Shown here piece after piece: positions 1 to 64,000 of a stretch of DNA of 64,000 nt. The first letter of the stretch is position 1. Each line of letters begins with the position of its first letter. The stretch covers positions 164,687,753 through 164,751,752 of the forward strand of contig NC_133123.1 of NCBI RefSeq assembly GCF_033568475.1, read 5' to 3'. This DNA is from Henckelia pumila. Its lineage: Eukaryota > Streptophyta > Magnoliopsida > Lamiales > Gesneriaceae. The notes under the pieces were generated by a model. That model was not told the DNA's origin. It searched no databases and was given only the letters and a program-made list of their open reading frames with translations. The translations under genes were made by a program, and so were the position numbers.

Positions 1-1419
1 AACAGCCGGATAAACCGTTTAGAAATATAATTTCTAAGTAAAAGAGACATGCACTCACTATCAAATAAACACTTCAATCGAAATGTAACATTCATCAATC
101 AATCCAAATGAGAGTGGATGTATGCATGATTTCAAACTCGGGACTATCAAGTCAGATAATCGAAATGTCAATCAGTATTCGGTTGGGATCCCGGGGCCAA
201 GTCTTCACAACAACTCACCGACACACCCATTCTGGGTGAATGTCGTTCAACTCAACCCCTAGACTTCAGAGCAACTATAAGAAGTATTCTGGCACTTGGA
301 AAAACTCGAAATCCAAAGCCACTTCAATATAGCTCCCTAAATCATCTATATTCAAAACGAATCGAATAATCGGCTCAATATGAATGCAAGTGTAACGAAT
401 AATCAGTCAAGTTCACACAAACAGATAACATGCAGTATTTGATTTTCGAGGCTCGAGAATCAATCAAACTCGAGTATTCAACCCCATTTGAATCGATGTA
501 ATCTTTTACCTTTTTCTCGAAGCTTCAAACAATCCTGTCAAACAAGAGACAACTCGATTCAAACTCTAAACAATTCGAAACTCAAAGTCGATAAATCAAA
601 CAATCTATACCGTCTTCAAACTTCAATCGACAACTGAGCCTTCAAATCTTTAACTTCAAATCCTTCAATCAACTGTCAAAACATTGGATGCGGATTCAAA
701 ACAAACTCAATAATTCGAATAATTCAAAATCAAACCGAATAACAAAACCGATAGTCCAAAATCGATTTCGACGGCATAACGGCTATAAATCGACTATCCG
801 GAAAAACTCAAATCATCCAACAACATCACAATAACTCAAACATCATCACAATCCATCAAAACAACTCATATCCAACCTCAATCAAAAATCACCATTTTCA
901 AAAATATGCCTCTAAAATCATATAAAAATCCAAACTTCGTTCTTTTTCCAAACCGACTTCGAATACACGATCTATACTTGCTCAAGAACGACATACTCCA
1001 ATATTATCAAATTCTGACAACTCAACAAAATCGAAGTTCAAGAGATCGTAGCGAAACTTACGTCTAAATGAAGCCCTCGTTGCGGTGATCGTGAATCTCA
1101 ACTCGGAATAAAAATCTAACGGTCGGATCGAGCGAATCGAGGAAAGGAAAAGCTTGAAATGTCGATAGCCATGGCTTCCCCTCAGTACGTACGAAATGGA
1201 GAGGAGGAGGGAAGAGGAAGTGATGGTGATATGATGGAGGGATGGGGAGGTAGGCTACTTGCATCCAAATAATAATAAATAAATCCAAATTTTGCATTTC
1301 AGTCCTTTATTTCTCAAATCTTGCAAAGTAACCCCCTGCTAAAAACAAAACAATCCTCAAATACTGAAAACCCTGATTATCTCGATTAAACTCAATTATA
1401 ATAAAATCGGGGCATTACA
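1..1419 (-). mobile_element. Partial 5' LTR of a minus-strand gypsy element (J)
   Basis: Read on the minus strand the segment begins TGTAATGCCCCGATTT at 1419, a start typical of plant Ty3/gypsy LTRs, and runs off the left edge of the window. The sequence beyond 1419 has no polypurine tract, so this is more likely a 5' LTR than a 3' LTR, with the rest of the element to the left. It interrupts the 3' end of plus-strand element H. No coding sequence of J is inside the window. Confidence 0.6.
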
Positions 1420-1552
1420 CTTTTACATCTAAGATATTCGTAAGATGTTAGGGCTTATACCTAAGTAGCCGACCGAACCATTTAGCTTAGCGACCCTTAT
1501 TAGTAAGTTAATCCAAGTTTCGAGGACGAAACTTCTTTTAAGGTGGGGAGGA
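1420..1552 (+). mobile_element. 3' internal end of gypsy element H with polypurine tract
   Basis: This short stretch carries the hallmark 3' end of a plant Ty3/gypsy internal region: TTTCGAGGACGAAAC followed by the purine-rich AAGGTGGGGAGGA directly before an LTR that starts TGTGAAGACCG. The rest of H lies to the left, cut off by element J. Confidence 0.7.
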
Positions 1553-2723
1553 TGTGAAGACCGTAAATTTTTCCTAATTTAAGTTTAGGATCTTTTAATG
1601 TTTAATTATTTATTTATTTATGATAATTATATGTATTACGTTTTGAGATAATATTTAGATTTTATTAGGTTTCATGATATTTTGATGATAAAATCTTATT
1701 GAGATAGGTGATCAAGATTTAGATGCAGTCAAATCTTGGGAGATAGATTTCTATTCAAACTTTAAAAGTCATAATCCTAGTCTATCATTAACTCTTTTGA
1801 GTGTGTATAAATACAAACTCAAGTCTCATGATATTCACGTTCAAAAATCTGCCGAATTATTCTCTCTATTTTCGAGATTAGAGCCTACTTTTTCCTCTAT
1901 ATTATTTGCGTCAGATAGCCTAGCAACTTTGATCCATATTTATGTCCAAAATTTAGTTCTTTTCTTTGCTTTTCTCGAAGCCATCATAGTCCAAAAAAAA
2001 AGTGTTGTTTAATTCTCACGTAGGTGGCCTAGGGAAGGAAAAAGAATTGGTTCAAAGGGTTGTCAGAGAAGATTCGTGAGTTGGGAATAAATTAAAAGAA
2101 AAGCCTTACTTTGATTGGTCCACGGATTAGTGGTCTCGAGAAGTACTTCAGAATTTTCATTGAAGTTTCGGTTCAGGCTTTGCAAGGTTATTGATTTCTA
2201 TACACATCTAAGGTAAGTGGGCTTTTGTATGCATATTCCTTGATATGGTTTTAAAAATATTTATTGATGAGTCGTGGTATTTGGATTTTCGAAATTCGTT
2301 CGATGTTCATGTCATGTTGGTTCATTTTGTGTCATGCATGTTCACGATATGTTATGATTCGAATGGTTATGCATATATTTGTTACACGTCTCGAACGGCC
2401 CCCACTTACTGAGTGTTTCCCAAAATACTCTTTTTCCTCCCGATGTTGAAGATGATGATGTAGAGGAACGTGAGCAAGATATGTTTTGGGATGGTGATAG
2501 AAGAAGTTTAAGAGTTTATTTGGTTATTTTGTTTTTGGGATTGATACAATAACATTTTGTTTTTTAAGTTTTAGTCACTTTCGCATTTGTTTTGTTAGTT
2601 TTGTATTTATCGAGTTGTAAAACAATGTTTGGAATTCTTTATTTATACTACGGGGCTTGTTGTTTTATAATTTGTGTGAATTTGAAAAATGCCGGTGACA
2701 CGACTCGATCTCGGGGCGTGACA
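1553..2723 (+). repeat. 3' LTR of gypsy element H
   Basis: LTR of about 1.17 kb running from TGTGAAGACCG to GGGGCGTGACA, directly after the polypurine tract of H. It holds the ACTTACTGAGTGTTTCCCAA stretch common in the R/U5 part of chromovirus LTRs. It ends inside a gag sequence on the opposite strand (element I), so H inserted into I. Confidence 0.75.
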
Positions 2724-3110
2724 CTCTGTACCATCAAATCGGGAAAAATCAATGCCGATAGAACGAGATGAAGCAGCGAATGGGTTATGATATGGAGAAG
2801 GCTGGAAAGCCAAACGAGGATTGGTTGACACTGGCGCAAAACCCAATGTTGAAGTTTGAGAAATCAGAGGTGGGGTTATATTTTGTGAAGGAGGAGGATT
2901 CGGTGGTATGTTGCCAAAATTAATAAGGTTTTTCCAGCTTAATATCCAAATGTTTAGTATTATGCTCATGTCGTTCATCGGAGCTCTGTTGATAGTCATC
3001 CAAATGTCCTCGAAGAGCCTTTACGGACTCATCTAGTGTCTTGAGTCGGGTGCTGTCAACCTTGGTCGGCGGCAAGAACGAGAGCACCAAATGATATTTG
3101 CCAAATTGAA
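2724..3110 (-). pseudogene. Gag fragment of minus-strand gypsy element I
   Basis: On the minus strand one frame reads DSTRLKTLDESVKALRGHL and, after a frameshift near 2995, a second reads RSIGIDFSRFDGTE, where the H LTR cuts it off. An N-terminal helical region followed by a DFSRFDGT block is typical of plant Ty3/gypsy Gag. The expected start codon seems lost: the minus strand reads GCCGACCAAGGTTGAC where an ATG would be expected. This is a dead fragment. The rest of the gene would lie left of the H and J insertions. Confidence 0.6.
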
Positions 3111-3502
3111 TATATAGCAACAATTATTAATAAAAAAATTTGTTAAAATATAGCTGAAATATCTTAACTCAAGCAAGAAATAATCTCCAGGTTCACAAAA
3201 AGATTCAGAGATCAAAGTTAGTTAAGAAAGAAGAAATAAACAAAACTAAGAACAATATTTTCCTGCTCTCTCAACACCACTTCCTCGATGATATATTCCC
3301 TGCAAATCAGTTAGCCAAGGTGCACAAAGTCTTCTAGATGCTTTGGTATTTCTTGATGGACTTGGGGTGTTGCTAGTCCTTTGAATACTAGCCCATATCA
3401 TCCAAACTGTTTATTTTTCTAGTTTGGCCAATTTTGAAACTGATCTAAATCATAATAATTAAAAATCAATCCAAACCATTGATTCGCTTTAATTTCTGCA
3501 CA
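3111..3502 (-). repeat. Possible 5' LTR and leader of element I
   Basis: Upstream of the gag fragment, the minus strand reads TTTGGTGCTCTCGTTCTTGCC, which resembles the leader after the LTR in some plant gypsy elements. The AT-rich DNA before it could be a short LTR beginning TGTGCAGAAATT near 3502. No second copy is present to confirm the borders. Confidence 0.3.
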
Positions 3503-4200
3503 CCCCCTACCTCGGTTTAAGATATAATAAATATATTTAAGATGTAAATCTACTAAAATAGGTTTAATCAAAGTTTTTATTAAATATAATAGAATATATT
3601 GTAATTTAAGTAAAATGATATTTCTGATTTATCAAAAAAGATATCAGGAAACAAAAGTTAATTACTCTATTCTTCTCAAAATTAATAGTAGTATCTGAGA
3701 TAACACGTAGCATTTGTAACATAATATATAAATATTATTTTTTGTAATATTTTTTATTTTAAATAGGATGTAATTATTTAAAATTCAAAAGTAAAGATAA
3801 AGATGAAAAAATATTTTGTTAGATATGATAGTTATAAATAAATTTAAAAAAAATGATAGACAAATACGTATCTAATTTATATCTTTTGTGAGCGTTTTGC
3901 TCATCATCTCAATAAAATAAAATATTTTAACAAACATTATTTTCCGCCACACATTTGTCTTCGAAATTAAAAGTAGAAAGAACATCATAAACAATCAAGA
4001 GAGATAGTTAATGAAAAAATGGCACACGATTTATGAGAAATCATCTCGGTCGGGCAGACCTGACAACCCAAGAACTACTAGTACATGCACCACGCTCGCG
4101 GCGGAGGCCTTGACCCCGGGAAAGCCAATTCTTTGTATTGGACTAATCCGGTTAGCTAGGCCGAGTACGGTTTCTAAAAAACCAGTAAACCTATGAGTGT
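3503..4200. other. AT-rich intergenic DNA downstream of EPL1
   Basis: Mostly A/T-rich, with no coding frame I recognise. A patch at about 4040-4180 is noticeably richer in G and C than its surroundings and encodes nothing recognisable in any frame. It could be the end of an old transposon or a decayed gene. Confidence 0.4.
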
Positions 4201-4589
4201 AGATCATCAAATTCGGCCAAGAAAAGCGACTTAAAGTTCTTCCATTTTACAACAGTCATCCATTGAAGAATAGTCGTTCATTGAACAGGTTCCATTTACA
4301 AATAGAGAGAGCATACACTGTAAGTGGCTACTAATTCTGCCCTTTAACTTACTACAAAGTTGCAACTCATCCGAACTCCTACATCCCCAGTTTGCCCGAA
4401 CTTTTCAGCTATCACTTGCATCTATCTCGTGTCGGACACTTTCCCATCACTTGATCACTGGTGTAAAGCCAAAACATGTCGCCAACTTTTAAACTTTGTT
4501 ATGCGTGCCTCCATACAAACAATGACCAAGTTTTGAATCGATTCTAAAGAATATGATCATATGACACATGCAGAAAATATACTACTGGA
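4200..4589 (-). other. Probable 3' UTR of EPL1
   Basis: Non-coding DNA of mixed composition directly after the EPL1 stop codon, less A/T-rich than the region beyond it. No clear polyadenylation signal was found, so the 3' end is inferred from composition only. Confidence 0.3.
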
Positions 4590-7500
4590 TCAACTATGTG
4601 TTGAATGGCGAGGTTTTGGTGGTGCATATAAAGTGTCACCGTATTCAATTGGTGTATGCATTAAAGGGTTCCATCTATCGAACACTATTCTGCCTCCTCG
4701 GCCAATTCTTCCGTGGAAATTATATGAACGCGCTGATGTGCCATTTGGGGTCGAAGGATCTGATGGGGGTACGATTCCGGCAGCAGCTAATTTATCCGGA
4801 TGCAAAGGCTTTGTGAACAGCAAAACTGGCTTATTCGGGTCCTGCACAAATGTGAAGGAGTGCCGAGTTAGAATATTTCAAAAAAGTAACTCTGTCTCTT
4901 CAAACAAACACGACATTACTGTATCCAAATCAGATTCACTTATTAGTGAAAAATGATTTTCTAAGAATTTTTTCTTGCTTTTTTCAATCGGAAAGGGAAA
5001 ATAATAAGTACCAGATTACGAAGCCAACTCTGAGGAACATGCCTTCTCACGTCTCGCCTTGTGCTTCCTATGGGAACCGTGACCATCTTCGATTCTGAGA
5101 AAGGATGATTATGAAACACAGCAGGTCGACTATGTGGACGGCTGTTTGCTACATCATCAGAATCAAAGAATTCGTCTTCGCTCGATGCTACCTTGCTTGG
5201 AAATGGTGGGATGCCAGGCAAGGCAAAACAATCTTCAAGAAGCTCAGTTTCGTTCTGAAATACCCAGTAATCATGAGGCACTGAGTTGCACAAAAGAGAT
5301 CATAATAACAATAAAATCCACGAGTATTTAAGCAGTCAGTGTAACAATAATCACTTATCAACCAACATGAAGTAAAGCACAATAATGATATTTACATGTT
5401 TTTAAAACATTTTGTGTTTTGATAAAACAAAAATATATTTACATTTTCTATTTAAGAATGCTAGCTAGGTTCTCCTCGCGCCACCCACTTTTATTTCAAC
5501 AATTTTGTTGGTTTCAATAGATTTAAAGACATCCACTTTCATTTTGGAAGGGGGTCGTATATTCAGCTTTATTCGGAGATCAGCAACTCACTAGCAGTAT
5601 ACATGAGATGTCTATAAATACTCAGCAATTAAACACAAGGAATTTCAGCCATCCAAGGTAGCACGAGATAATGATGCAGACCTTGTACTTCATTTGAATT
5701 CTTTGAAGGGTGACTTCACTCTCCACGAGTTCTCGTTTCTTCTCTTCTCTCTACAGAAACCGGGATGAAGGATTTAGCACTAATCATCACTGTAAAAGTG
5801 TGCACAGCCAATGGAAACAGAAAGACTGTCGATAATATCTCAAGCCATATGTAAACAGAGACATCAATACCTTGATCAGAGCCTCAAGAATGATCTTTGC
5901 CTGATCGAGGTTCCGCCTGACCTAAGGAACAAGAATCAAACACTAAATTAAGTGAAATGTGTTACTCGTACAAGCTGAAGTAACTAAAAAGGTGTTTGAT
6001 AAACTTATTTAAAGATATATGGACAAAATAAGATAATGGAGCCTAAATATACTGATTTGGTATTATAAGATTTTTTTATTATGATAATGACCAAAAAAGA
6101 CGTGATACTATAAAAAAAAATACAAATAGTTATTGTTGTACATGTTTTTACATATAAAAAACTTATTATTATAGTTAATAAAATTAAATATAATTATAAT
6201 TATAACTATCATGATTAAAAATGATAATTTTCACGATAATAATTATTTTAGTCATTTTAGTTAATTCTGACATTTTTAAAATAATTATCATAATCAATTA
6301 TCACTATTTATATTATATTATAATATTAAAACATCTTAAGCTGTCCATTAGCTTACATTTGGCATCTTATTATAAGCTCTTTCAAAAAGAAATCACCAAA
6401 ATCTTTCTAAGATCTTTTAAGCTCTCAAACAGCTTGTAAGATGCTACAAAGAACTTATGAGCTTTTCCGAACAGGCTCTTAAGTATGTCTCACAAGCAAA
6501 TCTTGTCAGTGGCAAAGTGAGTCTTTATATTAAAGGCCAGAAAATTTCATTCCCAAATGGCATTATATGTTTAAAGCAATAGTTACAATTTCCTCATCAA
6601 GATTACCAAATGAGGCTTAGACAACTCTGCTGCACCTATTGGCCCATAAATCACATGGACCATTTAATCTTACAAAGAGAACTATGTGAATTGTCCTTTC
6701 GAGTTTTGACAGTTTTTATATCGACAACAGATGGAACCATCTAACCAACAGTACTCCTGGTTTCTTGTGTTCACCTTTATAAACAAAGAATCACTTGGAA
6801 TTGGTCTAAAACTTACCTGGCCAAACTTTTCAAATAATTGAACATTGTTTCTCCAATACTGATGCTCATTGATCTTTTAACCACTTGGTTGCACTACTAT
6901 GAATGAGGGGCTAATGACATTCAACAGAAGAAATAATTTTAGAGCTTACCTGGCGAAGCTTTTCAAACGATTGCACATTGTTTTCCCTTCTTTGCATCTG
7001 CTTAAAAGCAAAGAATGGGGCACAAAACCCATAAATAGGTAACAACCGTGAAGTTTGCTGCATAATATACCTTGAAAAATATCTAACCCACTACAAGATA
7101 GCACTTATAAACCACATACTCTCCTGGTGTGAAGCTTGTGAGCTTTCTCCCTTGGCCTGAATACATTGAACGGGTTGGTATCATTGACTGGTGGAGGCGG
7201 CTGTAAAATAATTGCAATAAACGGTTTTAGCAGCTAAAAGAAACACTCTTAGAAGAACATCTTTTTATGTGAATGGGAATATAAAGCTAATGTAAGTGTC
7301 ATGTGCAACTGAAAAGACATGACTGGTGAGAGAAAAAATGTGGGAAAAAAAAGTCAATGCTGATTCACACTCGCGACAAATTTATCAGCAATCAAGGTTA
7401 TATAATAGAAGACAAATTGAAAACAGGATGAAATATAAAACAAAAAACAAGGCATTATTCTATTTACTGGAAAATAAGTTTGTTGTCGTACATATATATG

Positions 7501-10500
7501 AATGGGAATGGAAATGCCACATTGGCTATTTATTAAGGAAGCTTTGAATTTTGCTATCATTTTCATGACATCAACCAAAGCAAGGACACAAGAAATGACA
7601 ACTAACCTGCAGACGGCGAAGGACAGGTTTTTGCCATCGTTGACGCTGCCAAAGAAGAAAAGACAAAAGAGGCAAAATGTTATGGAGAAAATTAATTAAA
7701 AGCATCATTTTACATGGAATAAGTAAGAGATGGATGTGATTCAGAAAGCTTATCTGAAACAGAAATTTATCATGCGTAAATTTAAAGTCAACAACTTAAC
7801 TTAATTCTATATTGACTTGTAGACGCTTCACAGGAAAATATCTCCATCAAATGTTTTCTCCATGCCAAAAAACTTTTACCTCATGCTTAACACAACGGAC
7901 AATCATACCCAGCGTATCACAAACTACGACTTTCACAAGAATTAACACGTCATATTTTTTATACCTACGCCAGAGGGGCTGTTAGTTGATATCAGTTAGA
8001 GAGATTTTACTCACATACTCTACTCAATAAACTGAAAGTAGATGATGAAAAAATTACAACAAGGAATATGACACCTAAAGAGGTTGAACTTACATATACT
8101 AGTCCAACACTGTTATAGATGCAAAAGAGATTTTACTTACGCGAACTACTCAACAAACTCACAGTAGATGAAAAAAGGAACATTGCAACAGACAATTAAT
8201 AACATCTAAAGTTGCAAAATCCTAAGAAAACACTGCATTATCAATCATTTAATTGTTCTGATTCAAAGTAATCCATGCAAACAATGCCAAAATCATAAAA
8301 GTACATCAAATGCAGCAGATACATACCTTTTCCTTCCAGTAATTATAAATAGATTGGAAGGGTCCATATTTGATAGAGAGAGATTGCAATGCCTGGCACG
8401 TGAATTGACAAACTATCAAGAAATTTTCGAAGGCACAATAAGACCCAGATTAGGGGGAAGCAAAAATGTATAAAGCCAAAGTGTAAGGACATTCCAAGTA
8501 GAACTAAAAGAAAAGCACCAACTACATCACTCAATCATCTACAATTTAACCAAAAAAAAAAAAAGGAAGAGCCACTACCGAGACAACTATCATGGGAAAA
8601 GAATGAATAAAATCGAAACAGCCTAAACTGAATGAAATGGGACAGTGTAGAAAGATTAGGAATTAATATCTACAACAAGATAACCATCAATCCCACACTG
8701 CTAATCTGTTGTATTGCCATTATGCAACACAATGAAAGACAACAACTAAATAAAGTAATTATGAAGTATGAACCATAAAATCTTAGAGACATTATGTTAT
8801 GTAAGACAAAATGAAATAGTTAAAAACTTTAAAAAAAACAAAAAATAACAGAAGAGGCAAAATATTCTGCCAAAGAAAATAAACGATAATAGCATACTCA
8901 ATACATTTTGAACTACTTGTCTAGCAGATATCTATATGAAGCAAGTCAACAAGTGCAAAGCAAGCAAATTAGCAAATACTAGGAGCAAAAATACAGAAAG
9001 GCGACGACAAACTGGGCAAACACATCTAACAAGAATAAAGGTGTAATTTTCACCTCAACGGCAGCATCAAAAGTTAAAAGCACTGGAATGGGCGAGCCAA
9101 GCGTTGGAGTAATAATTCCTGCTCTTTCACGTGCCTTATGATCTAAAACCTCTAACTTAAAAATAACTATCTCCAATCTGAAACACCGAAAAAAAATCAA
9201 AAGAAATGAATGTGAGGAGCATAGGAATGCATCTAAATCTTATGAACTGCTTTCAACACCTCCCATGCACACCACCATCTAATAAAAATAAAAGTAAAAG
9301 ACTACAGAAACATCTGCATTGATTGCCCTAAATCTCGTGCAATATACAATAGATCAAGGAAGAAAAGCACTTAGAATCTCATATTTGAAAACTTATATTA
9401 TGATGGTGCAAACTAAGTGGCCTAAAATTATATTTGGATTTCAAACAGAACACTATGATTCAAAGATTCTGCAATTGCCATTGCTGCATCTGATATGCAA
9501 GCTGGATATAATTTCAATGAAAATAGTTATAGAACTGAAAATGTGAATCAATTCAACATACAGTTGATACTTGATGATGAAATAATGAAATGAAACAAAA
9601 GAACTGAAATAAAAGACATAGTTCGTCCTATACAAGATAGTCCATGATAGGAAGATTCTCACTTCTCAGCTGCAAGAGTTTTTCTTTCTTTGTTGAAATC
9701 TTGAAGCCAATCTTCATCCTCGTTGTCGAGATCATACTCAACAAATTCTCCAATTTCTGCTCGAGCTGTCAACAACTAACAAGATTGTATCATACAATTG
9801 TGTAATAAATATCACAAAAATCAGTAGTCCATCGACTAACCCCCCCTTGCACGCAGATAGGATGTGGGCTGATAGAAAGTACGAGAATAGTCCCGTTCAT
9901 AGGTATCCACAACCACAAATTCAGGAGTTGGTATTTCTGAAGCGACTTTCTTCCCTGGTCCTGGCTGCACCTATAAAATTTACAGCTCTGGCATTAGCTA
10001 ATCTGTGAGGACCAATCACTATTTTTTGGCCAATTCGATTGTATCTCAAGTTTCAAAAAATATTCAAGTAAATGACAGAACAAAAGCAAATATACATAAT
10101 TTCAAAGTTCTTTATGGCGCAAATCATCACACGCCCAACAGAAACTTCTTTCAAGAACTCTTAGTTCTTTAGTTGAAGTTTGATTGGTACCGTGAAAATT
10201 AATATTCTACAGTCAGTTCCAACCGATGATGCAGTATGGCTATTAGCAGCAAGCAGTAGCATGCCATTACCGCAAAAAAAGGCCATTAAGTTAAATTAAT
10301 CTAGTATTATTGATGCACCCCTATATAGATTATTGTCATAGGTGTTAAAAGTAGCACCACAATTAAGGTGATTGCAACTTATTGCTCTGCATGGAATCTT
10401 GTTTCATAACTTGGAAGTGCTATGAGCAAATTAACTGAAATAGCACTCATCATGCTGACAATTATTTCGTGCCCATGACCTTGTCTACTCGTGGAACCAA

Positions 10501-11186
10501 TGCTCTTGGCACCAAAATGAAAGCATCGGGTAAAATAACAACCAAAGAACTTTAAAATACAAATTGGAACTTTTTCGGGGTCCACGATCAATAGAACAGT
10601 GCAGCCAACATGAGTTGCTAAAAGAGAAGAGTTCCAGGAGAACAATGATGTATTTCATAATGGTAAGTTACGGGGTCCCTACTACTTGGTAATGTAAGAA
10701 AAGGGAGGATATCAGAAGTGAAATCATGCAATAGAATTACGTCACTATGACACAAATTAGACCACATATTGGTCCAGTGATATTCCCATGTGGTCCACAC
10801 ACTCTAAGGCTATGCACTATGACAGTTGTTGAACTAATTTGATGGCATTTCATTAAAAGAGAAGAAAGGAATTAAAAAAAAAGTAAGAAAGTAATTGGGA
10901 TTTTAGAGAATTAATATCATAACAGAACATTCACTTTACAACAAAATAAAGATTCGACCTTCTAAGAGGAATTTAGCAAGACATTCTGCGTTCAGTTAGC
11001 ACACACTTGACGATATTTTTCAAGCAAACATCAAACCTCATTATCAGCCTCCGCAGAAAGTCGAAGTATCTGATAGTTACGCGTAGACGTTGGGGCTTCA
11101 TCATCCTCGAAGTCCTTAACCGATTTAACAACAGGGATCTTCTTGTGGATATCAAGGGGTCGAGGCCTAATTGACAGTCTACTCAT
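4590..11186 (-). CDS. EPL1: Enhancer of Polycomb-like protein (EPL1), 12 coding exons
   Basis: Plant EPL1 proteins are scaffold subunits of the nuclear NuA4-type histone acetyltransferase complex. Coding exons, in transcription order: 11186-11037, 9970-9841, 9765-9663, 9177-9054, 8392-8327, 7645-7607, 7200-7120, 6997-6950, 5921-5871, 5750-5682, 5254-5012, 4841-4590. All junctions are GT-AG, phases match, and the sum is 1356 nt, giving 451 aa, close to the usual plant length of about 440 as I recall it. The protein starts MSRLSIRPRPLDIHKKIP and has the EPcA core EFVEYDLDNEDEDWLQDFN (about residues 100-118), then LDHKARERAG, KYGPFQSIYNYW, WQKPVLRRLQ, NPFNVFRPREKAHKLHTRR and a C-terminal LLFTKPLHPDKLAAAGIVPP. 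The ATG at 11186 opens the conserved N-terminus. I see no stop or frameshift, so it is probably functional. Intron 8 holds a MITE-like insert and a decayed copy of exon 8. Confidence 0.93.
5990..6479. mobile_element. MITE-like insertion in EPL1 intron 8
   Basis: The left end reads GGTGTTTGATAAACTTAT and the reverse complement of the right end reads GAGCCTGTTCGGAAAAGCT, a pair of imperfect terminal inverted repeats of the kind seen in hAT-type MITEs. The interior is very A/T-rich, about 490 bp long, and non-coding. No perfect 8-bp TSD was found, so the exact borders are uncertain. Confidence 0.45.
6817..6858 (-). pseudogene. Degenerate duplicate of EPL1 exon 8
   Basis: A 42-nt stretch about 90 bp downstream of exon 8 in the transcribed direction resembles that exon strongly at the DNA level, and translates in phase as YWRNNVQLFEKFGQ against RRENNVQSFEKLRQ in the real exon. 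It keeps a GTAAGT donor and has an AG before it. Being a multiple of three it could be spliced in without breaking the frame. More likely it is a fossil tandem exon duplication. Only transcripts could tell. Confidence 0.55.
7999..8212. repeat. Diverged tandem duplication in EPL1 intron 5
   Basis: Two units of roughly 85 bp, near 8000-8085 and 8126-8212, share AGAGATTTTACT, ACTACTCAA-like and AGTAGATGA blocks in the same order, separated by about 40 bp. They lie wholly within an intron. Confidence 0.5.
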
Positions 11187-11840
11187 AGCATCAGTTCATC
11201 ACTCAGTCCCCCGAGCTTGTCTGTCTGCCTGATACCTTACCAAAAGGCAGCCAGTTTCCTAACATATCAAATACAACACAAAAAAAATTCTAAAACACTA
11301 AAAAGAATCATTAGGACTTCAGCAACCATTTCAGTAGCGCTTATGATCTTGAATCATTGGAATTATCAATTCAGACCCTCCAAATTTCGGACGTTGGACA
11401 GCAAATGGGCAGTGTACACGTCACAAGCCCTAATTTTTCTGTTTCAGTTTTTGAAAATCAAAATTCGCGCCCTGAGTAAATCGTCAAACCCTAGACTTCA
11501 CATACACGCCTAACCCCCCCTCTCTTCTCTCTCTTATGCCTACTGATATACACCAACGAAACCACAATCTGACACGTATACATGTACAGGCGTATGCATG
11601 CAAAGTCCAAAAAAGGAGGAAAATGGTACCAGCAGAAAAGCGAGGAATCCAATTCGGGACTACTCCGGAGTCGTAGAATTTATTGCTTGCGGGGAATATT
11701 AAAGAAGGATTTGGGGATTAGGGTTTGGTCTCCTGTGAGCGTGCTATGGAAATGGGAAACAGGGAGCTCCGGATCCGAATCAGCACAAACCGATCCGATT
11801 CCAGTTAGCAGAGGAAAACGGGCGCTCAGAACTTTTTGGG
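11187..11840 (-). promoter_or_regulatory. EPL1 5' UTR and promoter region
   Basis: Directly upstream of the EPL1 start codon. It holds two telo-box type motifs (AAACCCTA) in opposite orientations, near 11485-11496 and 11718-11728. Such motifs are frequent near the transcription start of plant housekeeping genes. An AG after a T-rich tract near 11266 could be the acceptor of a 5' UTR intron. The start of transcription cannot be fixed from sequence. Confidence 0.4.
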
Positions 11841-12129
11841 CCTAACCAAATTTTGAATGGGTTCAACAAAATTTTTGTTTCCAATTTTTTTAGTGGGTTT
11901 GACCCATTATCATGTCTATGCATAATTTTCTCACTAAAATTAATAATTTGCAATTTTACCAGACCAGGCAATGGTCATATTTTCTTTTTTTTTAACCGAT
12001 AAACTTATATATTACGAATGTAAATTCTAGGATACAACCTTTCGAACAGACAAGGGAATAGCATCATCATACTTAACATTAAGTATGAATTATACAATGA
12101 TGGTACATGAATTAAGTATGAATAGCTCC

Positions 12130-12275
12130 CTTGTTAGACGGTCTCAAAGATATATTTGTGATACGGGTTGACTCATTCTATATCTGCAGCAAAAAAAATA
12201 CTTTTATGAGTTGGTTTGATTAGTCGGAGATCTGTCTCATAAATTGATGCATAAGTCGGTCTTCTAGGGGTTTTG
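12130..12275. repeat. Degenerate dispersed repeat, copy 1
   Basis: Contains TTAGACGGTCTCA, then a GATACGGGTTGACTCAT-like block, an AT-rich middle, and GGAGATCTGTCTCATAA. This order of GAGACGGTCTCA and CTGTCTCA blocks is that of a short MITE-like repeat widespread in flowering plants. It has no coding capacity. Confidence 0.5.
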
Positions 12276-12375
12276 TGATTAAATATGTATGTGAAGCATT
12301 TAGAAAAGAGTTTTTACTTTTTGTATAATTTATTTCCAAAATTGTGCAAATTTTTTTTATGCTACAATAAGGGTT

Positions 12376-12525
12376 TCTTCTGAGATGGGTTGGTCTGATT
12401 TCATATATGCAAAAAAAATAATGTTGAAATGGTAATATTATTCTATGAGTTGAATTAAAATGGAGATTCATCTCACAAAATCGATCAGCAAAACAGTCTC
12501 ACATGAACTGTTGTGAGGAGATCGT
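12376..12525. repeat. Degenerate dispersed repeat, copy 2
   Basis: Same layout as the copy about 240 bp to the left: GAGATGGGTTGGTCTGAT, an A-rich centre, GGAGATTCATCTCACAAAA, then ACAGTCTCACATGAACTG. It is strongly diverged. Confidence 0.5.
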
Positions 12526-12796
12526 TCATCTTCCTCCTAAACTCCTTCATACAATGATAATATATCAAATAGTTAGAGATATTAACTTGATTACGTGGAC
12601 TCTTACTGTATTTTTAAAAAATATAAAAAAGAATTTTTTTTTTGTAAAATAATTTTATGTTTTCAGGTTAAAAAATAATAATAAATCATCATTGAGCGAC
12701 CCATATCTAAAACACAATGTTAAAAATGTTCGATGAATTAATGGGGTATAAATTTATGAAGTGGGATCATTTTCCATCTGAGGAATCAAAGTGCAG

Positions 12797-12985
12797 GTCT
12801 CTTTTGAGATGTTTCATTGATTTATATCGGTGGACATGTTTATATGACCCATATTTACAATGAAAAGTAAGTATTTTGACATTTAAAAAAAACAATATTT
12901 TTCATGAGTTTTATTGAATAGGAGATTCGTCTTATAAAATTGACTCTAAAAATAATCTCACATGAGTTTTTATAAGAATCAAATT
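12797..12985. repeat. Degenerate dispersed repeat, copy 3
   Basis: Third diverged copy of the same family: CTCTTTTGAGATG, a GACCCATATTTACAATG-like block, TAGGAGATTCGTCTTATAAAA and AATCTCACATGAGT in order. Confidence 0.45.
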
Positions 12986-13364
12986 ATAATCGTAAGCTTT
13001 TATTATTATTATTATTATTAATTTTTTTTTTTTATAACGAGGAACCTGCAACTATTATTCTTTGAGTGTGTATTGGGTTAACCCTAGAGGTACGTAGTAG
13101 CTTACAAGTTACAAATCACACACCAAGTAAACCAAAAAATTCAAGTAGATAATATTTTCGAAGTTGGGATCTTGACTCAATTCGACTATCTTTCAGTCCT
13201 AAGTCCAATGATTTGACCTAGTTGGGCTTAATTTTATTTAATCATTATTTGTTGAAATACTTTATCAATGTTCATATATTTTTTTTTAAAAAAACCCTCA
13301 TAAGAGGTTCAAGCTCGTAAAACTATCTGAATATCTATTAATAGCTCAAATTTCATTGTAAAGT

Positions 13365-14060
13365 ACAATTGTGGATGGTAACGGGACAAGTTTGACCAAA
13401 TTCGGGACTCACTTCGTCCCGTCCTGTGAACCCGGCAGGTCCAATTCGGGTTGGACCCACCCACCCATTGGACCTGGAAAAATTTATAAATTTTAGATTG
13501 ATTCAATAAAAAATTTAAAAAGCTAAAATATTAACAAATCATGAAATTTATTTTCTAATTTTATATAAAAATATTTAGGACAAAAAAACAATGGTATATT
13601 TTCATATTAAACATATCATAATAAAATAAAATTATTTATACACTAAAATGATTGATAAGATAATAATTATTTAATATATTATTTAATATAATTATATCAT
13701 TAATAATATATATATACATATATATTTATATATATGAGGAATGCTCAGCTGCTCAACCATATTTTTCCACTTGGTCCGCGACCACTTAAACCCGATAGTG
13801 GGTTGTAGTGGTTTTTTTTTTTTTTGCATCACTAAAACCCACTACCGGGTTTTAGTGGTCGGGACTAAGTGGAAAAACATGGTTGGACAGCTGAAAATTA
13901 TTCATATATATATATATATGTATATTTTGATTGGGTGGGCGGGCGGGTACGGCCAAATCCGGGATCCGTCTCAAACCTGTTTATGGACCCTCATGGTCGG
14001 GTCTAGAATCGTCCTGCCGAGATGGGTTTAATACAGAACAGGTTTAGAACCGGTTAATTG
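13365..14060. repeat. Old transposon-like repeat with GC-rich imperfect inverted ends
   Basis: The left end (about 13365-13480) and the right end (about 13925-14055) are rich in GGACCCACCC and GGGTGGGCGGGCGGGTA type sequence and are imperfect inverted repeats of each other around an A/T-rich core. A separate foldback element sits inside it. No transposase frame is present, so it is at best a non-autonomous DNA element. Confidence 0.4.
13738..13908. mobile_element. Foldback (long hairpin) MITE
   Basis: Two arms of about 65-70 bp are almost perfect reverse complements: CAGCTG..CAACCAT, TTTTTCCACTT, GACCACT and AAACCCG..TAGTGGGTT in the left arm recur inverted in the right arm, around a T-rich loop. 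Nearly the whole 170 bp folds into one hairpin, as in foldback MITEs or small-RNA precursors. It lies in an AT-dinucleotide-rich stretch, probably its target. Confidence 0.65.
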
Positions 14061-14846
14061 ACATACTTAGGTACATTCTCTCTAGTCATATGATGCATTC
14101 TCTTGAACTTTTATAGGACAAATTTTGACTTGAGTTTCAGAGTGTCTTTGCCAAGAGATTCTTGGCATAACTGACATTGCTTTGTGACGCAGGTAACAAC
14201 TCACGAAGTTAGCTCTTTGTACTCACTCGAATAATGACCGTTTTGCCGGATCTCCAAGGACTACTAGGATTTTCTCCATCTGGATAATATAAATTTTCTT
14301 GCTATATCAGCTCGGCATCATATGTAGAAAAAGTTACCTCATTATAAAGAATGAATCCTCATTTAAAAATTACACGCAACTATCCATGTGAAATGCAACG
14401 AACGACAACCTCTCGTTTATTAGAAACAACTAGAGTTGTATATCACTTGGGAAGCACTAAAGGCACTAATAGAGGAGACGACCGAATGCGTTGCAACCGT
14501 AGCAATAGTAACAATTTGTAGCTTCTTATCAACATAATAGCACAAAGAAACATAAAAAAAACAGATAAAGAAAAAAGATATTACACCCACTAATGCCAAG
14601 AAAAAAAAAACACATATGGACGACGAAGTAATCTTACCTGCTCAACGTAGCCTTTTTACTACTGTCATCTTGGCGAGTCATTTCCCATCGGAATAAAAAT
14701 TACCAACTTGTCTTTTTTGATGGAACGAGTGATCCACAAAATCATGTTGACAAATTTTTTGCAAAAGAATATTTTATACAAAAATAAGTGAAACAACTAT
14801 GTTAGGGATCGGATTGAAGGGGTGTGGTCTTCCTAAACTATTGTAC
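14061..14846. other. Intergenic DNA left of element A
   Basis: No gene recognised. The only coding-like trace is a short Gag-like fragment near its right end. Element A begins directly after TTGTAC. Confidence 0.4.
14701..14787 (+). pseudogene. Short Gag-like fragment
   Basis: The plus strand reads YQLVFFDGTSDPQNHVDKFF and then a stop. An F/YDGTSDPxxHV block is characteristic of Gag from Tat/Ogre-type and related plant gypsy elements. Nothing else of that element is recognisable nearby, so this is a weak call from a single motif. Confidence 0.3.
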
Positions 14847-16282
14847 TGTAGTTGCCCGGTTCTATTTTATAAAATTAATTTGCTAATCATGTTTAGATTA
14901 AATAAATCATGATTAAGGAAATTTCTATGGGATTAATAGAGTTGAAATGAATCCAGAACTTTCGAAAATGGACCGGAGAATCCCGAGTTTAAGGACAGTT
15001 CAGAAGCACCAAACCATAGTTCGGAGGGTCCGAACTGCATTGAGATCTGAAGCTCGATCATAGTTCGGAAGCTCCAATCTTCTTCAGCCAAGTGTCAAAT
15101 TAGTGACGTCAGTTGTATGACTTCATCGGAGGAGATCGGAAGCTTCGATCTGCTGCATTGACACATGTCAAGGAAACATGATACGTGGTGCTCCCTGCCG
15201 ATCGGAAGCTTCGATCACATGGATCGGAGGCTTCGATCAATGTCTATAAATATAGGGTCCGAGATTTCATTTCCTTTCCAATTCACACACTTAGTCTCTC
15301 GGTTCTTGGGTGGTTTAGGGGCTTCTTAGCCTTAGTTATCGAGGAGCGGGGCTTTGGAGAGGCGTCCAAAATTCGTAGCAGAGTTGTGCCCAAGTTCTGG
15401 GGCATTCGAAAACAAAGGGTTGACGACGGACGGAGGTATACTCGAGATCCTATAAATCGTTTGGGAGTATCTATTAGCTAAGTTAAGGCTTTTAGATATT
15501 GTTTAGTGATATAGTGATCTTGTGAATTTAGGCTTGGACAAAGAGCTGGTGTAGCTTGCCTAGTAGAATTAAGGTACGAAAGTAATGTTCGAGATATCCT
15601 GACTAAGTATGCATGTATTATGTGTTGCATTATTTATATGACATGATTTTATCTGCATATATTATGACATGTTATTATGCTGCATTTCATGAGCATCTTG
15701 AGCTATACCCTTGTGATATCCTGTAGTAGGGTTCTTACCCTTTCTTGTTAGTGGATGGTTGGACACGTGTTAGGTCATCGTTATTCCACTGTCGGGTATG
15801 AGCCACCTCTTGGGGCAATGGCGCAGAGTGCTACATACCTATGGCCTAAGTCTATTATTGAACAGAGATTCTTGACCTCAAGTCTTGGTAACCCATACAC
15901 TTGCATACATGCACATATAATATTGTATACTCATACTTTCATACTGAGCGTTTTATGCTCACGTCCTCCTAATATTTTTGGGACACCCTGTTCCATGGGG
16001 CAGGTTTGCGGCTGGATGAGGTGGGTGGTTTCGGGATAGCTTAGGCTGCAAGTTGACAGTAGTTGAAGATGTTTGTGTTATGTCTAAACTTTCAGTATTT
16101 ATGTTATTTAGGTTTATACATTACCTTCGATATGGTTGTATAACTTAAGTATTTACAGATTCCTTTCCTTGGAATTGTATCTGGTTATGTTTTCCGCTGC
16201 TTAATTTTGATTATTGATTTAATTAAGTTAACTGCATGCGTAAGCTCTTGATTAGTAAGTGATCACGGTGCGGGTTACTACA
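14847..16282 (+). repeat. 5' LTR of element A
   Basis: About 1.44 kb, from TGTAGTTGCCCGG to GGTTACTACA. Palindromes of the type GATCGGAAGCTTCGATC lie at about 15134-15150, 15199-15216 and 15221-15238, and GTTCGGAGGGTCCGAAC at 15018-15034. They stop a few bases before a TATA box, TCTATAAATATAGGG, at about 15243. The Met primer-binding site TGGTATCAGAGC (16287-16298) follows the LTR after four bases. Confidence 0.85.
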
Positions 16283-16359
16283 TTTATGGTATCAGAGCAT
16301 GCATAGAAATCTTGGGATATAAATTTTTCCTTGACATTAACCTTTAAATCATCGTGTAG

Positions 16360-17226
16360 ATGGCGGGATATGATGATGATAGTAGCCATGGCAGCGTGGG
16401 TGGATGCTGGGGTATTGAGGATGATCGCGAGAATCATCGGGGCCATCATCACCATCGCCATGATGATCGTAGACACTTCAGTATGCATAGATTTATCCAG
16501 ATGAGTCCTAAGCCACTGATGGGAGGCGAATCTCCTGAGGATGCAGAAAATTGGCTAGAATGCATGGAAAATTGTTTCCAAAAATTTCGTTGCACGGAAG
16601 AGAAGAAAATGGAGAATCTCAGTTATGTGGTAGAGGGGCGTGCTCGGAAATGGTGGAGATCTACGTATGCACATATCATCACAACGCGAGGAGTTGTTAC
16701 CTGGGCAGATTTTTGCACAACTTTTCATAAGATGTATTTTCCTCCTGCACTCCGACAGGCGAAGGCTAGTGAATTTCTTGGTTTGAGGCAGGGCTCGATG
16801 TCGATTGACGAGTACTAGTAGAAGTTCTTTGAACTGTTTTCCTATTGTCCTCATATTTCTAACAGGACTGAGGTGAAGTATAATTTGTTTCTCCAGGGTC
16901 TTAATCCAAAAATCCATGACCGTGTATCTGTTGGTGATGACATGACTTACGAGGCATTGGTTAGTCGATGTCGCCAGGCGGAGGACAACATTCGACATAA
17001 CAGGTCTTTTCTTCCTTCTAGATATGTGAGTTCTTTGGGTCCCCGTACTCAGTCTTTCAAGAAGTCTGCATCTTCTTCCTCTGGATCTGGGGGAGTGATG
17101 TGTTTTGGAAAGAAGGGTCAGTGTAACCATTGTGGTAAGAATCATCCATCTGACAAGTGTCGGAAAGCTTCAGGAGCTTGTTTTTGTTGCTGATAGATTG
17201 GTCATCTTAAAAAGGATTGTCCACAG
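16360..17226 (+). pseudogene. Element A gag, 5' part (broken)
   Basis: Gag polyprotein start beginning MAGYDDDSSHGSVGG, followed by the conserved matrix/capsid block FIQMSPKPLMGGESPEDAENW and LRQAKASEFLGLRQGSMSI. An in-frame TAG follows at 16816 and two adjacent stops (TGA TAG) lie in the second zinc-knuckle region near 17191-17196, while the first knuckle CNHCGKNHPSDKC is intact. The frame is then cut by the LTR of B. Not functional. Confidence 0.85.
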
Positions 17227-18747
17227 TGTAGTAGCCCGGTTCCATTTTACAAGATTAAGTGATTTTAAACATGTTAGAAAATGACATATAATTTTAAAAG
17301 TGTCAAAACATGTTTAAGGAGTCCTTATTTTGTAAAAATAAGTAAAAAATCAGATCCGGAATGTCCGAAAATGGTGGGGTAGTCCCGGGGGTCTTGGGGG
17401 CCCAAAACCAGTTCGGAAACATGAGAAACAGTTCGGAGCTTCCGGGCAGATCGGATCTTCCGATCCGAGATAGGAGCTTCAGATCCTAAGATCGGAGCTT
17501 CCGATCTCAACCAGAAACAGGTGTCGAGGAGATTTAAACATGTGGCCAGATGCAGGAGATCGGAGCTTCCGATCCTGCGATTGGAGCTTTCGATCTCGGC
17601 CATCCAAAACGTGGCAAACATGCACCGATCGCAGCTTCCGATCCTATGATCGGAGCTTTCGATCGTGGCCTATAAATAGGTCATCCGAGAGCCTTATTTT
17701 TCACACCAAATCATATTCTTTCTCTCTCGATTTTAGAGCATTCTAGGAGATTTTTGGGGTGTTTCCGGCCTTCCTAGGCTTGGTCCGGAGGTTGGCGAGG
17801 CGCTCCAGGGTTACGGTGGAGTGGTGCCCAAGTTCTGGGGCAATCATCATCAGTGGGCTGGCGACAGACGCAGGTATAGCTCTGGCTCCTTATAGTAAAT
17901 AGGGAGTATGCTATAGCGTAGTTAAGGCTTCTAGAATAAAGTGGTAATGCATGAGTACTTTGCATTGTAGTGCGGACTGTAGGCTTGGACATAGTGCTGG
18001 TCTAGCTTGCCTAGTGTATGAGGTACGAAAGTATTATTCGAGATATCCAGATTGAGTATGCATGTATTATGTGTTTGCATGGATTATGTGATTGCATGTT
18101 TTATATGCCTTTATATATACAGCATGTCATGACTGTATGTTGCATACATGAGCATATTGAGCTTTTACCTTAGAGGTATCCTGTAGTAGGGCGCTCACCC
18201 TACGAGTTTGTGGATGGTTGGATGCGTAAGTCTTGTGTCAGGTCACCTTATGGTTGGACACATGTACTAGTATCAGGTCACCATTATCCACTGGGTATAT
18301 GAGCCACCTCCTGATGCGACGGCGCAGCGTGCTATATACCCTGGGCCCGGTCTATGAGCTTGCTTCTTGACCTGAGAGTCTTGGTACCCAGTTCACTTGA
18401 ATACATGCACACATAACACCGTATACTCATACTCTCGTACTGAGCTTATCATGCTCACGTCCCATACTTTGTTGTATTTGGACACCCTATTCCATGGGGC
18501 AGGTCTGCGGCTGGACGATGCGGGTGGTTCTAGGAGAGCTTAGGCGATGGAGGACCAGCAGGGTTATTGTCTAAGCTTTTGTTTCAGTTGTATTTGGGTT
18601 AATACACTGGTTTTATTCGATATGGTTGTAAACAATATTTTTTATTATTGTTTAAGTTTTCGCTATTATTTCTGATATTTTATTTGATTAAGTTAAATGC
18701 ATGCTTAACCTTCTGATTAGTAGGTGATCACGGTGTGGGTCACTACA
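17227..18747 (+). repeat. 5' LTR of element B
   Basis: 1521 bp from TGTAGTAGCCCGG to GTCACTACA. Between about 17430 and 17664 it has a dense array of GATCGGAGCTTCCGATC-type palindromes, ending directly before GGCCTATAAATAGG (TATA box near 17671). The 3' copy keeps the same array with scattered substitutions. Confidence 0.9.
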
Positions 18748-18825
18748 TTTATGGTATCAGAGCATGCATAGTAATCTTGGGATCTAGATTGTTGAAATTG
18801 GGATTAACTTTTAATCATCGTGTAG

Positions 18826-21311
18826 ATGGCGGGTCATGGTGACGAGAATAGTCACGGCAGCATAGGTGGACGCTGGGGTGATCAGGACGATCGAGAGCAT
18901 CGTCGGGGCCGTCATCACCATCGCCATGATGATCACAGGCGTTTCAGCATGCACAGGTTTATGCAGATGGGTCCGAAACCTTTAGTCGGAGGAGAGTTAC
19001 CGGAGGATGCAGGAAACTGGCTACGACGTATGGAAGTTTTTTTTCGGGAGTTCCGATGCACTGAGGAGCAGCGGATGGAGACTCTTGATTTCCTGGTCGA
19101 AGGACGAGCTCGAAAGTGGTGGGATTCTACTTCTGCGCCTTTTATTGCGGCCCGAGGAGTTGCTACCTGGGATGAGTTCCGCACGGCTTTTCATAAGCTG
19201 TATTTTCCTCCTGCTCTCCGACAGACGAAGACAAGTGAGTTGCTGGGTTTGCGGCAAGGATCGATGTTGATCGAGGAATACCAGTTGAAGTTCTTTGAGT
19301 TACTGCCCTATTGCCCCCAGATTTCTGATAGCACGGAGGCGAAGTATAATCTATTTCTGCAAGGTCTTAATCCGGAGATCCATGACCGAGTTGCTGTGGG
19401 AGATGACATGACTTACGAGGGATTAGTGAGCCGATGTCACCAGGCAGATGACAGCATCCGCCGTAGCAGATCCTTATACTAATCTAGACCCGCAAGTTCC
19501 TTGGGTCCCCGTGCTCAGTCATTCAAGAAGTCTAGTTCTACTTCTTCTTCCTCAGGATCCGGGGAGGTGATGCATTTTGGCAGAAAGAATCAAGGTCCTT
19601 GCAAGCATTGTGGCGGGAATCATCCTGTCAACAGGTGCCGGAAGGTTTCAGGGGCGTGCTTTCGATGTGGAGAAATTTGCCACCTGAAGAAGGATTGTCC
19701 ACAGGCCGGGGGAGCTGGTTCTGGCTCAGGTTCTGGTTCTCAAGCTTCAGTGCAGCAGAGGCCACAGGGACAGTCGACAGGGGGTTCTAATTTGAAACCT
19801 CGTGCTTCCAGTCAAGTATTCGCCTTGAGACATGATCAGGCGGTGGATGAGAATGAGAAAGTTATAGCAGGTACGTTCTTGTTATTTGATATACCTGCTT
19901 TTGCACTCATTGACACTGGTGCATCTCATTCTTTCATATCTGCACATTTTGTTAAGAAATATAAGTTGCCATACATTTCACTAGACACAGTGGTTGTTGT
20001 TTCTACCTCGATGGGTCAGTCTGCGTCGGCTAAGCGTCTAGTGATGGGTTGCCCTTTAGAGTTCGAATGGAATGTCTTGATGGTGAATCTCATGATATTA
20101 ACAATGGAGGATTTCGATTGCATTTTGGGAATTGATGTGTTAACTACATACCGAGCTTCAGTGGATTGTTACCAGAGATTGGTAAAATTTCATCCGGTTG
20201 GCAATGATAGCTGGTTCTTTTACGGTGAGGGAGCGCGAGCTCAGATGCCATTGGTATCAGCTTTGAAAGCTTGTCGAGCTTTGGAATCTAGCGCGGAAGG
20301 CTACCTCATCTATGCAGTTGATACATTCGCTGGAAGTATTGGTCTAGAAGCTATTCCTGTTGTGAACGAATTCCCAGATGTATTTCCAGAAAAAATTCCA
20401 GGAATTCCTCCAGTACGCGAAGTTGAGTTCGGTATAGATCTGATTCCAGGGACTTCGCCTATTTCTCGAGCATCGTATCGTCTGGATCCATCAGAGATGC
20501 ATGAGTTGAAGCAGCAGCTTCAGGATCTGTTGGACAAGGGTTATATTCATCCAAGTGTTTCTCCTTGGGGAGCACCTGTTCTATTCGTGAAGAAAAAGGA
20601 TGAGTCTATGCGTTTGTGCATTGATTATCGCCAGTTGAACAGGGTAATGGTCAAGAATAAGTATCCTTTGCCTCATATAGATGATCTGTTTGATCAATTG
20701 CAGGGTACTTCGGTCTACTCAAAGATTGATTTGAGATCTGGATATCATCAGATGCGAGTTCGAGATCAAGATATAGCCAAGACAACATTCAGGACCAGGT
20801 ATGGGCATTATGAGTTCCTAGTAATGCCATTTGGGTTGACTAATGCACCGGCTGTATTTATGGATCTAATGAATCGTGTATTCAGAGAATTTCTGGACAA
20901 GTTTGTTGTTGTATTTATTGATGATATCTTGGTGTATTCACAAGATGTAAATTAACACGCTTACCATTTGAGGCTAGTATTGCAAACTCTGAGGGATAGA
21001 CAGTTGTACGCCAAAATGAGTAAGTGTGAGTTCTGGCTGGATCGGGTGGTGTTTCTTGGCCACATTATATCCAGAGATGGAGTTTCTGTGGATCCGAGCA
21101 AGATTGAGGCTGTAATGAACTGGTCGCGTCCGACGACGGTAACTGAGATCCGTAGTTTTCTGGGTCTAGCAGGATATTATCGTCGCTTTATCGTGAATTT
21201 CTCGCAGCTCTCTCGACCTTTGACACAACTTACTCAGAAGGGCGTGAATTTTGAGTGGTCCTCAGAATGTGAGGAAAATTTCTGTGAACTTCGTAGACGG
21301 TTGACTTCTGC
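18826..21311 (+). pseudogene. Element B gag-protease-RT (first part of polyprotein)
   Basis: One frame runs from MAGHGDENSHGSIGG through capsid (MHRFMQMGPKPLVGGELPED), zinc knuckles [13 protein letters not shown] and [14 protein letters not shown] (from 19657), the aspartic protease site [12 protein letters not shown] (Asp at 19912) and reverse transcriptase with [11 protein letters not shown] (FIDD at 20914-20925) to the RT thumb and start of RNase H. Two in-frame TAA codons (19480-19482 and 20953-20955) break it. Both lie where the family has Gln, as expected for C-to-T decay. Element C then interrupts it at 21312. The protein would form virus-like particles and copy the element's RNA; this copy cannot do so. 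Confidence 0.9.
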
Positions 21312-22729
21312 TGTAGCGACCCAAACCGGATCCACTACCTAATCAGAGTTTAGGAGCATAATTAAACATGCATTAAATAAATCGCTGCGGAAGACTTAAA
21401 TTAAAACAGACCGGCAGAATACAACCGTATAAATAAATTCGATTATACAACCCAATCGAATAAATAACCCTAAAGGCAAAACCTACAGCTAAATCCTGCT
21501 GTCTTCACTGGTCACTGGCTACTTCAAGCTCCTGGTGCCCAACCATGCACCTAAAACTGCCCCGTCGAATGGGGTGTCCAGACATACAAAAACACTGGAC
21601 GTGAGCTCTAAGCTCAATACGAAAGCAATGATATATATAATATATGCAACACATAAATGACTTTAAAATCAGGGTTAAATCACTTTCTCTGGACACCTGG
21701 AATACACAGTACCGGGCTAGAGAGCGACTCCGCATGGTACACGTATATTCCCAAGACACGAATCCTCAGGAAGAATCACCTCAACTGATGGAAACTGTCA
21801 TGACTCACATCATCCCGATGCAGTCTCCGTAAAAACATATGCCTGTGCTAAAGCCATAAAACATGGTAAAACATATAGCACATACTCATGCAACACATAT
21901 AATATATATCATGCTGGCCATCTCAGTCAGTACTTACGTACCTCACTACAGGCAAATCCTAGCAGTCCCACTCTAGGTTCCAAGCCTATCATCAACTCTA
22001 CAATGCAAATATACATGCATCATTCAATAAGCTCTAAAAGCCTTAACTAAGCTATTGCATACTCCTAAATAATTTAAGGAGACCATAGCTATACCTGCGT
22101 CCGTCGTCAGCCCACTGATGGCGACTATCCCGCAACTAGGGGCACACCCCTGCTGCAGCTCCACAACTTCGAGCACTGCTCCGCTACACGAGCACTGCCC
22201 CGCTACTATGTCAGACACTGTCTGACTATACTAAAATATATTTCCTACTCCAACTCTAAAATAAGAGTACCCAAAGCCCAAAATAGAGCTACTAGGGCGA
22301 AGGAGAGGAATTCGGAATTGGCAAGAAATGAGGAGCTCGGACCCTATATTTATAGACGTCGATCGGAAGTTCCGTTCCTCGATCGGACGTTCCGTTCCGG
22401 TAGATCGGAAGCTCCGTTCCCCGATCGGATGCTCCGTTCGCCATGTGTCAATTCGGTCCACATGCAACCACACACCTGTCACCGACAGCCATCGGAAGGT
22501 CCGTTCTTGATCGGACGTTCCGATCGTCGATCAGACGCTCCGATCCTAGATCGTTGCTTCCGATCCCACTCGAGTGTTGGAACCCTCTAAACCAATTTCG
22601 AGTGTCCTGGATCTATTTTTGGGCTCCGTTAATCCTCCTAGAATTTCCTTAATCATGTTTTACTTAACCCAAACATGAATACATGATTAATTACTCATTA
22701 ATCGTTAATCACGGATACGGGTCACTACA
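21312..22729 (-). repeat. 3' LTR of element C
   Basis: 1418 bp. Two palindromic arrays of GATCGGAnGnTCCGTTCC type lie at 22361-22440 and about 22491-22565, placed in the minus orientation upstream of a TATA box (TATAAATATA, about 22345-22354). Confidence 0.9.
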
Positions 22730-25700
22730 TTCTCCCCCCCTTAAAATATTTCGTCCTCGAAATCTAAGGTAAAACCTCAAGAACATATAAAAGACCCTTG
22801 CTTGAGTGTCTGGTCGAAATAGCTTCCGACATACTCAGACTCTTGTCGAATTATATGCAAACTGCATAAATTCTAAATCACAATAGCATTCTCCGAGCTG
22901 GAAACCACTGCATTTACTTGATGACAATTAACCTCGCTTGACACTAACGTACCACAGCACTGATACGTCCTTCGTCACAATCACGATCTTACTGATCACG
23001 AAGGATACAACAATCCACTTGATCAAGATTATCATCCCAAGTAAAATCTAAAACTGACTAAGACCAAGTCATAACCTGATTGGCTTACGATATTTGTCGA
23101 ATCACTAAACAATTCTAACCATCCACTGGTTCCCAAAAGTTCTCAATGCCCAACACCTCTAGTTAGGAAACACTAATCCCAACACTGTGCTGACACAACA
23201 AAGCTCTAATTATCTTCAAGAGAATCTAAATGACATAGGGTTATACTGCAACATAACTGCTTAACATGATTCCATAGACTGATTATCCTTCCCATGCCTC
23301 ACCGAAGCAAAACAGCTTCCCAAGGGCAACACTGGGAACTATCCAGTCTAATACCAATCACCGTTCAGGTTTCTTAGTATACCTCAGCACCCTGCTATGA
23401 TGAAAACATCATCACTCACCAATAATGATGCTACGTCATTTCTAGCCTCTGATGATCAACATCATCTCAATCATAGGTTATTCACCCATGAATTCCATCG
23501 ATGGACATCCCCCGAGAGTTATACATACTCGTAATCACTGTATACAAATCAAGACTAAGGCAAGCTCCCACCAATATGCTTGGCTGGGACATTCCACAGT
23601 ACATAGACATATGGAAACGCTTCCTATACTGTCTCGAAACTCGACAGTTGTAAGTGTCTGGTATAACTCAACTCGGAGTCTTTGATGATACCATCATCGC
23701 ATACCAACCTCCCAAGGTTAATCACACTGATCCTGGGACTAAATTCCAACGGATTCTCAATAGTCAAATAGCTTCCCTTGCTGAACTCATCAGCCACAGC
23801 AATGAAAAGACTAATTCGTCGATTCCCTAGCCGATCCTGGGAAACACTTGTCCTCTAATAGCTGGTCACACAACGCTTCTGACAGTCATCATAGCTGGAA
23901 CGTAAAATCTCTGACAAACATTCAGCACGGATGTGATTTACTGACTGGAAAGAACAAAGTTGCTGCATCGCTGTCTTGCGAAGTCTTCAATTCCCACAAC
24001 AATCTTGTTGACCACTAAGCCGATCAACGACTGCTTCGATCATTTCCATGATCTCACGCACCACATGCTAAAATTTAGTGACACCCCCTGCTGGATCTCG
24101 AGAACTAGGTCCCAGCTAATGTCACATCTCGTGATCATACAACTGATGTCCATATAAGTGTCCAATCCTCGTTGGATCCCAAACTCCAATGGTACACTTA
24201 AGACCTCATCATAAAAGCACTTAAGAGACAAAGTACTATCCCAAGCATTTCTCGATTGCTACATCCAATTCATCGCTGATTGGACTTACTCATCGACCTC
24301 GTCGATTTGCTGATTGATACTCACACTTATCAAATCAGATAACCACTGATCGTCAACACCTAAGTGGCTCGATCAGTTACTCTTGACACGACTAATCCAA
24401 GTCTACTATTCCAAACATTGGATTACACAAAAACTCTCTGGTTACAACAAACCCGCGCTTGGTAACCGAAACATAGCTATTAGTAATCCAATGACACAAT
24501 CTCGCGTCTTATTACTGACAGCTATCTCGTACACTGACTTAATCAATCTAACTCTGACAAAGTTAATCATTAACCACTAGTAGTCTTTAGCACAAATCCT
24601 GTGCCGTCTCAGCACTACTACTCGTTTGTCTTGTTCACTCGAGATGATCATCAAGACAAACCAAGTTCAAGATCTTCTCGCGATCTTATCAACTTAGACC
24701 ATTTCCATATCAGGGAAAATCCTACGCTCAACCTCCGAAATATCAGACAGTTCTTGGTGCAATCACTGGACTCATTATTCTTGTCTCGTTCTTTCAAGAT
24801 GAACATCACGATTTGTCAAGTCCAAGAAGCATAACTAACGAATACCAAAGATCTTCACAATACTCGAACATGCTCCGGATCAGATCCCTTGCTAAGACTG
24901 TACGACAATTCAAGACTTAGGGTAGCTTACCTCGATAACCCACCTGGACAACCACCAAGGCTTCACGGGTAGCTTCCCTCAGATCTCAATAATCCTTGTA
25001 CAATACTTATCATATGATCCAACACTTGATGAAATCAATCATCATGAAGTAATTCTCGTATTCGAGTCGAAGTTTCGAAACTGCATCCCATCCTGGATCT
25101 CGGATAATTCCTATCTCAAGGAAACTTTATCCACAACTCTGATGACAACCACATGTCATTGCTGGTAGAATTCCATCCACCTACTAGATCCACACGTCTA
25201 GCAGTAATCATCGGTCAAAAATTAAATCTATCTGCTCAGAGAACACACTTGTCAAGGAAATCCCTTCAAGACTGGTTCCTATAGCAGAACACTATCACTG
25301 ATATCTCTGACACATCAGACGATATCGAACCATCAATATCAAATCTGTGATATCTAATCCAAGGTCATACCCTGTCGTGACTGTCACCAAATCCCTAAAC
25401 TGAGTAGCCTTCCCACCGCCGTCTCCTGAAGCACAAGGGCTCCCAGGTAACCTCTGAAGTAAAAAGACTCCAAGAGTAACACTGGCATAGGGTCGCGCCC
25501 CATCACGTCTAGTCATGGTCATAGTCCACAACTCTTGGTATATACTCGACCTGTCATCCTGATGAAATCCCATCATCGCAAGTCTCAACCTAACAAAGGT
25601 CAAACAGTACACTGTTATAAGGAAACAACCTAGAACAAAGCCCAATGTCCGAAAACGAAAAATATTCCCATGCCTCTAGATAAGTCCACCCATCGCTGGC

Positions 25701-26738
25701 ACTATCTTAGTCCACTGACTAACTAGGTCAATCCTAGGAAAACACCTAGACTACCCGCAAGTCAACAATCACCGTTGGCCCTACTCAAATCCCATGAGTC
25801 ACCACAGTTGAACACTAATCAACTAGGATCAATGCTAAACTTAGCAAAAACATGCAATCATCCACGAATTGCTAGATTAATAAAACATGTATCATTGCTT
25901 CAAGTTATGTACAATTTCTTGATTACAATCCCTATGTAATACAATTACAGTATTCCGAAAATACAAAATGTACAATCAATAACTTGAATGATACAACCGA
26001 ATCTGATGATTTATTACAACTGAAACACTGTTTACAACCACAACAATACAGTATTTAAATCATCGTACTAGTCTTCATTCCTTGAGCATGAAGCTTCTAA
26101 TCGACATACGCATCGATACAAGCATACTCCCGTCCAAGTCTCTCTACATGTCCTCCCGCAAAGAACTCCGAAGAAATGGCACGTGTTAGCTAACCAGCTA
26201 TGCTCTGCGTCAGTGCATGTCAATCGACCTCTTATGCTCACGATCTACCATCAGCTTTCTTCTTGCAACTAAATCATGCTTTTGAACATGAAGTTTCCCG
26301 TACGCATACCAAAAGCATCGATACACGCACACCGGCAAAACCATGTTCTGCATGAGTTTAAATGACAATCTCTCCAACTACGAGTGGAGAATCTCTTTGG
26401 ACTGGAACCACATGGGTTATTACACACCATTCGTTCCAAAAAGCCCTCAGAGGTATCTGACGTGATATTCTCTTTCTTCTCTCCCAGACTTTTCCTGCTG
26501 GAATCCATATGTTCTTCGATCAACATCCTAATGTATCAGATGATGAACTGTAGTTAGCATATTCATGCTACTACCGGTGTTCTCATCACTGCTGCTTTCC
26601 TTATAATGAAAACTCCTGCCGCAGACCTTGGCAATGAAGAAAATTTATCCTTAGGTCTCACCAATCCTACAAGGATAACCCAAAGTCTTAGTACTATATC
26701 CCAAGTCTCTTGCATGTATATGCTCTGATACCAATGAA
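22730..26738 (-). other. Non-coding internal region of element C
   Basis: About 4 kb with only short chance frames and no match to Gag, protease, RT or integrase motifs on either strand. It is bounded by a polypurine tract on the left and a primer-binding site on the right. This is the pattern of a large retrotransposon derivative (LARD). Confidence 0.75.
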
Positions 26739-28127
26739 TGTAGCGACCCAAACCGGATCCACTACCTAATCAGAGTTTAGGAGCATAATTAAACATGCAT
26801 TAAATAAATCGCTGCGGAAGACTTAAATTAAAACAGATCGGCAAAATACAACCGGATAAATAAATTCGATTATACAACCCAATCGAATAAATAACCATAA
26901 AGGCAAAACCTACAGCTAAATCCTGCTGTCTTCACTGGTCACTGGCTACTCCAAGCTCCTGGTGCCCAACCATGCACCTACAACTGCCCCGTTGAATGGG
27001 GTGTCCAGACATACAGAAACACTGGACGTGAGCTCTAAGCTCAATACGAAAGCAATGATATATATAATATATGCAACACATAAATGACTTTAAAATCAGG
27101 GTTAAATCACTTTCTCTGGGCGCCTGGAATACACAGTACCGGGCTAGAGAGCGACTCCGCGTGGTACTCATATATTCCCAAGACACGAATCCTCAGGAAG
27201 AATCGCCTCGACTGATGGAAACTGTCATGACTCACATCATCCCGATGCAGTCTCCGTAAAAACATATGCATGTGCTAAAGCCGTAAAACATATAGCACAT
27301 ACTCATGCAACACATATAATATATATCATGCTGGCCATCTCAGTCAGTACTTACGTACCTAACTACAGGCAAATCCTAGCAGTCTCACTCTAGGTTCCAA
27401 GCCTATCATCAACTCTACAATGCAAATATCCATGCATCATTCAATAAGCTCTAAAAGCCTTAACTAAGCTATTTCATACTCCTAAATAATTTAAGGAGAC
27501 CATAGCTATACCTACGTCTGTCGTCAGCCCACTGATGGCGACTATCCCGCAACTAGGGGCATACTCCTGCTGCAGCTCCACAACTTCGAGCACTGCCCCG
27601 CTACTATGTAAGACACTGTCTGACTATACTAAAATATATTTCCTACTCCAACTCTAAAATAAGAGTACCCGAAGCCCAAAATAGAGCTACTAGGGCGAAG
27701 GAGAGGAATTCGGAATTGGCAAGAAATGAGGAGCTCAGACCCTATATTTATAGACTTCGATCGGAAGTTCTGTTCCTCGATCGGACGTTCCGTTCCGGCA
27801 GATTGGAAGCTTCGTTCCCCGATCGGACGCTCCGTTCGCCACATGTCAATTCGGTCCACATGCAACCACACACCTGTCACCGACAGCCATCGGAAGGTCC
27901 GTTCTTGATCGGACGTTCCGATCGTCGATCGGACGCTCCGATCCTAGATCGTTGCTTCCGATCCCACTCGAGTCTTGGAACCCTCTAAACCAATTTCGAG
28001 TGTCCTGGATCCATTTTTGGGCTCCGTTAATCCTCCTAGAATTTCATTAATCATGTTTTACTTAACCCAAACATGAATACATGATTAATTACTCATTAAT
28101 CATTAATCACGGATACGGGTCACTACA
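26739..28127 (-). repeat. 5' LTR of element C
   Basis: 1389 bp, same borders (TGTAGCGACCC to GTCACTACA) and same palindromic arrays as the left copy, with a few short deletions and point differences. Confidence 0.9.
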
Positions 28128-28132
28128 TCTGC

Positions 28133-30068
28133 GCCTGTGTTGGCTTTTCCGTCTGGATCTGGAGCGTAAGTAGTGTACACGGATGCTTCTCTTCAGGGAC
28201 TGGGATGTGTCCTGACTCAGAATGGGCATGTGATTGCATACGCCTCTAGACAGTTAAAAGTTCACAAAAATAACTACCCAGTGCATGATCTTGAGTTAGC
28301 AGCTATTGTATTTGCATTGAAGATCTGGCGTCATTATCCTTATGGAGAAAGATTTGAGATCTTCACAGATCACAAAAGTCTCAAGTATTTTTTTACTCAG
28401 GCAGAATTGAACATGAGACAGAGACGTTTGATGGATTTGCTTAAGGATTATGACTGTGAAATCAAGTATCATCCAGGAGCTGCTAATCTCACTGCTGATG
28501 CCTTGAGCCGCAAGGTGCGACTATCCGCAATGCAGAATTGTTCTGTGGCAAGTGCAATTGAAGATTGTTGTTCTTCAGGGTATACCTTCAAGCATAAGAA
28601 AGGTATGCAGAGTATCCAGATGTTTGCGATCTTATCTGAGCCTGCTTTGTATTCTCGGATTCGAGATGCTCAGATGGCTGATCCGAAGACCCAGTGTTTG
28701 GCTCGTTTAGCCAGGAATGATAGTTCGTCTGGATTCCATTATCAGTCAGATGGTTTTCTTTGTTTATCTGGCCGTATTGTTGTTCCGAAGGATGATACTC
28801 TGAGGGAGGAGATTTTATCCCAAGCTCATTGTTCTAAATTGAGTATTCATCTGGGGAGCAACAAGATGTACAAGGATTTGTGTACCAGGTTCTGGTGGAA
28901 AGGAATGAAAAGGAGTGTGTATCTATATGTTTCTAGATGTTTGGTGTGTCAGCAGGTCAAGGCAGAGCACCGACGACCTGGAGGGTTGCTTCACAGTTTA
29001 CCTATTCCTGAGTGGAAATGGGAGTTGATCACGATGGACTTTGTGACCCATTTACCGGTAAGCTCGAGGAATTGTGATGCTATCTGGGTTGTGGTGGACC
29101 GACTCACCAAGTCAGCACATTTCATTCCTTATAACCGAGACTTTAGTTTTGATAGGATGGCACGATTGTACATCCAGGATATTGTTCGATTGCACGGAGT
29201 GCCTGTGAGCATCATCAGCGATCGAGATCCCAGGTTTACTTCCAGGTTTTGGGGGAGTCTTCAGCGCGCTATGGGTACTACTCTTAGTTTGAGTACAGCA
29301 TATCACCCAGAGACTGACGGGCAGTCAGAGCGCATGATTTGTACTCTTGAAGACATGTTGCGAGCATGTTCTATGGATTTTGGTCCAGCATGGCAAGATC
29401 AGTTGCCATTGATTGAGTTCGCGTACAACAACAGTTACCATCGCAGTATTGGGATGGCTCCGTTTTAGGCGTTGTACGGGCGACGATGTCATACTCCACT
29501 GTTCTGGGAGGAAGTGGGGGAGCGACAAGTTGAGGGACCAGAGTTAGTCCAGCAGGCTGTTGATATTGTTGGACAGATCAAGAAGAGAATTAAAGTTGCG
29601 CAGGATCGACAAGCTAGTTATGCGAATGTCAAGCGCAGACCTTTACGGTTTGAGGTGGGAGAAAGTATTCATGAAAGTCTCACCATTTCGCAGGATTTTT
29701 AGATTCGGTCACAAAGGTAAGCTATCTTCTAAGTTCATTGGTCCATTTGAAATTCTGGAAAGTGTTGGAGATCTGGCTTACAGGTTGGCTTACCACCGTA
29801 TTTGTCAAAAATCCATGACGTGTTCCATGTTTCACTATTACGAAGGTATGTGGCGGATGAGTCTCATATCTTACAACCGTCTGAGGTACAGTTGGACTCG
29901 GATTTGACATACGTGGAGAGACCTTTGCGTATCATAGGTCATAAGGATAAGGTGTTACGCAACAAGACCATTCCTCTTGTTCTAGTTCAGTGGCAGTGTC
30001 GAGGCACTGAGGAGGCCACTTGGGAACTTGAGAGTCGTATGCGTACAGATTATCCAGAGTTATTTTGA
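28133..30068 (+). pseudogene. Element B RNase H-integrase-chromodomain (second part of polyprotein)
   Basis: Continues the frame broken by element C. RNase [15 protein letters not shown], then [15 protein letters not shown], then [11 protein letters not shown]. The integrase zinc-binding domain (H, H, CLVCQQ) and catalytic core ([23 protein letters not shown], the Glu in DGQSER) follow. The C-terminus RPLRIIGHKDKVLRNKTIPL plus VQWQCRGTEEATWE is a chromodomain-type tail, marking a chromovirus whose integrase targets particular chromatin. Breaks: TAA near 28162, TAG at 29466-29468, a frameshift near 29665 and another near 29790. Non-functional. Confidence 0.88.
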
Positions 30069-30179
30069 ATTGCTGTATTTTCAGATTGTAACTTGTAAAA
30101 TGAATCAGTTTGAATAAAAGATGTTTATTCAGTGTTTTACTGCATTCAGTACTTAAGATTGTTCGAGGACGAAATATCT

Positions 30180-30194
30180 TAAGTAGGGGGAGAA
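30180..30194 (+). promoter_or_regulatory. Polypurine tract of element B
   Basis: TAAGTAGGGGGAGAA directly before the 3' LTR; it primes plus-strand DNA synthesis. It is preceded by GTTCGAGGACGAAATATCTT, the usual 3' signature of this group. Confidence 0.85.
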
Positions 30195-30864
30195 TGTAGT
30201 AGCCCGGTTCCATTTTACAAGATTAAGTGATTTTAAACATGTTAGAAAATGACATATAATTTTAAAAGTGTCAAAACATGTTTAAGGAGTCCTTATTTGG
30301 TAAAAATAAGTGGAAAATAAGATCCGAAACGTCCGAAAATGGTGGGGTAGGTCCCGGGGGTCTTGGGGGCCCAAAACCAGTTCGGAAACATGAGAAACAG
30401 TTCGGAGCTTCCAGGCAGATAGGAGCTTCCGATCCGAGATCGGAGCTTCCGATCTCAACCAAAAACAGGTGTCGAGGAGATTTAAACATGTGGCCAGATG
30501 CAGGAGATCGGAGCTTTCGATCCTGCGATCGGAGCTTTTGATCTCGGCCGTCCAAAACGTGGCAAACATGAACCGATCGGAGCTTCCGATCCTACGATCG
30601 GAGCTTCCGATCGTGGCCTATAAATAGGCCATCCGAGAGCCTCATTTTTCACACCAAATCATATTCTTTCTCTCTCGATTTTAGAGCATTATAGGAGCTT
30701 TTTGGGGTGTTTTCGGCCTTCCTAGGCTTGGTCCGGAGGTTGGCGAGGTGCTCCAGGGTTACGGTGGAGTGGTGCCCAAGTTCTGGGGCAATCGTCATCA
30801 GTGGGCTGGCGACGGACGCAGGTATAGCTCTGACTCCTTATAGTAAATAGGGAGTATGCTATAG
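30195..30864 (+). repeat. 3' LTR of element B, first part
   Basis: First 670 bp of the B 3' LTR, with the same palindromic array (about 30390-30613) and TATA box (about 30618) as the 5' copy. It is cut at GTATGCTATAG by element D and resumes at 61692. Confidence 0.9.
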
Positions 30865-32668
30865 TGATGAAACTTAAAATTTGTAATTATTTATATGTTA
30901 AAAAGTGTGTTTTAAAATTTACGTTTAATTAAAATTATGAAGTTGTATTATTTTAGTGTTATGTGTTTATATTTAAATGTTTTACTAAAATATTGTATTT
31001 TACGGTTTGTGCAGGTTTGGTAAAAATAAAATTACTCAAGCTACAGAGGTCATAATAGAGTAATCTTAAAACCTGTAGAATCACAAAAGAGGCATCTTCA
31101 ACTTTGTAAAAGACAAGAAATTCCAAAAACTTCATTAAGATGATCAAAATAATCAAACATCAAAATGGAGACAGATTTACTTTTACTATGACCAGCTTGG
31201 AGTAAAAATATCATAAGTATTTCTTATTTTATCCAAAATGGGTGAATGAGTTGTCAAAACACATTTACAGACAAAGGGCTACGTGTTATATGTTTTGTGC
31301 AGAAGCAAAATCGGAAGTCTAAGGCATCAAACATGCCAATTAACGTTGGGTCAATGTATTGACATTCAAGGAGACAAGCACCCACCAACTTTACTATTCC
31401 ATATTTAATGAGTCTTGGACCCTTGCTCTCATTTGACCTATAAATAGATGTGTTGTATAAGCTTTATAGTGTGTAAGAGTGTAGAGAAGTCCTCATTTGT
31501 AAAATAAATATTGTGTGTGTGAGAATAAAAGTTTGAGTGTGCATATTTCTCAAGTTCAAGTATGAAATTTATTTTATCCTTACTCTTGAGTTTCATGTTC
31601 ATGGCAAGCTAAATCTTTTTATGTCAACATGAAAATGTTTCATTGTTGGTCAAGTAAGATTGTTTATATTTTGTATATTCTTCTCTTTTTCTATTTCTAT
31701 TTTGTTTTTCTAATTGATCCTTATTTGTAGGTATAATTTTGGAAGATTTGTTGTTATCTATTTACATCAAATGCTTGGTACCTTGAATGTGGTTACCTTG
31801 ATTTGTTGTCAAATATGATACAATAAATACTACAATAATTATATACTATAAATATAAGTATCTATTTATAATAAAGTCATATATATTATTTAGACGATAG
31901 CGTGACACTGTCGGTTGTTCTAAATAATATATTGTGATTTGAACTAACATTTACTTTCTCGCATCTAACTTTTACTTTATCGCAACTAACATTTACTTTT
32001 CCGCAACTAGCATTTACTTTCTCGCATATAACATTTATTTTTTCGCAACTAACATTTACTTTATCGCATCTAACATAAAGTCATATATTTTATTTAGACG
32101 ATAGCGTGGCTCTGCCGGTTGTTCTAAATGAAATATTGTGATTTGATCTAACATTTAATTTTATGTCAATTTATATTTATGCATTTATATATATATTATG
32201 GGTACCATGTATTAAATATCGGCTGATATTAATATAGTGGAAACTATATTATATGATATACTTGTTTAAATATTTAATTGTTCTTTTTATGTTTATATTT
32301 ATTCATATATATATATATATATTATGGGTACCATGTATTAAATATCGGCTAATCTGATATTAATATAGTGGAAACTATATTATATGATATACTTGTTTAA
32401 ATATTTCATTGTTCTTTTATGTTTATTCTTATTTTAGTTTCTTTTATTTATTTTTATTAAGCAATCTTAAATAAACCAACAATGAACCTTTGAAACCTTG
32501 ACAATTTTATAATTTGTGTATTTGAAGTTTCATAATAATATTTCCATCTATAATATATCATTCTAAAATTAAACTTACAACATCCTCTCCGTGGATCGAT
32601 CTCGTACTCACGAGTATATTACTTGCAGACAACCTACACTTGGGTGAATTACAAATTAAGTTGTAGCA
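30865..32668 (+). repeat. 5' LTR of element D
   Basis: 1804 bp from TGATGAAACTT to GTTGTAGCA. TATA box CCTATAAATAGATG near 31439. It contains six short tandem units of the type CTAACATTTACTTTNTCGCA (31943-32075), flanked by two copies of an ATTTAGACGATAGCGTG block, and two copies of a longer unit beginning TATTATGGGTACCATGT (about 32188-32290 and 32309-32410). Confidence 0.9.
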
Positions 32669-32748
32669 AGTTTTTGGCGCCATTGCCGGGGAGGTATAAA
32701 TTAAGTTTAATTTTGTTATTATGTAAATAGTATGTTGTTTTTAATTGT

Positions 32749-32836
32749 ATGATTGTTTGGAGTCGTAAACAAAGTGGTAGACTTGTTCGAGTAACTGAAA
32801 ATATTTTAAACATGGACGATAATTTTAATAATCAAG

Positions 32837-32931
<95 letters not shown>

Positions 32932-34921
32932 CATCATCATCATCATCAAGAACATGAACAACCAAGAACACTTAGGCACCATATGAATCCAATAAGAACT
33001 AGTACACCATCTTGTTTAGTTTTTCCTCCTGATGCATCTAATTTCAATTTTAAGCCACAAGTCATTCAACTTTTACCAAATTTTCATGGCTTAGATTCTG
33101 AAAATCCATATTTGCATTTAAGAGAATTTGAGGAGGTTTGCAACACTTATAATGATCAAAATTGTAGCATGGATACTGTTCGATTAAAGCTTTTCCCTTT
33201 TTCCTTAAAAGATAAAGCTAAAACATGGTTGCAAAATTTGAGATCAAGTTCAATAAGATCATGGGAAGAAATGCAACAACAATTTCTAAAAAAGTTTTTT
33301 CCTTCCCATAGAACAAACTCTTTTAAAAGACAAATTACAACTTTTTCTCAAAAACAAGGGGAAACATTTTATCAATGTTGGGATAGATATAAAGAGTTAC
33401 TTAATACATTCCCACATCATGATTTTGAAATATGGAGGATAGTTTCTCACTTTTATGAAGGTTTAATGCCTAAAGATAGGCAAATGATAGAATTCATGTG
33501 TAATGGAACTTTTGAAGATAAAAACCCAAATGAAGCTATAGAATATTTGGAGTCATTAGCAGAAAATGCTCAAAATTGGGATAATATAGGCTCAATTGAA
33601 CCACCAAGTAAAACCAATAATTCAACAAATGGGGGTGGTATTTATCATTTTAAAGATGATGTAGATGTTCAAGCTAAACTTGCATCTTTAGCAAGAAAAA
33701 TCGATTCATTAGAAATGAAAAAGAGTGGTCAATTAAAAAGTGTTCAAGAAATTGTTTGTCATATATGTAACACACATGATCATCTTACAAAAAATTGTCC
33801 TACTTTGCCTTCATTTAAAAAATGTATCCATGAACAAGCCAATTATGTTAACAATTTTAAAAAACTAACATTAGATCCTTTTTCACAAACATATAATCCT
33901 GGTTGGAGAAATCATCCCAATTTTAGTTGGAGGAACGATAATAATGCACAACCTTCACAACAACCTTTTCAAAATAACCAAAATCATCAAGGCTATGCTC
34001 CTTATATCCCACCTCCAAGAAAATATTTTGAAGATGAAATTCATGCATACATTCAAAAGCAAGAGTCTATCAATATTCAAAACATTCAATCTATGAATGA
34101 TTTGAAAGAAACTCTTGCAAAATTTGCATCTGCACTTAATATTCATGAAAAAGGAAAATTTCCATCTCAACCACAACCTAATCCTAAAAATCAAAATCAA
34201 GAAAAATTTGATCAAGTAAAATCTGTTATTACTCTTAGAAGTGATAAAATAGTTAATGATCCATATAGTGATGAAAACAAAGATCAGTCAAACTCAAAGA
34301 GTAAGGATGAAAATCTTGATACTTTCGAGAAAGATGATACTTTGAGTCCTAAGATTAAGAAAGTTGATGATAAATTATCTGAAATAATATGTGAGTCAAA
34401 TAAACATGTTCCTTTCCCTCATGCATTAGTTAATAATAAAAAACAAAAAAATGATTCTGATATTTATGAAGTTTTTAAACAAGTAAAAATAAATATTCCA
34501 TTATTAGATGCTATTAAACAAGTGCCTTCTTATGCAAAGTTTTTAAAAAATTTATGTACTGTGAAAAGACAATTGCATGTAAAGAAGAAAGCATTCTTAA
34601 CGGAGCAAGTAAGCTCTATTATTCAAAATAATTCTACCTTGAAATATAAAGATCCCGGTTGTCCAACAATTTCATGTATTATTGGAAAAAATAAAATTAA
34701 AAAAGCTTTGTTAGATTTGGGAGCAAGTGTGAATTTAATTCCTTATTCAGTTTATGAAAAGCTTAAGTTGGGAGATTTAAAACCTACATCTGTTACTCTT
34801 TTACTAGCCGATAGGTCAATCAAAATACCTAGAGGTATTGTAGAAGATGTATTAGTTCAAGTTGATAAATTCATATATCCCGTAGATTTTATTGTCTTGG
34901 ATACACAACCAATAGAAGTAC
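32749..34921 (+). CDS. Element D gag-protease, open up to the G insertion
   Basis: Open frame beginning MIVWSRKQSG; a second possible start is Met22 (MDDNFNNQD, 32812). A run of 31 Asn codons (AAT repeat, 32839-32931) and 5 His follow. The capsid-type Gag domain (about residues 95-285) has HLREFEEVCNTY and FFPSHRTNSFKRQITTF blocks typical of Athila. A CCHC zinc knuckle, CHICNTHDHLTKNC, spans residues 337-350. The aspartic protease site LLDLGASVNLIP has its Asp at residue 656. The frame is open to the junction with G, whose first bases create a stop, and continues in D at 44287 (IPVILGRPFLA). Gag packages the RNA; with the protease split, this copy cannot make a full polyprotein. Confidence 0.88.
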
Positions 34922-37765
34922 TATAAGGCCCGAAAATATTAAGTTCTTAATGACGGGATTTAAGATTTAAATTTCGGATATGAGAAAGTAATTATTTGAA
35001 GAAGTTACGAAATGTGAAATTTCAATTTCGGGTCAGAAATATTTAATTTGAGGATTTTCGGATTTTAAGATTTTATTATCCGGAATTCTTAAATTAAAAG
35101 ATTAAAAATATTTGCAATTGATATTTATGGAATTTAAGATGTGAATTCCAAGATGATAAATATCAAGAATGAATTCTGAGGATGGAATCCGAGAAAGGGC
35201 CAATTTGCAAATATTGAGCAATTCAGGGACTAAAATGCGATAATGTCCAAAATGATTTAATTTTAATCCAAGAATATTAATTTGAGAATATTTAGAGTTT
35301 AGACTTGAATTCTAATATTCTTAAATTATTTAGGATTGAAATTGAATTAAATCGCTTGTCCGGGGACTGAATTGCAATTAGGCCAAAGTTCAGGGACCAA
35401 ACTGCAAATTCCTTGCAACTTGGCTGAATAAAACGTGTAATCAGAAGGAAATTCATCAAATTTCCAGAAATTGGCCGAGAAAGGAGGAAAGAAAGGGGTT
35501 TCAACCATTTTTGCCTTTTTAAGTCCCGCTTAAATTCAATCCGCCCGGTAGAATTTTCGATTGATCGTATATTTGCGATCACAGCTCCGAGTGCTACGTT
35601 TTGACGTAAGTTTTATGAAGTTCTATCATGTTTGAATTCTAAGTTGTTGTTAGAATTAAGATTTGATTGTATAAACATGTTCTAGCATATACGACGATAG
35701 TATATCTAAGACGGATAGAGAAAAGATCGTCGTTTGGACATGTTTTGAATTAAAAGATTTTTCAGAAATCTGATTTATATGGATGATAGTCACGTGTATT
35801 GGCTGCTGAAATTTTTGATATTATTTTGCTAAGGTGGTAATTATATTGGTGTTTAAGCTTTTGGAACAATTGAAATCATATCGTTACGCCGCCGGTTCAA
35901 GATTTTGAATTGGTATTCATTATATATGCTTAAAGCTCATCCTCAAGTGTTTAGTGGATGAATTGAATATGAGATTGAGTTTAGAATGAAGATAGAATGA
36001 TATTTGAATCGAAAGATTTATCGAACTCGAATAGTTGCGATGTCAGTTTGAATTTCGATTGTATTAGCAAGATTTGAACTGTATCAGCTTTAAAGAAACA
36101 TCGATTCAGATTGGAAATTGATGTTTAGATATGATATAATCTATTTCAGATTTGAATTGAAGATTATCAAAGTTGAATCAACGAGTTCGAGTTCGAATGA
36201 CTTGAAGTGTTTGAAGTTGAATCAAGAATACCTTCAAGTAGCACTGATTGAAATAAGCAGAATTTGATGTCTGATTTGGACAGCTTGTAGTTGATCAAGA
36301 AGTGACAGAGTGTCAGTTATTTGAATCAGAAATGCAGGTATGAATAGACATTAATAAGTTGGGCAGAATAACTCGAAATAGTTTTGTTCATCGAGTTGCC
36401 TAAAATCACATACTTGTCTATTTGTATATATGTCATGGTTTAAGTTTACATAAATGAGATAGATTATTCAAGATAGCTATTTTCTTGAATTTCCCAGAAC
36501 ATTTATGTAAATGTTTACCTGTTTAAGCTGATTTGTAGTATTTTCTGTATTGAACATGTTTTACATGTTTTATGAGATGTTTACAGATTTATTGATATAC
36601 TTATGTGATTAGATGCTTTGCTTTGCTTAGTTGGTTTATTTGAGCTAGTGTTCAAGGTGTTTTATAGCTTTTAATGCATACAGCTTATGTTGCATTCATC
36701 TTGAACTCCAGCCTTAATAGCACAGAGGGCAGTCATTGCCTAGAGTGCAGATGACGTTTGGAGAGCTGTAGTGAGTGGCATGGAATGTAGATTTATTTCT
36801 AGAGTCAGATTGACTCATGACACGGAATATGGATTTATGTTCAGAGCCAGAAGACTCACTATAGTTGCACCAAAGTCAGAGGAGTAAAATACTTGATGCT
36901 GCCTCGAATGGGAGTGTCGGTAGTTTGAGAGCTATTTTATTCCTTGGGATCCCAAAGAACCAAGCTTTATTGATATCAGCTTTGCTAGCCTATTCCTTGG
37001 CACATGCATTGCATTTATGCATTAATCTAGAGACTTCTATGGTTTAGATTATGCGTTTATAAATGCTAGCATGTTATGTTTATTCAAGATGTGAATTAGT
37101 TTATATGTTTAAATGATGTATATGCATGCTATTCATACTGAGATTTATTCTCACCGGAGCTATCCGGCTGTTGCTTTGTTTGTATGTGTGCATTGCATCA
37201 GGTTGGGGGCATGATCAAGCTAGAGTTGGCTTGGATAGCATCAAGAAGAGTTTTAGAAAGTGAGGACTCGGGTTTTAAGCAGATGAAATGTATTGTATGC
37301 AAACATGTTAGAAAACAAGGAATCTTGTACATGTTGTTATGTGGTAAATCCTAGTTTATATTCATGAATTGATGTATTTATGAGTTAGGATTTATTTGTT
37401 AATACATGTGTATTATTTGACAGCTATTTGTTGCAGCAGATTTCCAGAATTTGGAGCCCGCTCGATCGGTTAAATCCCGCGGATCGAGCGAGGCCTTTAT
37501 TTTCCAAAAACAGAGAATCAAGCTTTGTTGCTCGCTCGATCGGTAACATTTCACCGATCGAGCGAGGCCAAAAAATGTTCAGATCGAGAGCAGGTTATTG
37601 TTGCTCGCTCGATCGGGCAAGTTTTACTGATCGAGCGAGGGGCTCATTTTAAAAAAAAAATAAAAAATTTTTAGCTCTTGGTTTGAATATTCTTTTATGC
37701 TATGATTAATTGTTTATTAATCTTTGATTGCCCTAAGATGAGATTAGCAACCCGAGGTCCCCACA
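34922..37765 (+). repeat. 5' LTR of element G
   Basis: About 2.84 kb, beginning TATAAGGCCCG and ending GAGGTCCCCACA. By eye I count only about 18-20 differences from the other copy, so insertion was recent. Three GC-rich inverted repeats (37459-37490, 37531-37566, 37604-37639) lie 125-310 bp before its 3' end. Confidence 0.9.
37531..37566 (+). repeat. Perfect 14-bp hairpin in LTR of G
   Basis: CTCGCTCGATCGGT, an 8-nt loop, then ACCGATCGAGCGAG. This is the middle and most perfect of three such hairpins about 73 bp apart. The same three recur in the other LTR near 43977-44009, 44047-44083 and 44121-44156. Confidence 0.85.
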
Positions 37766-40700
37766 ACAGGTGGTATCAGAGCATAAAGTCTTGGACTAAG
37801 ATAGAAGTCGAGCGGGGTAGATTGAGTCGCATGCATTTATAGTATTGCATGAATATGCTTTACTTGCTTTACAGAATTGTATGCAACTATGATTACTTGA
37901 TTGAACACTACTTGCTTTATTGAGATAAGAATTACATGATTATATGCTGATATGTATGCCTGATTTCTTGAATTCATTAGCATAAGTGAATTCGTTGCAA
38001 GCATGTATTATTTGAAAAAGCATGATATTTTGCAAGTATGTGTTCTATTCAGAAGCATGAGATTATATGTATGTTATACTGCAATAGTATTTTATAATCT
38101 CTGCCATATATATTGCTTCTGTTATCAAATAAGACAGGTTGTGCAGATAGCATAAGAACCTCAGATAGAACAGAATAGCAGACAGCACAGAACAGTGTTG
38201 AGGTAAGTGTTTGAGTCGATTGCACTGAGGAGTACGTTAGTTGAACAACTCCAAAGCTATTGATCACCAACTCAGAAAGATACAGCATATGCTATGTCTA
38301 GAAAGGGGTTAATGTGAAAAGCTGGATCAGTTGTTCAAGAGAAGCATATTCAGATAAACATAGAATCAGCTTAATTTTATATCAACTCCAGGACTTAGCA
38401 AGAAGTTGGTGAAGCCAGAAGAAGTATTGAAATTGTTTGGCAGGTAAGTAAACAGAATTGTTTCTTTCCGTGTATGCTAAAGAAGATAGAACAGTAGACT
38501 TTGCAGAATAGAAGCATAAGTTGATTCCAAGCCAGTAGTAGAAGAACAAAATCATGAACCGGTAGTATGAGGCAGAGTTGAATTTTTATTCACGCCTCTG
38601 TAATTGTGGAAACACTATGATCATCACCTCCATGAGAAATGTCCATAGCAGTATAGCTATGAAGCAAGAAATAGTGACAACAACAGCAAAGATTGATTCA
38701 GCCTCAACACCAGCAGATGAAGAAATATAAGCATAGTTCCCCTAGCTGAAACAGATCAAGAGAATAGTGGAATGACAGATAATTGCATAGGCAATAAGCA
38801 AGTACAGAAAATGAGGCTCAAGTTGTATCAGATAAGAAGATTATAGGTAAGTGAATTAATTCTAGTTAACCACTTATGTATTGATAGCATAGCATACATT
38901 CATAGATAAGTGATTTGTTATGCTATAATATGTATCTGATGAGCCTTTATTCCTCGTATTTGCTGAGATTTTGTCTTTAAGTAGATGGAATGCATGTGCA
39001 AGATTAGTCATAAACGATAAAATACAGAATTGAGGAAATAAGATAGAATGTACTGATATCAGATGTGGGATATTAAGCTAGCAATTTGTGCAATGCTAAA
39101 GCAATAAAAATTCATAGAAATGTATGATATGAGTTTCAGACATTAAATTTTGTTATTTCGGTACTGATTATATCACGATGATCGTGAAATAATGTCAGTA
39201 GAAGTCTAGTCGATATACTGAACTAGTACAGCATTAACCTAGAATTGACAGCTATGTCAGTGGTTAGAATGTACAGAAATAGTTCAATTGCCTATTTCGA
39301 CTTTTCTACGACATGAATGCAATTTTATATAGAATGGTGTCTAATACGAAAGTATTATGACAACTTGTATAGAAGAGTATTACTTGATCTGAAGAATTTT
39401 AGAAACAGCTAGCAGATTGAGTAGAAAAGAATTATGTAGTACCGAAATGAAAATTAATTCTATGACAATAAGTTATGTCAACAAGATGCTATTCGACTAT
39501 TGTCAGCTAAGAATTAATAAAGGAACTCATATTAGTAGAGAATAAGAAAAATCAGTTATAGTTGAGCTTTATCTTCAATTTTGCTGAAGCTATTACATCA
39601 TAGAAATCATGATTCTTGAATTTCTTGATATCAATGCAGAGGTTGTATTCTTTGACCTCAATTGATATTGATTGACTCTTATTCTTGCTAGAGTCTACTT
39701 TGATTCACTCACTGTCATTCAGAATATTTGATTTTGACTGACATTTCCTTGAGCGAGTTCCTTTGTTTGGAAATTTGAGAATTCTTGATGATTTGATGTA
39801 TTTATTCAGTGTATCTTGAAGTATTTGGCTCGTAATTGATAGAAATTCAAATTCAGACCATCAGCAAGATTTCTGGGTTTTAAAAAAAATTGATGGATTT
39901 ATTGGGTGCAGATCTGTATTTGTTGTAATTTTATGCTTGACAATATTTAAAAGGATCAGAATTGTTGCGATCCAAGCTAAACTCGATTGGTTTGGAAAGA
40001 TAAAAGCAACATTGATCTTAGATCAAGCAATAGACTATTGATTGAGAATGCAAGATTAAGATATGAGATAAGATAGCAGAGCAGAACAGATGAATTTTTG
40101 CGGTGAATAATCGTTAAATTATGCTAGATATTCTAGATACGGAATATCAGATTCGAAAAGAAACATATGACAACAGATTGAATATCTATTCAGTTGTCTA
40201 AACATGTATGATTTACATGTAATCATGAATTAAAATTCGTATTGGTGAAATAAATGAAAGCAGATACGACAGAATTGACGTTACCAATATGAGAATTCCA
40301 GTAAAAGAAGCAGAAAATAAGAACTCAAGTGATTTATGTAACAGATTAGTTACATAAGAGTTGAAGGAAGATCAATTTGTAAAAGACTTTCGTTCGAATC
40401 TACTCGAATTTTTATGAGTTTGCAATTTAGATTGTAGTTGATTTCGACAGATTCAAGAATATGGTGTAGTAGATATGATACAACCATAAAAGATACTGGT
40501 TATGCATTAGCAAGATGATCAGATTACAGGAATGATTGAAATCTATTGTCGAGATAGAGACTTTAGATTTATTCTCTAGATTGTGGCATTGATTGTCATA
40601 TATTCTGAGTGTTTGGATTGTATGAGATTTCAGTATACCATCCTCCGATTAATGGATTATCAGCTGTGATTATCCAGATTTCTGAGGATATACTCAAAAT

Positions 40701-41435
40701 TATAGTACTAGATTCGGTACTAGTTGATTGATTATTTGCCACTTGATTACTATGATTCCTGTAAGAGCTCTTGAATAGCTATAAAGACAGTATTTGGATG
40801 ATTGATTGATCAGAAACACAGAAATGTCTTTATATTGAAATGATCTTTCAGAACTATCAGCTATCAGACCAGCTATGAGTCAAGAAACTATAGAAAATGG
40901 GAAGATTACTTTGAACAGAATAAGAATAGAACAGCAATGACAGAGCTAGAAAATGAGCAACAGATATAGAGATTTGAAGTCTGAACAGAATGATCAATTT
41001 AGAAATTCTTTTCCAAGCATCATTAGATTCAGAAAGAGATTTCAGAATTGATTTCTATGAGTATTTGATCTAGCTTATTGATTAATACTCACAGTATCAG
41101 ATAGATGAATTGTTAACCATATACATTGGCTGAAGAATATCAGCTAGAACATGTATGTGCATTCAATTCAGATGCAACAGAAGTTGATAAGATTATATGC
41201 AAGACAGAGTAATTGATGCAGAGTTAGATCTAAGTTGACTCAGTGATTATATATATTTTGCAGAAGTGATTAGAAAGAAGAGTAAGATGTGATAGAAGAG
41301 AAGATATCAGACAAGATATCGACAGCTCAGAGAATTGAAGTTAATATTAATTCAGTCAGCTACACAGCTTACAAGAATCAACAGTAAGATTGAATGCGAT
41401 TTCGAGGACGAAATCATTCCTTAGAAGGGAGGAAA
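37766..41435 (+). other. Non-coding internal region of element G
   Basis: About 3.7 kb between primer-binding site and polypurine tract, with no gag or pol motif on either strand and no long open frame. It carries the marks of a large retrotransposon derivative that depends on proteins from elsewhere. Confidence 0.75.
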
Positions 41436-44281
41436 TGTAAGGCCCGAAAATATTAAGTTCTTAATGACGGGATTTAAGATTTAAATTTCGGATATGAGAA
41501 AGTAATTATTTGAAGAAGTTACGAAATGTGAAATTTCAATTTCGGGTCAGAAATATTTAATTTGAGGATTTTCGGATTTTAAGATTTTATTATCCGGAAT
41601 TCTTAAATTAAAAGATTAAAAATATTTGCAATTGATATTTATGGAATTTAAGATGTGAATTCCAAGATGATAAATATCAAGAATGAATTCTGAGGATGGA
41701 ATCCGAGAAAGGGCCAATTTGCAAATATTGAGCAATTCAGGGACTAAAATGCGATAATGTCCAAAATGATTTAATTTTAATCCAAGAATATTAATTTGAG
41801 AATATTTAGAGTTTAGACTTGAATTCTAATATTCTTAAATTATTTAGGATTGAAATTGAATTAAATCGCTTGTCCGGGGACTGAATTGCAATTAGGCCAA
41901 AGTTCAGGGACCAAACTGCAAATTCCTTGCAACTTGGCTGAATAAAACGTGTAATCAGAAGGAAATTCATCAGATTTCCAGAAAGTGGCCGAGAAAGGAG
42001 GAAATAAAGGGGTTTCAACCATTTTTGCCTTTTTAAGTCCCGCTTAAATTCAATCCGCCCGGTAGAATTTCCGATTGATCGTATATTTGCGATCACAGCT
42101 CCGAGTGCTACGTTTTGACGTAAGTTTTATGAAGTTCTATCATGTTTGAATTCTAAGTTGTTGTTAGAATTAAGATTTGATTGTATAAACATGTTCTAGC
42201 ATATACGACGATAGTATATCTAAGACGGATAGAGAAAAGATCGTCGTTTGGACATGTTTTGAATTATTGAAAGATTTTTCAGAAATATGATTTTTATGGA
42301 TGATAGTCACGTGTATTGGCTGCTGAAATTGTTGATATTATTTTGCTAAGGTGGTAATTATATTGGTGTTTAAGCTTTTGGAACAATTGAAATCATATCG
42401 TTACGCCGCCGGTTCAAGATTTTGAATTGGTATTCATTATATATGCTTAAAGCTCATCCTCAAGTGTTTAGTGGATGAATTGAATATGAGATTGAGTTTA
42501 GAATGAAGATAGAATGATATTTGAATCGAAAGATTTATCGAACTCGAATAGTTGCGACGTCAGTTTGAATTTCGATTGTATTAGCAAGATTTGAACTGTA
42601 TCAGCTTTAAAGAAACATCGATTCAGATTGGAAATTGATGTTTAGATATGATATAATCTATTTCAGATTTGAATTGAAGATTATCAAAGTTGAATCAACG
42701 AGTTCGAGTTCGAATGACTTGAAGTGTTTGAAGTTGAATCAAGAATACCTTCAAGTAGCACTGATTGAAATAAGCAGAATTTGATGTCTGATTTGGACAG
42801 CTTGTAGTTGATCAAGAAGTGACAGAGTGTCAGTTATTTGAATCAGAAATGCAGGTATGAATAGACATTAATAAGTTGGGCAGAATAACTCGAAATAGTT
42901 TTGTTCATCGAGTTGCCTAAAATCACATACTTGTCTATTTGTATATATGTCATGGTTTAAGTTTACATAAATGAGATAGATTATTCAAGATAGCTATTTT
43001 CTTGAATTTCCCAGAACATTTATGTAAATGTTTACCTGTTTAAGCTGATTTGTAGTATTTTCTGTATTGAACATGTTTTACATGTTTTATGAGATGTTTA
43101 CAGATTTATTGATATACTTATGTGATTAGATGCTTTGCTTTGCTTAGTTGGTTTATTTGAGCTAGTGTTCAAGGTGTTTTATAGCTTTTAATGCATACAG
43201 CTTATGTTGCATTCATCTTGAACTCCAGCCTTAATAGCACAGAGGGCAGTCATTGCCTAGAGTGCAGATGACGTTTGGAGAGCTGTAGTGAGTGGCATGG
43301 AATGTAGATTTATTTCTAGAGTCAGATTGACTCATGGCACGGAATATGGATTTATGTTCAGAGCCAGAAGACTCACTATAGTTGCACCAAAGTCAGAGGA
43401 GTAAAATACTTGATGCTGCCTCGAATGGGAGTGTCGGTAGTTTGAGAGCTATTTTATTCCTCGGGATCCCAAAGAACCAAGCTTTATTGATATCAGCTTT
43501 GCTAGCCTATTCCTTGGCACATGCATTGCATTTATGCATTAATCTAGAGACTTCTATGGTTTAGATTATGCGTTTATAAATGCTAGCATGTTATGTTTAT
43601 TCAAGATGTGAATTAGTTTATATGTTTAAATGATGTATATGCATGCTATTCATACTGAGATTTATTCTCACCGGAGCTATCCGGCTGTTGCTTTATTTGT
43701 ATGTGTGCATTGCATCAGGTTGGGGGCATGATCAAGCTAGAGTTGGCTTGGATAGCATCAAGAAGAGTTTTAGAAAGTGAGGACTCGGGGTTTAAGCAGA
43801 TGAAATGTATTGTATGCAAACATGTTAGAAAACAAGGAATCTTGTACATGTTGTTATGTGGTAAATCCTAGTTTATATTCATGAATTGATGTATTTATGA
43901 GTTAGGATTTATTTGTTAATACATGTGTATTATTTGACAGCTATTTGTTGCAGCAGATTTCCAGAATTTGGAGCCCGCTCGATCGGTTAAATCCCGCGGA
44001 TCGAGCGAGGCCTTTATTTTCCAAAAACAGAGAATCAAGCTTTGTTGCTCGCTCGATCGGTAACATTTCACCGATCGAGCGAGGCCAAAAAATGTTCAGA
44101 CCGAGAGCAGGTTATTGTTGCTCGCTCGATCGGGCAAGTTTTACCGATCGAGCGAGGGGCTCATTTTAAAAAAAAAAAAAAAATTTTTGGCTCTTGGTTT
44201 GAATATTCTTTTATGCTATGATTAATTGTTTATTAATCTTTGATTGCCCTAAGATGAGATTAGCAACCCGAGGTCCCCACA
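41436..44281 (+). repeat. 3' LTR of element G
   Basis: About 2.85 kb from TGTAAGGCCCG to GTCCCCACA, nearly identical to the left copy. Short open frames inside it recur unchanged in the left copy and are not genes. Confidence 0.9.
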
Positions 44282-44286
44282 ATTAC

Positions 44287-47200
44287 ATAACGAAATTCCA
44301 GTAATATTGGGACGTCCATTTCTAGCACCTTCAAATGCTTTAATTAATTGTCGAAATGGAATAATGAAATTGTCTTTTGGAAATATGACTTTAGAACTTA
44401 ATGTGTTCAATTTATGTAAACAACCAAGTATTAATGAAGATGAAGATGATATTGCAATAGAAACAATCGTGGAAGAAAATATACACCAAGAAAACTTAAA
44501 TCAACAATCTGAAGTTTGTTTAGTGGAAAGTTTTGATTCAAAAAATGTTTTTAAATCAAAGTTATTTGAAGAAATTAATGAACTTGAAGAAGTAAAAGAA
44601 AATGATCATCCAAAACTTGAATTAAAACCCTTACCAATAGAACTAAAATATGCTTTTCTTGGTGAAAATCAAACATATCCTATTGTAATATCTTCTACCC
44701 TCTTACCAAAACAAGAAGAAGATTTAATAACACTACTTAAAAAACACAAAAATGCAATTGGATGGTATAAAAGGTATAAATCCTTTAATCTGCACACATA
44801 GAATTCACTTGGAAGAAAATGCTAAAACATATCAACAACCACAAAGAAGATTAAATCCACACATGAAAGAAGTTGTTAAAAATGAAGTTTTAAAACTATT
44901 AGATGCCGGAATTATTTATCCAATCTCGGATAGTAAATGGGTAAGTCCAACACAAGTAGTACCAAAAAAATCAGGCATCACTGTTATAAAAAATGAAAAG
45001 GGAGAATTATTACAAGCTAGGATTCCATCTAGTTGGCGTATGTGCATTGATTATAGAAAATTAAATGATGCAACTAGAAAAGATCACTTTCCGTTACCAT
45101 TTTTAGATCAAATTTTAGAGAAAGTGGCAGGTAATCCTTATTATTGTTTTCTTGATGGGTATTCGGGGTATTATCAAATACCAATATCATTAGAAGATCA
45201 AGAAAAAACTACTTTCACTTGTCCGTTCGGAACTTTTGCTTTTAAAAGAATGCCATTTGGTTTATGTAATGCCCCGGCTACTTTTCAAAGATGCATGCTA
45301 AGTATTTTTAGTGAATGATTGAAGAATTTATGGAAGTTTTTATGGATGATATAACTGTTTTTGGAAACTTATTTGACTGTCTTAAAAATTTGGAAGAAGT
45401 TTTAAAAAGATGTGAAGAAAAAAATCTTGTTTTAAATTGGGAAAAATGTCACTACATGGTTAAATCCGAAATTGTGTTAGGGCATGTCATATCTGAAAAA
45501 GGAATTGAAGTTGATAAAGCTAAGGTTGATGTTATTGCTAATTTACCATCACCAAACACGATCAAAGAAATTCGATCATTTTTGGGTCATGCGGGATTTT
45601 ATAGAAGATTTATAAAATTTTTTAGCATAATATCAAAACCAATTTCAAATCTTTTAACAAAATATGCACAATTTGAATGGACTCAAGAATGTGAAACTGC
45701 TTTTAAAAAGATAATTAATCTTTTAACTACATCACCTATTTTACAACCTCCTGATTGGTCTTTACCATTTGAATTAATGTGTGATGCAAGTGATTATGCT
45801 GTAGGAGCCGTGTTAGGACAAAGAAAAGAAGGTAAACCTTATGTGATCTATTATGCAAGTAGAACCTTAAATAGTGCTCAAATCAATTATTCAACAACTG
45901 AAAAAGAATTACTTTCAGTAGTGTTTGCATTAGATAAATTTCGATCCTATTTAATTGGTTCTACTACTATTGTTTACACTGATCATTCTGCCATAAAATA
46001 TTTGTCAAATAAACAAGATGCTAAGCCGAGATTAATAAGATGGATTTTGTTGTTACAAGAATTTGATCTTGTAATAAAAGATAAAAAAGGAAAAGAAAAT
46101 GTAGTAGCCGATCATTTATCAAGAATAATTTCTGAATCATCTCAAAATGAAATACCAATAAATGAAAATTTTCCGGATGATCAACTATTTTATGCTACTA
46201 CTATGCCTTGGTTTGCTAATATTGTAAATTTTCTTGTGACAAATAAAATGCCTTCTCATTGGAGTTCACAAGATAAAAATAAATTCTTGAAAGAGGTCAA
46301 AAAATTTTATTGGGATGATCCTTATTTGTTTAAGTATTGTCCTGATCAAATTTTTCGACGATGCATACCAGACAATGAGGTAAGTAGTGTCATTAAATTT
46401 TGTCATTCTGAGGCATGTGGAGGTCATTTTTCGTCAAAGAAAACAGCTACAAAAATCTTTCAATGTGGATTTTATTGGCCTTCTTTATTCAAAGATACAC
46501 ATTCATTTTGCAAATTTTGTGAAAATTGTCAGAAAATGGGTTCAATTTCAAAATGAAACATGATGCCTTTAAATCCAATCATGATTATTGAAATATTTGA
46601 CAGTTGGGGAATAGATTTTATGGGTCCATTTCCATTATCTTTTGGATTCACTTATATTTTAGTGGCTGTCGATTATGTTTCAAAATGGATTGAAGCAATT
46701 GCATGTAGAACTAATGATCATAAAGTTGTGATAAAATTTTTGAAAGAAAATATTTTTAGTCGATTTGGAATACCTAGAGCTATAATAAGCGATGGGGGAA
46801 GTCATTTTATAAATAAATCATTTTCTTCGTTGTTAAGAAAATATGGTATTACACATAAAGTTTCTACTCCATATCACCCTTAAACGAATGGTCAGGTTGA
46901 ACTTGCAAATAAAGAAATAAAACAAATTTTGAAAAAAACAGTCAATCCAAATCGAAAAGATTGGTCGTTAAGATTAAGTGATGCATTATGGGCATATAGA
47001 ACTGCATTTAAAACATCATTGGGGATGTCACCATATAGATTAGTTTTTGGAAAGCATTGTCATCTACCTGTTGAAATTGAACATAAATCTTATTAGGCAA
47101 TTAAAGCGTTTAATACTAATTTAGATGATGCATCTAAATTAAGAAAATTGTAATTAAATGAACTAGAAGAATTAAGAAATGATGCATATGAAAATGCAAA

Positions 47201-47492
47201 GATTTATAAAGATAAAACAAAAGCATTTCATGATAAAAATATTATGAGAAAATCTTTTGAAATCGGACAAAAAGTTTTACTTTATAATTCTCGCTTGCAT
47301 TTGTTTCCAGGAAAACTTAGATCGCGATGGTCTGGACCATTTATTGTTAAATTTGTCTATCCTCATGGTGCTGTTGATGTTGAAAATCCTAAAAATAATA
47401 ATGTATTTAAAGTTAATGTGCAAAGACTTAAACCGTTTATAGAAAATGAAGTTCTTAATGAAGAGTTTATGCCTTTATATGATCCAACTTAA
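44287..47492 (+). pseudogene. Element D pol: protease end, RT, RNase H, integrase (broken)
   Basis: Resumes the protease as IPVILGRPFLAPSNALIN. Reverse transcriptase: RMCIDYRKLNDATRKDHFPL, FKRMPFGLCNAPATFQ and a FMDD box ([14 protein letters not shown] near 45330). RNase [40 protein letters not shown]. Integrase: zinc-binding H/H/C/C region ([11 protein letters not shown]), core [12 protein letters not shown] and [10 protein letters not shown], and a C-terminal domain to about 47490. Breaks: frameshift near 44765-44790, frameshift near 45312, and stops at 46555 (TGA), 46881 (TAA), 47095 (TAG) and 47152 (TAA), several of them C-to-T or G-to-A type. Pol is dead. Confidence 0.88.
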
Positions 47493-47499
47493 TTGTTAC

Positions 47500-47524
47500 T
47501 TATATTTTTATTTTATTTTTGCAG
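47500..47524 (+). promoter_or_regulatory. Candidate splice acceptor for a subgenomic RNA of D
   Basis: Directly after pol, a T-rich tract (TATTTTTATTTTATTTTTGCAG) ends in AG at 47524, 116 bases before the first extra gene. Athila-type env-like genes are expected to be made from a spliced RNA. A donor-like GAG|GTATAA lies just after the primer-binding site (32691-32698). The pairing is inference. Confidence 0.4.
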
Positions 47525-47640
47525 AATTGAGTTCACTTCCCGGTTAAGTGGCGGATAACGGTACTCCGTGACTACTTTCAGTCGGTTTTATTTTAATTTC
47601 CCAAAATAATTGAATATATATATATATATAAATATATATT

Positions 47641-48192
47641 ATGGATGAAGCTATCAAAAAACTTGGTAAATATTTTCCATCTATTTCTAAAAAAGTTCTG
47701 AGAATGATTTATGAAGGCAGATGTGAAAGATTGAGAATGCTTATGCAAAAAGGAATCCCGGAGGATATTCGTCTTATAATTGAAGCCAAGGTTCGATTAG
47801 GTGGTGAAGTTCCAAAATTCTTACTTGTTCGAAATATGTCTGGACTAGGTAAAAGTACCTATGCGAAGAAAAGAAGGGCTAAAATGTTAGATGTTTGTCA
47901 TAATTGTGCCAGATGGACTTGTAATAGACAATGCAGATCTTTGGGATATTTTTCCACAAATAGAGAAGATAAAATTGATTTCATTAAGAATGGGCTGAGT
48001 AAAGAGTCATTAGATGATATCTCATTGACTCTTGAGACGCATTCTAGTGGAGATGTTCAAGGTCAACTTCTCCGTTTATGGAAACTATTCCAAGCGCAGC
48101 GTCATGGTAATGGTCTTGGGAATCTGACTAAAAAAGATCCTATTTGCCAATTTATAAGAAAATTGGATGGTAAGCCAACCCTCGACTCATAA
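47641..48192 (+). CDS. Cysteine-rich basic protein, possible virus-type nucleic-acid-binding protein, in element D
   Basis: Intact 183-aa frame starting MDEAIKKLGKYFP, located after pol and before the LOG gene. Residues 35-60 (MQKGIPEDIRLIIEAKV) look helical. The core at residues 68-98, SGLGKSTYAKKRRAK then a C-X2-C-X4-C-X3-C cluster (Cys86, 89, 94, 98), joins a basic nuclear-localisation-like stretch to a putative zinc-binding site. This G..S.YA..RRA...C..C layout resembles the small cysteine-rich nucleic-acid-binding proteins of carlaviruses, which act as silencing suppressors or transcription regulators in plants. The last 80 residues match nothing I know. No membrane segment is seen, so it is not an envelope protein. 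Its function here is unknown. The similarity is by eye from one motif region. Confidence 0.7.
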   Translation: MDEAIKKLGKYFPSISKKVLRMIYEGRCERLRMLMQKGIPEDIRLIIEAKVRLGGEVPKFLLVRNMSGLGKSTYAKKRRAKMLDVCHNCARWTCNRQCRSLGYFSTNREDKIDFIKNGLSKESLDDISLTLETHSSGDVQGQLLRLWKLFQAQRHGNGLGNLTKKDPICQFIRKLDGKPTLDS

Positions 48193-48380
48193 ATATTGAA
48201 GGAACACTGTGAGCCACAATCACATCACTGTTTATACACATGCATGTTATTATTATATATTATTGTTTTTTACTATTTTCATCATTTTGTTCACATCTGT
48301 ATTCCTATTTCTGTCTTATTCCTTGTTTTCCTTATAAAATCACTCAACTCTCTCTATATTTTTGAAAAGAAAAAAAAAAC
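48193..48380 (+). promoter_or_regulatory. Pyrimidine-rich spacer before the LOG gene
   Basis: 188 bp, strongly T- and C-rich (48240-48360), ending CTCTCTCTATATTTTTGAAAAG, then a run of A and the LOG start codon. The tract and terminal AG could serve as a second splice acceptor that makes LOG the first frame on its own RNA. Confidence 0.35.
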
Positions 48381-48965
48381 ATGACAGGATCTTCTTCACA
48401 AAAATTGAAAAATATTTGTGTCTTTTGTGGTTCTAATACTGGAAAGAATGAAATATTTGTTGATGCAGCAATTAATCTTGGAAAAAAGTTAGCAGAGAGA
48501 AAAATTCACTTGGTTTACGGAGGAGGCAATATTGGGTTAATGGGATCTATTTCAACAGCAGCTCATCTTGGAGGTAGTCAGGTTTTGGGTATTATTCCTA
48601 CAGCTTTAGCTGAAGGAAATATTACAGGTGTTACGGTTGGGGAAGAGTTGAAAGTTTCATCAATGTACGAGAGAATAACTAAAATGATAGAAAATTCTGA
48701 TGCTTTTATTGCCTTACCTGGTGGTTTTGGTACTTTAGAAGAAATTTTTCATGTTGTTTCTTGGGCACAACTTAATATCCATAATAAACCTGTTGGCTTG
48801 TTGAATATCAATAACTATTATGATGGTTTGTTAACTTTTCTTGATGTAGCCGTGGAACAAAATTTTATTTCAGAAAATTCACGAAGGATGCTCATCTCTG
48901 CTTCGAATGAAGACCAATTAATTGATGATCTCCAAGCTTTTGTTATCAACCTGATTCGGCTATAA
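48381..48965 (+). CDS. LOG: LOG-type cytokinin riboside 5'-monophosphate phosphoribohydrolase carried by element D
   Basis: LOG enzymes release active cytokinin bases from their riboside monophosphates in one step, in the cytosol and nucleus. This 194-aa intact frame begins MTGSSSQKLKNICVFCGSNT and has the full LOG fold signature: VYGGGNIGLMG (residues 45-55), Arg98 in the MYERITKM helix where active enzymes have the catalytic Arg, and LPGGFGTLEE (112-121), the PGGxGTxxE motif with Glu121. WAQLNIHNKPVGLLNINNYY follows the plant type. Plant LOGs are usually somewhat longer (about 200-230 aa) and have several introns; this one has none, which suggests capture from a spliced RNA. The Lys after the catalytic Arg in many plant LOGs is Ile here. 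It lies between pol and the 3' LTR of D, in sense orientation, 188 bp after the cysteine-rich gene. An ordinary host gene is unlikely given this position. Confidence 0.9.
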   Translation: MTGSSSQKLKNICVFCGSNTGKNEIFVDAAINLGKKLAERKIHLVYGGGNIGLMGSISTAAHLGGSQVLGIIPTALAEGNITGVTVGEELKVSSMYERITKMIENSDAFIALPGGFGTLEEIFHVVSWAQLNIHNKPVGLLNINNYYDGLLTFLDVAVEQNFISENSRRMLISASNEDQLIDDLQAFVINLIRL

Positions 48966-50065
48966 CAAAGATCAATTGGTCTCAACCAACCAGTAAAAAA
49001 AGAAAACTGGATCATTGATTCAACATGTCACGAAAAGGTTTGTGTTTGTTCCTCATCTTCAATAAATTTCAGGTGATATCTCTTTCATCATGTACTCTTT
49101 ATTTTTCTTTAAAAAAAAATTGTCATATTCAGGTTTGGGGGAGGGTTTATTTTTAAAAAAAAATATTAAAAATTTTAAAAAAAAAATATTTCTATAATAA
49201 TATATATTTTTCATTTTTTAATGGCAGAGTAAGGAGTCAAAAACTCCTGACACGCATTAGTTTTTATTTATCATATTATCACAATAGATTAGATTTTAAT
49301 ATTCCGTATATATTTAAATTGCAAACTACTAAGAAAATGAAGTCTTTTTGTATAGATTTTTATTTATTCTTCTTTTTATCAATTTAATAGAAAATATGTA
49401 ATTGATGGGATATAAGTTATAAATAATATATAATTGTGTGTTTTCAAATAACATATTTTCTAAAACTTTTATGAGTATATAATTAAAGTGATATTGATTG
49501 AATGAATAATAACATGTATAATTGAGGGAATTAATTTGCAAAAGTGCAATATTTACTCACATAAATTTTGTGAGTGAGAGGTGAGAATTGAGAAAACAAC
49601 TTATAAGCTTTTATTGATTATTAAGAAATGGTTGATTACTAGATTAAACCCATTTAAAAAAAAAAAATTATTGTGCATATGAAAATTGGCTGCAAAGATT
49701 GTTTGAAGTTTGATTGTAAAGATGTAGAGTATTAATATCTCTACTATAATTATCAATGTAATAGATTTACCTCATAAAAAATAAACAAATAAATAAACTT
49801 TGAAAAAAATATATGTTACATTTTCAAAGTTTATTGGAGGTATTTGGGTATGTAAAAACAATTTTGCAGCCAAGCAAAAAAGAGAAAAATAGAAAAAAGA
49901 AAAAAAAACAAAATAAAAAAAAAACAAAATAAAAACAAAATGGGTTTATTCTTTGTAAATTATCCTATCTTATTTTCAATATTAGGTTATTTGATTGTCT
50001 GCTTTACATATTAACCATTTTCAATGAGTGTATAATTTTATTCCAACTCCATGAGTGAAAACTAG

Positions 50066-50113
<48 letters not shown>

Positions 50114-50483
50114 CATAACCCGAGAGAATAAGGAGTTGAGACTTTTACATTAAAATTTCTGAATATATACATGTTATGAAAAGGATTTCTATTATCATTT
50201 TGATTATATTATTCTCAAAGATTTTAGAAAATATTTATATAAAAAATTATTTATATTTAATATTTTGATATTGTGTGAAATATATATGTATACCCCATCC
50301 AATTATATATTAATATATTATTTGATATCAAGATTTATAAATAAACATATGATATTCTTACAAGTATGTTTTAAAATTTCAAAGTTTGCAAATTTGAATA
50401 TATATATTAAGGAATAAAAATCTAACTTGTGATTTTATGAAATTTTATTACTAAGGGACTAGTAATTAGCCGGTTTGGGGGTG
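48966..50483 (+). other. Non-coding tail of element D with polypurine tract
   Basis: About 1.5 kb, very A/T-rich, with no recognisable frame. An internal polypurine-like TTTGGGGGAGGG lies at about 49134-49146, as in other Athila elements, and the final tract GGTTTGGGGGTG at 50472-50483 precedes the 3' LTR. A TA microsatellite spans about 50066-50110. Confidence 0.7.
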
Positions 50484-51237
50484 TGATGAAACTTAAAATT
50501 TGTAATTATTTATATGTTAAAAAGTGTGTTTTAAAATTTAAGTTTAATTAAAATTATGAAGTTGTATTATTTTAGTGTTATGTGTTTATATTTAAATGTT
50601 TTACTAAAATGTTGTATTTTATGGTTTGCGCAGGTTTGGTAAAAATAAAATTACTCAAGCTACAGAGGTCATAATAGAGTAATCTCAAAACCTGTAGAAT
50701 CACAAAAGAGGCATCTTCAACTTTGTAGAAGACAAGAAATTCCAAAAACTTCATTAAGATGATCAAAATTATCAAACATCAAAATGGAGACAGATTTACT
50801 TTTACTATGACCAGCTTGGAGTAAAAATATCATAAGTATTTCATATTTTATCCAAAAGGGGTGAATGAGTTGTCAAAACACATCTACAGACAAAGGGCTA
50901 CGTGTTATATGTTTTGTGCAGAAGCAAAATCGGAAGGCTAAGGCATCAAACATGCCAATTAACGTTGGGTCAATGTATTGACATTCAAGGAGACAAGCAC
51001 CCACCAACTTTACTATTCCATATTTAATGAGTCTTGGACCCTTGCTCTCATTTGGCCTATAAATAGATGTGTTGTATAAGCTTTGTAGTGTGCAAGAGTG
51101 TAGAGAAGTCCTCATTTATAAAATAAATATTGTGTGTGTGAGAATAAAAGTTTGAGTGTGCATATTTCTCAAGTTCAAGTATGAAATTTATTTTATCCTT
51201 ACTCTTGAGTTTCATGTTCATGGCAAGCTAAATTTTT
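50484..51237 (+). repeat. 3' LTR of element D, first part
   Basis: Starts TGATGAAACTT like the 5' copy, from which it differs at few sites. It includes the TATA box (GGCCTATAAATAGATG near 51056) and is cut within a T-run by copia element F. It resumes at 60639. Confidence 0.9.
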
Positions 51238-53082
51238 TGTTGGAGAACCCGGCGATCAGATCAATCAGGATTGATACCCGGTGCAGCGGAAGTTTAAAAT
51301 TTTTATATGGAACAATTCCATAATGGGTATCAACCTTACGATTAAATTGTGTGTGTAAAAATTAAATAACGATTATAAATTTTTACCTCCAATCTCGAAG
51401 CGAGATTATGGACACCAACAGATTGCTCTGCTCTTGTTGTATATCCCTGGAACTGATGGACGAACTGTTCTTCAATCATGTCCACGAACGGATATTTAAT
51501 CCCTCTGATAGATTGCACTAGAAAATCTATCAGAAGTTTCTACGAAGAGATTAACGAATTTGATCCGTTAAACCAGACTGTAATTCAAAATTCACAGACT
51601 GGATTTTACCGAGCAGAGGGGAGAGGGGGTCGGCCACTTCAGAGGAAAATCACTAGGGTTTTTCGAAAATTTTGTGACCTGTTGTATGTAATTTCTATAC
51701 TGCAATAACTTATTTATAGTGTAGGCCACTAACAGCTTAGGGCCCATTAGTCGTAAGTTCAAGCCCGACAAGCAAAGCCCGCATGTTCAAAAATTAATAT
51801 AAAATTCATCATGACTCCGATTGATAAACCGATTTCACCAATGTGCACAGAAACCATTTCTACACCTTTTAAAGTCAAGATAAATTTTTCTGAATCCGAA
51901 TTCAGTGATTTCCAAAAATGCCCATCCCTATGTCATTTTAGGAAATCTTACTCCTCTACTCATAATTAAGAAGTCCAACTTCTTTTTTCATTAAATTTAA
52001 CTCTTTAAATTTAACTATCTCAATGGGGATTAAAAATCCATTACTTTGTGTGACCCTCAATGGTTCAGGGATACAGCTAGCCGTGGGCTCACAACTCCTT
52101 GTGACTCGGAACAACAATTTCCGACTTGCCCATCGAATCATGGTAAGAGTGCCTAGCAACATCGCCCCATGATTCCCTAGGTATCACTGATAGTGCCTGC
52201 AAGAACCAATAGATTTTGGTTAGCGTACAGTACGGTCCCTTCATCCATATATCCCGATCGAATCAACAACCATTGGTAAATCGAGAGTCGTTCGAGATTC
52301 GATAACTATGCAATACATCTTGAAGATCAAATAGTGACATCGCATGTGTTACTAAGAAACCATTTCTTAAAACACATCATGTACTCTGGCCAGAGATTCG
52401 TCACACTAATATCTCCTCAGATCGCATAGGATATCCACACTCGCAAGTATGTGGTGAATCCTTGACAACAAAGCATCGACTCCTATATGTGTTGTAACTG
52501 TACCCAATCCCGACACCTGATGACCCCAATAGAGTCGGTAAACGAGTCAAAGCACAGTACTAGCATATAGAGTCTCAATGATGTTTCAAGTAGTAAGGAC
52601 TAATGGTGTACAACCAAAACCGCGGACTTTATCCACTCGATAAGTGATAACCACTTGGAAAGTCCGGATAGGGTAGTTCGATCATTCATTGTATGAATAT
52701 CCATTTGCATGCTTCGAACATCTCTATGTTCCTTACCAATGAAACGTGGTACTCTGCATTGCAAATTCTAGTCTCAAACTCGAGCGATCCTTATCCTTAT
52801 TATCGGACGGCTCAATCGACTAGGAACAGTTTAGAATATACAGTGACTATAAGATGTGTTTCATGATAGACATCTCCATGTTCTACCACATCTTACATAC
52901 ACTATAGTATATTCAAGGTCTTTATCAAAACAACAATAGTATATCACAATATAACAATATGAAGAAAGATAAAGTCATTGCCATTAATAAAAGTGTAAAT
53001 TATATTAAACAAAAGATTGTTTATACAAAGAGTCATCAAAGCCCTTAGCCACAAGTTGGCTCACCGGGCACCCACTCTTTCA
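51238..53082 (-). repeat. 3' LTR of copia element F
   Basis: 1845 bp, TGAAAGAGTGGGTGCC to GGGTTCTCCAACA on the minus strand. A TATA-like ACTATAAATAAG lies near 51709-51720 on that strand. Confidence 0.9.
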
Positions 53083-53096
53083 ATCTCCCACTTGCC

Positions 53097-56000
53097 CTAT
53101 AGCCAACTAGTCATACTACGTAGACCCATTGCTTCGCGATGTTTGTCAAATAATGGTCCTGGCAAGGGCTTAGTAAGTGGATCAGCGATATTGTCTGCAG
53201 AGGCCACTCTTTCGACAGTGATGTCTCCTCTTTCCACAATCTCCTGGATGATGTGGTATTTCCTCAGTACGTGTTTGGATCTTTGATGAGACCTTGGTTC
53301 CTTTGCCTGAGAAACGGCACCCATGTTGTCACAGTACACCGGGACTGGACCAACAACTTCAGGAATGACGCCCAACTCTTGGACGAAATTCCTCATCCAA
53401 ACGGCCTCTTTAGCAGCAGCTGATGCCGCAATGTATTCTGCTTCAGTGGTGGAATCCGCTGTGGTGTCCTGCTTGGAACTCTTCCAAGAGACAGCACTGC
53501 CATTGAGCATGAACACAAATCCAGAGGTTGACTTCGAGTCATCCACGTCACTTTGGAAGCTAGAGTCGGTATAGCCTTCCAATTTTAGTTCTCTTCCTCC
53601 ATATACCATGAACATATTCTTAGTCCTTCGTAAGTACTTAAGAATGTCCTTCACGGCTTTCTAATGCATTTGACTGGGATTAGCTTGATATCTGCTCGTG
53701 ACACTCAGAGCAAATGCTACATCCGGTCTGGTAGATATCATCCCATACATGATACTACCTATGGCTGACGCATATGGTACATGTGTCATTTTCTCTATCT
53801 CTTCATCCGTCTTGGGACACATAGACTTGGATAGAGAAACTCCATGACACATGGGTAGATGTCCTCTCTTGGACCCATCCATTGAAAACCATTTCAATAT
53901 GGTGTCGATGTAGGTTGATTGAGTGAGTCCTATCATTCTCTTAGATCTATCTCTATAGATCTGTATCCCAAGAATATAGGATGCCTCACCCAAATCCTTC
54001 ATCGAGAATCTACCTGATAACCATATCTTTGTTGACTGCAACATCCCTACGTCATTCCCAATGAGTAGGATGTCATCAACATAAAGTACTAAGAATTTCA
54101 CAGCATCCTTAACTACTTTCTTGTACACGCATGGTTCCTCCGTGTTCTTGATGAAACCAAAATCCTTTATTGTTTTATCAAATTTCTGGTTCCAACTTCT
54201 TGATGCTTGTTTTAGACCATAAATTGATTTCTGAAGCTTGCATACCTTATGCTCGCTTCCCATGGATGTGTACCCCTCAGGCTGCTTCATATAGATTTAT
54301 TCCTTAATGTCTCCATTAAGAAAAGCAGTCTTCACATCCATTTGCCATATCTCATAGTCATACCAAGCAGCTATGACAATAAGGATTCTTATGGACTTAA
54401 ACATTGCAACTGGTGAAAAGGTTTCATCATAGTCAACTCCTTGTCTTTGAGTATAACCTTTCGCCACCAATCGCTCCTTGTAGGTCAATACCTTACCATC
54501 AGGCCCAAGCTTTCTCTTGTAGATCCATTTACACCCTATTGGAACAATTCCATCGGGAGGATCTACTAAAGACCAAACTTGGTTTGTATGAATCGAATCT
54601 ATTTCCGACTGCATAGCTTCAAGCCATAAATTTGAATCCGCATCAGAAATTGCTTCCTTGAAGTTTATTGGATCACATCCAACATCGGGTTCATCTTGAT
54701 CCCCTTCAAGAAGAAGACCATATCGAATAGGAGGTCTAGAAGTCCTCTCGGATCTTCTAGGTACAGGCGTGTCTATCAATGGTTCCTGAGGTGTAGGATC
54801 GTTATTTTGCATTTCGGGTTCTTCTTGAATTTCTTCGAGTTCCATCATCTCGCCTTTCTTATCCAATAAGAACTCCTTCTCCAAGAAGGTGGCATTCCTT
54901 GAAACAAACACCTTTGTTTCAGCAGGATAATAGAAATAATATCTGATTGAATTCTTCGGATACCCTACAAAATAACATAAGGTGGATCGACTATCCAACT
55001 TATCTCCCACTGTCCGCTTCACGTAAGCAGGACATCCCCAAATCCTCAAGTACGAATACTTAGGAGCTTTGCCATTCCATAACTCGTACGGTGTTTTGTC
55101 CACTGCTTTAGTGTGGATATTGTTCAACAACAATACCGCCGTTTCAAGCGCATAGCCCCAAAACGAAGGTGGAAGCTCAGTGAAGCTCATCATGGATCGA
55201 ACCATGTCCAACAAAGTTCGATTACGACGCTCCGATACACCATTCAGCTGTGGTGTCATAGGAGGAGTCCACTGAGAGAGAATCCCATTCTCTTTCAGAT
55301 AGTCCAAAAACTCGGTACTTAAGTATTCTCCACCTCGATCCGATCGAAGTGCTTTAATACTTTTACCTAGCTTGTTTTCTACTTCAGCCTTGAATTCTTT
55401 GAACTTTTCAAATTCTTCAGACTTATATTTTATTAAATATAAATACCCATACCTAGAATAATCATCAGTAAAGGTAATGAAGTATGTGTGGCCATATTGA
55501 GTACCAACTCTAAATGGACCACAAACATCTGTATGGATCAAATCCAACAGATTTTGACTACGCTCAGGTTTCCCCTTAAGAGGAGATTTAGTCATTTTTC
55601 CTTTTAGGCAGGATTCACAAGTAGGTAGAGAGTTAATATCAGACATATCAAACATGCCCTCTCCCACTAGCTTGTTCATCCTCCTTGAGGAAATATGACC
55701 TAGCCTAGCGTGCCAAAGGTTTGCCGGGTTTTGGCTATCGATTTTCTTTTTGTTTGTTGTTGCCGGTTTATCAACATAATTTATTGGAACGTCTTTTAGT
55801 TTTAAGTTATATAGATCGTTTTCAAGTTGTCCATTTCCAATCAAACATTCATTCTTGTAAATATTGCAAATCCCATTCACAAAATTGCAAGAATAACCAT
55901 CTCTATCAAGCATAGAAACAGAAATAATGTTTTTAATCAAATCCGGAACAAATAAAACATCTCTCAAAAGTAACTTAAAACCGTTCTGCAAAATTAAATA

Positions 56001-57011
56001 AATATCTCCCACAGCTTTAGCTTCAACTCTGGAACTATTTCCGAGCCTCAGCTGGGTCTCACCCATTCTAAGCCTGCGACTTATTGTCATCACCTGCAAA
56101 TCATTGCAAATGTGAGATCCACATCCGGTATCCAATACCCAAGAAGTTGTATTAAGTGAAACATTTATTTCAATATAGAACATACCCTTCGCAGTTCGCA
56201 ACTGCTCTAGATATTCCTTGCAGTTACGCTTCCAATGACCGGGCTTCTTGCAGTAATGGCAAACATCCTTGGATTTTTCCATGTTTGAAGCCTTTGTCTT
56301 GTACTTCTTCTCGGGTTCGATTTTCTTGGGTGGGGCAGAACGCTTCTTACCCTTTGTACTTGGCCCCTTCTTAGCAGAAGAAGAGGAGCCCACCAAGAAA
56401 GCCGGTTTATCCTTCTTTAATGTGGATTCATATGTCACAAGCATATTAACCATCTCTTCAAGGGAGGCCTCTATCTTGTTCATATTAAAATTCACCACAA
56501 ATCCGTCAAACGAAGAAGGAAGAGACAGAAGTAGTAAGTCCACGTTGAGTTCATGCTCCAAAACCAAATCAAGGGTTACCAACTTCTGTATGAGCCAAAT
56601 CACTCGTACCCCATGATCACGGACCGAAGTCCCTTCACGCATGCGACACGTCATTAGCTCCTTTACAGTAGCGAACCTTTCAGCCCTCGATTGAGCCCCA
56701 AAAAGTTCCTTGAGTTGTACGTGAATGTCAGCAGCATTCACGGTGTCCTCAAATCGCCTCTGGAGTTCATCAGACATCGAGGCTTGCATATAGCATTTGG
56801 CCTTGATATCATGGTCCCACCATGTATCAAGTTTGGCTAACTCTTCCGGACTTATGTCAGCTGGTGCTTCCTTCGGAGGAGATTTTTCTAACAAGTAGAG
56901 CATCTTCTCCGAAGTCAAGACAATCTTCAACTTACGGAACCATTCCGTATAGTTTGCGCCAGTCAACTTATTTTGTTCGAGGATCGAGAAAAGTGGATTA
57001 CGCGAATTCAT
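53097..57011 (-). pseudogene. Copia element F gag-pol polyprotein, two point stops
   Basis: One continuous frame of about 1300 codons from MNSRNPLFSILEQNKLTG. Gag has the zinc knuckle CHYCKKPGHWKRNC. Protease: WVLDTGCGSHIC. Integrase: HARLGHISS, CESCLKGKM, then core D (HTDVCGPF), D (RSDRGGEY) and E (GVSERRNRT). Reverse transcriptase: WKxxx-type start (CKWIYKRKLGPDG), LDVKTAFL-like QMDVKTAFLNGDIKE and YVDD (LYVDDILLIG). RNase H: GYTDSSFQSD, TTEAEYIA. It ends GLRSMTSWL. Only two defects are seen: TAA at 54297-54299 in RT and TAG at 53661-53663 just before RNase H, both single-base changes in an otherwise unbroken frame. It is a young element, recently disabled. I do not assign a copia lineage. 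Confidence 0.92.
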
Positions 57012-58786
57012 CTTTATGAAATACTGAAAAGAAACAGACAAATATCAGTGATTGTTTAAGCAATTTACTAAGACATAAAATAGGCGAAATTTATTTTATG
57101 AATCTCACTCCCACTATTTTAACGATTTCACTACCCTCTAGTGAAAACGGGAAACTGTTTTCCTTAGTGAGAACATGGAGTCCAATTGACAAACTATGGT
57201 CCCGAATAATATCAGCCAACCATAATTTTCAAAAGGTAGAGCCCAATTGCTTCCAAAGCAACCTCCACGTATTTACCTCATGTCCAATAAGGGCCCAATA
57301 ATATGATGCCGATTATTGTGACATGTCAAGATGACCCATCAATATTAAGTTGTGATGGACGGTCGCCATGTGGATCCCCCAATAATATGAGCCGATCCCA
57401 TGGGAGTTCCACCCAACTTACAACATGTGTTGATCCAATGTACAACTTTCCGACGAACGGGCCCCCCCAATAATATGAACCGGACCGTATCCGCGGGTAG
57501 CATCTCATACATTGATCGTTGATGGAAGGTAGGAACATTTAAACAAATTTAAATTTCCTTTATTTATCTTGATATCAATTTTAAATCATATTTAAAATGA
57601 GGGATTTTAATTTTGAAAATTTGTCTCATCATTTTTAAAATTTTGTATGCTTGTCGGATTCACACAATTTTGTCTAAAACATGCATACAACTATAATATC
57701 ACATATTATATAGGATGATCGATTCCATTTCTAATCGACCCGTGGTTGCCAATCACGAGTCTTTGTCCAATCCTAGTTAATATGCAGTATGCAATGCAAT
57801 CCTATTACATTGAGCTTCCAATTTACATTTCTTCTGTCTTTATTGTCTGCTGGGCCCACCACCGTCTTCAAATCTTTATCTCCCACTAAATCTAATGTAT
57901 TTACAATAAATAACAATGACAAGTAGGGGATACATTTTTAAGGGGTGGGAACGAGCCATAAACCAAGCCCACTTTTATTACATATGAAAATTCATATTGG
58001 GCCATAAATCAGGTCCATTAATAAAATCAACAACAATAAAAACAAATGTAAATTCCTAACATACACCTACAAAATTGGTCATGACAATCGATCATCCTTA
58101 TCCAATAACATTTAATTCAAAATTAATTTATTGGATAACATGCAATGACAATTTAAATTTAAAAGGATAAAATCATATTTCATATATAAAATCTTATTTT
58201 ACATACAAAATCATATTTTATCTTTTTATCAAATAAAATCATATTTTATCTATAAAATCCAATTTTATACATAAAATCATATTTTACTCAATATATCCAT
58301 AAGATCATATCTTATCATCAATTGTACCAAAAATAATTAATTTCAAAATTCAATTTAACGGATAAAATATTTAAATTTTCCAAAAATTCAAATTTATCCA
58401 AAAATCAATTTTAAAATTTTCGGACTCGAACAATTCGATCCGACGCCTCGTGGACCAATCAAAAACAATTTTCGATCGGACCAAAAATAGAATTTTAACA
58501 TATTAAAATTTAATTTAAAAATTAAAAAAAATTAATTTTTCCCGCGGGCCGCCCGGGACATTCCCGGGCTGCCCGCGCCCTAATGGGGTCGGGCCGGGCA
58601 GCGACGATCGCTGCCCGGGGTAGCGACCATCGCTGCCCCCCCGGGCAGCGATCCAATCGCTGCCCGGGTTTTTGCCCGAATTTTTTTTTTTAAATATTTA
58701 TTTTGTTTCAAAAACCGAGGCTTAAAAATTTTTGTACAATCGATTAATTTAATCGCTTGATCTGAGCAACCTGGCTTTGATATCAC
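57012..58786 (-). other. Long leader of copia element F
   Basis: 1.8 kb between primer-binding site and gag. It contains diverged repeats carrying CAATAATATGA (near 57204, 57296, 57380 and 57468), tandem AAAATCATATTTTATC units (about 58165-58320), and a very GC-rich block (58541-58680) with inverted repeats such as GGGCAGCGACGATCGCTGCCC. It has no coding frame. Confidence 0.75.
58595..58670 (-). repeat. GC-rich hairpin cluster in leader of F
   Basis: Alternating GGGCAGCGA and TCGCTGCCC blocks form up to three stem-loops with very short loops, about 100-190 nt after the primer-binding site in the direction of transcription. That is where retroelement RNAs often carry dimerisation or packaging signals. 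Confidence 0.75.
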
Positions 58787-60633
58787 TGTTGGAGAACCCG
58801 GCGATCAGATCAATCAGGATTGATACCCGGTGCAGCGGAAGTTTAAAATTTTTATATGGAACAATTCAATAATGGTTATCAACCTTACGATTAAATTGTG
58901 TGTGTGTAAAAATTAAATAACGATTATAAATTTTTACCTCCAATCTCGAAGCGAGATTATGGACACCAACAGATTGCTCTGCTCTTGTTGTATATCCCTG
59001 GAACTGATGGACGAACTGTTCTTCAATCAGGTCCACGAACGGATATTTAATCCCTCTGATAGATTGCACTAGAAAATCTATCAGAAGTTTCTACGAAGAG
59101 ATTAACGAATTTGATCCGTTAAACCAGACTGTAATTCAAAATTCACAGATTGGATTTTACCGAGCAGAGGGGAGAGGGGGTCGGCCACTTCAGAGGAAAA
59201 TCACTAGGGTTTTTCGAAAATTTTGTGACCTGTTGTGTGTAATTTTTGTACTGCAATAACTTATTTATAGTGTAGGCCACTAACAGCTTACGGCCCATTA
59301 GTCATAAGTTCAAGCCCGACAAGCAAAGCCCGCATGTTCAAAAGTTAATATAAAATTCATCATGACTCCGATTGATAAACCAATTTCACCAATGTGCACA
59401 AAAACCATTTCTGCACCTTTTAAAGTCAAGATAAATTTTTCTGAATCCGAATTCAGTGATTTCCAAAAATGCCCATCCCTATGTCATTTTAGGAAATCTT
59501 ACTCCTCTACTCATAATTAAGAAGTCCAACTTCTTTGTTCATTAAATTTAACTCTTTAAATTTAACTATCTCAACGGGGATTAAAAATCCATTACTCTGT
59601 GTGACCCTCAATGGTTCAGGGATACAGCTAGCCGTGGGCTCACAACTCCTTGTGACTCGGAACAACAATTTCCGACTTGCCCATCGAATCATGGTAAGAG
59701 CGCCTAGCAACATCGCCCCATGATTCCCTAGGTATCACTGATAGTGCCTGCAAGAACCAATAGATTTTGGTTAGCGTACAATACGGTCCCTTCATCCATA
59801 TATCCCGATCGAATCAACAACCATTGGTAAATCGAGAGTCGTTCGAGATTCGATAACTATGCAATACATCTTGAAGATCAAATAGTGACATCGCATGTGT
59901 TACTAAGAAACCATTTCTTAAAACACATCATGTACTCTGGCCAGAGATTCGTCACACTAATATCTCCTCAGATCGCATAGGATATCCACACTCGCAAGTA
60001 TGTGGTGAATCCTTGACAACAAAGCATCGACTCCTATATGTGTTGTAACTGTACCCAATCCCGACACCTGATGACCCCAATAGAGTCGGTAAACGAGTCA
60101 AAGCACAGTACTAGCATATAGAGTCTCAATGATGTTTCAAGTAGTAAGGACTAATGGTGTACAACCAAAACCGCGGACTTTATCCACTCGATAAGTGATA
60201 ACCACTTGGAAAGTCCGGATAGGGTAGTTCGATCATTCATCGTATGAATATCCATTTGCATGCTTCGAACATCTCTATGTTCCTTACCAATGAAACGTGG
60301 TACTCTGCATCGCAAATGCTAGTCTCAAACTCGAGCGATCCTTATCCTTATTATCGGACGGCTCAATCGACTAGGAACAGTTTAGAATATACAGTGACTA
60401 TAAGATGTGTTTCATGATAGATATCTCCATGTTCTACCACATCTTACATACACTATAGTATATTCAAGGTCTTTATCAAAACAACAATAGTATATCACAA
60501 TATAACAATATGAAGAAAGATAAAGTCATTGCCATTAATAAAAGTGTAAATTATATTAAACAAAAGATTGTTTATACAAAGAGTCATCAAAGCCCTTAGC
60601 CACAAGTTGGCTCATCGGGCACCCACTCTTTCA
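58787..60633 (-). repeat. 5' LTR of copia element F
   Basis: 1847 bp with the same ends as the left copy and few differences; the primer-binding site lies directly to its left on the plus-strand map. Confidence 0.9.
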
Positions 60634-60638
60634 TTTTT

Positions 60639-61691
60639 TTTATGTAAAAGTGAAAAGGTTTCATTGTTGGTCAAGTAAGATTGTTTATATTTTGTATATT
60701 CTTCTCTTTTTATATTTCTATTTTGTTTTTCTAATTGATCCTTATTTGTATGTATAATTTTGGAAGATTTGTTGTTATATATTTACATCAAATGCTTGGT
60801 ACCTTGAATGTGGTTACCTTGATTTGTTGTCAAATATGATACAATAAATACTACAATAATTATATACTATAAATATAAGTATCTATTTATAATAAAGTCA
60901 TATATATTATTTAGACGATAGCGTGACACTGTCGGTTGTTCTAAATAATATATTGTGATTTGAACTAACATTTACTTTCTCGCATCTAACTTTTACTTTA
61001 TCGCAACTAACATTTACTTTTCCGCAACTAACATTTACTTTCTCGCATATAACATTTATTTTTCCGCGACTAACATTTACTTTATCGCATCTAACATAAA
61101 GTCATATATTTTATTTAGACGATAGCGTGGCTCTGCCGATTGTTCTAAATGAAATATTGTGATTTGATCTAACATTTACTTTTATGTCAATTTATATTTA
61201 TGCATTTATATATATATTATGGGTACCATGTATTAAATATCGGCTGATATTAATATAGTGGAAACTATATTATATGATATACTTGTTTAAATATTTAATT
61301 GTTCTTTTTATGTTTATATTTATTCATATATATATATATATATATTATGGGTACCATGTATTAAATATCGGTTAATCTGATATTAATATAGTGGAAACTA
61401 TATTATATGATATACTTGTTTAAATATTTCATTGTTCTTTTATGTTTATTCTTATTTTAGTTTCTTTTATTTATTTTTATTAAGCAATCTTAAATAAACC
61501 AACAATGAACCTTTGAAACCTTGACAATTTTATAATTTGTGTATTTGAAGTTTCATAATAATATTTCCATCTATAATATATTATTCTAAAATTAAACTTA
61601 CAACATCCTCTCCGTGGATCGATCTCGTACTCACGAGTATATTACTTGCAGACAACCTACACTTGGGTGAATTACAAATTAAGTTGTAGCA
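60639..61691 (+). repeat. 3' LTR of element D, second part
   Basis: Resumes after the T-run TSD of F, repeats the CTAACATTTACTTT tandem units (about 60964-61096) and the two TATTATGGGTACCATGT units, and ends GTTGTAGCA followed by the TATAG duplication. Confidence 0.9.
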
Positions 61692-62527
61692 TATAGTGTA
61701 GTTAAGGCTTCTAGAGTAAAGTGGTAACTCATGAGTACTTTGCATTGTAGTGCGGACGGTAGGCTTGGACATAATGCTGGTCTAGCTTGCCTAGTGTATG
61801 AGGTACGAAAGTATTATTCGAGATATCCAGATTGAGTATGCATGTATTATGTGTTTGCATGGATTATGTGATTGCATGTTTTATATGCCTTTATATATAC
61901 AGCATGTCATGACTGTATGTTGCATACATGATCATATTGAGCTTTTACCTTAGAGGTATCCTGTAGTAGGGCGCTCACCCTACGAGTTTGTGGATGGTTG
62001 GATACGTAAGTCTTGTGTCAGGTCACCTTATGGTTGGACACATGTACTAGTATCAGGTCACCATTATCCACTGGGTATATGAGCCAACTCCTGATGCAAT
62101 GGCGCAGCGTGCTATATACCCTGGGCCCGGTCTATGAGCTTGCTTCTTGACCTGAGAGTCTTGGTACCCAGTTCACTTGCATACATGCACACATAACACC
62201 ATATACTCATACTCTCGTACTGAGCTTATCATGCTCACGTCCCGTACTTTGTCGTATTTGGACACCCTATTCCACGGGGCAGGTCTGCGGCTGGACGATA
62301 CGGGTGGTTCCAGGAGAGCTTAGGCGATGGAGGACCAACAGGGTTATTGTCTAAGCTTTTGTTTCAGTTGTATTTGGGTTAATACACTGGTTTTATTCGA
62401 TATGGTTGTAAACAATATTTTTTATTATTGTTTAAGTTTTCGCTGTTATTTCTGATATTTTATTTGATTAAGTTAAATGCATGCTTAAGCTTCTGATTAG
62501 TAGGTGATCATGGTGCGGGTCACTACA
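61692..62527 (+). repeat. 3' LTR of element B, second part
   Basis: Continues the B LTR from TATAGTGTAGTTAAGGC to GTCACTACA, matching the last 830 bp of the 5' copy. ACAG follows, which is the 4-bp match to the left flank of B. Confidence 0.9.
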
Positions 62528-63373
62528 ACAGGCTGGGGGAGAAAGTTGTTCAGGTGTTGGTTCTAAAACTACTGTGCAGCAGAGGCCATCAGGGAAATCA
62601 GCGAGAGGATCTAATCTGTGACCACGTGCTGCTAGTCAAGTGTTTGCGCTGAACCATGACCAAGAAGTGGAGGAGAATGAGAGAGTTATTGCGGGTACGT
62701 TTCTTTTATGTGATATACCTGCTTTTGTACTTATTGATACTGGTGCATCTCATTCCTTCATATCCGCACATTTTGTTAAACGTCACAAGTTACCTTATAT
62801 TGCTTTAGACTTAGTGCTTTCTCTTTTGACCCCGACTGGTTAGTCAACGTGTCTAAACGCCTAGTTCTTGGTTGTCCCTTAGAGTTTGAGGGTAATGTTC
62901 TGACAGCGAATCTCATGGTATTAGCGATGGAAGATTTCGATTTCATTTTGGGAATTGATATGTTGACTACGTACCGAGCTTCATTGGATTGTTACCAAAG
63001 ATTGGTACAGTTTCACTCGGTTGGTGGTGATAGCTGGTTTTTCTATGGTGAGGGAGTGCGACCCCCGATACCACTGGTATCGGCTTTGAGAGTCTGTCGA
63101 GCTCTGGAGTCTAGCGGGGAAGGCTACCTCAGAGATGCGGTTGATTTGTCCACTGAGAGTGTTGTTGTAGGAAGTCTGCCTCTTGTTAATGAATTCCCTG
63201 ATGTTTTTCCTGATGAGATTCCAGGTTTTTCTCCAGTTCGAAAAGTCAAGTTTGGCATAGAGATGATACCAGAGACTTCGCCTATTTCACAAGGACCGTA
63301 TCGTCTGGCTCCGTCAGAGATGCATGAATTGAAGAATCAGTTACAGGATCTCTTGGATAAGGGATACATTCGG
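62528..63373 (+). pseudogene. Element A gag-pol continued: linker, protease, start of RT (broken)
   Basis: Resumes A after B. The protease has [13 protein letters not shown] and DFDFILGIDMLTTYRAS. After a linker the RT begins [20 protein letters not shown] then LDKGYIR. Stops at about 62619 and 62840 and a frame change near 62840 break it. The sequence departs from the family after GGATACATTCG, at about 63373, where another repeat begins. Confidence 0.82.
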
Positions 63374-64000
63374 TGTTGCGAAATTTACGCTCACAAGCGC
63401 ACGATTGTCAAGTTTTAATAAAATGATGAATAGGGTGTCGATCCCACGAGGAGTAGTATTGAAAATTATTAAGTACTTGTAATTAAAATAGTCCTAATTT
63501 TATTTAAAAAATCAAAGTTTGAGAAATTTGCAGAAAAATTAAATAAACAATAACTTTAGCTAGCACACACACATTTTCAAAGAAATATCAATGAGAGAAT
63601 AATGGTCTAGAGGTTCAGATTTCACCTAGTTTCGACGATAACTACTCCTAATTAACTTATTTTCATGAATTTTATTCAATTAATAGCCAATAACACTTAA
63701 GTGTATTATTTTCCTCTCCCGAGCAACAAATAATATATATCAACTAAGATTCAATTCCAATATCCTTATTAAAAATCTAATCTTAGTGATATGTGTAAAA
63801 CAATGTTCTTCCTAGGCTCCATTAAAGTTATACACTCTCCCGAGCTATATAAACAATCAACGGTGTAATTTCTATTAGTCATATTCAAAATCCCCTCTCC
63901 CGAGAAACGATTTCAAATAAATATAACAATCTAATTAGTGATCAAGTAATTGAATAGACAATCAATACTAGAAAGAATAATTAATCTAGGAAAATTCAAT
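63374..64000. repeat. Unknown repeat interrupting element A
   Basis: Begins TGTTGCGAAATTTACGC, followed by GTGTCGATCCCACGAGGAG, a phrase I associate with abundant plant repeats, and has three CTCTCCCGAG blocks (near 63714, 63836 and 63894). No coding frame. It runs off the window, so its class cannot be settled; a TG start would suit an LTR. Confidence 0.4.

Follow-up and report, generated by a model that had tools for sequence, protein, structure and literature searches.

A retroelement of Henckelia pumila was found to carry two sense-strand frames between its pol region and its 3' LTR, an NABP-like frame followed by a LOG-like frame. The two probably represent a conserved accessory gene set of a retroelement lineage in which the specificity of the LOG-like protein has changed. 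We consider it very likely that the LOG-like gene belongs to an accessory gene family of such a lineage, and on balance we favour this family reading combined with an altered specificity. The window, which is the whole stretch of DNA that was analysed, comprises 64,000 nucleotides, and all positions refer to it. The retroelement is called element D, and its features are listed in Table 1.

Table 1. Features of element D and of the frames that it carries
Feature	Position	Strand	Basis
5' target-site duplication, TATAG	30860..30864		sequence; equals 61692-61696
5' LTR of element D	30865..32668	+	97.9% and 98.5% identity to the two 3' LTR pieces
Primer binding site TGGCGCCATTGCCGGGGA	32675..32692	+	sequence, just after the 5' LTR of D
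gag and start of protease of D, 731 open codons	32731..34923	+	PF03732, E 3.2e-18
Nested LTR element interrupting gag-pol of D, outside the cargo	34924..44282		two 2.84-kb repeats, 99.3% identical
pol of D (RT, RNase H, integrase), broken	44283..47492	+	frames and domain matches
NABP-like frame of 183 aa with a basic block and a zinc-finger-like C-x2-C-x4-C-x3-C pattern	47641..48192	+	PF01623 and PF05515 profiles
LOG-like frame, 194 aa; Arg98 and Glu121 kept, Lys to Ile99, Glu to His124	48381..48965	+	Pfam, solved relatives, alignment
Family-like C-terminal tail QPDSAITKINWSQPTSKKRKLDH, out of frame in this copy	48947..49018	+	comparison with relatives
3' LTR of D, piece 1	50484..51238	+	self-comparison
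3' LTR of D, piece 2, split off by a copia element	60637..61691	+	self-comparison
3' target-site duplication, TATAG	61692..61696		sequence

Structure and class of element D

The LTRs of D have the termini TG...CA, and the 5-bp duplication TATAG was found at both flanks. When the window was compared with itself, the sequence that flanks D was detected a second time at 17227-18747. Since this second copy is free of D, the element represents a single insertion. Gypsy gag-pol frames lie near the second copy at 18826-20955, and D was inserted within a copy of another retroelement.

The domain order gag, protease, RT, RNase H and integrase of gypsy elements was found in D, with a weak match for the protease that was below its cut-off in the profile scan. 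The pol region contains six lesions, namely four stops within the frame and two changes of frame. A second RNase H or a chromodomain gave no match in the scanned pieces of D, which cover the broken pol except for 47097-47153. The Athila ORF-1 domain was not found among the D frames scanned, and it is absent from most Athila elements. The primer binding site is presumably of the tRNA-Asp type, which we take to be the usual type in Athila. D is an Athila-like Ty3/gypsy element, where the name Athila rests on the domain order, the presumed type of the primer site and the extra frames at the 3' side. tRNA-Asp is listed among the primer tRNAs that are used by non-chromoviruses (PMC6317226).

An earlier note on this DNA had described a LOG-family frame within an Athila-like element, in sense orientation and located between pol and the 3' LTR. 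The frame itself and the structure of D agree with this description, as the last pol frame ends at 47492 and the 3' LTR starts at 50484.

Other insertions and repeats were observed in and around D. In the nested LTR element within gag-pol, no stop-to-stop frame between its repeats is longer than one of 80 aa on the minus strand (frames of at least 80 aa were considered), and the insertion resembles a non-coding, non-autonomous (LARD-like) element. The copia element within the 3' LTR of D occupies 51238-60636 on the minus strand; its LTRs are 98.6% identical and its coding part is in three frames. A run of about 35 TAA units at 32826-32931 in the gag of D translates, in the sense frame, into a long stretch of asparagines. 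A palindrome of 214 bases, with a 79% match to its own reverse complement, is located at 13712-13925.

The LOG-like frame and its relatives

The LOG-like frame was matched in the Pfam scan by PF03641 (E 4.2e-39) and PF18306 (E 3e-13), and the best solved relatives of its protein are AtLOG3 (E 1.3e-62) and AtLOG8 (8.7e-57). Both the PF03641 domain and the PGGxGTxxE motif are present, and the match to the LOG family is far past chance. The fuller aligned relatives have 209-217 aa. The window protein, with 194 aa, follows them up to about residue 188, after which it continues with six unrelated residues and ends. The gene had been called intact in the earlier note, which was not confirmed: in comparison with its relatives, the sequence leaves the frame past about residue 188, and a family-like tail is found in another frame at 48947-49018. 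Inspection by eye of the bases directly before the ATG (48330-48380) showed TATA-like sequence and then a CT-rich part, which could serve the gene as a promoter of its own.

We then considered whether the open frame is informative. When seven lesions were spread evenly over the 6594 coding bases, none was found in the NABP and LOG core with a P of 0.27, and the open LOG frame in this copy of D is therefore no evidence of selection. With the same model, the P for no lesion in gag-protease was 0.06. When substitutions alone were simulated, 79% of the copies remained without a stop after 1% change and 61% after 2%. Since many copies stay stop-free under these conditions, the open frame was rejected as a proof of selection. 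At 63-73% protein identity, 2-6% of the frames were still stop-free, a value to be read against a protein database that is biased to open frames. The LOG-like frame of D very probably belongs to a long-standing accessory gene of an Athila-like retroelement lineage, and this copy of the gene is decaying.

Searches with the LOG-like protein revealed a plant family of relatives, and a comparison of viral contigs with the LOG alignment gave five distant loci (28-33% identity), which were set aside. In the LOG-like protein search 7979 of the 8000 scored candidates were at E <= 0.001, and the best 120 were used. Among these best 120 of 7979, the relatives are multicopy and belong to several plant orders; 25 rows are loci that lie on 13 sequences of Reevesia pubescens, and another 9 are loci on 8 sequences of Diplodiscus. 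The spread over many sequences in Reevesia and Diplodiscus is as expected for a dispersed repeat. Copy number and a published survey suggest that the relatives are element-borne, which is seen directly for D itself and is given by the survey for Citrus and Populus.

For comparison, 120 host LOG proteins were taken from a search with an AtLOG3 fragment; the named ones are mostly LOG1 or LOG3. The tree was built with rows chosen by hand, namely 38 of the 121 TE-like rows (P0097 was not among them), 18 of the 120 host rows and an AtLOG8 fragment; the host side of the comparisons consists of LOG1/3 and one LOG8 fragment only. All 38 TE-like rows were on one side of a 100/100 branch, with the 18 host rows and the AtLOG8 fragment on the other. 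By sequence, the LOG-like relatives are a group separate from the host LOG1/3. The nearest listed relatives of the window protein show 89% and 80% identity and have the same tail, compared to roughly 60% identity for the AtLOG3 type. Its closest named neighbour in the tree is P0010 of Primulina eburnea, which is termed LOG3-like by its source, and P0020 of Populus also carries a host LOG name. Because members of the group are labelled as host LOG genes, counts of cytokinin genes may be inflated.

Substrate pocket, C-terminal tail and the NABP-like neighbour

In the LOG protein of C. glutamicum, R99 and E122 are proposed as catalytic residues and K100 helps to hold the adenine. Its prenyl site seems to be formed by M96, H97, K100, E125 and W129, which are described as identical in AtLOG3, rice LOG and Claviceps LOG (PMC4979012). 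The corresponding positions were counted in 118 LOG-like rows, consisting of P0001 and 117 of the 120 listed; P0002, P0005 and P0027 were dropped by length. The catalytic Arg was kept in 115 rows and the catalytic Glu in 114. At the position of K100, 114 rows had Met, Leu or Ile and only 4 had Lys. At the position of E125, His was found in 57 rows, Gln in 53, Glu in 5 and another residue in 3, so that the Glu was replaced in 113 rows and by His or Gln in 110 of them. The H97 position had His in only 44 rows; M96 was retained in 108 and W129 in 117. In the host LOG1/3 proteins, His, Lys and Glu were all retained in 120 of 120, and the pocket Lys and Glu were also present in the five solved LOGs that were compared (of 17 matched).

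The window protein lacks both the Lys and the Glu of the adenine/prenyl pocket and has Ile99 and His124 in their place. The earlier note had seen every LOG hallmark in this protein. This was confirmed for Arg98 and PGGFGTLEE, but the Lys that follows the Arg and the Glu three residues past the motif are replaced. Since the replacements are few in kind, whereas a dead gene should vary freely, the pocket appears to be changed but still constrained. From these residues we lean towards an altered substrate specificity of the LOG-like enzyme. Pocket residues alone cannot give the activity, because wheat LOGs with identical critical residues are reported to differ in their products (PMC11593424).

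The earlier note had proposed a normal LOG function. Whole copies would then free active cytokinin from iPRMP or tZRMP, leading to more division in the meristem and to new insertions that reach the germline. The retention of the catalytic Arg and Glu and of the PGGxGTxEE motif is consistent with this, and four rows (P0054, P0072, P0091 and P0097) have retained the host-like pocket Lys and Glu. In the tree, which is without P0097, the first three of these fall outside the cluster of the remaining 35 TE-like rows (support 100/100 for that cluster; next fork 91/69). Against a normal function speaks that two substrate-pocket residues are replaced almost family-wide, and according to the text on the C. 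glutamicum enzyme, alanine at the AMP-binding or catalytic residues, with the exception of Ser19, almost abolished the activity (PMC4979012). The pocket thus leaves the claim of an active-cytokinin product unsupported, and we regard a normal LOG as unlikely.

At the C-terminus, a basic block together with LxLxL was found in 86 of the 120 listed LOG-like rows and in none of the 120 host rows, one of which has a basic cluster. Among the rows of at least 205 aa, with P0054, P0072, P0091 and P0097 excluded, LxLxL was present in 89 of 102. The subclade of the window protein (P0003, P0004, P0010 and P0013) has the basic block and no LxLxL. Nuclear entry is a frequent role of basic clusters, and LxLxL has the form of the EAR repression motif.

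The changed pocket and the new conserved tail would also fit a protein that is not an enzyme, i.e. a nucleotide-binding scaffold whose tail recruits a co-repressor or some other protein to a target. Such a scaffold would not need the catalytic Arg and Glu, yet these are kept in nearly all rows, as counted above, and the scaffold is in our view quite improbable.

Upstream of the LOG-like frame lies the NABP-like frame, which is absent from the earlier note. It was matched over 29 residues by PF01623 (Carla_C4) with E 4.9e-5 and 23.6 bits, which is above the cut-off of 20.9, and over 84 residues by PF05515 (Viral_NABP) with E 3.1e-4 and 21.2 bits, which is under the cut-off of 23. Among 288 candidates, 228 relatives were at E <= 0.01, and the named ones within the best 120 of these 228 include Populus, Xanthoceras, Acer, Rhamnella and Orobanche. 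In 95 aligned members, Carla_C4 was detected in 82 and Viral_NABP in 80 at E <= 0.001 (best 1.1e-8), the C-x2-C-x4-C-x3-C pattern in 83 and the basic block in 82. The predicted structure had a pLDDT of 50.8 with 14 rows and of 68.4 with 95 rows, which is of moderate confidence. By these profile matches the protein is of the carlavirus/vitivirus nucleic-acid-binding type and belongs to a large plant family.

In the Rhamnella protein P0208, an NABP-like part with 61% identity is fused, by annotation, to an integrase C-terminus that is 77% identical to that of D. Because P0208 joins the two, the position behind pol is shared. LOG-like and NABP-like entries may occur together on 2 contigs (0.13 expected, P 0.0067), where the pairing is only by equal source and length. 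For this, 29 LOG and 48 NABP entries on a single contig of at least 1390 bases were taken from the best 120 rows each, and rows with two sources were entered twice.

The viral type of the NABP-like frame and the betaflexivirus replicase-like sequence that is reported for cucumber (PMC3136472) would be in line with a joint arrival of the two frames as a piece of an integrated betaflexivirus equipped with a LOG gene. This origin is very improbable: no other viral domain was found among the surrounding frames scanned, the NABP-like part of Rhamnella is also behind an integrase C-terminus, and the search of viral contigs with the NABP alignment gave 67 pattern matches with none encoding a relative. 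Least probable of all and refuted in the main is that this copy of D took up a host LOG transcript passively and only once, the outcome against which the earlier note had set its view. The intronless frame and the decaying copy would speak for such a capture; against it stand the close relatives with the same tail, the 100/100 branch that separates them from host LOG1/3, their occurrence as a multicopy family across several plant orders and the cargo in print for Citrus and Populus elements (PMC9289625).

Proposed role and comparison with known systems

For the conserved two-gene set that we prefer, a function can be outlined. In copies with a whole frame, we infer that the LOG-like product would be a nuclear nucleotide 5'-monophosphate phosphoribohydrolase with an altered substrate preference, and its tail may dock a co-repressor of the TOPLESS type. 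Carlavirus p12 is described as a transcription activator in the nucleus and a silencing suppressor in the cytoplasm (PMC7588395); by analogy, the NABP-like partner might act as a nuclear activator and small-RNA suppressor. As a pair, the two proteins would relax silencing and bring the host cell into a state from which the element profits. This joint mechanism is less likely than not and is put forward tentatively. Somewhat more doubtful is its boldest form, a host-manipulation set in an angiosperm retroelement lineage, in which a virus-type small-RNA suppressor and transcription activator would be combined with a nuclear, co-repressor-tied LOG that is re-tooled for another N6-modified adenylate. 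If true, this would be a retrotransposon that furthers its spread by altering how the host cell metabolises hormones or modified nucleotides.

For the extra-ORF proteins of plant retroelements, any domain match is reported in 21.4% (PMC6317226). For both extra frames of D, recognisable relatives exist whose activities can be tested, and in one of the two, specific substrate residues are altered across the family. The pair bears on whether plant retroelements and RNA viruses exchange silencing-suppressor genes.

Two Athila-like elements with similarity to LOGL4 are reportedly mentioned in the abstract of Steinbauerova et al. 2011. A 2022 survey of 121 angiosperm genomes lists a YgdH (LOG) domain in the Gypsy consensus of Citrus sinensis and C. 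clementina and, with the filter off, of Populus trichocarpa, in agreement with the 2011 report of Steinbauerova et al. (PMC9289625). LOG cargo in plant Gypsy elements as such is already known, and the remark in the earlier note that no LTR element with this cargo had been described is overtaken by these elements in print. In the open-licence literature, no report was found of an NABP-like gene in a retrotransposon, nor of the LOG-like pocket change or tail, the queries being ones that did not name pocket or tail.

The Citrus and Populus elements resemble D in having a LOG-type domain as an extra cargo of a plant Ty3/gypsy element. They are from other plants, and the survey's account of them contains no pocket change, tail or NABP-like partner (PMC9289625). 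Athila elements with extra ORFs at the 3' side are likewise non-chromovirus gypsy elements that have additional sense-strand frames located after pol and before the 3' LTR; the domain named there is Athila ORF-1, which is reported for 16% of the Athila elements and is unlike the frames of D (PMC6317226, PMC7264820). An extra enzyme acting on modified adenine is described for orchid Gypsy elements with an AlkB m6A demethylase, which differs in being a dioxygenase of an unrelated fold whose activity was shown in vitro by its authors (PMC9289625). With AtLOG3 and AtLOG8, the kin of D share the fold family, the catalytic Arg and Glu and the PGGxGT motif, but differ in the replaced pocket Lys and Glu, in the C-terminal tail and in forming a separate group. 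The NABP of carlaviruses and vitiviruses, e.g. p12 of chrysanthemum virus B, likewise has a Cys cluster behind a basic block, and the profile matches of 82 and 80 of the 95 members are significant, whereas the version in D is multicopy in plant genomes, is located behind an integrase gene and, with 183 aa, lies mostly outside the matched part.
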